A DNA stretch of 64,000 nt from Pascua guehoae (Eukaryota > Basidiomycota > Tremellomycetes > Trichosporonales > Trichosporonaceae), in assembly GCA_001600415.1 (NCBI GenBank), contig BCJX01000013.1, positions 750,116 through 814,115 of the forward strand, given 5' to 3'. Shown one piece after another: positions 1 to 64,000 of this stretch. The position numbers and the translations under genes were made by a program. Numbering within the stretch: the stretch's first letter is position 1; every line of letters begins with the position of its first letter. Under the pieces are notes generated by a model, which was given only the letters and a program-made list of their open reading frames with translations, did not search any database and had not been told where the DNA came from.

Positions 1-182
1 GGGTTGGGGTTGGGGTTTGGGTTGGGTGAGGCGCTGGGTGAGGGGCGCGCACTGGCTTCTGGTGGAGTTGCTACTCCTTAGTGCCCCGCTCTCGACAGGC
101 ATTAACACGCGTACCCCACAAGTGGACCAGGAGAGCACCAACTCGGCCTCCAACCCAAGAGTGACCTCACACCAAGACGTAC

Positions 183-294
183 CCGGCTCGAGGTCCTCGG
201 GCTGCGTGACTGGAATCTCCTTGATCACCGTCCCCGCCTGTGCCGACTCGGAGACGGCCGCGCGCTGCGTCTTGGGAATGCCGGTCGTGACCAT
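183..294 (-). CDS. Zinc-type alcohol dehydrogenase, first exon only (runs off the left edge)
   Basis: The minus strand reads from an ATG at 294 into about 37 codons beginning MVTTGIPKTQRAAV and ending in KEIPV followed by PEDLEPG. It then meets a good GTACGT donor at 182. The pattern 'IPKTQ.A.V......IKEIPV..P..L.PG' is typical of the N-terminus of cytosolic medium-chain zinc alcohol dehydrogenases, which reduce aldehydes with NADH. Codon use is C/G-ending like the other genes. No continuing exon with the expected cysteine zinc ligand is visible in bases 1-181, so the rest either lies off the window or has been lost at a scaffold end. The family call rests only on the N-terminal pattern. Confidence 0.45.
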
Positions 295-739
295 CGTGAG
301 TAGTGAGTACGTGGGGCGCCGAGGGTAGCACAGTGGTAGAGTTTATGTAGGTGAATGGATTAGCAGTGATGACAAGCGGTAGGAATGGCGGGTATGTCGA
401 TCATGTAGCATAGCCGGTCGGGCGCCGCGTTGTTGTTGAGGACACGCATGCACCCAGGTTCGGAAGAGGATTGTGGCATGTGGATCGCCGAATGCCGAGT
501 GGATGCGGTGTTCGCCGCATGGGGAGGTGTCACATGACGGATTGACGGGCGCGGACGTGCACGCACGTCGTGCTCTATGCTCGGTGATAAGTGATTCAGT
601 GATTCTTCAACATGCATACTCGCGGTCCGAGTTGAGAGCTACAATCACTTATCGGTGTCTTTCATAGTCGCCGGTTTCTCTTGCCGCTCGACAGGTCTGT
701 ATCGCCACACCTCGACGAGAAGGTGACGAAAACGGCTGC

Positions 740-793
740 CTACTTGTTCTTATTCGCCGCCTTCTTCGCGGCCTTTTCTTCAGCCAGCTTCCA
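740..793 (-). pseudogene. Possible C-terminal exon, Lys/Ala-rich tail
   Basis: After a plausible acceptor (…gcgcccag) the minus strand encodes WKLAEEKAAKKAANKNK followed by a stop. This is a coherent charged helical tail of the sort found at the ends of small nuclear or ribosomal proteins. No upstream exon joins it convincingly, because the next bases upstream are the 50-bp palindrome. It may be the last exon of a gene I cannot assemble, or a remnant. The parent family is not identifiable. Confidence 0.2.
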
Positions 794-800
794 CTGGGCG

Positions 801-850
801 CATGTTGTCGTAGGGCGGGTTCGGAAGCGAGCCCCCCCTACGACAACATG
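801..850. repeat. 50-bp inverted repeat (hairpin/cruciform)
   Basis: The 5' arm (801-823) and 3' arm (828-850) are reverse complements: 15 perfect pairs, one C·C mismatch, three G-C pairs, one G·T pair and three more pairs, closing on the four-base loop gaag at 824-827. Such a long near-perfect hairpin is unusual for intergenic fungal DNA. It could be a small foldback element, a cruciform-forming site or a transcript 3'-end hairpin. Confidence 0.85.
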
Positions 851-1590
851 AACAGGGCAACAAGAGAGACCGCCTGCCTAGTGACGAAGCTGGTGCAGAG
901 GAGCCGCGAAGAAGGCCGCGACTTTTGAACTCGTAGCGCCAATGTGCGCGTCCACCAATCTGGGGACATTTCTTTGAACACCAATCGCGTCTGCAAAGTG
1001 TCTGCGGATGTGGACATGTCGATGCTCCCAACATTGACACCCTGCTAAACATTATGCATGACTGTGCAACTACGCCATGGAGGCATACCTGCTTGACCCC
1101 TGGGTTCTGCGCCCACGACTGCCTGGCCCACTGGCCACTGGCCACTGGGACCGCGGCATGACATGACGCACACGGTTTCTGTTCGGCAATTTTCCCGATC
1201 TCCACATGCCCCGCAGATACACCAACGCACCCCCGCATGCCCCGCAGGTGCACGCGCACACGATCACGCTACACGCGCACACGACTACTCTGGCTGACAC
1301 GACCTAGGCACCGCACCGCGCGCACCACGGGACCCGCACCTTTGCACCGCGTGGTCCAATTCTTTGACTCGTTCATGTACCATGCCAACGATGACATCCC
1401 ATACGCAATGGTATTGTATTGCTTGTGAACACTTGATTATATCCTATATAAATGATCCTCCTGTACAAGTGTGCAAAGGTTGAACCAAACAACGACTGGT
1501 ATGACAACGACCCGACTTTGCTGAATGCGACTTGGCCAAACTCCTCCCCGCTTCACTCCCTCTCCCTTCTCCCTTCTCCCTTCCCTGTGC

Positions 1591-3369
1591 TCATTTTTCG
1601 TGGCGCACGACAGTCGACTCGCGCCTGTACGCCGCGGCCTCCTTGTTGGAGCGACCGGGGCGGTCGTCTTCCTCTGAGAGGAACTCGCCCTTTGCCTCCA
1701 TCTCGGTCGGTTCCGTGACCTTGAGGACGGCAGGGAGGGCGACAATGAGGGCGGCGGCAATAATGACCCAGTTGGAGATAAACTGCTTGCGCGCCGAGAG
1801 ATGGTTGGCCGTGAGTCGGAAGGCGACTGCGCCGCCGACGCACTGCATCGACTTGTAGACGCCGACAAAGCGGGCAGCCTCCTTTGGCGTGTTGCAGAGC
1901 GCGCCGAGCATCCAGTAGCAAAAGCCCTGCCACAGGGCGTCGAGCATGCCGTAGAAAATGTACAGGAACGCGGGGCCGACGTAGAGCTTTGCGTCGCTAA
2001 AGTCGATAAAGTTCTTTTTGCCCTGGGCCTCAAACCAGTTTTCGTACGCGAGACCGCCGCCCATGATCACGTTGCCGCAGACAAAGACGACGGCCCAGCC
2101 GATGAGCGCACGTTTGGGACGGTTGAACCACGGCATGTCCAGGACGCCACCGATGAGCACACCGCCAAACATTTGCGCGCCCCAGTAGAGCGCAGAGTTG
2201 AGCGAGCGCGCGCGGAGCGTAAACGAGCCACCGTTGACAATGTTCTGCTGGTACGAGTAGAACCAGTTCTGAGAGGGTGTCAGTGATAGCCGCGACTGGT
2301 AAACACATTTGTTCTTGACTTACGGCAGCAAAGCACATGGGGATCAGGAAGAGAATGCGCGGCTCGTCCTTGAGCTGGAGAACATGGAAGAATTCAGACT
2401 TGGCGGTGCGCGTAAAGCGCTCCCACCAGGCGCCGCCGAGAGTCTCCGACTTCTTGGGTGCTGCGCGCGAGCCGTCGCTGCGGCGGACCATGTGGGACGG
2501 GAGGAGGAAGAAGCACAGGCCCCAGCCAAAGAGCATGATGACCATGAACGCAATGTACGTGCCATTGGACACTGTGCCCGCCTTGATACGGTTGAAGCTG
2601 GTGGGTTAGCTTTTGAGTCCTTCGGCGACGACGACGCCTTGTCCAAGATAAGACTCACTTGAGACCAAGAGAGATAAAGGACCCAATCATACCGCCAAGA
2701 TTGAAGATGACCCAGAATAGCGCAATGCCTGCGACGTCAGATTTCTAGGCCTTATCATGAGCTAGATAACAACTCACTGCGTCCCTTCTGGTGTGGAAGA
2801 GGGTAACTAAGCATGATGGCACCCTGTCCGACCCAGAGGCAAGTGGCGCCGAGACCGAGAAGCGCGCCCGAGGCAATGACAAAAGCGCCATTGCCAGTGT
2901 GGTTGTAGCAGAGGAGGGAGCCAGTGTAGAGAGCGTAGGTCCATCCTCCAAGCGCGATGGAGCGGACACCGATAATGTCAAAGACGGGCTGGCCGACGAG
3001 GAGACCAGTCGCGGCGCCGACCGAGAGGAGGGCGACTGACGCGTTGGCGCCGGCCTGTGCGGGTGTTAGGACCTGCCAGTCTATTTCGGGATGGTGGGTG
3101 TGACGTACTGTGGGGTCGAGCTGACCGCTTCCGCCAAGACCCGAGATGGCATTGTACATTCCCGGGAGACAGAAGCAACAGAACGAGACGAGGACAACCT
3201 GGCTCCAGCTGCCTACGCCAAAGCGGTACAGGAAGCCGCGCTCCTTGAGCGACTCGGTGTCGGCCTCACGGTACGACTCGTGGACCTCGTCGTCGTGGGC
3301 ATGGCTCATCTTGATGGAGCCGTTGGAGCCCGGTTCGCGTGACCGCGCAGGGGCCGTGTGGCTAGCCAT
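1591..3369 (-). CDS. UNC93/DUF895-family major-facilitator membrane protein
   Basis: Five exons join cleanly on the minus strand from the ATG at 3369 to the stop at 1591. The cytosolic N-terminus (about 45 residues) leads into the first transmembrane segment (WSQVVLVSFCCFCLPGMYNA). Then come the family signature 'GLGGSGQLDPT' and about eleven membrane segments, including IALFWVIFNLGGMIGSFI, IAFMVIMLFGWGLCFFLLP and the NWFYSYQQNIVNGG region, ending in a charged tail with EEDDR. Introns lie near 3109-3074 (only 36 nt and in frame), 2779-2731, 2658-2597 and 2320-2270. Fungal DUF895 proteins are putative plasma-membrane or vacuolar transporters with no settled substrate. The fold and family are well supported; the substrate is unknown. 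The gene is divergent from the nitronate monooxygenase. Confidence 0.85.
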
Positions 3370-4341
3370 GATTTCGTGTTTGGGTGCTGTCGAGTAGCTG
3401 TGCGTAAAAAGGAGTGTAGAGGTCGAGCTACCTTGTGCCAGAGAGGCGGGGCATGATGGTCATTGAAAGGATTGCCGCCACTGCATTATGTATGCAGCAT
3501 TGTATGACAGCGACAACGTGCAGATCGAGGTCAATGAGCGGCAAAGCGAGTGTACATTGCGGGGCATGGCGGGGCATAGCGGGGCATGGCGGGGCATGGG
3601 CGGCACCTGCCTAACATGTGCGTTCGGTGAGTCCGGCGAAGTGTCCGACGTCCAAAGAGACTCTTGCTCAAACTCTACAGTACGATAGGAACCAGGGCTT
3701 GATAGGGTTGTTGGCCGCTCTACCTCTGCCCAAGTTGCCGCTATGGGCGGACAGTACGGTACCGAAGCGGGTCAATGTCAAGCGGACAGGACAAGGGGTA
3801 ACGGTGGGTGTCATCAGAGGGCAACACAGACACATGTGCATGATGCATGTGCTTCACGAAGGCCCCCCCGCACGGCACACGTCCCATTGTTTTCGATCGG
3901 GAGATGCGGCGAAATTCGGCATGGCCTGTGTTGGAAGAACAGCCCCCAGCTGAAATGGTCGGCAACGTGCGGCCAGCAACCGTCATGCGGCATTGACTGT
4001 CAACAAAGGCAATGTGGCAACGGACACAGTGGCCAATGGTTTGTTGACATGTTAGGGGAGCGGATCACTCATGTGCTGATCGCCATTGTTGATGCCTTGA
4101 TCGTCATGTGTGCGTGTGTGTGTGCCATGTGCCAGGTGGCACATGCCAGGTTGCACGTTGTTTACCACCCGGTTCATGACGTCGGCATTAAATGCCGACC
4201 TCCACCCAACCACACTCTGACGTGCTTAGTCAATTGGGTCGACTCGAACTCCGTGTCGGTGATCGTCAACATGCAACCGGTTCCCAACACCAAGTCCCAT
4301 TCTTGCGATCTTTGACTTACTCCCATTGCCCCATTCACAAA
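3370..4341. other. Divergent intergenic region with a short tandem repeat
   Basis: This stretch separates the UNC93-type gene (minus) from the nitronate monooxygenase (plus) and must hold both promoters. A roughly 10-bp tandem repeat, 'cggggcatgg', runs at about 3560-3600. No coding pattern was recognised and no clear TATA box sits close to either start. Confidence 0.6.
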
Positions 4342-5406
4342 ATGTCGCTCCTGAAACGCCTTGGCCTTCGCTACCCGATCATCCAGGCGCCGATGGCGGG
4401 CGTCACGACGCCGGCGCTGGCTGCGGCAGTCTCGAACGCTGGCGCGCTCGGCTCACTCGGTGTTGCAGCCCTGGACGCCGAGGGCGCGCGCAAGCAGATC
4501 CGTGCGGTGCGCGATGCGACAGACAAGGCCTTCAACGTCAACCTCTTTGTGCACCAGGACCCGTCGCCTGACGCTGCGCGCGATGCGGGGTGGATCGAGC
4601 ACCTTCGCCCCGAGTTTGAAAAGTTTGGCGCGTCGCCGCCGACGGCGCTCAAGGCGGGATACAAGTCGTTTCTCACGTATGACGACATGGTTGCGGTGAT
4701 TCTCGAGGAGAAGCCGCCGGTCGTGAGCTTCCACTTTGGCCTGCCGTCGCCCGCGGTCGTGCGCGAGCTCAAGGCCGCAGGGTGCGTGCTCTTTGCGTCG
4801 GCGACGAGCGTCGACGAGGCGCGCGCCGGCGAGGCGGCGGGCATGGACGCGATCGTCGCTCAGGGTTACGAGGCGGGCGGCCACCGTGGGATCTTTGACC
4901 CCGATGGACCCGACGAGAAGCTCTCTGCCCTCGAACTCACGCGCCGTGTCGTCGCCGCAGTCGGCGTGCCCGTTATCACCGCCGGAGGCATCATGGACGG
5001 CGCCGGTATCCGCGCCGCCCTCGATGCGGGAGCAGAGCTCGCCCAGCTCGGCACGGCGTTTGTCACCTGCACCGAGAGCGCAACGCCCGCCGCTCATCGC
5101 GCTGCCTTTAACACGGACGCTGTCAATCACACCCGCATCACCCCCGCCGTTTCGGGACGCCCCGCACGCACACTTGCTACGTCATGGAGTGCCATCACTG
5201 CCGACCTCGAGCAGAAGGGCCAGCTCTCCAAGATCGCAGCATACCCCAACGCCTATGACATTGCCAAGCAACTCAACGCGCTCGCGTCGTCAAAGGGAGA
5301 CACCAGCTATGGCGCATTCTGGTCCGGCACCGGTGCGCCCCATGTCCGTCCCATGCCTGCTGCCGAGCTTGTGCAGACGCTCGCCAAGGAGCTCGAGAGT
5401 GCTTGA
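4342..5406 (+). CDS. Nitronate monooxygenase (2-nitropropane dioxygenase family)
   Basis: This is a single-exon gene of 354 residues. It is an FMN-dependent TIM-barrel enzyme that oxidises alkyl nitronates such as propionate-3-nitronate, detoxifying nitro compounds. The N-terminus 'LGLRYPIIQAPMAGVTTPALAAAVSNAGALGSLG' type signature spans residues 5-40 (key residues QAPMAG and NAGALGSLG). FMN-phosphate binding elements follow: the 'QGYEAGGHRG' loop near residue 175, 'VPVITAGGI' near 212 and 'AELAQLGTAFV' near 235. The start at 4342 is chosen because the family N-terminus follows directly (MSLLKRLGLRYPI); upstream in-frame codons look non-coding. It is intronless among intron-rich neighbours, which could reflect acquisition from bacteria, but codon use matches the genome. 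Confidence 0.93.
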   Translation: MSLLKRLGLRYPIIQAPMAGVTTPALAAAVSNAGALGSLGVAALDAEGARKQIRAVRDATDKAFNVNLFVHQDPSPDAARDAGWIEHLRPEFEKFGASPPTALKAGYKSFLTYDDMVAVILEEKPPVVSFHFGLPSPAVVRELKAAGCVLFASATSVDEARAGEAAGMDAIVAQGYEAGGHRGIFDPDGPDEKLSALELTRRVVAAVGVPVITAGGIMDGAGIRAALDAGAELAQLGTAFVTCTESATPAAHRAAFNTDAVNHTRITPAVSGRPARTLATSWSAITADLEQKGQLSKIAAYPNAYDIAKQLNALASSKGDTSYGAFWSGTGAPHVRPMPAAELVQTLAKELESA

Positions 5407-5862
5407 GCATACTACTGTATTGTAAATATTTCCTCTCTTATGTGTCTGAAGCTACATGAGTGAGCAGCGGCTAGTTGTGAGCGGCTAAGCCGCGCGGTCA
5501 AGTCGGCTAAGGGTGCAGTAATTGTGGCGTCGGACCGATTCGTTCTTTGCTTTGCACCTGACACATCGAAACAAGGCCATGCACCATTCTTTGTGTGCGG
5601 GGGCCTCTGGAGCTGGAGTGACAGACTTTGCTTGGACGAGTGAAACAAGGGCCAACGGCCAACCGATTGCGGGAACTGGAAGCACGACCCCACTGACCCC
5701 CTGGTCCGCTTTTGCGGGCCGCCGGCGATTGAGCCGAAGAATCACTTGACCACACCCAGCATGGAATTCCACGCCACTCACTCTACTGATAGCAAGGCGT
5801 TTCCATCCCCGTGCATCCTTACTTGTCCATCTTCTCATCTTGTTCCTCCATTCCTGTCATCA
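5407..5862. other. Intergenic between nitronate monooxygenase and Zn2Cys6 regulator
   Basis: This holds the 3' flank of the upstream gene and the promoter of the regulator. The last 150 bases are pyrimidine-rich on the plus strand, as is usual just before fungal starts. No open reading frame with a recognisable pattern was seen. Confidence 0.55.
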
Positions 5863-8037
5863 ATGCCCCCGTCATCATCCACGCCCCCTGCCGGTGACGG
5901 CTCACAGGCCGGCAAGACCAAGCGCACAAGCGCGTGTCTGCACTGTCGTCGGCAGAAACTAAAGGTATGTATTGTGTTTGCGCATGTCCCGAGTTTCGCC
6001 CATCTCGCCGAGCTGTGTCTCAAAGAGATTGCTTGCTAGATCCGGACCGTCGCCGCTATTCGCCGTGTCGCTGACAATCAGTGCGATGGTGGTCCTGACC
6101 GAACGTGCACACGGTGTGTAGCAAGTGTTGCCTGCATGGCAGATGCACGACGGGTGGCGTGGGACTTTGCTAATGTCAGATGCCGCGACGATGGGGTGGA
6201 GTGTGTGGTGCGGCCGCGAGCCAATGCAGCCATCCTCGCCGACGACTTGCGATGGTGAGGAATACACACGTCGAGTGGTAGCCAGCCGCGATCATGACTG
6301 ACACGATGCAGGCAGCAGTCGGTCGAGATGCGCCTACAGGCGCTCACGCGCGAGATTGAAGAGGTCAAGTCTGTCAACGCTGGCTTGGTGCGGCAGATAC
6401 GCTCCGAGGGCTCGCGATCTTCGCGACGGTCGGCGTCACCGCCACCGCGGATTATTCAGCACCGTGGTAGCAGCTCCACGGTATCGGCTCCTGTCATCAC
6501 CAGCCCTCACGCCCCTCTGCCCAAACACCTCGTCGGTCTCCGTGATGTTCTGAGCCCTGCGCTCAATGCGCTTCAGCACCCAGCGCCGCTGGATGTCTCG
6601 ATCGACGACGCGACTCTGCTGTGGGAGTAGTACGTCCCCTACACATACCTGTACACCAGCGTCACTGACACGATAGCTTTTATGACTCGCTTGCCATCTT
6701 CCATGGCTTCACTGCGAGTACCGAGCTCGCGACGCCGTCTCCACTTCTCTTCTCAGCAGTAGTCACAGCGTCCGCCAAGCGCTTTATCGGTCAGATGGCG
6801 ACGCCCATTGAGCGCTGGGAGGAACTGTTCCAGCGCGCCTTGGTTCGCCTTCTGTATGTTGTGGTCCCAAAGACTTGGGACGACTGTGTCGCGCTTGGCA
6901 TTGCGCGAACTTGGTTCTGGAAGGCGGATGAGATCACTGCCGGTCTTATCTATGGCTCCTTTGTCGAGACCATCACTCCCAACCAGAATGACCTGAGGGA
7001 CCGCCGCGTTTGGGACTTTCTTGAAGTAAGCCTGCTGCCTCACCAGCCTCAGCCGGCGCTGACCAACAGATGACGACTGTGTCGCACGGCATTCTACACC
7101 TGTCCACCCCGATTGTACCCGACCAACCCCCGCGCGGGGTCCCCGACCGCCGACCTTCACACGTCCTCTTGATGGCTCTCAACGAGCTGTTTGACTCTTT
7201 GGGCGTCGTCTCGCGTGCCCTCACCAATCCCCGCAGCCTCGTCATGATGGCTCTCACCAGCCAGCCCTCTGCCAAGCCTCTTACGTTTGCAGAGATTGTT
7301 GTGCTTCGCAACTGTCGCACAGATCTTGAGCGGTGGTGCCCAAAGTGGCTGTATGAAATCCAACGTAGGTCGCACGGTTGCGCCCCTGTGACATGCTCTC
7401 TGACTCCTCCCAGACGCTGATGCTGCCGCACTTCCCACAGGAAGCGGGCGCGAGTTCCTCGTCGACCTTGTCACGCTCTACTACCATGTGGCTCTGGTGG
7501 TCCTCGATGGGTACCTGAACCAAGCATCCCCGCCCGAGAACCAGCGCTTTGAAGCTTCTGCGAGGGACCTGCTCAACCTGGCCGTCACAAAGTGGGCCGA
7601 CTCACTCCACTTCTGGCCCAAGCTCTTTTTGCACTCGAGTCTGATTGCAGCGCTCGTCCCCTCTCCAGATGGTGAGCACATGCACCCTCCCGCGAGTGTT
7701 GCTAACCTCAGACCCACTCGTGCGCCGAGCATACGACTGCTTTGTGACCATGTCCCCGATGCTGCAAACATCGGGTACAAAGCTTTTCCATCGGCTCTCG
7801 GAACGAGTGCAGGGAACGACCGCTTCTGCCCTGCCAATGCCGGTTTTTACGCCACAGGATGTGGACATCCCGATTGCGATGGCGTACACTGGGAGTGACT
7901 CTTTTTGGGCCGACCTGAGCGGCGTTCTCGGGCTGCCGCAGCCGGACTTGGCCGGTCCCATTCAGGTCCAACCACAGCAATGGCCGCGCGATCTGCCTCA
8001 ATGGAACCCCGCAGGCCAAGTCGAGCGCGTAGAGTAG
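5863..8037 (+). CDS. Zn2Cys6 transcription factor, candidate local regulator
   Basis: Eight exons assemble into one frame. The N-terminal binuclear zinc cluster is split by introns: CLHCRRQKLK at the end of exon 1, CDGGPDRTCTRC in exon 2 and DDGVEC in exon 3. This gives the six cysteines in C-x2-C-x6-C-x7-C-x2-C-x6-C spacing. A short coiled-coil linker follows (MRLQALTREIEEVKSVNA). A helical middle-homology region comes next (SLAIFHGFTASTEL, ERWEELFQRALVRLLYV, WDFLE) and the protein ends in PQWNPAGQVERVE. The acceptor and donor phases agree at every junction (introns begin at 5965, 6114, 6255, about 6631, 7026, 7364 and 7672). It ends 288 bp before the MurQ-like etherase on the same strand, so it may regulate the amino-sugar genes; that link is positional inference only. 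Confidence 0.85.
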
Positions 8038-8325
8038 GAACGCGATGCAGAGCAGATAGTGAGCCGGAAGAGTCAAAGCTTGATAGGGAGTCTTGCCGAG
8101 GCCGCGTGAGGCCAGAGCGGCCAGAGCCAGCGGAGCCAGCAGCGAGTTTGTAACTGATGTAATATTGTACCGCGCGGCCCTGTGTGATTCCACTCGGTAA
8201 ACTGGCCGCGTTAAAATCCCCCGAGCACATTGCCGGCCAGCTTGCCGAATCTTCGTTCGTCACTGACCATAATAGCGCCGCCAACCATCATAAATGCACA
8301 CCCAACGTCTCCCATCGCACTTACC

Positions 8326-9895
8326 ATGACCATCACAATGGCGCCCTACATTGACTTGTCAGTCCTCCAGACGGAGAAGCGCAACTCTCTCACCTGCGAG
8401 ATTGATGTCGTCGACACCGAGGACATGTGCCGTGAGTGTCGTCTGATAGGCGCACGTCCCACCCCCACTCACACATCTCGGCCTCCACCGACAATGGACG
8501 GACGGTGGCGCTAGATGCCCGTATGCCTATTCCTAGCGCGCGCCAAGTGCTAACACTGTCCAGGCATGATCAACCAGCAAGACCAGACCGTCGCCGTGTC
8601 CGTGTCACTATGCATCCCGACCATCGCCGCCATCGTCGACCAGCTGGCGCCCAAGGTCCGCCGCGGCGGCCGCGTCGTCTACATGGGCGCCGGCACGTCG
8701 GGGCGCCTGGGTATTCTTGACGCGTCCGAGATGTGAGCCAACCACAGGGTTCGGGGGCACTCGTGTACCCTGGCCCGTCATGTGTAACGCGTGCTGACGT
8801 CTAGCCCACCAACATTCTCGGCACCTTATGGCCAGTGGATTGGGTGAGTCCGAGCCTGCCGCACGCCGCACCGCGTGTCACTAGATTACTGGATCACTCG
8901 CCCAAACCCAAACTAACACCCCCAGCCTGATCGCAGGCGGCACCACGGCGATCCAGAACGCCGTCGAGGGCGCCGAAGACGCGCCCGAAGCAGGCGCCGC
9001 AGACCTCGCCGCCCTCTGCCCCCCACTCGACCCCGAGCTCGACAGCGTCATCGGCCTCGCCGCCTCGGGGCGCACCCCCTACGTCCTCGGCGCCCTCGAC
9101 TATGCCCGCGACCTCGGCGTCTTCACCGCGGGTATCTGCTGCGTCCGGCCCAGCGCCATGGCGGGCGTCGCTGACCTCGTCGTCGAATGTCCCGTCGGGC
9201 CAGAGGTCGTGACGGGCTCCACGCGGATGAAGTCGGGCACGGCGCAGAAGATGATTCTCAACATGATCTCGACGGGTGTGCAGCTGAGGATTGGCAAGAC
9301 GTATGGCAACCTTGTGAGTTTCGGTGCCGCGTTAGCGTGTTGTCGCGTTGGCGGGTAGGCGGGCTGCAAAGCACTATCAGTGCTGTTCTCTCTTATCCCA
9401 AGAGGTGATGGAGTGTGGCCCCACCGTCGCTGGGCAAGACGTACCGAGCAGGCATGGTCACGACCACTGCTGGGACAAGGGACGGCCATCATGGTCTTGG
9501 CCCCATCCTACACCTCCCATTCCCTGTCTTGCACAGCAGATCCACTCCTACACCCCAACATTTATTTCCACTCCCACCACCCCCCCCCCCCTCTTTCCCC
9601 CCACCCTTGAACCGAGACTAACCCACTCCAGATGGTCGACGTCAAACGCTCAAACTTCAAGCTCATCAACCGCGCCCGCCTCATCTTCCGCTCCGTCCTC
9701 GAACCCCTCACCCTCCCACCGACGTCGGTCAAGCTCAGCGTCGACCTCGCCGACAACGACGCCATTGACCGCATCATTGACGACTGCGACGGGAGCGTCA
9801 AGCGCGCCATGGTCGCTGCGCGCTGGGGGTGCAGCCCATCCGAGGCCGCAAAGCGTCTCGAAAAGGCAGAAGGCATCCTCAAGAAGGCGATTTGA
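8326..9895 (+). CDS. N-acetylmuramate-6-phosphate etherase (MurQ-like, SIS domain)
   Basis: Five exons (8326-8431, 8564-8732, 8805-8843, 8926-9313, 9632-9895) give 321 residues, the length of bacterial MurQ and about half that of animal glucokinase regulatory protein. MurQ cleaves the lactyl ether of MurNAc-6-phosphate to GlcNAc-6-phosphate plus D-lactate. The sequence follows MurQ throughout: EIDVVDTEDMCRMINQQDQ, then the sugar-phosphate loop YMGAGTSGRLGILDASE, whose final Glu matches the catalytic acid. GLIAGG and AVEGAED follow, holding the second catalytic Glu, then GLAASGRTPYV, GSTRMKSGTAQK and NLMVDVKRSN. The exon-exon joins restore these motifs exactly, so the gene is intact and adapted to splicing. 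Intron 4 is long (318 nt). It is convergent with the kinase gene at 10569-11725. Confidence 0.93.
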
Positions 9896-10568
9896 ACACG
9901 AGACGGCATAACTTGCATAGAAAACTATATCTGTCTGTACATCTTGGGCATGGACTATATTCTGGGCTACTGTACGTGTCAGTGTGTCTTCGATGGAGGT
10001 GGAACCTAATGGGGCTGTCAGTGTTCCAGCTGGCCGGGGAATGCCACAGGGCGGATGAAGACTGAGGGACTCTGTGTGTGTGTGTGTGGCAGTGGGGGGG
10101 GGGGGGGGGGGAGACCGGAGGATAGGGGCGATGTGTTTGTGGGGGGAAGGAGGAGGGGAGGGGACATCAAGGGGCACCAGCACCAGCACCAGCACCAGTA
10201 TGCGGTTCAGACACGGATGTGCAGTGGGCATGGGTTGCACATGTTTCTGGGTAGCAAGGCTGCGGCTGTCAGAGGATGTGAATTGCATGTCCGATTCTGT
10301 TCCAGCACTGTGCAAATTTTTTTTTTTTCTTTTTCTTATTACACGGTGAATAAGGCGCCAGTGAGGAATAGGTGCTCTCAGTCAAATTTCTGAGGGCGAT
10401 GGGTCTCTGTGCCAGAGCCAGCCCTCCTCAAACGACAAGCCTTGCTGAGAAATGCCCTCCCACACCTACGTGCCTTGTTGTCCTTCTACTACAGCATGCG
10501 ACCATGCACACATTCAAACCCTAGATAATCCAATGCCCTGCTATACACAATACACACGGTACAAAACG
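9896..10568. other. Convergent 3' flanks with homopolymer tracts
   Basis: This lies between the tail-to-tail etherase and kinase genes. It holds a TG repeat (about 10073-10088), an 18-base G run (10094-10111), a CACCAG/AGCACC repeat (about 10174-10199) and a T run (about 10317-10328). No coding pattern is visible. Both transcripts must terminate here. Confidence 0.6.
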
Positions 10569-11725
10569 TTACAAGTCCCCGTCGAGAAGGACCTTGAGCC
10601 CACTCATGCCCGGATCGGGCATCTTGACGACCTGGCTCCACGCCCACCCCTTGTCGCGCATGCCGTTCTCGACCTGGTTCCAGAAGACGGGCACCTGCCC
10701 GAGGCCACCGGCGACGACGAGGGTCGCCGGGCCCGCGAGGCGCGCTACGAGGGGCTCGAGGTTGTCGACGACCTGTAGGGCGATTCTGTTCACGATACGG
10801 CTTGCCTCGTCGTCGCCGTCGTCCGCGGCACCGATCGCGATGCGCGCGCACGCCGCAATGCGTTTTTTACGCTCGCTGTCGGCGAGCGGCGGGGCGAGGG
10901 TGGCGTCCAGGCTGCTCGAGGCCGTAATCAGTGCGTCGGCCCCGTCTAGCCCCAGTCCAAAGTGCGCGAGCACGGTGATGTGCCACGCGCGCAGGGGGAG
11001 TCCGTTGGCGGCAAACGTCAGGACAGACGTGACGGCCGCCTTGCCCAGTGCCCACCCCGAGCCCTCGTCGCCCAGCAGCGGCCCCCACCCCCCGCTCCGT
11101 CCCACTTGCCGCACGCCGCTGGTCTTGGCGTCGGTCCCCTCAGTGGCGTCCGCGTTCCGGCGCCACAGGAGGGCCGACGATCCCGTGCCGCAGATGACCG
11201 TGACGCACTCGCGCACCCCGGGCGACGTGTACAGCGGCGCAGTCAGGAGCTCGAGGTCGCCCGTGAGTCGCACGGGGCAGCCCGGGAAGAGCGCACGCAG
11301 GGGTCCAGAGAGGAGGGCTTGGTCGCCCGCCCGCGCGCATCCCGCGTACGCTGCCCAGATACGCTCGAAGCCGGGCCGCGGTGGAGTACCCTCGTCCATC
11401 GCCTCGGTCGCCGTCCCAGTGCTGGTCGACTCGGCACCCCCGCCCACCGGCCACGCCAGGGCGGCGCGTGGCTCGAGCCTTGCGAGCGCGTCCAGCGCAT
11501 CCCGCACCGCCTCGGTCGTCGCGGCCAGGCAGACGTCGAGCCCGAAGGTCCTGCTCGTCAACAATCGCCCCCGCCACCCACGCTCCAGCCCCCAACGTAT
11601 ACGTACAGATTCGACGGCCCGCCCTCGCCACGAGCAATGACCGGCGGCGTCCCCGGAGACGCGACAAAGGCCACCACTGCGGCCGTCTTGGTGCCCCCGC
11701 CGTCGATGCAGAGGTAGTGCGGCAT
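10569..11725 (-). CDS. Amino-sugar kinase, BadF/BadG–NAGK ATPase family (GlcNAc or MurNAc kinase)
   Basis: Two exons encode about 365 residues. Exon 1 starts MPHYLCIDGGGTKTAAVV, the phosphate-1 ATP-binding loop of the ASKHA kinase fold, and reaches GEGGPSNL. After a short intron (near 11605-11553) it continues TFGLDVCLAATTEAVRDAL. Later motifs are VICGTGSSALLWR (phosphate-2), GGWGPLLGDEGSGWALGK (the sugar-binding DEGSG signature of NAGK/BadF) and LVVAGGLGQ (adenosine motif). The family includes animal GlcNAc kinase and the bacterial MurK that phosphorylates both MurNAc and GlcNAc. Its position tail-to-tail with a MurQ-like etherase favours an amino-sugar role; which sugar it prefers cannot be read from sequence. 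It differs from the hexokinase-type GlcNAc kinase of Candida. Confidence 0.88.
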
Positions 11726-12999
11726 GGTGTGTTCGTGGTTCGAATCCGTGCTGCTGGCGGGTTATCAGCTGGGCACGTGTGGTGAGGCGGGGTGAGGCAC
11801 TCGGTGAAATCTCCGACCATGCGGTCCCGGGCTGGGCGCGGGGCGAGCTGTCGGGTAGCTGCCCGGCGGCCAACGTCGGCCAGAGAATCACCCTGCAATT
11901 GTTTGTGCATGAGCATGCAGCGTACAGCATCCCTTCATCACGTCTGTGCACACTAGTCGTCAAAGTTGAATCACAACAATGCTTGGACGACCTCACGCTG
12001 GCCGTCTTTGCCGGGCGCATGCCCGGCGAGCTGCCCCAGCTAGCCCACACTCGTTGCGTCATGGGCACCTTTCGACTCGTTTAGCTTTGGCGAGTTATTC
12101 CTGAAACGGCAAGCTTGGCAGAGCAACCTCAGCTTCCGAACATCTCTGCCCGCGGGGTCAGGGGGATGTCAACTGTGTACATCCTTTGTTGACGTGTCTC
12201 TAGGCTATTAAAAGGCACACAAGGCACTCGCAACGCACCGCTCCACAAGCCGCCAGACCACCCGTCCGAGGAGGAGCGGAGCCACATGTCCGCTCGCCCC
12301 CCGCGGCGGCGCAATTTCGGAAGAAGACGGCGGGTGGGACAGTAGGCACACCAATAGGTCATCCAGCTCTGTCATGTGGCATGTTGTTCTCGTCAGCTCT
12401 GCAGACATTTCCAACATCAGCCTGGTGTCAACGACGACGACGGAGAGTGCCTGCCACCCCGACACTCGGCTATCAAGCGGATATCCACCGGCCGTTAGCG
12501 CGTTCCGAGGTACACGCTAACATGAGTATTCGCGTGCGCAAAGCTGTCGTGCCCCTCTCGACGACGAGCAGCGGCAAACGGCGGCAGGGGCAAACGCCCT
12601 AGTGAGCTAGTACCTCTTCGCACATCATCAGTTGCAGATCTCACCCCGCATCATTCCCCGCATCATTGCTGTTTGGGGTAATAACACGACAACGAGACGA
12701 GGAGAGAGAGAGGGTCAGGTTGACAACCAAGTTGACGAACTCATTCTTGGTCAGCCCCCCATCGGTGACATCGATGGGGCAAGCGCGTTGATATGACAAA
12801 TTCCTGGCAATCTGCTTTTATCGCTCACTCTTCCCCCAATAATATAAAGCCCACTACTTAAGAGTTGCCCCCGAATTGACGACCACGAGGGTGCAACTCT
12901 TGATATAAACAAGCGCGCTCCCCACACAAACAAAGGGTCCCAAACACCAACGCGCACACAGCAACACACAAGCGCGCGACACAAACGCTTGCCACAACC
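11726..12999. other. Divergent promoter region, kinase and sugar transporter
   Basis: No gene is recognised. The region is shared by the divergently transcribed kinase (minus) and MFS sugar transporter (plus). TATA-like elements occur at 12205-12216 (ctattaaaagg), 12838-12848 (aatataaag) and 12901-12909 (tgatataaa); the last lies about 95 bp upstream of the transporter ATG. A shared regulatory region would suit co-induction of kinase and transporter by the same sugar. Confidence 0.5.
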
Positions 13000-15404
13000 A
13001 TGGAATCGATGAAAACGTACCGCCCGGCGGCCATGAGCCGCTTCAATGTGGCGCACAGGCTCGAAAAGCGCAAACTCCTCATTGCGATCAACTGTATTGC
13101 CGGCCTTAGTATCTTCTTCTTCGGTTATGGTGAGTTGTCGGGATTGCTTGAGGGGGGCGGACAAGCGACCAATAACTGACACCGTCTAGACCAAGGAATG
13201 GTAAGTTACTGTGCGGCTGCGGTCCACCACTCAACAGCGACTGGGGAGATTCCCTGTAACACTTGCTAGCCAGTATCAGCGCGTTCTCGCGGCACGCTAC
13301 CCCACGCATTATGCCCTCTGCCGGGTGACTCTGTGCTGACGGGGCCAGATGGGCGGTGTCAATAATGCACCCGACTACATTGCGCGCATGGGGTTTGGCC
13401 ACACCGAGCTGAAAGACGGCATGCCCACGCCCGTCGTGACCGACTCGCTCTTACAGGGCGGCATCGTCTCCGTCTACTACCTGGGCACGCTCGTGGGCTG
13501 CCTTGTGGGAGGCCTCGTGGGCGAGCGGTTCGGGCGCATCCGGACGATTGCATTCGGGGCCGTCGTCGCCATTGTCGGTGCGTCGCTCCAGTGCTCGGCC
13601 ATGAACCATGCGTGGATGATCTGCGCACGCCTCGTCAACGGATGGGGTACGGGGATCCTCAACTCGATCGTCCCCGTGTATGCGACCGAGACGGCCGACC
13701 ATACGAGCCGTGGCCAGTTTATCGCCATCGAGTTTACGCTCAATATCGTCGGTGTCGTCGTCGCGTACTGGATGGAGTAGTGAGTGGTCTGCAGGCTCTG
13801 TCGTCTAGAGGGATAATTGGACATGGCGAGTGGTCGCGACACCTGCATGGCATTCGGTTCCTGCAGCGAGTCGTACGCAACTCACGATCCACGACCCATA
13901 CACGCAGCAACAGGGGGACATACGCCGCACAGTTCCTAACCCCCCAGCGGCCTCTCGTACATTGACGGCGGCTACTCGCCGTTCCGCTGGCGCTTCCCCA
14001 TTGCCTTCCAGATCATCCCGCTGATTTTCCTCTTTTGCGCCGTGTGGTTTTTCCCAGAGTCGCCGCGGTGGCTCACGAAAATGGGCCGCGAAGATGAGGC
14101 GCGGTACATTCTCGGCAGGCTGCGCGGCACACAGGGCGAGGACGGCATCAAGGCTGAGGCAGAGTACTGCGAGATCAAAGAGGTCGCCATGCAGCAGGTC
14201 CACCACGCGATCCCTACCTCGTACTGGGCCATGATTACGGGGCGCGGCATGGGCGATCTGCATATTGGGCGCAGGGTGCAGCTTGTCATTTGGCTGCAGA
14301 TTATCCAGGAGTGGGTTGGGATTGCGGGTGTCACCATTTGTGAGTACCACAGGGGGGTGTACACAGAGCGTGCGCACAGAGAGCTCTGTACCGGCTGCTG
14401 TATCCACTCGGGCCAGGTAAATTCCCCAACTCCGCAACTGACATGCAGACGCACCAACCATGTTCCGCCTCGCGGGCTTTGACGCCGACAAGTCACAGTG
14501 GATCTCAGGCCTGAACAACATCTTCTACATGTTCTCCACCCTCATCTGCGTCTTTACCCTCGACCGCATCGGGCGCCGCTGGACGCTCTACTATGGCTCA
14601 GTCCTCCAGGGCATTGCCATGTTCCTGTGTGGAGGCTTTACGCGCCTGGGCCTCAACGCCGAAAAGGCGGGCAACCACGGCCAGCAGGCGAGCTATGGTA
14701 TCGCCGCAACGTCCATGGTATTCCTCTTCACATTTGTCTTTGGCGCGACCTGGCTCACGGTTCCGTGGCTGTACCCCGCCGAGATTTTCCCGCTTGCGGT
14801 CCGCGCAAAGGGTAACGCGCTCGGTGTCGTGGGCTGGTCTATTGGTAACGGATGGCTGGTGAGTGATGGGAACGATAAGAACTAGCACGAAACGGGCGTG
14901 GCACTGTGGTTGAACCATGGTGGCTGAATCGGCTTCCACTGCTGTGCCACTTCCACTTGAACGTGCTGCAAGGAAACGACGTGCTCCTCTCCCCTGTCGA
15001 GACGGTCGTTGGGGACACACCTGTAACCGACTAACGCTGCAGTCTCTCCTCCTTCCCGTCTGCTTTGAACACATTGGCGAGAAGACCTACTACCTCTTCG
15101 GTGAGCTGCGATTCCTCCCCCTCCTTCATCTTCCTCTACCCATCCTAATTTCACAGGTATTGCCAACGCGCTCTCCATCCCGATTGTATGGGCATTCTAC
15201 CCCGAGAGCAACCAACGCACCCTCGAGCAAATGGACTGGCTCTTCGAGCCCAAGTCGCCATTCACATGGGACGCAGAGAAAAACTTCCGCAAACGACAAG
15301 CCGAGCACCACGACTATGCCCTCGAGATCCGCCGCACGCGCACCAAAGGCCACGATGTGGTCGAAAAGCACGACCACGACGGCAGCTCGACAGAGGTAGT
15401 TTAG
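13000..15404 (+). CDS. MFS sugar transporter (SP family)
   Basis: Seven exons assemble in phase: 13000-13129, 13190-13200, 13349-13779, 13948-14339, 14449-14859, 15043-15100 and 15157-15404. The protein has twelve predicted membrane spans and the sugar-porter signatures in order: FFGYDQGMMGGV in TM1, the G-E-R-F-G-R-I loop (LVGERFGRI), PVYATETA, PESPRWLTK, DRIGRRW and a C-terminal PESNQRTLEQMDWLF, the family's PESx-R-TLE element. Exon 2 is an 11-nt microexon supplying only the 'DQGM' turn. The substrate is likely a hexose or polyol by family. Its place beside the etherase and kinase makes an amino sugar the attractive hypothesis, but nothing in the sequence proves it. Confidence 0.92.
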
Positions 15405-16083
15405 TGAAGTGTCCTGTATTGACCGTATCGCGAGAGTAAATGAAAGGACTAAGTAATAGGACCTCGTGCCCGGTATTACTTACCGATCTGAAAGTCAAGT
15501 CCCGAGGGTCTCCTGCCCCCAGCTAACTGCTCAGGAAAGGTGTAATTTGGCAAGTCTTAACGATGGATGAAAACCAAGCCACGAGTGGGCGTTGTTGCTT
15601 ACCGATTTCCGGAACACAATACATGGCAAGAGAGGGCGACGGTTTGAGCACAGCATGGTGTTTCTTAAACGTACCCGCAGCACCTCACAAGGACAGGCAG
15701 CAGTGTTCCCGTACTCTGGAACGTATGGCAGCCCGCCCACGATACACCTCACAACTTTCCAGTGGCGAGGGTGGCTTCCATGAACTCTCCACAACGAGAA
15801 TGTTAGACCATTCGTTTTTTTTTTCGCTGTTACCAGGGCGTCGAATTATTGCAGAACATCCGGCGTTCTTCGAGTATCCGAGTAGGGAGCCAAGAGCATG
15901 ACAGGACAATGTGCTCCAAGGAAAGACCTCTGGCATCACTTCAGTAAAACTCAGCGGTAATCAGCTCAACAGTGAGCACTGAACAAGAGAGAATGGTCTC
16001 ACAGATCAAGGTCAGGCTGCTCCACATACCCACTCCACTAATGATCATGCCCGATAGCCCCATATTGATCAAGGTATATTGCC
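15405..16083. other. Intergenic, lower GC
   Basis: This is the 3' flank of the sugar transporter. It is noticeably less GC-rich than the genes around it. A minus-strand stretch at about 15690-15940 reads as plausible protein (NEWSNILVVESSWKPPSP, ending CCLSL), but it has A/T-ending codons and no clear partner exons, so I do not call a gene. Confidence 0.45.
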
Positions 16084-16915
16084 TCACTGTTCCCCACGCT
16101 GTACGGCACTATAGACCAGGACGAGTCTTGCCTGGGCCAATGTTGGGCTAAAAGAAAGTCATGTTGGTGGGTCTCGAGTGTTCGCCATGGCACCATGAAC
16201 CTGGCGTCTATACCGCGACGCATCATCGATGCTCCACTGCATGCGCAGTCTGGCCGAGCCGCGTAGCTCACCGAGCCTCCAAACCGACAATGTGGGCAGA
16301 AGTGTGTGCAATGTTGGTCTCGAACGACGTTTGCACTGCCTTGTTCTCGTATATTCTCGCCTGCCAAGCAGACTTGGCCAGTGCCCTACCGCGTGGCCTC
16401 ACCTGATCGCAAGGTCGTCCTCTGTGAGTTGAGTGTGAGCAACATGCCGCTTCGGGCAACAACGATGGACGTACCTGTCCGTCTTCGGGCTCGCCTTGTA
16501 GCGTGACACTGAGCACCAAAGCACCCTCCTTTGGCCGTGGTGACTGATTCCCACGGCGGCTCGATAGGTACATGAGAACCAGGCCCGATGGAAAGTTGGA
16601 TCGGGAACGTGTTGGACAGAGCCAAGTGGGCCGTGCCTTCCGACTCGGTCAGCACGTACACGTACAGGCTGCCCCCCTTTGTCACGGACACGAGCGCCGC
16701 GCGCTCGGCCGTACCAGTGCTCGGGGTGAATTGTGGAACGTCCTCGAATGTTGTTTGTGCGTCCTTGGCACCGGCGGCACGAGCAGACGACGTCTTTGAG
16801 GACCCTTGATATTCAATGTAACGGTGGTGCACGTACTACCGTGGGTACTAACAGGCTAACATGCCATGCCGACGCCGTAAGCAGGCGTCGACGCCCGTAA
16901 ATGGGAAAAAGGCAT
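16084..16915 (-). CDS. Tentative small multi-exon protein, function unknown
   Basis: Several minus-strand segments look coding and can be chained by splicing. They are MPFSHLRASTPAYGVGMA (from 16915), then after a GTTAGC intron SSKTSSARAAGAKDAQTTFE and a strand-rich core with GGSLYVYVLTESEGTAHLAL. Next come KEGALVLSVTLQGEPEDGQ, IYENKAVQTSFETNIAHTS and a C-terminal ARLVLVYSAVQRGEQ before the stop at 16084. Most junction phases agree. The exception is around 16575-16545, where only a 28-nt intron or a one-base indel reconciles the frames. Codons are C/G-ending. I do not recognise the family; the alternating beta pattern and size (roughly 190 residues) suggest a small cytosolic protein. Confidence 0.35.
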
Positions 16916-18088
16916 AGTCACCTTGGCGCGCGGATAGAAAGTAGAGGTATTCCTGCAAAGGAGCGGGGTGGTACGCAGGCGTTGGAGGAGAGTTGGCAAA
17001 TGTGTTTGCCCCAGAGGCCCAAAAGGCGGATCAAAGGGGCCTTGCCTTGCCTTGCTGTACGACGACATTTCTGCGATTCGAGGCACCGTCCGCATGTGGG
17101 GTCCACCTTGTGCGGAAGCTTGTGGAAGCTCGATGGGCTGCACGGGTGCTGTGCACGGGTGTGCACTGGTGGGTGTTGAGCGGGCACGATTGCACGTTTG
17201 GGTGCCATGTCAGCAACAGAGCGCACAGGGTTTGGTTCGCAGTTTGTGTGCGGGTGACATCTAGTAATTGGGATCTCATTTATCACAGGCATGAAACAGG
17301 AACAGCCAGCAATGGGCGCCAGGGGGCGGCCGGAAGCATGGCGTAACATGTCGTATGACCGGCCCGGACACAATGTGCCCGAGGACACCAGGGGCCGAGC
17401 CGGTCATCCGGGACGTAGTGCCACCGGGGGTGCCGGGGGTTTGCCGGGGGTCGACCGGGAGTGCCGTGGGACCCAAAGAGTGGGGGACCTCCGAGAGGAG
17501 GACAGACCCAGTATGTGTCCAACGTCCCGTGCATTGGTTGACGGTCGGAAGCCAAGTGATCCAGTGAACTGGTGTTACCAGTGTGCGGAAAAGACCGAGC
17601 TCCGTGGCTGGACACGATGGACGAGCCTCGGTGACGTAGAGTTTATCAACCTGGCCACCTGGCCACAAAACCTGGCCGTCGCGCGTTCCTGGGCACCACC
17701 GGCATTCTCGTCATCCCAAAAGGCACCCTGGGAAGCCGAACCGGTCCGTTGTCATGCATGCATCCTGTGGCGTCGTGCGTGCCGATTTGCCGTCATGCTC
17801 TGCATTTTTCTCACACGCACCACTCACCGACTTTGTGATTTTTTTTTCCAGCGCAAGGCAGCTCTGCTCGTCCACGCCATCCACGCACAAATGGCTTCCA
17901 AAGCTTCTGTGTCACGCCTCCATTTTGCCCCTCGTCTCCCGCCTGTCCTGAACTTTCAATTTACATTCGGACCCAAGGGGGCCCACGTTATCCAAACCTT
18001 GACACTAGTGCTACCTTACGACAAGCCATGCGACTACGGCACAACGCACGGCACCTTGCCGTCCGTGTGGGGGGACCTTGACCTAGAC
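16916..18088. other. Intergenic between tentative gene and amidase
   Basis: No convincing gene. A repetitive patch at about 17420-17465 repeats 'ccgggggt', and a T run sits near 17838-17847. A long open plus-strand frame across 17291-18097 has no protein pattern and biased composition, so it is treated as chance. Confidence 0.5.
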
Positions 18089-19870
18089 CTAGACTAGTTC
18101 CGGAACGCGGACGGCATCGACGACCTTTCTGAGCGCAGACAGCGTGTCCTCCTCGTGGCCAATGTACCCGACGAGCTGAAGCGCGAGGGGTGCGCCGTTT
18201 GACTGGTCTGCGTTGAAATTGTTGTAAACAAACCGCTCAGACGCGTTGCGCGGCGCAATGGCCGTCTGCTGGTCGACGGTGGGGTCGACAAGCAGGCCAG
18301 TGGGGAACACGGCAGCGGGGTAGTTTGCCAGGTTCCAGTACGATGTATAGTTCCAGTACTTTGCAGTGCCGTGGGCTGGGGCCGGGGTAGGACCGACGGG
18401 GGAGAGGACGACGTCGACCCCCGAGGCCTGCCAGTGGGCAGCGAGGGCGGTCCGCCATTCGTCGCGCCGTGTCTTGCGCCGCAGCACCTCGTCGAGCGTC
18501 GGCTTGGGCCCGCCTTCGTCAAGAATCCACTGCGTGAGCGGCAGAACAGGCTCGCCCGATTGGGCAGTGTGGGAAAGCACGGCCTCGCCGCCGTCGGGCC
18601 AGTAGAGCGACGAAATAATGTCCCACGCCTCCTTGCTCGCTGGCGGCGACCAGTCGACCACCTCAAACTGACCAGACGCCTCGAGCTTGGCCACCGCGTG
18701 GTTCAGCGCACGCACAATGGGTGAGACGGGTGCGACCACACCGTCGTCCCGCAAGATGCCGATCCGGAGCTTGCGCCCAGTATCTGCTACCTCGCGCCAC
18801 GGCTTGACGTGCAGCCTGGAAGCGTGAGAAGGGATTTTGGTCCTTGCCCCACCGTTGCTGCTCACGTAGGATCGCGGAGCCACGGCTTGCTCCCTACCAT
18901 GACCTTCATGTACAGTTCGAGGTCGTCGACAGAGTGCCCAAAGGGACCGTGTGAGCACAGAATACCCTCGTACCCAGACGGGCCGACGGGCATGTTGCAG
19001 CCGCCGTATGGGACACGGCCGACCGAGGGCTTGAATGCAAACACGCCGCACGCAGCTGCAGGCTGTGTTTCAAGTCAGACCGGAAACCACTGCTGCCCAT
19101 GAAACGCACCGAGCGGACAGAGCCGCCAATGTCAGTGCCGACGCCAAGAGCCGAGCCCTTCATGCCCATGAGCGCGCCCTGACCACCGCTGCTTCCGCCA
19201 GATGTGAGATCGGTGTTGTACGGCGAGCACGTCCTTCCGAGGTAGCTTTCCGTCTCGAGGTGCATGAGTGACTACGGGGTTAGATCTTTGTGCACAAACT
19301 CGTCCTGCGGCCTGCGGCTCTCACCTGGGGGTTGGTCGTCTTGGTATGGAAGATGGCTCCCGCCTCGCGGAGTACAGAGACCATGTGTGCGTCGTCGTCG
19401 GCATAGTTCTTGCCAACCATATCGAGGAAGCCGCACGGCGAGTCGTGCCCCTTGAGCGAAATGTGATCCTTGAGGGAGACGACGACGCCGTGCAGGGGTC
19501 CGACAGGCTTGCCAGTCCGCTCAAACTCGGCGTCGAGCCAGCGAGCACGCTCCAGCGCCTCCTGGGGAAACAGCTCGACGAGGCAGTTTGTCCCCTCTTG
19601 AGCGACCGCGGCTGCTTTGCAGTACGCAGTCGCTACTTGGACAGCTGTATACTTGCGCGCCGCTAGAGCATCACGCAGCTCGATCGCCGTGTGGTCGATA
19701 ATGGCCTTTTCCTCCGACGAGAGACCCGACCCGATAAGCTCGCGAACATTCAGAGGGAGCGGATACGCCGTCTTTGGTAGCCGCCATTCTGCGGGGATCG
19801 TAGCGTCTCGAGCGGCAATGGCGTCCGCCGCAAGTTCCCGGGCGCTGGGAAGGACTTGCACTGGCGACAT
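18089..19870 (-). CDS. Amidase-signature enzyme, acetamidase-like
   Basis: Four exons from the ATG at 19870 to the stop at 18089 give about 540 residues, the usual size of fungal acetamidases of the amidase-signature family, which hydrolyse small amides to acid plus ammonia. The Ser–cisSer–Lys triad is visible: the lysine in VVSLKDHIS, the cis-serine in TSGGSSGGQGAL and the nucleophile in GTDIGGSVRSPAACG. The last motif is restored exactly by splicing at about 19103/19057. Other conserved pieces are GPMxHSVDDL-like (GPFGHSVDDLELYMKV), KPSVGRVP and a C-terminal GAPLALQLVG. Introns lie near 19325-19277, 19102-19058 and 18867-18815. No signal peptide, so probably cytosolic. It may be used for nitrogen; release of acetyl or amide groups from amino-sugar derivatives is only speculation. 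Confidence 0.92.
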
Positions 19871-21328
19871 GGTTTCAGGATGCGTGACAGCTCGAGGAGT
19901 GACAGAAAGGGGGCGGAGGAGGGGGGGCAGATGACTTGGAGTAAGAGAGACCGTGAGCAACTTTTGTGTTGGCGGGCTCCTAAAGTATCTCTCTGAAGTG
20001 CTTTGGGTAAACCCTCCAGAAACAGCCGTATCTCATCGTATCTACCGTATCGCCTCGTATCGATACGCAACCTCCGGCGACGCTCACATACGCGCGGCCA
20101 CGCATTTACATTCCTGCGGCCACGCAGCCACGCGAGTGGCAGGCGGCAATATAGTGAGAGTGGGAGTGAGAGGAGCCGGCAGGGCGGTCCGTCAAGCCCG
20201 AGTAGCACGGCTCCCCCTTCGGCGTGGCTTCAAGAGCGGCCTGCAGTGTCGGCCTCACTGCGGTCCAAACAAAGGTTGCGCTTGTCGCTTGTCGCCTGTC
20301 GCCTATCGTTAAAACAAAGTGTGTCTCGTTTTAGGCTCGGAAAAAGCGCTTGTAACCACGACTCCATCATTTGCTCCACTTTGTTGTCGTGCGACTTCTG
20401 GTTGAAACCATGAAAGAGGTGGAGCCAAAGTTGAGTTGACTCCCATTTTGCCAGGTGGAGGCTGGTTGGCTGGCTGGCCGGGTGGGCAGAGTGGCGAATA
20501 ATTCCTAGTTTGCTGGCTGGCGCCCTGCCGCCGGCCCAGCCCGAGACGATGATTGACATTAAGGCACGGCCCACCCAGATCCGACGATACGATCGGCCGC
20601 CTAGGCGTGTGGCAAAAAAGTCCAGCCACACCCGGCCGGCCAGCCAGCCAGGGAAGCCGATCCGGCGCCACCAGGCCGCGGGCCCTTTCGTGCAGAATGG
20701 TTGTGCCGAGCTGCCGAGCTGCCGTACATGCACCCAGAGGTGACTTGCTTGCACACCGACACTTTAGCTGCCGACCGAGGCTATGATTAAACGTTGGGTT
20801 TGTCCCTGCGCAGGCGTGTGCCAAACCAAATACATTGATTGACACTAGTGTCTGACAGAGTGTGCGGTTCCTGTCCCCTGTATTTTCAATCTTGTCGCGC
20901 CCTGTATCATCTGCGAGTCTGCCCACAGCTCGCTGGCAAGGCTGGTCGGTCTCTCTCTCCTGATGTGCACTACTGCATCGACAGTTGACACTAGAATATG
21001 CGTGTGACAGGCGACAGTCGACGCCGGTTAGCGCTAATGTCGATGTACACCCGCCATCTCTTATCTCCAACCATCCAGTCTGGTCATGGGACGGCTCTCA
21101 CACGACCCCCTGTGGCGCACGACCCAGAACATTGGCCCCTAGCAGGCCTCTCACATATAACGTCTCATGTCCCGTTTTGGGAAGTCCATCGCTATCTGCC
21201 CAGCAACAAGAAAGCAGCCCAACGACCGTAGCAAAGGATCCGGAAAGTACCCAGAACGCCATCAACGTCGACAAAGAAAGGAAAAAAAAAAAAGTCCAAC
21301 ACCCCTTCCATAGCTATCACTGCCAACC
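19871..21328. other. Divergent intergenic region, amidase and MFS transporter
   Basis: No gene recognised. The last part, before 21329, has an A run (21283-21294) and a 'catataacg' element near 21150. An imperfect inverted pair of 'ggctggctggccggg' lies at about 20467-20481 and 20634-20652, with other 'gctggc' repeats between. It may be a degenerate foldback element, but boundaries and target duplication are not visible. Confidence 0.45.
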
Positions 21329-23609
21329 ATGCCCTCGTCAGTGGTGGACGACCTCCCGATCCCGGGCTCGCTCCTGCTCGTCGACGTCGACGGCGATGTG
21401 CGCGGCCAGCATGCATCGGGAAGTAGCGAGAGCGACATTCTGCTCAGTCCCGTGCCTTCCAACGACGTCAATGACCCCCTGCGCTGGACGTGGAAGCGCA
21501 AGCAAGTACAGGTCGCCATGCTCATCATTTGTGAGTCACCAAACCCAGCCTGCCCCGTGGAGTGTGCCCGAATAGAACTTTTTTTCCCCGTCCACTTCTC
21601 TAAGGTAGACAATCCACACCCGAGTCTTGGGTCGCACCTATTGCACAGGCTGTTGGTTTGCTTGGGTTGCCCAATGGCCAACCTCCGCCCGGCCAAACCT
21701 TGTACTGCAATCACCGGCCCAGGAACGACCCAAAGCTAAGCGCCGACAACCTTGATGGCCATCGAAGCCGACCAGCTCGTTGTAATTGCTGGTTTCGGCG
21801 TGGCCCAAAGGGGTAGGAGGCGAGGAGGTTATTCACGTCGGAATGCTTGTCGGAAGGGGCGTCGGAGTGTTTGTTTGTTTACTTTGTACCGAGGGATCGG
21901 CTGTTTGTTGTCATTTCCACTTTTTCACTTTGTCCATTTTCGTCTTCTAACACATTACAGATGTCTTGTGTACCGGAATCGCCTCGGCCTCGCTCTACTC
22001 GGTCCTCACACCCATCTCGGAGAACACGGGCATCCCGCTCTCGACACTCAATGAGGGCACTGGATACAGTGAGTTCAGACTTGCATGGCGGCCCAAGAGC
22101 GTGCTCACACCCCCAGTGTTCCTTCTCCTCGGCTGGGGTGGTCTCATCACCCAGCCACTGGCCATGACTTTTGGCAAACGTCCAGTCTACCTCGCCACAA
22201 TGGTTGGCCACCTCGGCACTGTCATTTGGATGGGCTACATCAACAACAGGTCGGAATGGCTCGCCAACAAGGTCCTCCAGGGGTTCTTTGCAGCGCCGAT
22301 CGAGATGCTCGTCGAGGTTTCGTTTGCCGATATTGTGAGGTCCACTCGTCTTGTAGTTCCAGCTAACCTGTAGTTCTATGCCCACGAGCGCGGCTTCTAC
22401 ATGGGTCTCTACGGGTGCTGCTTGTTCTCCTCCAACTTTATCGCCCCCATCTGGGCTGGGTGAGTACAGTGTTCATCATAGCAATTAACAGCCAGCTTTG
22501 TCAATGACCGGTACGGGTACAAGGCCGTGTTCTGGGTCTCGGCAGCGGTCCTCGGGTTCGGCATGATTGCCTGCTTCCTGTTTTTGGAGGAGGTGAGTCG
22601 AACATGCTCATAGAAGATATCTGACCCCACAGACAAACTACAACCGCGGCACCTCTGAGCTGGAGGAAAAGCACGACACCAGCGACCTTGCGAGCCACTA
22701 TGACCAGGAGCAGAGTGTGGCGAGCAGCCAGGACAAGGAGAAGGAGGCACGCGTTGCCATCACTGTCAACTCTCCCACTCAACTTGTCGGCACGCCATAC
22801 ACCTGGTTCCAGCGCCTGGCTCTTTACCGGCACCGGTACGCCACCAACAAGGCGCTCTTTACCATGATGTACCGCCCGGTTCTGCTGTTGCGTTTCCCCG
22901 TCGTCTTCTGGTCTGGCTTCCTCTACGGCTCGGGTCTCGTGTGGTTCAACGTCCTCAACGCCACGTCGTCATTGATCTTCACCACCACGTACAACTTTTC
23001 CCCCTCGAGCGTGGGCCTCACGTACTTTGGCAACCTCATTGGCGCCATTCTCGCCGCCGTCTGGAGCGGCTACATTGCCGACAAGATTTCGCTCCACTTT
23101 GCCCGCCGCAAGAACGGTGTCCGTGAGCCAGAGGACCGTCTCTGGCTCCTGACCCTCAACGCCATTCTGCTCCCCACAGGGCTCATTCTGTGGGGGGTGG
23201 GCGCCGCAAAGCACATTCACTGGATCGGCCTCGTGATTGGTGCAATGATGGTAGCCTTTACCTCGGCCACGTCGGGCTCATTTGGAATAAACTATGCGCT
23301 CGACAGCTACAAGGATCTCTCGGGCGACGTCATGGTTACTGTCATGCTTGTCCGCGTGAGTTAAAAGCTAGTCTTGTGTCGTAGCCAAGCTGACAGGCTT
23401 AGAACACGCTCTCGTTTGCCATCGGCTACGGGATCACGCCGTGGGTTACCAACGTCGGTTACCAAAACACGTTTATCACCGCCGCCATGGTCGGCATGGC
23501 CATCTACTCGTCGTTCCTCATCGTTGTCAAGTTTGGAAAGTCGTGGCGCAAGGCATCGCGCAAGACCTACTGGCACTATGTGGAAACCAACGTCATGCCC
23601 GCGCACTGA
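21329..23609 (+). CDS. MFS transporter, drug:H+ antiporter-1/polyamine type
   Basis: The gene has about seven exons. A cytosolic N-terminus ends in NDVNDPLRWTWKRKQVQ, the classical 'DP.NP..W...K' element before TM1 of fungal DHA1 carriers. Twelve membrane spans follow, with GGLITQPLAMTFGKRPVYL (motif A type loop), ERGFYMGLYGC, a central cytosolic loop rich in charged residues (SELEEKHDTSDLASHYDQEQ) and the second half from FWSGFLYGSGLVWFNV on. It ends WHYVETNVMPAH. Intron 1 is long (21531-21960, 430 nt) but restores 'LIIYVLCTGIASASLYSVL'. Such carriers export toxic compounds or move polyamines and allantoate-like solutes; the substrate is undetermined. Confidence 0.9.
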
Positions 23610-26224
23610 GGGTCAAACCCCGTTTTCGAATCCCCAGCTTTGACCTTTGTCGAGGTAGATCTGGGAACACCGAGTCTATAGCATGGCACACCCAAGTTGT
23701 CAACACATAACGAGTTGTATATTACTACCCGTAGATGGTAGAATGATGACCTCTGCCCTGTGAGGCGGCAAATGCAAACCATTGTTTGCATACACAAGGG
23801 CACCAAAGCCCAACAAGCCCGAGCCGAGTACCGCGACCCGGTTCTGGGTAGGCTGGGGCCTTAGCGGGAGATATGACCCTTGTTCCTCGTCGTGACAGCA
23901 TTGCATAGCCTTGCCCATCACCCATCAATATCAACTTGCTGCAGCACAAGTGTTGAACTCTGTTGGGCTTGAGAAGCCTGGCTGGCTGGCTGGATCACAT
24001 GCCACCACCTCCCACGCCGCGGCCAAAGCTGTCTGGTTTGTGCTAGCACATGCTTCCAGGGCAGTTAGTTTAGTCGGACCCAAACCCAAGCCGCAAGCCC
24101 AGAAGCAAGCCCGGGACACAGATGACAACAATCACCGAGGTCGCCGGTACCTATGTGCAGTACGACCATGTCCACCATGCTCGTCGGTCCCCTCTCCCTG
24201 GACGCGTGGAAGGAACTCCCATGAGTCCTCCCGTAGTTCAAACCATCGAGAACAAGCCGAAGGCAAAAAAAGGCCCACTTTATCCTCCCGCTGCGACGGT
24301 TGCTGGGAATCAAGCATGTCGCAAGCCACCGATGCACATGGTCACTCCCACCTTGGGACAACTCGGTCACGCAACTGTGGCATCTGGCATCTGTCATGCC
24401 ATAGAAGAATGCTGTGCACACATATACACACACACGCAGAGTTGGCGCTGCGGCCGCGTGTACAAGGGTAGTTACATTACAGTTGCGGGGTACGCACATG
24501 GTTTTGTACGGCACCGCCGTGTAATTCTTGTACCTGGACATGGGGGCGGTCGATCAGGGCGTCGAAAGCCGGGGACCTGGGACCTGTATTCTGGTAACGA
24601 TTACGGCACGCTAAACCGGGTTGTCATGACTTTTTGACGTCAGGCAGCCGTGAGCCGAAACAAATACTAAACCTTCCAAGCAATGCAAAGCCGTCGTGCG
24701 CTCTCATGAGACTGGTATCGGGACAGTTGGTGCATGAGAGACAACGACGCTGGCTGGGATGGCATGCAGTGGGTGGAGTGGGTGGGTCGGGTGGTCTCTG
24801 ACATCTTGGCTGGATGGCATGAAACCAGAGCGTGGAAAGCGGATGACGCGTGCAACCCAGGATTTAGGTCGTTGCCAAGCGGCTAATTTGTTTTCACTCC
24901 CACCCATTACACGGAGGCAGATCTGTAAATGCGGAAATCGGCCACCCGGCCGTTCACGAGTGGTGATGATTTTTGTTGTTGTTTGTTGTTGTTTGCGTCT
25001 TGTTGGGTGGCGACAATGATCGACGGATCGTGCCGAGGAGGTACCACATGGGGCAGGGAGTGAGCATGGGCATGAACGGCATCAGAGAGGGGTGAGAGTC
25101 GATAAAAGACTCGGAGACGGTCAGGGAGAACCGGGACGACCGGGGGTGTGGCTTGAGGGAATTGGTCACGAGCTGGAGGGTTCCTCTTTTCTCCTGCCCT
25201 GGCACATCCGGTCCACCACCCACCGGCCACTCACCGTCAGTGTCTGTGGGCGCTTTAGCGCGCTACGAGCAGCCAGCTACCGGGCCCCTTGTGCACCATC
25301 CATGTCTGACGGAGTCCCTTTGTAGACTTGGTTAAGCCCCCCCTGTAACCCTTGATGCTTTGCCGAGAAAACAGCAGAGCATTGTCGGCATGCGACGTAA
25401 TCTCGTTCGGTCATCCTTGTCTCTCTCTCTCTCTTCTCTCTCCCTCTTGGCTCGTCCATCTCTTCAATGGATGCCTTTGGGCACCCCGCGACGAGACACT
25501 ATCCAGCTGCGCACTCCCACCCACTCCAACCCTCCCCTCTTTCCACACCGCGCGCTCCGCTCTCCGCTCTCTCGGTTCCCCCTCCGAGCTCGGATCACAG
25601 CTCTGCCCCGGCACCCCTGCGGCTGCGTCGTGCTACGGCACTAGTCAGGCCCAGCCCGGTCCTAGGCCCCACCCCGACTTTTGAAAGACCAGCGCGCGCG
25701 CACACCTTTGGTCGTGACGTCGCCCGCCCGCCCTGTGCACCGAGCCCTCGGACGGTGAAACGGCAACAGGAGTATCAGCGACATTGCAGCCAGGACGCTA
25801 GCAGAGTGAGTCCCTCGGAAGAACCGCGCGCACCCAGAAAGTGCCCAGGAATGTAGCTGACACTGGTGTCCGACTCCGCACCCCCGCGTCCCCCCACCTT
25901 GTCACCCTCTTCTGTTGTGGTGGTTGGTTCCGTCCCCAACCCCCCACCCCCCCTCGTACATCCCCCCCCCCACCCACTCTTGGGCCACTTCCAGAGGTAT
26001 CCTTTGCGTTCTGGCATCATTCTCCGTTGATCCTCAACCTTCTCCGACCTTTGACTTCGAGTTCCATGGAACCGAAACATCTCCTCCTTCCACCCTCGTT
26101 CAACACCTAGGGCTCGACCGAAACCCTGCACGCACGTCGGCCGTGTATATAACGGTCACCCAATCTGGCAACTTGGTCCCGACACGTCCAGCCAAGTCCT
26201 TTGCCTGTACCACGCGTCACGACC
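23610..26224. other. Intergenic, 2.6 kb, upstream of second Zn2Cys6 gene
   Basis: No convincing coding pattern on either strand. It holds short G/T repeats (around 24968-24998), a CT tract (25419-25450) and C-rich runs (25936-25976). The last 800 bases are strongly pyrimidine-rich on the plus strand and probably form the promoter and 5' leader of the gene at 26225. Confidence 0.5.
26146..26152 (+). promoter_or_regulatory. TATA box
   Basis: The sequence tatataa lies 73 bp upstream of the Zn2Cys6 gene's ATG, within the usual 40-120 bp of fungal TATA-driven genes. Placement and exact match to the consensus support the call; transcription start is not known. Confidence 0.55.
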
Positions 26225-28774
26225 ATGTCCATGTCGAGCACCTCCACAAACTCGCCTCCCATGATCATCACTCCATCACAGATAGTCACTCCACCAGCCA
26301 TGCCGAGCACTTGCTCGACGTCGCCTCAAATCGTCACCCCCAGCCAAATCGTCACATCGCCCCCCTTTGCCTTCAGCGTCCCCACGGGCCCCATGGGCAT
26401 GGGCCCTGTCCAGGCAGCATCGCGCCGCTGCATGTCCGCCCTCGGCATGTCGGGCATGGCCGCCTATGGTCCTCACACGACACCCGACCTCTCCGTCATC
26501 CCCCTCTCGGCCTCGCCATCCTCCACCCCCATCATGTCGGTCATGCCTCTCTCCGCCTCGCCCACCAACACATCCAACGCGCTGGCCTTGACCACGGACA
26601 CACACTCTACCACGATGACCACCGGCGTCCGCCGCACCAGCGCGTCATTCGACCACGAGTCATCCATCCCCGATGCCCCGCGCAAGCGCAAGAGACACAC
26701 GCGCACCACCACCGGATGCAGGCAGTGTCGCGTGCAGCGCGTAAAGTGCCCCGAAGGTCCCGTGGGACCAAGTGGACGCAAGATCATCTGCCGCCGGTGC
26801 TGGGAGACAGACCGCCCGTGCTTCTACCCCGCCAAGGGGCACATGCAACGCGGCAAGAATAAGGAGGACCTCTGGGAACGCGCAGAGGACGTGGACGACT
26901 GGACCACTGCACAAAACACCCAAATGCACGCGCACGTCCAGAACGCCGTCCAGCCATACGATTGGTCGTCGACCTTTGGATCCGACACCACCACCACCAC
27001 CCACTTGGCGCCCCAGGTTAATGGCAACGTCAATGTCAACAATGTCAATGTCCCGTCAGCCGCACCCACCGCATCCATCGAGCCCATCCCCCAGCCGCAC
27101 ATCCAACACGGTGTCCCGGCCGGGGCGGCAATCCCGCAGGGGACATTCGAGTTTGTCGCGCCGCACAAAACCAGGCTCGAGTCGCAGCCCATCCCCATGC
27201 CGGACCTGGCCCTCGAGTCGACACGCGCCCCTCCCCCCCTGCGCACCCACTTTCTAGACGCCTTCTTCAATCCTGCAATCGGTGCAGGCATCCTACCGAC
27301 GTTTACGCTCGCGTCGTTGACCGAGACGGCGGTCGACCGCTCGGTCGTTTCGTACTTTGAGTCCGAGGGGTGCAACGAGATCCAATCGGCGAGTAAATCA
27401 AAGCACAACTGGATTTTCAACGAGCTGTTCCCACGCGTTTTCGCCGCCCTGTCCACACCGCCGGCGCAGGACGACACGTCGTCTGCAGTGCGCGACTGGC
27501 TGCTTGGGTGCCTTCTCCAGCTCTCGTACGTCCATCGCGGCAACATTGAGGGCGACCAGGCAAAGTCGTGGTACTGGCGCAGCGAGGCCGCTCGCTGGCG
27601 CCAAAAGGCGAGCTACGCCATCCTTCGCGCAAAGGTCCGCTTTGGCGACCACCAGTGGAAGACGGAAGAGTACCTGTGAGTTTGAGTTACGTTTGCCTCA
27701 ACCATGCAACGAGAGAGCACGGGATTGACCTTCCAAGCATGGGCTTTTTCGTCCGCTGCATGGCAGACATGCTCGATTCGGGCCAGTTGCAGATTGACCA
27801 CTCGACAGCATTCGAGCTGCCACTCGACACTGCATCGACTTTTTACCCGTCGCTCCGGGACATGATTGCGCTGTATGCGACCATCCAGTTTGCATGCACG
27901 CCTCTGGAACAGTCGGTCAAGCCGCGCCCCATGTTTGAGCTTGCACCCACCGGCCCCGAGTGGGTGGAGCGTTTTGTCGGTTTCTCGCGCAAATTTATCC
28001 ACCTGCTCGGTCGCGTCAACGGCATGGTCGTCCAGCGTTCGGCGCTCATCCGTGCCGGCACGGAGAAGCAGGCGCCTGGGCACCTGTTGCGCGCACAGGC
28101 CGAGCGTCTCGTTGGCGAGCTGGGAGAGAGCTGGGACTGGAATGAGATGGCACAGGATATTGGCAAGTCGGATCGCATCCAGCGCGGCAACGAGGTAAGT
28201 CGATGTGTGCTCCACTCGCAGCGCTGGGCACTGGGCACTGGGCACTGTGACAGGTGACGTGGGTCACACCCCCACCCAGGTACCACGACTTGCACCCTCG
28301 CACTCCCCAAACTTACGTACACCCAGGTCCTACGCGAGGCACTGCGTGTTATGCTTCTTTGCGAGGTGCTCGAGGTTGAGCTGTCGGATCCCCGCATTGC
28401 CGTGGCTACAGACCGGGCAATGGAGCTCGTTGCCGATGCCGAGCCGGTCGGTATGGGCGGGTATCAATGGGCAATGACGGTGAGTTAAATATCCCGAGTT
28501 TCTTTCCAAGTTCTTTATCGGCTCCCCCTCTGCTCGCGCGTGGACTGACGCCCCAAAGATTCTCGCAATCTACTCGGTCGACCAGGAAGTCCGCAGCCGC
28601 ATCTACCACCTCTTGCGGCTCGCCCTCGCAATGTCCTTTGGCGCGAGCTACCGTGGCACAGAGGAAATCCTCACACTCTGCTGGGAGGTCCTCGACCGCA
28701 ACGGACGGTACGACAACGGTATTGCCCCCTGGCGGGAGGCGCTCGCTGCCGTCGGGAGGAACTTGTTCATCTGA
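26225..28774 (+). CDS. Zn2Cys6 transcription factor with internal zinc cluster
   Basis: Four exons: about 26225-27677, 27713-28195, 28327-28480 and 28560-28774. The first 155 residues are low-complexity Ser/Thr/Pro/Met-rich with a repeated 'PSQIVTPP/SQIVTSP' motif and a repeated 'VxPLSASP'. A basic stretch (RKRKRHTRTTT) then leads into the zinc cluster CRQCRVQRVKC, followed by GPSGRK and CRRCWETDRPC. The loop between the third and fourth cysteines is long (13 residues). The C-terminal two thirds resemble the fungal-specific helical region (LGCLLQLSYVHRGNI, FYPSLRDMIALYATI, WDWNEMA, VRSRIYHLLRLALAMSFG). It has no linked structural gene on its immediate right, so its targets cannot be inferred. 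It does not share obvious identity with the regulator at 5863 outside the cysteine pattern. Confidence 0.88.
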
Positions 28775-29530
28775 GAAAAAGCACAACGAAACCGGTTGGC
28801 TGTCCCCCCGGTTGCCACCAGCCACCAGCGCCGTCTGTGGCGAATATCAGACATTGCACAGAAAAGCAAACATTGCAGCTGGGTCATGGACAGTATGGAG
28901 CAGCAGTTGTATATCTATGTAACAGACGCTTTTATGAACTCTTGAGCACGACCTTGCAAGGCGCATTCCGCCGCAATAGGCAAGAGGCAGAAAAGAGCCG
29001 CAATAGGGAAGTGATTTGCCTCGGAGTTGTCCACATTAAGAAATTGCCACTTCGAGTTGAAGCAACAGGGACCACCCCACCCAGCCAGGCTGCAGGCAGG
29101 CCTGCCAGGCAGCACGCCCCGCGCGCTGGGCGGCAGGCACACACAAGACGCGCGCGCGCTTGTGCCAACCGCGCCAGACCCCCGCACCCAAGGGCGCATG
29201 GCCCAGCGCCCAGCACCCAGGCGGTGAGACCCATACAGTGAGTGCGTGAGTGCGCTGGGTGGGGTTACGGTGGCTACGTCACCCGTCACCTGAAACAATA
29301 ACAAACAAATCCATGGCGACACACCACACACCCTCCCCCTGGGTGGCGTCCAACATGAACACTACCCACTACCCACTGGCTATTGGCGGCATTGCCTTTG
29401 CTCGACTGTACCTCCTTGCATTCAATCTTCCCTCTCATCCCTCCCTTTCCTTTCATTCCTTTCCTTTCCTTTGCCTTCCTCTCCTTCTTTCTCTCTTTAT
29501 GTTCTTGTTCATCATCTCTCGCAACGAGTA
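28775..29530. other. Intergenic between regulator and F-box gene
   Basis: No gene seen. It contains a 'gcaggc' repeat patch (29090-29135) and a CT-rich 200-base leader directly before the F-box start. Confidence 0.55.
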
Positions 29531-31294
29531 ATGGTCAGCTGGCGGCCCCAGTTCCAGCGCCCCAGCTGCCCCTCGTGCATCTCCCTCGCCGCCTTTATCG
29601 ACTCGCCCGCCGACCATCACACCGCGCTCCCTCCCCACAACGGCCTTGCTCCGACCGAGCAACCTTCCTCGTCGTCCCACACCCACCATAACGGCGGTAC
29701 CGACACTGCCAAGGCCAGCACTACGGCCCACGGCCTCGCACAGAACGGTACCGGTCGCCCCATCCTCATGTTGACGTCGCCGACGCCACCGTCGTCACGC
29801 TGCTCGAACAGGTCAGCTGGCGCCGAGGCCAAGCTGACGAGGATGACCAACGGGCCCGGATCAGCGGGATCGATAGCACCGCCTTCGGTCGACAGGTCGA
29901 GGTTGAGTGTCGTTGATCCGAGGAAGGCGAGGCGTCGGCGCAGGTCTGACAGCCCACGAGAAACCCCCATGCAAGAAGAGACAACGCGCCCCGTCCAGGG
30001 CGAGCAGAGTGGCGCACCGCCTTCACACTCGACCACCTCCACCCCAGCATCCAACCTGACACACTCGGCGTCTTCCTCGGCAACACCTGCCAACATGCCA
30101 CCTTCCCCGACGGCAATGTCGCCGTTCCCCGCCGAAGTCCTCGAACTGGTGCTGGAATACCTCCCACGCCGTCACCTTGTCAAGTGTGTGCGCGTCAACT
30201 CGTTCTTCTACAATGTTGCCATCAAGCATCTCTACCGTACCGTCGTTCTCGGGAGCACCGGTCCCTGGCCCACTCTCGTGGGCCCACATAAAGGTCGGTC
30301 GACAAACCCAGGGCGCAAAACCCAGAGCCATAACGCTCGCGTTCGGGGCGCCCAGCTTGTCAAATACATACGAGTCGTCGAGGTGAAGCCCCACCACGTC
30401 AACTTGTGCCAGGTCGTCCTCAGCCAGAGAGACCCAGGCACATCTGAATCGCCTCCCGCTCTCCAAGTGGTGAGGGTCACCTTGCCCGACATTGTGGGTA
30501 CCCACCAGCTCCACACCGATGGGCGCCTCCATACTTGCTCTTCGACACGGGATCTCTGTCCCACGACATTTGTTGTGCGCAACGCGCCGTTCGCATTCTC
30601 CGACATCCCTGAGGATGTCTTGACCATCTGCAACCATCATGCGAGCCGCTTTGTGTACGTCGTCACCCCCGACCAGACGTCGCCAGTCCACTATGGGCTC
30701 AGCCAGGTTTGGCCCGATGAGTCGTGTGGCTTGTATGGCTTGCTGCAGAGCCTCCCCCCGGCCACGACCGAACTCGTCGTCGTGTTCCACACGCCAGGCC
30801 CGAATCTCTACTGGCGTACACAGCCCCCACTCCACTTGCCGCTCAACCGTGGGGAGGAGGTGGATGTATCGGAATGGCCCAACCTCGCGACGAAAATCGA
30901 CCACGACCTCTTGGAATTGGTCGCCCATCTCGAGATGACCTGGCTCCGTTCTATGGTCTGGCAGATCGCAAAGATGGTTGGTAGCTTCCGTCCCGAGGAC
31001 TCGGACTGGCGGCGGCCCCTCGCCAACAAGCGCATTACGCTCGTCAATACAAACTCACTCGGACCTGCCAGCTGGTGTCCCTCGGAGACGTTCCGCTACG
31101 ACACACAGACGGTCCTCTACTGGTACCTGTACAATGCGGTGTACACTGCCGACGAGGACGAGATGGAGAGGCGCTTGGACCGCGTCACCTTTCTCACAAT
31201 GGAGGAGTACTTTGAAGGCGAAGACTGGTTCGGTGTCTTTGAACCCGAGGAGGCCGCCCCGTGGATGAACCAGACAAACACTACCGAGGCGTAA
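29531..31294 (+). CDS. F-box-like protein
   Basis: This is a single exon of 587 residues. The N-terminal 195 residues are Ser/Thr/Pro-rich and basic (RKARRRRRSDSP) and probably disordered. An F-box-like module follows at about residues 200-240: FPAEVLELVLEYLPRRHLV then KCVRVNSFFYNVAIKHLYRTV. It has the 'P.E.L..I..YL....L......V...F...A..LY' spacing typical of fungal F-box proteins that tether substrates to the SCF ubiquitin ligase through Skp1. The remaining 340 residues lack recognisable leucine-rich or WD repeats. The ATG at 29531 is the first in frame after the pyrimidine-rich leader. It is convergent with SEC11. Confidence 0.75.
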   Translation: MVSWRPQFQRPSCPSCISLAAFIDSPADHHTALPPHNGLAPTEQPSSSSHTHHNGGTDTAKASTTAHGLAQNGTGRPILMLTSPTPPSSRCSNRSAGAEAKLTRMTNGPGSAGSIAPPSVDRSRLSVVDPRKARRRRRSDSPRETPMQEETTRPVQGEQSGAPPSHSTTSTPASNLTHSASSSATPANMPPSPTAMSPFPAEVLELVLEYLPRRHLVKCVRVNSFFYNVAIKHLYRTVVLGSTGPWPTLVGPHKGRSTNPGRKTQSHNARVRGAQLVKYIRVVEVKPHHVNLCQVVLSQRDPGTSESPPALQVVRVTLPDIVGTHQLHTDGRLHTCSSTRDLCPTTFVVRNAPFAFSDIPEDVLTICNHHASRFVYVVTPDQTSPVHYGLSQVWPDESCGLYGLLQSLPPATTELVVVFHTPGPNLYWRTQPPLHLPLNRGEEVDVSEWPNLATKIDHDLLELVAHLEMTWLRSMVWQIAKMVGSFRPEDSDWRRPLANKRITLVNTNSLGPASWCPSETFRYDTQTVLYWYLYNAVYTADEDEMERRLDRVTFLTMEEYFEGEDWFGVFEPEEAAPWMNQTNTTEA

Positions 31295-31543
31295 GGAACG
31301 GAGAAATGCTGTAGCGTGAGCAAGGAGTATGGTGCAAGGAGCGGCATTGTGTCGAGGAATAGTAGTACGCTCTTGAAGGTGGAAACCATTCATGTGGTCA
31401 TGTGGAGATGAAACCAAGTCGCGTGTGTAGAGCATGCGATGGCGAGGCGAGGCGAGGCGATGCGGCACCTGGTTGCGAGTGAGGAGTGAGTGGGAGTGAA
31501 TGATCACGCCGGGGCACGATGTAATGATACATGGTCTACTGTT

Positions 31544-32670
31544 CTAGCTGTGTTCTTTGCTCGCGAGAAGGAACAGGGCCACTCCGCCAAGCAGCGCATA
31601 CTTGAGTTGCGGAAAGTCGTTCATCGCAATCGTCACATAGCCCAGGTACGGCAGGAACCTAAGACGTTAGCACCCCAACAAGACGTTTGAGACAACAGAG
31701 CTGTACGACTCCTCCACAAGGATGACAACATTGCGCCGCCTGCAATGCGGCGTCTTCCAGGCACGACAGCCAGGCGACCCCCCTCTCCAACGACGCGCTG
31801 CCAGATATATGACCCTCGCCATGTCTCTCTCCCTCCGCTCCCCGAGCAGCATTGCTCGGCATGACTCACCCCTTGACACGCCCGACGACGAGCTTGGAAT
31901 CGAGCCAGCTCGGTCCGCGGTACAGAATCACATCGTCGCCGGGGTTGGCGTCGCCCTTTGTGAGCAGCAGCTGGGTCGTGTTGGTCGTGTGTGTTTCCAT
32001 CACGCGGTGGACGATGGGTGTGCCAAGCCGGTCCCCGGGGCTGGTGTGTGAGCTCTGCGCTGGGGGAAAGTGGGCAGGGGTTAGGTGCTGGGCCGCGCTG
32101 ACCCGCGCAGGGCCGGCCGCAGCGCAGCGCCAGCATCCACAGACGATGTGTCTGGCATGCGAACTGCCGCAGCGTCGAGTGATCGGTTGTGAAGATCCAA
32201 GTACTTACGACTTGTAGACTGTAATGTCGCCGACGTCGTATCGCGCATCGGCGGGGTTGGTGAGGAAGAGAATGTCTCCGCGGTAGAACGCGGGCTCCAT
32301 TGAGCCACTGCGGTGTGAGCAGGTGAACTGGGGGTGGTTGTGGTTGCCTGCGACGAGTTTCGACGTCGATTCCGGATTCTGCGTTCTAGACGCCTCGCCC
32401 GCCGGCTCAGATCAATACGCACGAAAGAACGACAACGATAGGGGACTCGGAGTTGGTCACGAGACAAAGGGCCTTCCACATTACCAGGCCCGAGGCGATA
32501 GTGTTGAGCAGCGTGAGGACCTGGAACAGGACCTAGAGGTCAGTAACGAGTGCGACGAGTGCAACGAGGCAAATGGGTGCAATGTGCTCCAAGGCTGGGT
32601 GGCATAGGATCAAGCACTCACGCCGTAGACACCCAGCTTGCGTATCTTTGCAATCTCTTCGCCGAACATG
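31544..32670 (-). CDS. SEC11: Signal peptidase complex catalytic subunit SEC11
   Basis: Five exons join in phase to a protein of about 170 residues, the expected length. SEC11 is the membrane-bound endoplasmic-reticulum protease that removes signal peptides. Exon 1 gives [16 protein letters not shown]. Exon 2 holds the transmembrane helix and the [11 protein letters not shown] stretch. The exon 2/3 junction creates [12 protein letters not shown], with the catalytic serine in SGSMEP. Exon 4 holds [10 protein letters not shown] with the catalytic histidine, then [11 protein letters not shown], the aspartate-containing third box. The last exon carries [20 protein letters not shown] and the C-terminal hydrophobic segment. 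Eukaryotic SEC11 uses Ser-His-Asp rather than the bacterial Ser-Lys dyad, and that is what is seen. The last intron is about 200 nt, longer than most here. Confidence 0.95.
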
Positions 32671-33015
32671 GTGGTGGTGGTGGTGGTTGTGAAATGTAAA
32701 ATGTAGCTAATGATGCATGGTCTGTTGTGGACGTGCGTTGCCGACGACGACGACGACGCGGGGCACAACGGACAGTGAGCGACACGCTGCACGCCACGCT
32801 GGCTGTCAGTGGCCACTCACCCCCACGTGGGTATTCTTTTATTCAATCCTCCCTTTTATCCTTTGACCGTACGGGTGTGTTGCCTTTGTCCTCTCGCCCT
32901 CCGTTCGAGTCATTGACGACACGAGACGAGGCGACGACTTATTGACCGACCGGCCATCTCAACCCATCTTATCCCACCACCTTCAATCCCCAACCCCCAA
33001 CCCCCACCACCAAAA
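32671..33015. promoter_or_regulatory. Bidirectional promoter of SEC11 and the tryptophanyl-tRNA synthetase
   Basis: Only 345 bp separate the divergent ATGs. The SEC11 side has a (CCA)n/(GGT)n stretch as leader (32670-32688) and a (GAC)n patch at 32738-32757. The synthetase side ends in a C/A-rich leader directly before the ATG. No clear TATA box; housekeeping promoters often lack one. Confidence 0.6.
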
Positions 33016-35269
33016 ATGTCTCTCACGCCCAACGCCGGCGACGACACTCCCCGCTCGGGCCAGCTGACGCCGGGCAAGATTGCCAACCAGCTCTCGCAGC
33101 TCGACCTGCCTGCGCCGACCAACCTGCGCCTGAGCCCGCGCGAGGGCGGCGGCCCCGGCGCGGCGCCATCTGGCAGTGCTGGCGCAGGTGGTGCGTCCAA
33201 GCACGCGCCGCGGAGCAGCAAGGATCTGTCGGACGCAATCTCACACCTCGACCTGCCCGAACCCGAGGCCGTGAGCCGCGCCAACGCACACCGCCGCACC
33301 GAGAGCCAGAGCCAGGATCTCGCCGACAAGCTGTCACGCATGAACCTGCCCCAGCCCGAGCGCATCTTTGGGCCCGACGACGGCAGCAGCGCGCAATCAG
33401 GAGCCGGCGGCAGGAAGAAGGGCGTCACTGCCGACGACTGGGCAAAGGTCAAGCTCGACGACGAGGTGCCCGAGGCCGTCAAGAGCCCCACCGAGATGCA
33501 CTTCCGTCGTGCGAGCCGTGCTGCGTGAGTTTGTGTTTGTCGAGTCGAGTCGAACAGGCACCGACCACCGCGATGCGATGCGGGGGGACGAGATGGGCCC
33601 GACAGACTTTCTGACTTTCACAGAGAGCTCGGACGCCCAAAGATCCCTCAGGCTGCTCAGCCGCCGTCGCCCACAAAGGCGGCTGCGCAAAAAAAGGCCG
33701 CCGCAAAGGAGCAGAAGATTACACCGTTCGACGTCCAGGGCGGTGTCGATGCCGAGGGCAAGGAGATTGGGATGTGAGTACACGCGCATGTGCAATGGGA
33801 CATGTACTCTGGGATGTGGCGTGGGAGGCATACACGTCGCGTCTCTTACCCATGCTGCGCTGCCAAGACTCGTGTGTGTGGCGCAGCGCAACACAGCTGT
33901 CCCGACACACACCCACGCCCCGACGCAGCACTCACCCCGCAGCGACTATGACAAGCTGGCCAACCGCTTTGGCGCGTCAAAGATCCAGCCCGAGCTGCTC
34001 GAGCGCTTTGAGCGCCTCACTGGCCGCAAGCCGCACCCGCTCATGCGCCGCGGGACATTCTACACGCACCGCGAGTTTGACAAGATCCTCGACCTCTACG
34101 AGCAGGGAAAGCCCTTCTACCTCTACACTGGCCGTGGACCGAGCTCGGACTCGATGCACATGGGTCACCTCATCCCATTCCTCTTCACTGCGTGGGTTCT
34201 ACGCCGTCGCTTTTGACTAACCCAACAGCTGGTTGCAGGACGTGTTTGACTGCGTGTTGGTGATCCAGGTGACAGACGACGAAAAGTACCTGCTCGACCG
34301 TGACGCCAAGAAGCAGCAGGCGCTCATCAAGAAGAACCCCCAGGACAAACGCACACCCTACTGGATCCTGGACAAGTACTACGAGATGGGCCAGACCAAC
34401 GTTGCCGACATTATCGCGTGTGGCTTCAAGCTGGAAAAGACATTCATCTTCTCCGACCTCGACTACATTGGCAAGGCCTTCTACCGCAACGTTGTCCTCA
34501 TGGCCAAGACGATGACTTGCACACAGAGCAAGGGTGTATTTGGCTTTACCGACTCTGACAATGTCGGCATGCTTCACTTTGCCGCCGTCCAGTCGACACC
34601 GGCGTTCTGCAACTCGTTCCCCCAGATCTTTGGCTCGCGCACCGACATTCCAGCACTCATCCCATGTGCCATTGACCAGGACCCATACTTCCTCGTCTGC
34701 CGTGACGCTGCCGACAGGCTCAAGTACAAGAAGCCTGCACTCCTCCACGCCAAATTCCTGCCCGCGCTCCAGGGTGCCGGCACAAAGATGTCGGCGTCCA
34801 ACCCCAACTCGAACATTACACTCACCGACAAGCCCAACGAGATTAAGAACAAGATCCGCAAGCACGCGTTCTCGGGTGGCGGTGCCACACAGGAGCTCCA
34901 CCGCGAAAAGGGCGGCAACCCCGACGTCGACATTGCGTACCTCTACCTGAGCTACTTTGAAGAGGACGACGCAAAGATGAAGCGTTTGGCAGATGTGCGT
35001 CACCAGCCTGCACCTTGGGCCAACACTGACACGTTGCAGGAGTACCGCGCGGGCACCCTCGGCACCGTCCAGATGAAGGACGAGTGCATTGCCAAGCTCC
35101 AGGAGGTTGTAGCTGGATTCCAGGCGGTGAGCCAAGTCGAGGATTAGAAACCAAGCTGACATTTCAGCGCAGGGCAAAGGTGACACCCGAGCTTGTGCAG
35201 GCGTTCCAGGACCCGACGCGTAAGATTGACCCTACCCCCGGCCGCGCAGCCAATGTTGGGTCGTCGTAG
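33016..35269 (+). CDS. WRS1: Cytosolic tryptophanyl-tRNA synthetase
   Basis: Seven or so exons. This class I aminoacyl-tRNA synthetase charges tRNA-Trp. It carries the eukaryotic/archaeal-type active site: [15 protein letters not shown] (HIGH equivalent), [16 protein letters not shown], the tryptophan pocket region [10 protein letters not shown] and KMSAS (KMSKS equivalent) within [15 protein letters not shown]. The C-terminus ends in a tRNA-binding helical region ([33 protein letters not shown]). The N-terminal extension of about 220 residues holds three copies of a DL-x-D-x-[IL]-S-x-[LM]-[DN]-LP-x-PE motif at residues 22-39, 70-88 and 101-118, before an Ala/Lys-rich linker. No WHEP domain was recognised. 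The start at 33016 is the only in-frame ATG before the repeats. Confidence 0.95.
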
Positions 35270-35711
35270 AGCATGCCGCCATTGCATTAATAGAGGATAT
35301 GCATGTAGAGCGTGTGGTTTATGGATGCATGGTATGCATCGAGTATCGATGATGGTGATGGCTGGGTGCCACAGTGGGTGGGTGGCGGAAATGCCGCCAT
35401 GCTCCGCCACGCGCCACGAGGTTTGTGCCACGTGGCGATTTGGGTGACCCATCGACGCGCGTCCGTCATCGACGACGAAGGCAAAGGCGACTGGAGTAAA
35501 CCAACCGAGTTCCACCAACATCCATCAGGCTCACACATTGTTCAGCAACACATCACACCCTCTTTCCACTCGTTTTGCTTTACAGTCTTGCCTCCCGAGA
35601 CAAACCACCTAGACGGCTGCTCAACAGCTCGGTAGAGAACCAACACGCCCACGAAAAACCGCTTCTCTTTTCGCCCCAGCATCACCTGCCCCGCACCGCG
35701 GCTCCGCTACC
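35270..35711. other. Intergenic, synthetase 3' flank and RPN1 promoter
   Basis: It contains an imperfect 'atgcatg' rich patch (35285-35345) and nothing coding. The last 150 bases before the RPN1 ATG are C/A-rich. Confidence 0.55.
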
Positions 35712-38700
35712 ATGCCCGAGGCCAATGACCCAAAGGCTGTCACCATCATGGTGCCGTCCAAGGACCCCGAGCAGCCAGAGGACCCAACACCGAAGCACAG
35801 CAAGGGAAAGGAGTCAGAGGACCCCGATGTTGCCGACATTGTGAGCTAAAACAGCACGACAAGAAGCTGACATCAGTCTGAGGAGGACTTGCAGCTCAAG
35901 AGCGAGCTCGAGATGCTCGTCGAGCGTCTCAAGGTGAGTTGCATTGCTCTTGGGACTGACAACTCTCTGACGCGCAGGAATCCGACACGAGCCTGTATCT
36001 TCCCGCGCTCGAGTCATTGAGGACGCTGATCCGCACATCGACGTCGTCAATGACCTCTGTGCCCAAGCCACTCAAGTTTCTGCGTCCGCACTACGACGAG
36101 ATGGGCAAGCTGCGCGAGGAGTGGGCGACGTCGCTCAAGGCGGAGCGCGCGCTGCTCGCTTCCATCCTGTCGGTGCTCGCCATGACGTACTCTGACACGG
36201 GGCGGCGCGACACGCTCTACTACCGCCTGATTTCCGAGAGCGAGGACGCGCCCGGCACCTGGGGCCACGAGTATGTGCGGCACCTGGCGGCCGAGCTTGG
36301 CGAGGAGTATGTTGCCCTCATTGAGAACCCCGAGGAGCGCGAGCAGGAGCAGTTCTTGGACGAGGTCAAGCAGGCCAACGGCGCCGAGACTGCCACTGCT
36401 GCCAACGGCGCGGCCAAGGAGAATGGCGCCAAGGACGGCGGCGACAACAAGGCCGAGCTGCCCAAGCGCAACTACACGGTCGAGCAGCTGCGCTCACTCG
36501 GACTTGAGCTTGTCGACTTTTTCCTCAAGCACAATGCCGAAGTCGACGCCGTCGACCTTCTCCTCGAGCTCGAGTCGGTCGAGGTCCTCGCCGACAAGGT
36601 CGACGACAAGACGTACCCCCGCGTCTGCCAGTACATGGTCAGCTGCGTGCCCCTCCTCGTGCCCCCAGATGACAACGTCTTCCTCCGCACCGCTGCCGCC
36701 ATTTACGCAAAGCACGACCGTCTCCCCGAGGCCCTCGCGCTCGCCATCCGCCTCCACGACCGGAAACTCGTCCGCAAGTACTTTGAGGCGCCTGCCAACC
36801 CGTAAGCTCCTGCACCCGGCATCTTGAGCTGACAAACCAGAGTCATGAAGAAGCAGCTTGCATTCCTCATTGCGCGTGCCAACATTCCCATCCACTGGGT
36901 CCACACGCCCGACACGATGGAGCCCGAGAGCGACGAGGGAGACGAGTGGGGACCGCCCCCTCCCGAGCTGAGCACTGAGCTCGCCGAGTGCCTCGGCAAC
37001 CACAACCTGTCGCAGCACTTCCGCAACTTTGGCAAGGCGGTCGGTGTCGAGGACCCGCGCACGCCCGAGGACATTTACAAGACGCACCTCGAGACGCGCT
37101 CGACGGCCTCAACGTTCAACTCTGTGCGCGAAAACCTCGCCAACACGTTTGTCAACGCCTTTGTCAATGCTGGCTTTGGCAACGAAAAGATGATGGTCGA
37201 GGCGCCAGAGGGCCAGAGCTTCATCTACAAGAACAAGGACTGGGGCATGTTTAGCGCCGCCGCAAGTGTCGGCATGAGCCTGCTGTGGAACCACGAGGGC
37301 GGCATCGACCACATTGACAAGTACACGTACTCGGCCGAGGAGCACGTCAAGGCGGGTGCCTTTTTCGCTATTGGCATCCTGTACTCGAGCATCCGCACCC
37401 AGCCCGACATGGCATGGGCGCTCCTCGAAGAGCACATTGACAACCCCAGCTCGGAGATTAAGATTGCTGCCATCAACGCCCTTGGCATGGCCTATGCCGG
37501 CTCGGAGCGCCACTACCTCGTCGAGCGTCTCGCACCATATGTCGCCGACGAGTCGTCGTCGATTGACGTTGCGGCCAACGCGGCGCTTGCCATGGCGTTT
37601 GTCTACGTCGGCTCGGGCAACGGTGACGTTGCGAGCATCATCCTCCAGACACTCATGGAGCGCGAGGACAAGCAGCTCGACTCGGAGTGGTGCATCTTCT
37701 TTGGCTTGGCACTGGGTCTCATCTTCCTTGGTATGTTAAATGTGTGTGGATTGAACAGCTGCTTACGCTACAGGTCGCCAGGATGCCGCGGACGCGACAC
37801 TCGAGACGCTCAAGGCGATTGAGCACCCCATTGCACGCTCGGCGGAGATTCTGGTCGAGGTGTGCTCGTATGCAGGAACCGGCAACGTTCTCAAGGTGCA
37901 GTCGATGCTGCACATTTGTGTCGAGCACGCCGGCTCGAGCAAGAAGGAGTCGGAGAAGGAGGGCGACGCGGAGGAGGGCGACAAGTCGAACGGGACCGCC
38001 GAGGAGGCGGGAGCAGCGCCTGGCGGCGACGTCGACATGGACAACGCCGGAGCATCGTCTGGACCATCAGGGACAAACGACGAGAGTGCAGCAGAGGACA
38101 GCGAGCAGGCTCCCAAGAGCGACCTGCGGCATCAGGCCATGGCGGTCATTGGCATTGCGCTCGTGGCCATGGGCGAGGATGTCGGTGCCGAGATGGCCCT
38201 GCGTCAGTTCCAGCACTTGGTAAGTTTTGACACTGTCATCGTCGCCGCACACGCTCACATGCATACAGATGACGTACGGCGACCCGGCGATCCGCAAGGC
38301 CGTGCCACTGGCGCTCGCGCTCATCTCGGCGTCCAACCCCCAGCTGACCATCCTCGACACGCTGTCAAAGTACTCGCACGACTCGGACCTCGACGTGGCG
38401 GTCAACGCCATCCTCGCCATGGGCCTGGTGGGCGCGGGTACCAACAATGCGCGTCTGTCGCAGATGCTCCGTGGCCTTGCGTCGTACTATGCCAAGGAGC
38501 CCGACTGCCTGTTCATGGTCCGCATCGCACAAGGATTTGTCGCAATGGGCAAGGGCACCATTGGCATCAACCCCTTCTTCCACGACCGCCAGATTCTTTC
38601 TGGCAACGCGGTCGCGGGTCTCCTCGCCGTCCTCGTCTCGTTTACCGATGCGCGCAGTTGTGAGTGGCATGTGCTTACCCGTCCTTACGCGTTTATCCTA

Positions 38701-39072
38701 ACCCCACAGTCGTGCTCAACAAGCACCACTGGCAGCTGTACTGGCTCGCGCTCGCCATGTTCCCCCAGTTCCTCATCACGCTCGACGAGGAGACGGAGGA
38801 AAAGGCCGTAACCGTTCGTGTTGGCCAGGCCGTCAACACGGTCGGTCTTGCCGGTACCCGCAGCGGTATCTCTGGCGTGAGTAGACTAGCCTTTGGTCCC
38901 TGTCCTGTGTTCATCACACTAACATTGCCAGTTCCAAACGCACCAGACACCCGTGCGCATTGGCACCGGCGAGCGCGCAGAAATGGGCACAAACGAGTAC
39001 TTCCCATACTCGAGCGTGCTCGAGGGCTTTGTGTTCATCAAGAAGAACGACGAGTACGACGCCGAGGACTAG
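35712..39072 (+). CDS. RPN1: 26S proteasome regulatory subunit RPN1
   Basis: About nine exons. RPN1 is the largest base subunit of the 19S regulatory particle and binds ubiquitin-like shuttle factors and Ubp6. The N-terminus is acidic and disordered ([16 protein letters not shown]); then [19 protein letters not shown] and [20 protein letters not shown] follow the family closely. The central toroid of proteasome/cyclosome repeats is visible as repeated 'G.a.aG' helices: [48 protein letters not shown] and [20 protein letters not shown]. The C-terminus has FLITLDEE and the final beta domain ([19 protein letters not shown]), ending [13 protein letters not shown]. An acidic Ser/Glu insertion between repeats (about 37930-38115) is longer than in yeast. 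The start at 35712 gives the conserved N-terminus. Confidence 0.96.
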
Positions 39073-39127
39073 GGCTAGTGCATATGTAGACCAACAGCGC
39101 ATTGAATGCAGTGATACAGCAGCCGTG

Positions 39128-39232
39128 AGGTGTGGACGGTGAGTCGTGAGCCGGTGGAGGCGGTGAGTCGTGAGTCGGTGTAGGCGGTGAGTCGCGAGCC
39201 GGTGCAGGCGGTGAGTCGGTGTAGGCGGGAGA
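39128..39232. repeat. Minisatellite, about 24-bp unit
   Basis: About four units of 'ggcggtgagtcgtgagccggtg(t/c/g)a' occur head to tail, the last one shortened. Units differ at a few positions. It sits 55 bases after the RPN1 stop and would be in or near its 3' untranslated region. Confidence 0.85.
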
Positions 39233-39899
39233 GTCGAGTTGCCGGTGTGGAATGTGTTGCGGCAAGAAGTTGTTGTGGTCGATGCGTGAGGACAGCAAGC
39301 AATGGCATGTGACCACGGTACACATGCTCCGACATTGCACACCCACTTCCCTCGTCTGAGAATTCTAGTCAATACCGCGCTCACCACAACTCTTGTCGTT
39401 TGACACTTTTGGCTCCGGCGTCCGAGCAGCTCATATTCTACCAACCACGCAGTTGAACAAGTGAGGGAGTCGATGCGGTATGCAGCGGGTGGCTCCAATG
39501 CACTACCGTAAGATTTCCTTCGGCACGCGCGTTCGAGCCCCGAGAGGCCAACAATTTACCCCCCATTCCCATTCCCATTCCGCCGGGCAAGCTCCGCGCC
39601 TGAACCGAGAGTGTTCGCCACTTTTTGTGACTTGTGACTTGTTCTGTCTTCGTTCTGTCATCGTGTGGGGAGAGATGCGACGGCGGTGAATGGCATGTGA
39701 CGGTATGAGAGTCATGTGAGTGTTTCCGGACTGGGGACGAGTTCAGCAAGGGCGACTCTGGGTGTAGCATGTGGTAGCAGTGGTCATGGCGAGTGGCGCA
39801 TCTCGGCGTCCGCCAGAGCAGCCACCCTCGAGCGCTTCACAGCACGCCCGGCTTGCGCTTGCGAGGCAGGTTCTGACATGGCGGAGCACCCCTTGGGGA

Positions 39900-40035
39900 C
39901 TGGATCTGCCCTCCGTGTCCGTCCTGCCGCTCCGTCCATCTCGCAGCTCCGTCCATCTCGCCGCTCGGTCCATCCTGCCGCTCGGTGTCTGACGTGCCGT
40001 TCCGTGTCCGACGTGCCGCTCGGTCCATCCTCCCT
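39900..40035. repeat. Minisatellite, about 17-21-bp unit
   Basis: Imperfect repeats of 'gccgctcggtccatcc' alternate with 'ccgtgtccg(a/t)cgtgccgc' and 'tccgtccatctcgc'. Six to seven degenerate units are recognisable. No coding frame across it has non-repetitive sequence. Confidence 0.75.
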
Positions 40036-40773
40036 GTTGGCATTTTTACCGTCTAGCAAAAGGGTTTTCGACGCTGTTGAGCGGCCCGAGTTGTCTTCCA
40101 ACACCCTCACAGCCATCTCTGTTCGTATATCGGTTTGGTATGCTCGCTTGTCACGCGGGAGAGCGGAGTCGGACTCTCCGACAGAGAGGTTGGTGCTGGC
40201 CACGGCCAATACTTTTTTTTTGGGTTGCGATGCGTTTGAGGGGACGGTTGAAGGACGGACGGACGGGCGGGCGGGCCTGTTTCGGTATGGGTTTCAGGGC
40301 ATGGAGGGGACGGCGGTGCTCGTCCCGGTCCAGGTCCAGTGCACAGCTGTGCTGGGGGTTGAAACCGAGTGCGTTTCAGGCCAGGCCAGTGGGTTAGACG
40401 CGAGGCGGTGCGGGACGGTACCGGGTACGTTGGAGCAGGTCGATGCAGTGTGGCTGTGCCAACGTGGGTCGTAGGCCATGTTCCTTCGCTGTCGAGGTTC
40501 AGGGCTGTCGAGGTCAGGCAGCGCAGAACAAGATGCCCACGGACCTAGGCCACACCACCACTCCCCCTCTCCAAGTCGTGTCAGTGCCCCAAGACGTGTA
40601 AAAACCATGGCTACATGTGATCAGATTCGCTATATTACAGATTCTATCCGTGCCGGCACGGTCTAGCCTAGCCATGCGTATATTCCCAGTCAAGGTATAT
40701 GGGGTCTCCCAGGGGTGGAGCAAAAGAGTGTGGTGGGGTGTGTTTGGGTGGGGGGGCGTGTATAGGATATCGA

Positions 40774-43575
40774 TCAGGACTTGGCCTTGTCCTTGTCTGC
40801 GCACGGGGTCGACGAGGCCGCGCCGGCGGCGCCGCGGACAGGCGAGGCCGAGGCCGAGGCTGAGGCGGCGGGGGCAGAGGCGGCAGGGGCGGAGGCAGCG
40901 GGCGCGGAGGCGGCGGGGGCAGAGGCGGCGGGGCCAGAGGCGGCGGGGGCAGTGGCTGTGGCCTTGTCTTTGTCCGCGCACGGGGTGGACGACTCGGCGC
41001 CGGCGGCGCCGCGGACGGGCGATGCCGAAGCCGAGGCGGGGACGGCGGAGGCTGCCGGGGCAGAGGCCGCAGGTGCTGATGCTGCTGGTGCCGAAGCTGC
41101 GGGCGCCGAGGCGGGAGGTGCAGAGGCGGCAGGCGCAGAGGCAGCCGGGGCCGAAGCGGAGGGAGCGACCGAGGCCGGCGCCGAGGGCACAGCGCTGGAT
41201 GTCTCTTCGTCATCGCAGTCCTCATCCGTCGGCGCGGGGGGCGGTGCAGACACCGTCTCCTCATCGCACGTGCATTCTTCGTCGTCGGTCGGCGTCGAAG
41301 GGGCGGCGGAGGGGGCGGGTGCCGAGGGCGACGCCGAGGGGCCGGAGCCCTCGACGACCGAGGGCGAGGGCTGGGCCGAGGCCGAGGGCGCAGGGGCTGA
41401 TGGCTCGGCGGAGGCAGAGGGGGAGGAGCCCTCAACCACAGAGGCAGAGGGGGCTGATGGCTCGGCAGAGGGAGCAGGGGCCGAAGGAGCGGGGGCCGAG
41501 GGCTCAGCCGATGGAGCGGGCGCTGAAGGCTCGGTAGAAGGAGCAGGCGCCGAAGGTGCAGCGGCCGAAGGCTCAGACGACGGGGCCGTACCCTCGGTGC
41601 CGGTCGAGGTGCCGGTCGAGCTCTCCTCGTCGCAGTCGTCCTCGTTCGAAGTCGAGGTCGACGGGGTCGTGCTCGTGCTCGTGCTGGTACCCGTGCCCTC
41701 CTCGTCGTCGCAGTCGTCCTCGGTGCTGGGCTCCTCCTCCTCCTCCTCGTCGCAGTACGGCAGGTCGTCGTCGTCGGGCTCGGGCGCGGTCGAGGGCGTG
41801 GTGCCGGTCGACGTACCCGTCGACGTGCCGTCCTCGTCGCAGTCGTCCTCGGTGGTCGATGTCGATGTGGAAGTGTCGGTGCTGGTGCTGGTGTCGGTGC
41901 TGGTGCTGGTGCTGGTGTCGGTGCTGGTGCCCTCCTCATCGCAGTCGTCGTCTGTGGACGTCTCGGTGCCGGTGGAAGTCTCGGTACCAGTGGAAGTCTC
42001 GGTACCGGTGGAAGTCTCGGTGCCGGTACCGGTAGACGTCTCGGAGCCCTCTTCCTCTTCGCAGGTACACTCCTCGTCGTCTGGTGTCGTGCCCGAAGGC
42101 GTCGAGCCGTCGGGGGTGGTGCCGGACGGCGTGGCCGAGGGACCCGCAGGCGTAGACGGGGGCGGGACGCCGTTGACAATGGCCGTCCCGTCAAACGACG
42201 TGCTGGGGTAGCTGCCGTCGGTCGCGCCAGAGGGCGGCGCCGAGGGCTCGGACGGCGGCGTGGTGCCTGCAGGCTCGGGCGGGGTTGATGCCGATGGGAC
42301 GCTGCCGTCGGTGCCTTCGCTTGGTGCGAGCGCAGAAGGCTCGGGGGAAGAAGGCATGGGCGCCGACGCCGAGGGGGGCGTGCCCATCGTCGCGGTGTCG
42401 GAGGGTGGTTCAGACGGCGCAGGCTCCGAGGGGGCGGGCTCAGATGGTGCGGGCTCCGATGGCGCGGGCTCCGATGGTGCTGGGGCAGATGGTGCGGGCT
42501 CCGATGGTGCTGGCTCAGAAGGCGCAGGCGCAGACGGCGCAGGCTCGGAAGGCGTTGCTGGCTCGGACGGTGTTGCGGGCTCTGATGGCGTCGCGGGCTC
42601 TGATGGCGTCGCGGGCTCCGAAGGCGTTGCTGGCTCAGAGGGTGTCGTTGGCTCAGAGGGTGTCGTTGGCTCAGAGGGTGTCGTTGGCTCAGAGGGTGTC
42701 GTTGGCTCAGAGGGTGTCGTTGGCTCNNNNNNNNNNNNNNNNNNNNNNNNNGGCTCAGAGGGTGTCGTTGGCTCAGAGGGTGTCGTTGGCTCAGAGGGTG
42801 TCGTTGGCTCAGAGGGTGTCGTTGGCTCAGAGGGTGTCGTTGGCTCCTCAGAGGGTGTCACGGGCTCGGAGGGCGGCTGTGATGGCGCCGGTGCAGACGG
42901 TGCAGGCTCAGAGGGCGCAGGCGCAGACGGCGCAGGCTCGGAAGGTGTAGCTGGCTCGGACGGTGTCGCGGGCTGCGAAGGCGTTGCAGGCTCCGATGGT
43001 GTAGCTGGCTCCGAGGGCACTGCCGAGGGCGGCGTGCCGGCCGTTCCCGACGCCGCGGGCGGTTGCGACGGAGCAGGGGGCACTGCGCCCGACCCAGTAG
43101 CCGAGGGAGGTGTACCCATGGTGCCCGAGCCTACTGGGCCAGTGGTGGAATCAGTGCACGGCTCAGTCTCGACCGAGTACGACGTGGTGACCACAGTCTG
43201 GACAATGGCGTGGGTGATCTCCTTCTTGCCGTCGTCCTCGCAGTCGCAAGGGGTCGACGATGCCGGGGGAACAATGCCAGCCTGGCCCTTGACGACTGGT
43301 GCTGTTGTTGTTGCTGGTGTGGGCAGGAGAAAGGGAGGAGCGGTCGTCTTCTTGTGCTTCTCGTCGGTGCACGGTGTGGAAGTGGGAGTGTGGACGGGGG
43401 TGACCTTGTCTGTGCAGGGGGTCGTGATGGCGGCGCCGGCGGGGATCGCCGAGGCGCCAGCATAGTGGGGGTTGCGGTTCTCCATGGCCTCGATGTGTCG
43501 GCGGGCCGGCGCGGGGGCAGCCAGGCCCTGCGTCGCGAGCGACACAATGAGGGCAGCGAGAACGACCGTGCGCAT
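40774..43575 (-). CDS. Secreted Pro/Ser/Thr-rich cell-wall-like protein with acidic cysteine motifs
   Basis: This is an intronless gene of about 933 residues, of which 9 are unknown because of the N gap. A signal peptide (MRTVVLAALIVSLATQGLA) is followed by APAPARR, a possible dibasic processing site. The N-terminal 140 residues carry four TPC/EPC-type motifs (TPCTDK, TPCTDE, TPCDCEDD, EPCTDS). A long repeat region follows: PATPSEP/PTTPSE hexapeptides, then PSAPAPSEPA repeats. The middle third is Thr/Ser/Gly-rich ('TSTGTETS') and punctuated by acidic cysteine motifs (ECTCEEE, DDCDEE, YCDEEEE, EDCDDEE and others). The end is Ala/Ser/Pro-rich and closes with two STPCADKDK motifs and a charged C-terminus. 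There is no C-terminal hydrophobic tail, so GPI anchoring is unlikely. It is probably heavily O-mannosylated and wall- or capsule-associated. No enzymatic domain is seen. Confidence 0.85.
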   Translation of the reverse strand: MRTVVLAALIVSLATQGLAAPAPARRHIEAMENRNPHYAGASAIPAGAAITTPCTDKVTPVHTPTSTPCTDEKHKKTTAPPFLLPTPATTTAPVVKGQAGIVPPASSTPCDCEDDGKKEITHAIVQTVVTTSYSVETEPCTDSTTGPVGSGTMGTPPSATGSGAVPPAPSQPPAASGTAGTPPSAVPSEPATPSEPATPSQPATPSEPATPSEPAPSAPAPSEPAPSAPAPSQPPSEPVTPSEEPTTPSEPTTPSEPTTPSEPTTPSEPTTPSEXXXXXXXXXEPTTPSEPTTPSEPTTPSEPTTPSEPTTPSEPATPSEPATPSEPATPSEPATPSEPATPSEPAPSAPAPSEPAPSEPAPSAPAPSEPAPSEPAPSEPAPSEPAPSEPPSDTATMGTPPSASAPMPSSPEPSALAPSEGTDGSVPSASTPPEPAGTTPPSEPSAPPSGATDGSYPSTSFDGTAIVNGVPPPSTPAGPSATPSGTTPDGSTPSGTTPDDEECTCEEEEGSETSTGTGTETSTGTETSTGTETSTGTETSTDDDCDEEGTSTDTSTSTSTDTSTSTDTSTSTSTTEDDCDEDGTSTGTSTGTTPSTAPEPDDDDLPYCDEEEEEEPSTEDDCDDEEGTGTSTSTSTTPSTSTSNEDDCDEESSTGTSTGTEGTAPSSEPSAAAPSAPAPSTEPSAPAPSAEPSAPAPSAPAPSAEPSAPSASVVEGSSPSASAEPSAPAPSASAQPSPSVVEGSGPSASPSAPAPSAAPSTPTDDEECTCDEETVSAPPPAPTDEDCDDEETSSAVPSAPASVAPSASAPAASAPAASAPPASAPAASAPAASAPAASAPAASAVPASASASPVRGAAGAESSTPCADKDKATATAPAASGPAASAPAASAPAASAPAASAPAASASASASPVRGAAGAASSTPCADKDKAKS
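42615..42860. repeat. 18-bp coding tandem repeat (PSEPTT hexapeptide)
   Basis: The plus-strand unit 'ggctcagagggtgtcgtt' is repeated almost perfectly about five times on each side of the gap at 42727-42751. On the minus coding strand it gives EPTTPS hexapeptides. Flanking units grade into degenerate PATPSEP copies, so the centre is the youngest, most homogenised part. Confidence 0.9.
42727..42751. other. Assembly gap of 25 N inside the hexapeptide repeat
   Basis: The gap lies between identical 'ggctc' repeat edges. From repeat edge to repeat edge is 30 bp, which is not a whole number of 18-bp units, so the size is an estimate or placeholder although it happens to keep the reading frame. Confidence 0.95.
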
Positions 43576-44700
43576 GGTTATTGAGACCGCGTTGCAGGCT
43601 GGGTCGAAGGGGGTATAGGGGTCGCTGTGAGCGCGAAGTGACCTAGTGGACCGCCAAACGAGAAATACAATACTCGAGTCTGGCCGGACGGTAGTGGGAA
43701 ACAAGTCAGAGAGGGACGGCAACGAGGTCAACGGGGAGAAAACATGTTAGTGGGGGCGACGACCAGGCCGATATATGTACATTCTTGCTCTGTTGCTCGC
43801 TGGCACGCAGGCACGCCAGCACCGTTGGCCGAGCACAGCATTCTAGATGTGAACGACGGTGTCGAGGATGGGATGGATGGAGGCGGTGAAAGATGCGACG
43901 CCGGCTGCAAAAGGGGATGTAGGACCAAAGGACCAAAGAGGACCCGCTTGCACCGCCGTCAAACACTGTCCGTGCACCGCTAAAGGGCGCACCAACAAGG
44001 GGAAAACACTTGTAACATCCAAAATCCTAATCAAATGCGTCGGCTCCATTTAGAAACCACGACCAGGATGCAGTCTAGTCTTTTGTAATGGCCACGTGGG
44101 AGTGGCATCGCATTCCCCAGGCACGCGTTTCAAAACATGGGACTAACTTTGGCTAGTTTGTTTTTTTTTACTGGATGGGGCAACTGTACTGTACTGTGGA
44201 GAGAGAGACACACCGGTGCAGCGGGATGGCCCTCGTGCTTCAGAACATCAAACAGGGGAGACGACACTATCAGGCAGCTTACCGTAATCATATGTCCTTG
44301 GAGCAGCACACCTGTACAGCCCCAACCCTGCTAGTCGCGTCGCGACGGGAAGCACAGCACCGTACACGGCAGCCATCACCATGTGGCGGTGCGATCAACG
44401 ACGCGACTTGACGATATGGCGGTGCAGTCACCGACGCGCCTTTGGATTTTCTGCCTATGCTAGCCCTTGCTGCTCTCCAGGAAATCGGACAAGGGGCAGC
44501 ACACCGCTTGTTCCGTACCTTTGCACACTGGGAATCCCATTCCAGGGCCGTCCAGATGAGGTTAAATCGGCTCCAGAATGCGGTGAGCGGTCAAGACGGT
44601 GACCGGGGACGCGTACACCACGGGACGTGGCGTCGCTCCGGCGTCACTCGTTCTGGCCCGGCCGCTTGCCGAAAGAGTACAACGTTCGGCGCTCGCTCCA
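43576..44700. other. Intergenic, promoter side of the cell-wall gene
   Basis: No gene recognised. A T run lies at 44161-44169. A minus-strand 'tatatcgg' (about 43770-43777) is a possible TATA element nearly 200 bp upstream of the cell-wall gene ATG. Confidence 0.45.
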
Positions 44701-45085
44701 CTAGACGTCCGTGGGTATGTACTCCACTGTACCGCCTTTGCCGCCGGCGCGGCATGCGGCACCGTCTGGTAGCACGATGTTGCACAAGGGGCTGCCTTTA
44801 GCCTTTAAAGCGCTGCTGGCCAGCTGCCGGATGTGACTGTCAGTATGGTCTTTCTGTCCATTCCCTGCAACATGGCGGTACATGTCGTCGCAAGTCGTGG
44901 TAAATACGGAACTATGGACGCCGACCGAATGGCAGGCACAACTTGGCTTGCATCGCCATTGTCCGTCCGTCTGCCGCCCTCTGAACCCTTTCACCATTCC
45001 CGACTGAATCGATAATGTTGGCGGCGACTGCGTGGTTAAGAGCCAACGGTTGACCAGAACAGACCAGCACCGACACCCCCTTGCG
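44701..45085 (-). CDS. Tentative small cysteine-containing protein (3' exons)
   Basis: Two minus-strand stretches look coding. The upstream one (about 45085-44944) reads VSVLVCSGQPLALNHAVAAN then IIDSVGNGERVQ. The downstream one (44912-44701) reads SVFTTTCDDMYRHVAGNGQ, DSHIRQLASSALKAKG, CNIVLPDGAACRAGG and GGTVEYIPTDV before the stop. A 31-nt intron with a weak GTTGTG donor (44943-44913) joins them in phase. The first exon with a start or signal peptide is not identified. Small size and spaced cysteines suggest a secreted protein. I do not recognise the family; the order of elements is faintly like fungal KP4-like secreted proteins, but that is a weak impression and no activity is implied. 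Confidence 0.27.
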
Positions 45086-45707
45086 TTTGCACAACTGACA
45101 GTAACGCGTTTACGAGGCCTGCACTGGCTGTGCCTGCCACAGCTTGGTATGTACTGGTATGGTCTTGCCGACGGTCCCCACATTGGACGAGACAGGACGC
45201 TGCACACGTGCTGTGCAGGTAATGTAGTCACAGCACCTCGGTCATATTTTCACCGTTGAGGTGACAATCCTTGTTGGGTCGTCTGAAACAGGGCAGCGGG
45301 TGTGGCTAGTGCCAAAGGGCGTGCACTGCCATTAGGTGTGTCGGCAAGCTGATGGTCGCGCCGGCCGCCGGATGGTGGGCGAGGAGGGTTGGGCGCGCAG
45401 AGTTTGAGACCCACAGAGGTTCTCCCTCAGTCTTTGCGTGAGAATCAAAGTAGTGGAGCCCACACTCACCACCTTGTACCCTGGTACTGCCTTTGTGTGG
45501 TTGTTTACCCATGTGCACCAACCAACGGGTGCCCATTTAATGTCCCGTTAGCGGCAGCGGGTACAATCAAGAGGGCGATGCCAGTAGCATGGTTAGCGGG
45601 CTTCGTGACGAAACAGAGTGTAAGCGAGGCCGATGCCGAGCACAGCCGACGCGGTACACATCACAATGCTTGCATCTATGAGTTTTAAGGCTGAATGTTA
45701 CAATTAG
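45086..45707. other. Intergenic left of the short-chain dehydrogenase
   Basis: No coding pattern seen. It may include the missing 5' exon of the tentative gene to its left and the 3' flank of the dehydrogenase. Confidence 0.4.
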
Positions 45708-46821
45708 TTAGACGTACTGCTCCTCGGGGAGACGGACACCCTCTTGGATACCAGCCGACATTGAGCGTCCGCCGTCGACAACAAGGTTGGCACCGTCCAT
45801 GTAGCTACCTGCGCGCGAGCCGAGGAGGAGGGCAGGGCCGACGATTTCGTGAGGCAGACCGGGGCGGCCGACGACGCAGCGGAGCGCAGCCTTGTGGGGG
45901 GTACCACCGAGGTCGTAGTTGTGCCCTCCGGCCGAGGTGCCAGTCATCTCGCTGGGGAAGATACCGGGGCAGATGGTGTTGACGCGGATCTTGGCGGGCG
46001 AGAGGCGGCCAGCAAGGAGGTTTGCCGTGTGGAGCGTGGCGGCCTTGGAGGCGCCGTACGATACCGAGCCCATGACGCGCTGGAGGATCAGGCCCGCAAT
46101 GGACGCAATCACAATGACCGACTTGAGGTCGCTCTTCATCAGGAGCGGCGCAAACGCGACCGTCGCAAAGTAGACGCCGTTGATGTTGACTACGATGGGT
46201 CAGTATCTTCCGGACGCCACCACGCTCGGACGTACCCTGGTTGGTCGCGTTAAAGTCATCGTCCGAGGCACCGTCCCACATCATCTTGAGCACGGCCTCC
46301 ATGTTGTCCACGTCGGTTGTGGGGTTCTTGTACGAGCGCATGATACCCGCGCAGTTGACGAGGACGTCGACGACGTCGGTCTGCGCAGCGACGGCGTCGT
46401 ACAGCTTCTGGACGCCCGCCTTGGTCGAAACGTCGCCCTGGATGACGACGACCGAGCCGCCGTGGGCGGCCTGCGCAGTGATCTCGGACGCAGACTTGTC
46501 GAGCACCTCCTTGCGGCGGCCAGAGATGAAGACCTTGGCGCCGTTGGCAGCGTACGCAGAGGCGATGGCTGGCGTCAGTGGGGGTCACAGACGATGAGTG
46601 GCGAGCGGAGAGCAATGCGACAGATCTGGAGCTTGATCCAGTGTCAAAGTTGTCAGAATCCAAGCATTCACCCTTGCCGAGACCGGTACCGCCGCCAGTG
46701 ACAACAACAGTCTGCACGTCAGCGACCAGCCGCGGGGCAGCGAACACAACGGGGAGCAACTCACGCGACCAACAACCGAGAAGAGGTCGTCAACAGCGAA
46801 CGAGGGGGCGGTGAAGGACAT
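45708..46821 (-). CDS. Short-chain dehydrogenase/reductase (SDR)
   Basis: Four exons give about 285 residues, classical SDR size. Exon 1 encodes MSFTAPSFAVDDLFSVVGR. Splicing builds the dinucleotide-binding TVVVTGGGTGLGKAIASAYA (TGxxxGxG). Then come GDVSTKAGV, VLVNCAGIM (the NAG motif), VNINGVYFATVAF with the catalytic Asn, IVIASIAGLI with the catalytic Ser, and VSYGASKAA with the Tyr-x3-Lys pair. IRVNTICPGIFPSEMT and an SDR C-terminal MDGANLVVDGG follow. It is an NAD(P)-dependent oxidoreductase; the acidic residue after beta-2 is not obvious (FISGRRKE instead, two arginines), which favours NADP. The substrate is unknown. All junction phases agree. Confidence 0.94.
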
Positions 46822-49758
46822 TGTGGGTGATAGATGTGGGTGTAGGGGTGTAGGGGGTTTAGGGGGTGTAAGAGTTGGGTAGAAGAGCAAGGTAAGATGT
46901 AAGAAAGTTTATGACTGACAGCAAGACTGTTGCTGTTTGTTGGCACGACGCGGAGTTCTGACCGAGCAAATCGCCGTTGTGGGAGCGGCACATCCGGTAT
47001 CTCACGGCTCAGAGCGGGCCGCCCGGCCCGGCGGTCACGACCGAAGATGGCTTACGTATGCATGGTGTGTGCACCGGATCTCGTCCATGGCGGTGGCTTT
47101 GTGGCTTCGGCGTAGAGCACGCATGCATGCAGAGCGCGTTCGACAGCATGGTGATCGTGACTATCAGCGTGCTCTGCGTAAGTCGCAGTGTTCCAATGGA
47201 CCACATGGTCGTCTTGAGACCTACCGTAGATACCATACAGGCAGAGCGGTAACTCGGGTCGCAACTCTGTGAACACGAATGGTTGGTTGCCCTCGTCAAA
47301 CCGCACTCGTTGTTGGGCGACAAAAACAGAGACGAACGGTTACTGTTGAGACACTTGCTCGCACTTCCAAGGAAATGTGGAGGAGGAGCTCAGAACACGA
47401 ACCTGGGCTGAAATCTGTCATATGCATGTTGTTCAGCCACCGTTCCAGTGCGTACGCCAATGGGCTACAGTTATAGTTGACTTGAACCTCTGGTGTCCAT
47501 CTCAGTAGGTCAAATGCTCACCCTTGCTCACGGTCTGGTAAAAGCAACTACCGGTAGTCGTTCCGAGGTCGACGACGGTCAGGTTGTGAAAGCAATTGTC
47601 AGCAAACTCCAGGTAAACATCTAACGTGGCGGCCGCACATGCCTGCCGCGTACATGCTGCCGGGACCCGGTACCTTCTGCAACACGCAGTTGCACTACTT
47701 TGCCGCATTACTGATACCCGAATCCAGGTATTTCACCCACGTCAAGAGCAAGCTTTGTCGGTACCCACTCGTTCCGACATACCGGGTGAAGCATGAAACC
47801 CAAAAGATAGTGGGACCCAAGCCCCGTTGGCGCCTCGTATCGTTTCAGACTCGCGAATGGGAGCTAGCCGCCGGTAATATGACCTGGCAGAATGATGATG
47901 CGAGTATTTGTCCATGGCAGTGGTCTGGGCATCTGGGCATCTGGGCAGGTAACCATGCGCCACGAGTCGATGGTGCGACGGCCGTCATCGACCTTCCAGA
48001 CCTTCTGGCGCTTCTGATACCCCTGACACTTGGACCTTCCGGCATGCCCAATTCGCATACCAATGGGGTGGGGGGTGATCAGCGAGAGAGAGGATGCCCT
48101 CTCGGGTAAGCTGATGGACGTGATATGGGTACCATATGCTCCCAGGGTGTGCAATGGGGACATCGACGACGACATACCGGCAGTGGGCAGCGTGCGAGGT
48201 GTGTGTAATGTCGCAAGGCACATGGACCGTGACGTCATTGAAATGGCATCCATCTGTGACCACCTACCAGCCAGCCAACAGCGACAGCAAGGCACTACTG
48301 CTTGCTTCTTATCATTATCCACTACACACACACCTCTTCTTCCACCTACCTCATCATCTCCAATACGCGCGGACCGGCACCGGCCATCTCCCCACCACCC
48401 AGCCCTCTCTATGCAGCTCCGATATGACCCGTTCCGGTCGCCCCCGACGGAGAATCGCAGCGCCGGGTAACCCTCTGCGCTGAGGGAGCGATTAAGCGGG
48501 GGCATGCCGCACAATCCCTCGGCGCCTCGGCCTTTGTCGAGTCTAGTCCCGAGAAACAAGCTGCAAGCTGGTCTGTGCAATGCTACCCCTTACTCTTCAC
48601 CCTGTCTGTCCGTCTCTTTTTTTGAATGAACCTTTACATTTATTCATTCTCAAACACCCAATCTCAAGAATCTAGGAACCCGATACGTCGAGTGTTGGAA
48701 TGGTTGAAACTGACAAACGCCCGTGCGCGCGCGGGGCCGAGGCGGAGCGAGGGTAGCGACGTGGTTGCCGATCGACGCCGGTGGCCGGACAAGTAGGGCT
48801 GAAACGCATGCCAAGCAGTGGGCAGGACGTGGGGTACGGTACGTGTGGGAAGAGGTGCAGATGAAATGGCAAGAGCTGGGGTGGTCGCGAGTGTACACGA
48901 CACAGGACTGCGTTGCAGGCAGACTTGGCCGACACCTCGGTATGCCTTGGACTGTACGGTACATGCGACATGTTGCATTGAAACTGCGACAGCCAGCGGG
49001 GTAGGCGACGCCACAAGCCACCTTGGACCGGCCTGATGCGAGTATGAAACACTGGTCGACCGTGGTCCGGTCGCAGTGCAACACCGCGTCGTTGTCCACG
49101 TTGGAGCAATCTATCCTTTGGCATTGGCATATTGGGCATGCAAGCGCTCGCATCCGAACCATTGTACCACGGACCCGAGCCGACGGCGCGCCGTCGGCCA
49201 CGGATCACAACGATCCGGCGTGCCAGCGACACGAGCGCGGGCCACCACCCCCTCCCTGGTCCCTGCGGCGACCCAAGCTTCTGGCAGAGCGCACGAGGCG
49301 TCGGAACTAGTGCAGATGGAGCACACGGCATTGCGACACATTATTGCCATACACCTCTGTGCAGACACCAGGGGTGAAGGGGGTTGAGAGGGGAGAGGGG
49401 GTAGGGTGGGGGTGGGGGTGGTGGGGGCAACCGGGCCAACTGGTGTGCGGAGGACCGCGGCGCCGGCTGGCAGGCATGATCCACAGCAAGAGTGAGGGGG
49501 GGCTGGCCTCTGGCTCAACACCTTCATAGAGAGCGCCAACTGTGCGTCAACCATCGTGTCCCCCCCGTCCGTCTCTGTTCTCGTCTTCTTTGCCTTCTCC
49601 TCCCATCTGTCACTTGCTCTCTCAAGACGCTCTCCCTCGTACTCGCTCTCACGTTTGCGTACACGTTCATCCTCGTCCCGGTCCTCTCCCCGCGCTCCTC
49701 CCGTCCCTCTCCGCCTAGCATTACCACCACCACCCCCACCAACACCACCTCTCCCACA
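46822..49758. other. Intergenic, 2.9 kb, mostly without recognisable genes
   Basis: The dehydrogenase promoter lies at the left and a pyrimidine-rich leader (49556-49758) precedes the coiled-coil gene. One tentative exon pair is listed at 47433-47620. A minus-strand cysteine-rich frame around 48870-49160 (DQCFILASGRSKVACGV, GCRSFNATCRMYRTVQG) may also be coding but has no clear start, stop or splice partner. Confidence 0.45.
47433..47620 (-). CDS. Tentative exon pair of a small cysteine-containing protein
   Basis: The 99-base segment 47620-47522 follows a 'gttag' acceptor and ends in a GTGAGC donor. It encodes VYLEFADNCFHNLTVVDLG then TTTGSCFYQTVSK. A short downstream exon (47464-47433) can end the frame as AHWRTHWNGG and stop. 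Splice signals and composition look real, and there is an N-glycosylation-type NLT. Upstream exons are not found and the family is not recognised. Confidence 0.25.
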
Positions 49759-51133
49759 ATGTCCAAGACCCAGCAGCTCATCCACTACACCCTCCCCACC
49801 CCTTCGCCGTTCCCGGCCCCGGTCCAGCTCAACGCCCCCATCCACACCGGCACCCCCAAGGCGGCGCCCGCCCCGGCCAAGAAGGAGTCTTACACGTCGA
49901 CGGTCGCCGCGCCCGTCCCCCACCCCCCGGCGTTCAACCCGGCCGAGCAGGTCCAGAACGCCCTCCTCAACCCCCCCAAGACCCACGGCACTGCCCACCC
50001 CATGCTCTGCTGGGTCGTCCCCGCCAACCCCGCCGGTGTCCCCGCCCACCCCGCTGCCCCCGAGCCCGCCGCGGCTCCCGCCCCGGCCCCCGCACAGCCC
50101 CTCGCCAAGAAGCCCCTCCTCCTCGGCGACTCGCAGACTGGCAAGCGCAACCCCGTCAACGAGCTTGAGAAGGAGGTCGCAGAGCTCCGCAGGAAGCTCG
50201 AGCGCCTCGAGCCCCTCAACAACCGCATCGCCGCCCTCTCTGCCGCGTGAGTATGGCATAAGTGTGCAGCAGGCGTATGGGCCAGCTGTGACTGGGAGAC
50301 CCACGTCCACCCCCCCCCCCCCCATCCTGGTCACCATCATCATCCCATCTCTCCCGCGCCCCAGCTCACACTCAGCCACCTCAACGCCTCGCGCCACGCG
50401 TGCGGCGTCACCCTCCTCCCCGTCCTCCCCACCGGCCACTCGCCCGTCGGACTTCCTGTGAGTTTGGGTTTTGGTCGAGTTTCGTGTTCCGTGTTGCGTG
50501 TTCCGGTTCCAGGGCCTCGGTTATATGGCGGCCCGAACAAAATCGTGATGGGCACGTCCATGCGTCCAGCCAGCTGCAACCAGCCTCTGTGCGCAGCCTC
50601 TGTGGCCCAGTCGATGTCCATGGGCAATCATGCGCTGCCACATGACAGAAACTGTGCAACAGTGCGGCGGTATGCTCCGCGACGGAGTCTGGGGTGTGCA
50701 TTGTCTCGGCCTCGGTCTCGGCCACGCTCGGGCGCCGCTGTTCCGAGATGGTCGATGGTCCAGATCATGATCAAGATCTCCCGCGCCCCACGCCCTCGTG
50801 TCTAGATGTCCCTGCGCCACGGCGCCCGGCGCACAGACGCCAGAGACTGGAACCTTTGCGCCGACTTGCCTCGGCCATGGGCACCAGGGACTGTTGGGCG
50901 CTGCAGCAAGAGTCTGTGCACCGAGGGCAGGCCGCACACGCAACCCACAAGCGACACCCCTCAACACACACTGACACGCCCAGCCCCTCTCGTCGGCCAA
51001 GGCGATCGAGGAGCTCACGCCCAAGGAGGCGCAGGCGTGGGTCGGCTACTATGTCGGCAAGTGGGCGAGCATCGGCCTCGAAAAGGAGGCGGCCGTCAAG
51101 GCGCTCCGTGCCGCCGTCGGTCTCCCGGCTTAG
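49759..51133 (+). CDS. Orphan Pro/Ala-rich protein with a short coiled coil
   Basis: Three exons: 49759-50248, about 50364-50460 and about 50982-51133. The protein begins MSKTQQLIHYTLPTPSPFPA, is Pro/Ala/Lys-rich for 130 residues, then has a heptad coiled coil (NELEKEVAELRRKLERLEPL). After an intron, LTLSHLNASRHACGVTLLPV follows. The last exon gives PLSSAKAIEELTPKEAQAWV, GYYVGKWASIGLEKEAAVKA and the end LRAAVGLPA. No catalytic motif, signal peptide or membrane segment. The final exon looks like a small helical interaction domain. The second intron is unusually long (over 500 nt), so an extra exon could be missed. Function unknown. Confidence 0.65.
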
Positions 51134-52069
51134 GAGGCTGGGGGCGGGCGGTGTGAGGGTGAGGGTGAGGGCGGGGATGGGGTTGGGAGTGGGAGTGAGG
51201 ATGGGACTGGGAGTGGGAGTGCGGACGGAGCAGACAGAGTGATCGGCACCGCGCAAGGTGCAGGTACAGGTCTAGTGGGAGTGGCCCCGGGCGCGGAAGC
51301 AAGGCCCGCGTGTGGAGTCGTGTACGATGACAAAGACGAGGATACGGGCAAGACTCGCCCCCTCGTGGGACAACGAGAACGGGCGTCGGCCCTGCGAGTA
51401 GACCCCGGGCCTACTAGAGGCTCGGGGAGAGATGTGCATGTGGAGATTCTAGAGAACCAGGCTGGGGGGTGTGGAGAGGCCGGCGCGGGGGCGTCTGAGC
51501 GTGTTGCTGCTGCTGCTGCTGCTGCTGAGACGACTACTGCCGAGACGACTATTGCTGCTACGACTGTCACACCTGATACGACGGTTGCGGCCGGTGTAAC
51601 TGATACGACTGGTATAACTGCCACGACTGGTATTACTACCACGGCTACCACTACAATGACCACCATGACAATCACGACCATCACGACAACCACGGCAGTC
51701 GCGACTGCCACGACTATCACGACTGCGACGACGACGACTGCTGCACCTGCGCCAGCCACGCCGAGGCCAAGGGCAACCGTGGCGGGAGCAAGCCCTACAC
51801 CAACACTTGCACCGCCCGAACGCACCGCAGCGCAAGTGCAAGCAGCAGGTCCATCAGCAGCACCATCAACACACTCAGCACCATCAACACACTCAGCACT
51901 ATCAACACACTCAGCACCACCGACCCGGTCGCTCGTGCAGTGGCGGCAGTGGCAGCAGTGGACGTGGACGTGGCGCGCGCGGTCCGAGTGGGAGTGGGAA
52001 GTGCGCGAGTGGGAGTGGCGCTGGCAGTGGCCGCGGTGGCAGCGGCCCGTCCTCAGCGGCGGCGCCGTG

Positions 52070-52110
<41 letters not shown>

Positions 52111-52310
52111 GGGGGTGGGGCTGGTGGTTCCCCGGCCGCGGCTGGGGTTGCCGCGCCATGGCGGGGTGGTACATAGCGTCGACTGGCGGGTCTCATGCAT
52201 TGGTCACATTTGATACTGGCTGGTGCGGTGGTGCACTGTACATTGGTACATTGGTACACTGGTACAACTGGCATACTGGCACACTGGGGCCCAGGTGACG
52301 GCACCGCCGT
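51134..52310. repeat. Cluster of microsatellites and minisatellites
   Basis: This region is almost entirely simple repeats: 'gtgagg/gggagtg' units (51152-51222), a (GCT)n run (51505-51528), 'acgactacc/atgaccatcacg' trinucleotide-like units (51528-51745), three 20-bp 'catcaacacactcagcac' units (51857-51917), (GGGGTC)n (about 52070-52110) and 10-bp 'ggtacactgg' units (52238-52290). Long frames on both strands (up to about 350 codons) are just translations of these repeats, giving poly-Thr or poly-Val, and are not called as genes. Confidence 0.8.
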
Positions 52311-54401
52311 GTGTGATGTGGGCGGTGGAAGGTGGGAGATGGCAGGTGGGAGTAGGAGGTGGCCATTGAGAGCTGGCGCGGTGGTCGTTGGTGATCCTCT
52401 GCCGTGTGGCGTTGCCACTAAACTGGAACCCGAGCGCACATATCGCGCACAGAGCCTACGAGCGACGGCCTCGACTCAGTCCACCACGCCCCATGTCCAT
52501 GTCCATGTCGAGATCTGGGACGGCAGGCAGATCTGGCGAGGTCCACATCAACCGTCCACACTCACGCCAGTGCCACTTACGGTACACTCCCACTGCCACA
52601 CGCTACGCAAGTGGAGCACTAGCACTAGCGGCCCCCGGCCCCCGACGTGTTAGTCTCGACACTAACAACCGGGATATGACCATGTGGTCCCCTCGTGCAC
52701 GTAGTTGATGCATGTTGCACGTTGGGCCTACACTATTCGGCTTCGGTGCTCCGAGGCTGGGTGGCGCTAGTCGTTGGCGCCGGGTTGGGCTCGGTGAATT
52801 TGCCGACCAGCGGCGTCCGACGAGGGGAGCGTCGGGTGGAGGTACGGCAGGGGGGTGGGTTGTTGTCTGGCTGGCTGGAGGGGAGGTTTTCTGGGACGGG
52901 GGTCTGGGGGGGTCTGGGGCTGGGTCTGGGACGTGTCTGGGACTGGGTATGGGACTGCGTACGGTGTGGGCTAATGTGGCATCTCGCACCCGACTGGCGC
53001 CCAGCATCTCACCCGCCCGGCACCCGCCTGCCACCCCACATGTGGCACCCGATGTGGAATCTGGAGTAGGATCTGGTGTATAGACAAAGGTTGGGCTACC
53101 ACATGGGGCACCCTCGAAGCAGACTCAATTCGGTGGTGTCTAGAGAGGAGGCATCATGACGTCTTGGAGGTGTCGTCGATGGGCGTGGGTGGACGAGGTC
53201 TGCCTTGATCTCGGTGTCATGACCCCGCTTGCCTGGTCTTGGTCATGTATCTAGTTGCTCCACCGCCGTTCCCGGTTGTCCCCTGGGCAAGGATACTCTA
53301 TCGTCAACTAGTGGACTCGAGGCAAGGCTCCCTCGCCGAAGAATCCGTGCAGCAAAATCCAAACGCACCACCACCATGTCTCCAGACCACCGCCCCTCTG
53401 GACCAACAGATGACGGATTTCTTGCGTGCAGAACGCACGTGGTACTGGGGGGTTGCAATCTGATGCTCTACCGCTGAGCTGGAGGCGCCTGTGGACAGCT
53501 GCGTCGCGACATAGTAAGAGCTTGTCGGAATGGCCTGCACGGACTTGGCAGCGACGCTCTCTGTGGCGTGTCTGGGGAACATGGAGCAGATGCCACACGT
53601 CGACAATCTGGCCTGCTGATAGCTGCTGACCTCATCTTGAAATCGAGGCCTTATCCTTGGACGTACCACTGACGAGGACACGTTGCAGCGCACACGAACA
53701 TGGTGGATTTGCTTGTTGCCGTCCACAGTCACCCCAACTCGAGCTTGTTGCCACCCCTTGACATCTCACCCACGAGTACCACATGAACTTTACACGCACA
53801 ACCAGGCAGATTCTGACAACCCCGACGCAGACGCTGAATGTATACCATACTGTTCAGTAGATCTCTGTATACCTTACAGTAGCTCTCCCCGCCCAGGTTG
53901 AGCCATTGACATGCGCCCCACAAGATCCTTGACCCCAACCCCAGGGCCACTTGCCATGCCTAGCAGCTTCGACTCGTGGGTAAACGCCCAGCGTGCTCAT
54001 ACATGGACGATAATAGTGAGTGTGCGCAACAGGTCTCATTGAGCTCTTGGTAGACGCAAGGAGTGGCGTGGTACAGCGGTACGGTATTCGCATCTGGGTC
54101 AATCGCACGCTCCAAGTCCCGTCCTCGCTTACCCCCACTGACGCCGAGCTGACGCCGAGCTTGACGACCAAGGACACCCCCGCCATGCCCGTCTGCCCCC
54201 GGGCCCCTGGCACTCTCGACTCGACCTTGACGCTTGCGCAACCAGAGTCCAGACCGACGTGCGTGCGCGCTGCGTACTGCTTGGATCACGGCCGCCGTTA
54301 GCACACCGCCACTGCCACACTGCCACACTGCCACACCGCCACACCACCTGCTCGCTGCGGCGCCAGAGCCTGTGGAGCGTATCGAGTCATGGAGTCATGT
54401 C
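52311..54401. other. Intergenic, no convincing protein gene
   Basis: Apart from the tRNA-like half at 53453-53489, nothing is recognised. A 'gccacactgcc' repeat lies at about 54303-54350 and T/G-rich low-complexity DNA at 52880-52970. Confidence 0.45.
53453..53489 (-). pseudogene. tRNA-Cys(GCA)-like 5' half
   Basis: The minus strand carries a G/C-rich acceptor-like start, the D-arm CAGCTCAGCGGTAGAGC (box A, with paired GCTC/GAGC) and an anticodon arm TCAGATTGCAA containing the GCA anticodon. The expected 3' half does not follow directly. About 41 bases further on (from 53411 down) the string ATCTGTTGGTC could be the 3' anticodon strand and variable loop after an intron at the usual position. 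No T-arm (box B) or matching acceptor strand is visible within 200 bp. It is best seen as a broken or rearranged tRNA gene. Confidence 0.4.
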
Positions 54402-55295
54402 ATGGAGACATGGAGTATGGAGCAGAGCAGGGATCTGGACGAGACCGAGGCCGGGGCCGGGGCCGGGGTATTGCACCGCGTGCCGGGGTACGACGCGGGC
54501 GTCAACGTCGCCGTCGTACGGCGCGTCGTACTCTGCGCCGTCTCGCTTCTGCTCCACCACTTCGTTCTCCTCATGCTCCTCGTGCTCTTCCTCCTCTTCC
54601 TGCTCCTCTTCCTGCTCCTCCTCCTGCTCGTCCTCCTACTACTCTCCTCCCTCTCCTCGTCCTCCTCCACACCCGCCGCCCTCCCTCTCCCTTTGTCTAT
54701 CTCTACTCGGCCCCACCCATGCTCTGTTTCCCGGTCTCGCTCTCCCCCCTCGCCCGACTTGTCTCCCCTTTCGCCCGACTCCTCTCCTCTCTCGCGGTAC
54801 GACCTCCCCTGACCGTCTTCACCCCCTCACCCATTCGCCCCCTCGCCCCCTCACCCCCTCACCCCCTCACCCCCAACCCCACCTCCCACCCGGGCCCCAC
54901 CGGCCGCCGCCAACGTCCCCAACGTAACCCCCTCGTCATCCTCCATCCTCCACACACCCCCACCCCCAACTCCACCTCTACACTCCTCCGCTCGTCTCCA
55001 CAACAACAGAACGTACGTCATACGTCGCAAAGATCGCGTCGAGATCCACCACCTCACATTCCGACACACCGCGTGCCGCCCGTTCCTCTTCCAACCATAT
55101 GGGGGCTCGTATCGTATCCTCGCGCGCCGCGTGGTAGCCGTGTCCAACTGTGACGCCCGTTTGAACCCGGTGCCGGAGATTCGACGAGAGCGTAGGGCAC
55201 AGCAGAGCGTGCTCGAGGCGCACGTACGTTGTTGCTTGCGACATGCTGGCGGGGGCTGTGTGCAACGAGTGGGTGCTGTGCAAGTGTCGAGTTGA
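54402..55295 (+). CDS. Tentative single-pass membrane protein
   Basis: From the ATG at 54402 the frame reads METWSMEQSRDLDETEAGAG and GYDAGVNVAVVRRVVLCAV, then about 35 hydrophobic residues dominated by leucine. A Ser/Pro-rich stretch follows, reaching a GTACGA donor at 54797. After a pyrimidine-rich 213-nt intron with a clean CAACAACAG acceptor the phase continues as RRKDRVEIHHLTFRHTACRP, FLFQPYGGSYRILARRVVAV and RLNPVPEIRRERRAQQSVLE. The stop at 55295 may instead be avoided by a GTACGT donor near 55225. Codons are C/G-ending. The opposite strand is also open in places (acidic repeats at 54560-54640, YVRLEHALLCPTLSSNLRH near 55200), so strand choice is not certain. No family recognised. Confidence 0.35.
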
Positions 55296-56306
55296 AGTGG
55301 GGGACTGTTGCGCCGCCAGTCATCGCGCACCGAGAACGCGGGTATGAGCGCATCCGCCCCCTGCGAGGTCGCGCAATGACTACCGAGGTCGTACAGGACG
55401 TCCTGTAGTTGTCTGTACCTCGCGCCGAGTGGGCGCCGCAGCAACATGCTAGCCTCACCTCGGAGCCATCACCTCATCGCATCACGCAGCATCACGCATC
55501 ACGCTGCTGAATGCAGGACATGGAACCATGGACCAGGACAAGGACATGGACATGTGCATGACGTGTTGTGGGCATTGTCACGCCTGCGCCACAGGTACAC
55601 GAATGGCCAGGTACGCGTGCGCTTAGCGACGCCCAGGTCGGAGCTTATCCTCTCGACTGGGTTTGGGTGGCTGGGCCCATTGTACCATTGTACAGTACCA
55701 TTGTGGCAGGCATTACGCATTAGGCATTGATTGTGGCGTTTGGCGAGGGACACATGTCATTTGCAGGACACTGGTCATTAACACCCATGTGGTATCTCGG
55801 CGCTTGGCCAGGCGCACAGGGTGGCGCGGAGGAGAGACAGTTAGGCAGGCATGCTCGTGCTCGTGTTCGTGCTCGTGCTCGTGCTCTGGAGAAAAACACA
55901 CGCCTCTGGCAGGCTCGTGCTCGCTCTGGATCAGTTTGTTGACGCGCGTAGCTGCGGCACAGACCCTTCGACACCGTGTATGTAGTGCATATGATCCGGG
56001 AGCAAGACATCGTGAATGTGTGTATGAATGCCAATGGAACAGAATCCCAACACAAGATAGCAAAAGGGTCCGCAATACAAGGGACAGGGCCAGAGACACA
56101 GGAGGGAGACGGAGAGCGCGAGTGCGTGTACGCGCGCGCAAAACAGAAAACTGCGCCGGCGACCGGGTTGGCGGCCTACAGAGGTGCGGGGGACGAGGGT
56201 GGTAGGTTGGTACAGGATCGACAAGATGGATATGCTTTCGTCTAAGAGGATGATGGATAGAGAAAATCAGACCACGACAAATGACAGCGCCCGACAATAA
56301 ACAAAA
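55296..56306. other. Intergenic, 3' flank of the homeodomain gene
   Basis: A 'gctcgt' hexamer repeat lies at 55852-55892. No coding pattern seen. Confidence 0.5.
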
Positions 56307-59195
56307 TCAGACCAGGACGTTGACCGCGTCCGACGAAGACGTTTGCTCGGCGAGCTCGGCGAAAAAGGTAAACTGGTCCTTGTCGTCGCCGCTCGCATCC
56401 TGCAGGTCAAAGCCCAGGTCAAACTGGCTGCTGTCAAACGCGTCAGAGCTGCTGTTGGCAGAGTCTGAAAACGACGTAAACGCCGACGGCGTGGGTTCGG
56501 GCAGCGACGGGAGCGACGGAGGAAGCGACGCGTTTGAGCCCCAGTCTTGCCCAGACGACGAGTTTGGAAGCGTATACCCTTGTTGTGACTGCTGCCGCAT
56601 CGTCGGGAGAGGCGGAGGCGGCATGAGCACGTGGTGCGTCATTTGCGCGTGGACGGAACCGGGCGACGGCCCATCACTTGGCGCAGCAGAGCCACTCGTG
56701 TTGCCTGGCGACCCGTCGGGCGCAGGAATGTAAGGCCCACCGGCAATCGTAGGCGTCGACGAGTTGACTGGAGCAGAGAGCGGCCCAGAGTTTTGCGAGT
56801 TGAACGATGGGAACGTCATCTCGTACGAGTTGACGCGGTCGAGCTCTGATGCAGAGTGCGCCTCTGGGTACGTCGCCAGTGGAGACGGGCGGATAAAGGA
56901 ACCTCCCCCGTTGCCATTGCCGTTTGCACCACCCGCCGACGAAATGCCAAGAAGACCAATGTTGTGCAGCAGGTCTGCGGGCGCCGACGCACGGCGAATG
57001 TCGGGGTCAAAGCCGGGAGGGATGAATGGCGGCCACTCGACGTCGCTCCCGCCTTCCGTAGTGCCGCTGTCGGTGACTGTGGTACCGACGCTGTTGACAG
57101 ACGCAATACTTCCCAGACGACCGCGCTGCAGAGCCATCCAGAGCGCCTGCTGCGAGTCGTGCTTGTCCATGTTCTGGCTGACCATGCTGTCGCTGGGCGC
57201 CGATGGAGCCGCACCAAACGAAAACGAAGGGTTGGGAAGGGGCGAGTTGGGTGAAAACGGCAGCCCAGGGTTGAGTGAATTTTGCAGCGACTGGTCCATG
57301 CTGGGCACAGTGAGGAAGGACGCCTCGGACGAATACGCGCTCGAAGGAGGCGTCACATAGGTTGATGAGGCGTGGTTGCGCAGTGTGGGGTCAATCTCGG
57401 CTTCCTGATCCTTGATCGGGCTAAGCTCGCGCGGCATGGGACGTTGTCCTTGAGGCGTCGGGGTGGTGCTCGACGAGTGCACATAGTTTGCCACTCGTGG
57501 TGGTGTAAATGCCGTCGTCGAAATGAGCTGAGCGCCTCCGGGCATGGATGCGCGGCGGAGTGTGTTGTTCCTCATCGCAGTAAACAAGAGGCCAGAAGGC
57601 ATCCGTCCGTTGGGCGACACCTTGGGACTCGGCTGGGCTGTGCGCGACGCTGCACTGGGGTCCTCGTGGTGCGTAATGACCTGGCTTGGATACGGTTGAC
57701 TGTTCCTCCTGGCTGCAGCAGCAAGTCCCATTGGCGAGTTGCCCGATGAGACTGGGCTGAGCACCGCCGGCGTGTGTCCGAGCTGCTGTCGACGCTTAAT
57801 CGCCCAATGTTCAATTGTGGCAACGTCGCCGCCGGCCAGGGAAACGCGGCGACCCATGTCAAACTTGTCGGCCGTCGGCAGCAGTAATGGCGCGACCTTT
57901 GGTCCAACACCACTACCTGATGATGATGGCCGCTGCTGCGGCGTGGTCCCTGATCCGGACACCGGTGTAGACGCCGGGGCTGAATGGGTGGTACCGGAAT
58001 TCTGCGCGGGCTGCGGTACCGATAGAGTTGATGGTGGCGCACTCGGCTGGGCCGGCGTCGCGTCGGTGGCAATTGGTGTTTGCTGCTGCTCGGATGATGC
58101 GGTCACAGACTTGGACGAGCCATCGTCCGTGGTGGTGGCGGGCGCTGTTGATCCATTCTTGGCTTCCTCCTTCTTAGCTGCCTCTGCGGCGGCCGCCTCG
58201 CGCGCCTTTTCTTGATTCTTAATCTTTGCGCGTCTGAATAAGGTTTTGTCAGTGAATGGCGACACGGGCGCAAAGAGTTCTGAATTCAACTAACCGATTC
58301 TGGAACCAGACCTGGACATTACGCTTGGTAATGCCCAGTTCAGACGCAAGCCACTCTCGCAGCGCATTGTCGGGTCGGGGGTTAATGTTGAACCAATGTT
58401 CAAGAACGCGTAGTTGTTCAGGAGTGGTTCGTCGACGGTGCTTTACCTGCGGGCCAAGGTTAAGCATGCAGAATCCAGTGGCGCACGTAACGCGCATCTT
58501 AAACTTACCTCTAGGTTTCCATAGTGCACAGCTCCTCCGGTATCCTCAAACTCGTCTTCCCATTCACTGCCGCCATGCCAAGCTGGGTCGATAACAAATT
58601 GTGGCGTGGCCCCAAACCGGTAGTCGGCGACGTGGGTCGCGGTGGCGAGATGGGGGAAACCGGGGGCGACAGAAGCGTGGACGACACCGGGATAGTACTG
58701 GATCGCACCACCTGGATATGCCTGCGCTCCTGGTGGTGCCGTTGCTCCGGGTTGGATCGCGTACGCCTGGTGTTGCTGCACAAACCGATTGGGCATGGAC
58801 TGTTGTGTGGGCATGGTGACGCCCACTGGCATGCCAGGGACGCCACCCACTTGCTGCTGCTGGAGGTGGATCTGGGGGATGCCGTCGACAGAGTCACGCA
58901 TAGATGGCTCGCCGGGCGCCGAGACGTAGCCGCCGCCGCCGCCACCACCACCGTTCATCTGCATCCCTGGATGAACCATGCCGGGTTGCTGCATGGTCAT
59001 CCCTCCAGATGTGGCGTAGGCAACGTTTTGTCGGTTGCCAGGCGACACATAGGTGACCTGCTGCATGGCGTACTCCGGCGCGCCGTTTGGGTTGAAGTCG
59101 GTGAAAGTCACCTTGACAGGCGTCGGCGGGGGTAAGGTGGGCGTCAAGATGGGGTCACTGCTGGTGAGCGACCAGTGTGGTGCAGAATTGCGCAT
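56307..59195 (-). CDS. Homeodomain transcription factor
   Basis: Three exons, roughly 920 residues. The N-terminal 230 residues are Gln/Gly/Pro/Met-rich (MQQVTYVSPGNRQNV, an eight-Gly run, QQQQ) and end in a conserved-looking acidic patch (WEDEFEDTGG). The homeodomain is split by two introns: KHRRRTTPEQLRVLEHWFNI, NPRPDNALREWLASELGITK and NVQVWFQNRRAKIKN. Trp48, Phe49, Gln50, Asn51 and Arg53 are intact, so specific DNA binding is expected. An Ala/Glu/Lys helix and a long Ser/Pro/Thr-rich tail of 600 residues follow. The tail has 'GRMPSGLLFTAMRNNTLRRA' and a C-terminal acidic-aromatic segment (FDSSQFDLGFDLQDASGDD, FTFFAELAEQ) that looks like an activation domain. The intron after the Asn-Arg codons uses a GTTAGT donor. 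The ATG at 59195 is the first in frame; an upstream coding exon is not excluded. Confidence 0.9.
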
Positions 59196-60868
59196 CTGGC
59201 GTCGCGCGTCAAAACTTGCCTTTGACGAGATCGGCGAAGCGACGGCAAGGAAAAATGACTTGTGCGATGGGCTGCACGTGTCCGATGATCGGCACGATGC
59301 AACGAGAAATGGAGAGTGGGTGGTCGTGAGCTGATGGTCGCCAGGTGGGGCAAGTGATGCACCTGGAGTTGGAGGACGGGGATGGATTAAACTTGTCGTG
59401 AAGGGCAGCACAAAGGTTCAGCTCGATGGGCTACAGGTAGGTGCAGCCGCGCGCGCGCAAGTTGCCGCGTCTTGTGCCAGGGCAGGGCGCACAAACGTCG
59501 TCTCGAGGTGTGGTGCACGCGGTGGCAACTGGGAGAAACGCGTGGGAGACCAGGCGCGGGTGGTTCGTGTTGCACGTTTGACGATGAAACGTGCAAGACG
59601 TGTGTGGAGGAACGAGCCCCAGGAGTCTGTCCCACAGGGTCTGGGACAGTCGGTACACGGCGGTATGTGGGGGTGGGTAGCGAACAAGTCGGCTGTGTCA
59701 ATCCTCAACGAGCACAGGCAGGCAGGTGTTCACTCCGGGTCGTGAGTGATTGTCGTCGGCTTGGATGGCAAAGTCGCTCGCGTGCGTCAAAGTACGTCCA
59801 GACCAGGTCGCGCTTGTCCTGGCGAGCTAGGCAAGGTGACGCCCCAAGTCGAACAATGAGCGGGCGGCGGGCGGGCAGGCCGATTTCAGTGGTGAATGTG
59901 TCGAGTGCGACGAGGGTGGAAAGTGGGAAACAGGTTTTGACTGGGGTGGTCGGTCCGGTTGCCTGAGAGGGTGGAGGGATGGAGGCGGGAGGCAGGGAGG
60001 AAAGTGAGAGGTGGGTGGGTGGGTGGAGGGAAAGCGGGGGTGGAGGGGGAGGGGGATGAGTCGGTGGGTGGGTGGGTGAAAGAGCGCAAGGAGAGAGTCG
60101 ACGGGGGGCCGAGCGTTTGAGAAAATGTAGAGGGCCGAGCGTCGGTGGAGGGCAAAGGAAGGAAGGAAGGAAGGAAGCAAGGAAGGAAGGAGAGAGGAGA
60201 GTGAGATGGGAGAGATGTAGGTAGTGGATCGCAGTGGTGGTAGGAGTGGTTGTGGTAGCCGTGGTGGTGAATGTCTCGTGTCGCGATGCACCACTGGCTG
60301 GCCTGGCCTGTACTTTGACTTGACTCTGCGGTGGGTCGCCAAAAGGTCGGAACTGGGCCAGCAACTGATACAGAGGCCAAGCGCGCGCGGGCGTAGGGAA
60401 CGGGCGGCGGGCGGCGGGCGGCGGGCGAGAGAAGGAAGGAGGGAGGGAGGGCAGCAACCAAAGTTGGAGGAAATTGCCCTTAGGGCAAACGAGCACGAGG
60501 GGGGAGGGAATGAGGGAGGCGGGGCGGCGGAATGAAAGTGGAGATCTGTGGGGGTGGGGTGGGTAGGTAGCTTAGGTAGGCAGGTAGGTAGGTAGGTAGG
60601 TAGGTAGGTGGGTGGGTGCTAGGTGGTGGCCATGGGTCGGATTTGGTGCAATGGCCAGCACAGGAGGAATAGAATCAGAGGTCGAGGGTGGGTGGGTGTG
60701 CCCGGCGGACAGACACAAAAGAGATACAGGGGCAGGGTTGGAGCCTAAACAGAGGCTGTCGAAAAGTTACAATACCACAGACGACACGAGAGGGGCAACA
60801 AAGGGCGGCGAGAAGCTAGGCAACCGGCAACCGGAGCCAGGGGAAGAGGGGTCGGGGGGCGCGGGGGG

Positions 60869-60931
<63 letters not shown>

Positions 60932-63470
60932 AGTCGTGGTGAAGGTCGAGAGAGTTGGGTGACCGACTTGTGCGCACGGGGTGCGAGAGCCAGAGCCAGA
61001 GCCAGAGCCAGAGCGAGCGCGCGAGTGAGCGGCGAGGGTTGGACGGCTCGCCGGCCGATAGATACCGCTGTACCAAGCACCAAGACCCGTGTGGTGTGGC
61101 CGTGTTGCCGTTGGACCGGAGAACCGAACCCGTATGGCGACGACGAGACGGTAGAGGGACAGGCAGGCAAGGGGTGGTGGGCGCCGGGGTTAAGCGCGGG
61201 GGGTAGCAAGGCCAGAGGACCGTGGCGTGGCGTGGTGTGGCGTGGTGTGGCGTGGGTGGCACTGAATCCTGAAGAGTGGTACTCAGGAGCAAAGGCAAAG
61301 GGAAAAGGGAGAGGCTGCACGACAAAGGGATGCATGAGGGTGCATGTACGAGATGACTCTTGACAGAACTGGCACCAAAGAAAGACCGCATGACCGCATG
61401 CATGCCTTTGCCATGGCACGCGCAGACGGACAGAGAGTGGGTGAGGGAGGTGAGTGTCGTGAATGCACGAGGCCGCATGTGGGACGCGGGGGACGAAGGA
61501 CGAAGGGGTTCAGCAAGGGTTCCCCCGGGCGTTTTGGCGCGGGGGGGGGATCGGGGCGGGCGGTGGTGGCCGAGGCGTAAAAAACGGACCAAGGGACTTT
61601 GGACGCTGCTTTGACAAGAGGAGCCGGCTGCCTCTGTCTCGCCCTTTCGCGCTCTGATGCTCACACAGGGGCCGAGGCAGGCAGGGACTTTTTGGCAGGG
61701 CTCCAGGCGGCCAAGCCCGAGGCCGACATCTTGTGGTGGCACATTTGGCGCCAACTTTGATTTTTCCTCCAGCTTTCCAGAAAAACAAAGCGACTGACCA
61801 CGAGTACATACACACCTACATGCGTACATACTTGCTTTTTGGTAAACCCCCTGGACATGCTGGCATGCTGCCTCTGCTCCGTCTTTTCTGGGAGGTTGCG
61901 CGCGCACTGGCGCCCCCCCCCCCACCACCCCCCCGAGCTCTTGTGGAATCCGTCTGCGGCGGTGTACTCGTCTTCTGGCATTGCGCCTGTGGTCCGTCTG
62001 CTATTATTTGCGAGTTTAGACTCATCAGACGTCAGCCGGTTCATCCAGGACTGGCTGGCATGTGCGATAGAGTTTCAGAACTGGGGTATACCGCCGCATG
62101 CCGTTGAAGAAATCGCACTCGGGCCCGCCCCTGCATTGGTTGGCATTGGGATTTGTATTTTGCTTGTTTGCTGGAGCGTGCTACGACTGGGTCATCTGCC
62201 CGAATGTGTCGCCTCTTCCGGCAAGCTGGCCAGACGCCAGACGGCGTGGCCAGCCATGTGTCCATCACCCATCCTGCGCCATTTGCGCCATCTGGCGCTA
62301 TTGTATTTGCGCCATCCATCTGAGCCATGAGCCATCACGCATCTAGCCATCTGGGCCATCTCGGCTGGGCTGTGCGTAACAGTGTACAGTAACTGGGGTA
62401 ACATGGCGTTGAGCTGGCGTACGGAATACGGCAACTGGAAAGAATGGCGCATGTGCAACAGGGCACACGTACTCACTCCGAGGCTTGCGGAGGCGCAACG
62501 GCGACGCCTCTTGTCAGGTACACTTGAACCGCCCCGCAGTGCGCGTGCATGAACATCAGCCGACTGCGGCTGGCTGGGCATCGTGCGGCGCGCGGCCGGG
62601 TAGGGGATGGCAGGGCGGCTGTCGTAGTTTGTCTCGTGCCCATCTTTCGTACACAGACACGGCTCAAAAGCGTGCATCTCTTGTGACAATCCTCCTCTTT
62701 GCCCTCGGCCCCATCTACCCGTTACGCCTGTTTGCCTGATGCGCAGCTGGGTGTGTCAAGAAGCAATAATGTAGGGCCAAGGGACGGAACCCGACAGGGC
62801 GCCGACTATTCACATGACAGCAACCCGCACGCCAGCAATTACAGGCGGCGGGTGTCCAAGCTGGCCCATTGATCTGCCCAACCTTGCTGTCTGTTTCCCA
62901 GTCCGGCTGACCGTGCGATCTGCGGCAAAGCCCATCGTGCCCGCTTGTTGCTGTATTGACGTCTTACCCTTTGGCCCATTCCCTTACGCATTTCTTGAGC
63001 ATTCCACACACCTTCTTGCCCAGCCCCTGGCCCCATACACGGGCGGCGCCTCGACGCACGCCCCCGCGCACGTTGCCGATAACCCCCACCTGGTGTTCCA
63101 TAACATCCGTCCGACCGGCGACAGCCGCCTACCGGACGGTCATTCCGCTGCCGTCATCACCATCGTCATTGTGGACCAAACTTTCTCCCTAGTGGTTTCC
63201 AAAGGTCTGCCGCGGGTATTCCATGCGGTCAGTCATGCTGTTGCTTGTGCGAATGTGTTGCTGGTATCGGCAGTTTGTCCCGCTTTCGGGCATCGACGTT
63301 TCCACGAGTAATACCAAAAAGCCTCTCTCGCCATATTGTTCCTAGCCCATCTCCCCATCTCACTATTCAACCACGCGGTCCCTGACTATAGGCCGTAGGG
63401 CTGCTCGTGTGCCCGCCCACATGTGGTGACATTCAAGCACAGGCACGATGCTGTTTGCCCACGACGCCGG
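59196..63470. other. 4.3 kb repeat-rich region upstream of the homeodomain gene
   Basis: No supported gene. The first 1.4 kb is purine-rich on the plus strand (pyrimidine-rich in the sense of the homeodomain gene), with 'ggaa' repeats (60156-60192) and a 'ggta' repeat (60566-60612), consistent with a long 5' leader and promoter. Further right are the 61-base G run, 'agagcc' repeats (60988-61010), 'ggcgtggtgt' repeats (61222-61254) and a 'gccat' rich patch (62250-62360). An open plus-strand frame at 62814-63311 has no recognisable pattern. Confidence 0.55.
60870..60930 (+). repeat. 61-base poly-G tract
   Basis: Sixty-one consecutive G follow two shorter G runs. A perfect homopolymer of this length is rare in assembled genomes and prone to both polymerase slippage and base-calling error; its true length is uncertain. 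Confidence 0.9.
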
Positions 63471-63479
63471 TTCTGGTTC

Positions 63480-63930
63480 CAAAGACTACGGAACCATGGA
63501 GCTACGATAGTGGGGACCGAGCTTCTGCGGCCAATCTGCTCCCCTTGACAAGGCATGCGTACTCCCCGCTGCCTAATTGCTGGGTCAGTTTGTGGTGGTC
63601 CTTGTGCTTAAACGAGTTTAGTCGGGATGTTGACAAGTTGCAATCCACGGGAACCCTGAGTAGGGGCCCGCAACGTCAACGGCAGCAGCAACCCGACTGT
63701 TGGGCAAGTTGTTTTCCCCACTGCACGTAAGGAACAGCAACCTATCCGACTCGGAGGTGTGTGTGTCGTATGCAGCTAGAGAACCGTGGGGGGCAGTGCG
63801 CAAGGGTAGCGTACGAACCGTCGCGGCTACCGTCCAAGGGTAAATGCACGCGTGCTGAACATCAACAAGTGCCCAACATTTTGTAGAACAGGCGAGAAAC
63901 CGAAGCAGACACGGTTCGAGGATATTAAAA
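63480..63930 (-). CDS. Tentative small cysteine-containing protein, possible paralogue of 45.0 kb candidate
   Basis: The minus strand at about 63765-63618 reads SESDRLLFLTCSGENNLPN, SRVAAAVDVAGPYSGFPWI and ATCQHPD before a stop, with ordinary coding composition. A TATA-like 'ttttaatatc' lies at 63921-63930 upstream. A GT inside the ACTTGTCAAC near 63640 could splice to a further frame (GSGEYACLVKGSRLAAEAR near 63570-63520) instead of stopping. The start is not fixed. The C-S-G-x5-N-x2-V-A-A pattern matches the candidate near 45.0 kb. Function unknown. Confidence 0.25.
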
Positions 63931-63947
63931 TCGCGCCACGGTGACAA

Positions 63948-64000
63948 TGGTCGGAGGCTGCGACACAGTTTAGCGCCAAGACGAAGAGAGATTTGACACA
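63948..64000. other. Right edge, no feature
   Basis: Nothing recognisable in the last bases of the window. Confidence 0.5.

Follow-up and report, generated by a model that had tools for sequence, protein, structure and literature searches.

Does a yeast carry the genes to live on MurNAc, a sugar characteristic of bacterial walls? In the window, by which we mean the whole stretch of 64,000 nucleotides analyzed from Pascua guehoae, four intact, intron-split genes at 5863-15404 encode a Zn2Cys6 regulator, a MurQ-type etherase, a BadF-type kinase, and an MFS sugar porter (Table 1). The gene models were spliced by hand with GT..AG introns, and the kinase model was checked letter for letter. These models bore out the layout described in an earlier note: the four genes are present side by side, a 288-base gap separates the Zn2Cys6 gene from the etherase gene, the etherase and kinase genes are tail-to-tail, and the kinase and porter genes are divergent. 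The kinase-etherase core is well supported as a predicted MurNAc kinase and MurNAc-6-phosphate etherase; a conserved four-gene module with dedicated uptake and regulation is not supported.

Table 1. Features of the locus in the window (scores in bits, each with the cut-off of its model)
Feature	Position	Strand	Exons	Length	Family score or remark
Zn2Cys6 transcription factor gene	5863-8037	+	8	584 aa	PF00172 (Zn_clus) 29.6, cut-off 21
MurQ-type etherase gene	8326-9895	+	5	321 aa	TIGR00274 316.3, cut-off 302
BadF/NAGK-type kinase gene, MurK kind	10569-11725	-	11725-11607, 11550-10569	366 aa	intron of 56 bases
Kinase/MFS intergenic region	11726-12999				between divergent genes; no motif in common with the other two upstream regions
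MFS sugar porter gene	13000-15404	+	7	559 aa	PF00083 (Sugar_tr) 299.9, cut-off 22.3; TIGR00879 275.2, cut-off 237.8

The etherase exceeded the equivalog cut-off of TIGR00274, which marks membership among the MurNAc-6-phosphate etherases; its closest PDB match was 4s12, and fold comparison of a homologue returned the MurQ fold. The catalytic glutamates E83 and E114 of Escherichia coli MurQ have their counterparts in E91 and E122. Both residues and E119 are present in the etherase, and in an alignment of 39 MurQ sequences E122 was found in all 39 and E91 in 38. A search of the 33.6-Mb genome with the etherase protein gave no second MurQ copy at E ≤ 0.001. The 24 MurQ sequences treed as fungal, namely, the window protein, 22 named proteins, and P0003, formed one branch, for which the tree gave no firm sister group.

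The kinase contains all of the expected motifs, DGGGTKT, D138 (the Asp of the sugar site), GTGS, GGWG, and GDEGSG, and D138 was conserved in every row of a 19-member fungal kinase set made up of the window protein, 6 named fungal proteins, and 12 other rows. Its match to PF01869 (BadF), spanning residues 7-336, did not reach the gathering cut-off (29.2 versus 31.5 bits); in precomputed Pfam, this family is assigned to the orthologues P0122, P0125, P0126, P0128, P0130, and P0132 and to none of P0123, P0124, and P0129. Among PDB sequences, a single one matched the kinase at E ≤ 0.001, Clostridium acetobutylicum MurK (8zo3; E, 1.2e-5), which is 23% identical over the aligned model. The same structure was the best fold match of a kinase orthologue, a comparison that does not tell MurNAc kinases from GlcNAc kinases. 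In the kinase tree, the fungal kinases stood on a long, separate branch; this tree and the MurQ tree were quick ones, with SH-aLRT support only, drawn from the midpoint with the root not inferred, and they resolved no donor lineage. No second copy of the kinase was detected at E ≤ 0.001 when its protein was searched against the 33.6-Mb genome. Another BadF kinase is encoded elsewhere in the genome.

The etherase and kinase genes are also adjacent in relatives. The earlier note had called for a search for linkage in related genomes, and this search confirmed the pair in Cutaneotrichosporon spelunceum, in which the kinase and MurQ have consecutive locus tags (CspeluHIS016_0112550/0112560); MurQ P0006 and kinase P0123 each lie on a contig of 7,344 bases. 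MurQ is also encoded by Cutaneotrichosporon oleaginosum. Since the kinase and MurQ are on different contigs in Tremellales sp. Uapishka_1 and in Kockovaella, their linkage is not general. Because each is a single-copy gene at E ≤ 0.001 and the two are neighbors in a related genus, the pairing is more than would be expected by chance. Among the prokaryote loci closest to the kinase (the best 80 of at least 366 confirmed, all found via the GGWG pattern), murQ was located within 4 kb at 55, a share that applies to this set. Ranked by similarity (E ≤ 1e-8), successive groups of 20 loci contained 14, 17, 12, and 13 murQ-linked loci, a total of 56 of 80, shares so alike that linkage within the 80 hardly varies with closeness to the fungal kinase. 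The presence of GGW at all 80 loci was not used as evidence because it was built into their selection. The kinase and MurQ occupied one open frame at 5 of the 80 loci, and two ascomycete MurQ proteins continue into the beginning of a MurK-type kinase. For Aspergillus nidulans AN11038 and its Purpureocillium homologue, the prediction is a complete MurQ-kinase fusion of roughly 650-700 aa, a size beyond the length limits applied in the searches for MurQ and kinase homologues. For the tails of budding-yeast MurQ proteins, profile comparison detected no similarity to the kinase family, resemblance to the kinase N-lobe was confined to the predicted succession of strands and helices, and the matches of a budding-yeast MurQ model in fold comparison were filled by the MurQ domain.

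On this basis, the kinase and etherase probably form a two-step MurNAc salvage route, whose substrates and direction of flow we infer; what is observed beneath it comprises the genes, their families, the linkage in one named relative, and the fold of homologues. The kinase would convert MurNAc and ATP to MurNAc-6-phosphate, and MurQ would cleave the D-lactyl ether of this product to yield GlcNAc-6-phosphate and D-lactate. GlcNAc-6-phosphate would then be passed by NagA- and NagB-like enzymes toward fructose-6-phosphate, and D-lactate would be taken up by an FAD-type dehydrogenase; the sugar might be imported by the neighboring porter and the genes switched on by the Zn2Cys6 protein. No NagA and NagB homologues were found at the locus. 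NagA- and NagB-like genes occur together on another contig, C17, where the NagA-like exons scored 86.5, 55.7, and 45.9 bits, each below the whole-protein cut-off of 225.65; further NagB-family matches were located on C3 and, beyond the limits of the window, at C13:1094537-1095302. These genes, together with FAD-type D-lactate-dehydrogenase candidates in the genome, could use the products of the kinase and MurQ. With NagA- and NagB-like genes on C17, the earlier suggestion that the same genes also serve GlcNAc use is not needed, and the kinase is less likely to be the enzyme that phosphorylates GlcNAc in the established fungal pathway. Of five peptidoglycan-hydrolase families searched in the genome, only GH3, a broad family, was positive (9 matches, 8 above the cut-off); GH25, NamZ, Amidase_2, and NlpC/P60 gave no match in a search that intron-split genes can escape. 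Counted against the salvage route were the BadF score below the cut-off, a fold blind to MurNAc versus GlcNAc, the nongeneral linkage, the four unmatched hydrolase families, and the low NagA exon scores.

From their positions, the MFS porter may be a candidate MurNAc importer and the Zn2Cys6 protein a candidate regulator of its neighbors. A narrower version of the salvage reading, in which only the kinase and etherase are a unit, the other two genes are chance neighbors or have another role, and MurNAc enters by another carrier, has about an even chance, overlapping with that of the main reading. Among the 120 best MFS matches listed, relatives with 68 to 74% identity were found in many ascomycetes and Cutaneotrichosporon was absent by name; the genome itself contains 82 exon-level sugar-porter matches, the best outside the porter gene being 33% identical; and the Uapishka_1 homologues of MurQ, the kinase, and the MFS porter lie on three separate contigs. 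The three upstream regions (the kinase/MFS region was scanned at 11727-12999) had no word of at least 9 bases in common. CGG pairs were present in all three at many spacings, whereas no word of 9 to 12 bases recurred in all of them; we draw no conclusion from this on a shared Zn2Cys6 promoter motif. These results are where the complete uptake-to-cleavage module proposed in the earlier note fell short, in its porter and regulator, whereas its kinase-etherase core stood on family membership, on linkage and fusion in bacteria, and on linkage in a related yeast. Against the pair-only arrangement, the kinase and porter genes diverge over 1.27 kb, and MurQ and an MFS relative of Kockovaella are both assigned to a scaffold of 1,921,170 bases, which chance could also give.

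Other readings concern the chemistry. A reading of the SIS protein as glucokinase-regulator-like, with the kinase as its target, is very unlikely: the protein's best Pfam match is GKRP_SIS_N and several fungal homologues are annotated as glucokinase regulators, but this identity was rejected on length, equivalog score, and the fold of a homologue. Mammalian GKRP, which shares the SIS fold with the etherase family, is a regulator about twice as long as the etherase, and we know of no linkage between NAGK and GKRP genes. GKRP needs two SIS units; the second-SIS model PF22198 matched only residues 56-116, inside the first unit, at 26.5 against a cut-off of 27. Metabolite repair, in which an amino-sugar kinase makes MurNAc-6-phosphate accidentally and MurQ clears it, is unlikely. 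It would fit the four unmatched hydrolase families and the occurrence of MurQ, among the 120 matches listed, in many but scattered fungal groups. However, as fungi are, to our knowledge, not known to make MurNAc, the substrate would still need a way into the cell; linkage and fusion connect the kinase with MurQ, and another BadF kinase lies elsewhere in the genome. Human NAGK, on the side of repair, phosphorylates MurNAc and GlcNAc about equally well, according to PMC9477735. Similarly improbable is a reading in which the natural substrate of the kinase is GlcNAc or a different amino sugar and that of MurQ is not MurNAc but a 3-O-lactyl or acyl sugar related to it. Neither sequence nor fold decides which sugar is used, and MurNAc binding is described in PMC10465942 as not identifiable from sequence analysis. 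The NagA- and NagB-like genes elsewhere in the genome argue against such a substrate, as do a Gly or Ser before the catalytic Asp in 16 of the 19 fungal-set kinases and the alignment of their GGW opposite S133-P134-L135 of MurK. This residue evidence is weak, as Asn occupies the position in many of the prokaryote kinases that are linked to murQ. At the residue tied to MurNAc binding in PMC10465942, Asn, given there as the form in other sugar kinases, was the commonest (31 of 80) among the best prokaryote relatives, most of them beside murQ, and this residue is therefore nondiscriminating here.

The most likely activity remains a bacterial-type MurK-MurQ salvage step, predicted to work in fungi. 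Its nearest parallel is the murTKQ operon of Tannerella forsythia, which encodes a MurNAc transporter, the MurK kinase, and the MurQ etherase and for which exogenous MurNAc serves as a GlcNAc source (PMC10465942 and PMC5790795). As in the operon, a BadF-type kinase and MurQ, predicted here to act in that order, lie in one place with a transporter gene, in the yeast that of the adjoining sugar porter, a candidate importer by position. The operon is bacterial with a sodium-symporter-type carrier, whereas the yeast genes contain introns and include an MFS porter and a Zn2Cys6 gene. C. acetobutylicum MurK, the best match in both sequence and orthologue fold, is distant at the identity given above and acts on both GlcNAc and MurNAc (PMC4432640). 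Planctomycete and verrucomicrobial BadF-MurQ fusions of about 600 aa, found among the matches of the fungal kinase, have the same two domains in one polypeptide; in the yeast these are separate genes, and the fungal kinases branch apart from the fusions. The fungal GlcNAc cluster (HXK, DAC1/NagA, and NAG1/NagB, with NGT1) would take the GlcNAc-6-phosphate product but is made up of a hexokinase-type kinase, a deacetylase, and a deaminase (PMC4950302). Mammalian NAGK has the kinase fold in common and phosphorylates MurNAc and MDP (PMC9477735).

A broader proposal, to which we give slightly better than an even chance, is that dikaryotic fungi have an old, bacterial-derived MurNAc catabolism of MurK-type kinase and MurQ, the two being fused in certain ascomycetes, side by side in Trichosporonales yeasts, and, on the MurQ of some budding yeasts, cut down to a kinase-like remnant; these eukaryotes would eat bacterial-wall sugar, and this lineage would have a porter and a regulator dedicated to it. 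In the titles and abstract openings listed by searches of open-licence papers, no description of fungal MurNAc breakdown or MurQ was found, and earlier work is possible; the murQ gene g1905 of Monascus purpureus is named within chitin biosynthesis in PMC9159588. The question lends itself to testing, by way of two small enzymes and one growth experiment. If the salvage reading is true, fungal proteins that now appear in records as glucokinase regulators, SIS-domain proteins, or hypothetical proteins would gain a likely function, and the pair would be a clear case of bacterial catabolic genes retained together in eukaryotes as neighbors or as a fusion. Fungi would then use a sugar characteristic of bacteria, a direct link between fungal nutrition and the turnover of bacteria in soil, compost, and gut.

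The core of the locus was a MurK-MurQ-like pair in a fungus. All four genes, which the earlier note had placed side by side at 5863 to 15404, read open after splicing by hand and had exactly that span; introns in this genome (33.6 Mb, 28 contigs, with the window at 750116-814115 of contig 13) were short and bordered by GT..AG. The gene of the candidate Zn2Cys6 regulator (+) was followed after 288 bases by the MurQ-type etherase gene (+), with the BadF-type kinase gene (-) lying tail to tail with the latter, and the MFS gene (+) was divergent from the kinase gene across 1.27 kb. The named proteins nearest to this MurQ, 75% identical, came from Cutaneotrichosporon yeasts, which makes a Trichosporonales basidiomycete the probable host of the locus. 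Individually, the parts of the locus are of known kinds, and the kinase and MurQ most likely operate as do those of T. forsythia murTKQ (PMC10465942, PMC5790795). The earlier note knew of no described fungal system, and likewise no described fungal MurNAc route was found in the open-licence papers searched. Scanned flanking genes look unrelated to the locus, 4 of the 10 flanking frames having no Pfam match. A stop-free frame of 990 residues elsewhere in the window may have arisen by chance, the sequence being GC-rich.

Features recorded in the window, in the genome and in homologous proteins
Feature	Location	Strand	Remark
Nitronate monooxygenase gene	window 4192-5403	+	upstream of the four genes; Pfam scan
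UNC-93-like piece			upstream of the four genes; Pfam scan
Amidase-signature enzyme exons	window 18092-20032	-	downstream; Pfam scan
MFS_1 transporter piece	window 22597-23361	+	downstream; below Pfam cut-off
Stop-free frame	window 40777-43746	-	no Pfam match
Kinase-like continuation	P0043 residues 309-373; P0049 residues 319-364
NagA-like exons	C17:580351-582247		each below whole-protein cut-off
NagB-like exon	C17:577944-578291		33.2 bits, cut-off 27
Second BadF-type kinase gene	C7 884972-885214		L001, L018

The same pairing was common among the best-scoring prokaryote relatives of the kinase. The kinase alignment, run as a pattern scan, retained at least 593 stretches, at least 366 of them confirmed as relatives. 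The best 80 were analysed, several of these loci ending early at contig ends. With the MurQ profile, murQ was present in the locus for 55 of the best 80 relatives at E<=1e-10. At E<=1e-8, it was adjacent on the same strand (<=150 bases) in 36 of the 80 loci, lay in a single open frame together with the kinase in 5 (2 Gemmata, 3 Verrucomicrobia), lay farther away in 15 and was not found in 24. We roughly estimate that murQ would lie this close to a random gene in well below 1 case in 100. Planctomycete and verrucomicrobial loci with single-frame MurQ and BadF kinase were L044, L074, L087, L102, and L105.

Among fungi, linkage of the pair held in part. The kinase and MurQ genes of C. spelunceum had consecutive locus tags (CspeluHIS016_0112550 and _0112560, respectively), but they were split over two scaffolds in Kockovaella (784,392 bases for the kinase and 1,921,170 for MurQ) and over two contigs in Uapishka_1 (71,976 and 40,526 bases). 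The Kockovaella relative of the MFS porter was on a scaffold equal in size to that of MurQ. A further MurQ (P0006) and kinase (P0123) each came from a 7,344-base contig, the equal size suggesting one and the same contig; being 85% and 61% identical, respectively, to the C. spelunceum proteins, they look like a third lineage carrying the pair.

In ascomycetes, the two parts may be fused. In A. nidulans AN11038 (P0043), the etherase part was followed by about 35 residues of kinase start, which matched a Saitozyma kinase best of 79 kinase hits (63% over 35 residues, 1.5e-11) and NCBIfam NagK at 4.5e-8. The continuation in Purpureocillium P0049 was weaker (45% over 38 residues, 1e-4) and was not found by the kinase profile search. 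Both models end beside the yeast kinase intron site, 13 residues (P0043) and 1 residue (P0049) after GPCN, which suggests gene models truncated at an intron within a longer MurQ-kinase fusion. Since full fusions of about 650 to 700 aa fell outside the length limits of the homologue searches, the ascomycete kinase may be under-counted. Kinase fragment P0133 was named MurNAc-6-phosphate etherase by its source, perhaps owing to such fusions. Four MurQs (P0051, P0054, P0057, and P0064, from Yamadazyma, Priceomyces, and two further relatives) had C-terminal tails of 126 to 150 residues lacking DGGGTKT. For the P0054 tail, the prediction gave strand-strand-strand-helix-strand-helix-strand-helix, which is also how the kinase N-lobe is arranged, but profile comparison of the tails with the kinase family showed no sequence similarity; the tails are possibly degenerate kinase remnants.

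For the rest of the route, NagA-like and NagB-like genes were divergent and about 2 kb apart on contig C17 (577944 to 582247), near open frames with Zn2Cys6-like cysteine patterns read by eye. More NagB/6-phosphogluconolactonase family matches were on C13 and C3, and the 7 exon-level FAD-oxidase_C matches include D-lactate dehydrogenase candidates alongside other FAD enzymes. The second BadF-type kinase carried GGHG and GDDGS instead of GGWG and GDEGS. The MFS product, a sugar porter by family assignment, had its nearest own-genome relative at 33% identity. The best 120 of 1455 matches were 68 to 79% identical and mostly ascomycete, with no row named Cutaneotrichosporon (some rows had no name), which marks it as a widespread fungal porter, any link to MurNAc being putative. 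The regulator was examined through its Zn2Cys6 domain and upstream words only. An exon-by-exon search of the genome, which split genes can escape, found no GH25, NamZ, Amidase_2, or NlpC/P60; the yeast may therefore depend on MurNAc released by other organisms or by enzymes beyond these four families.
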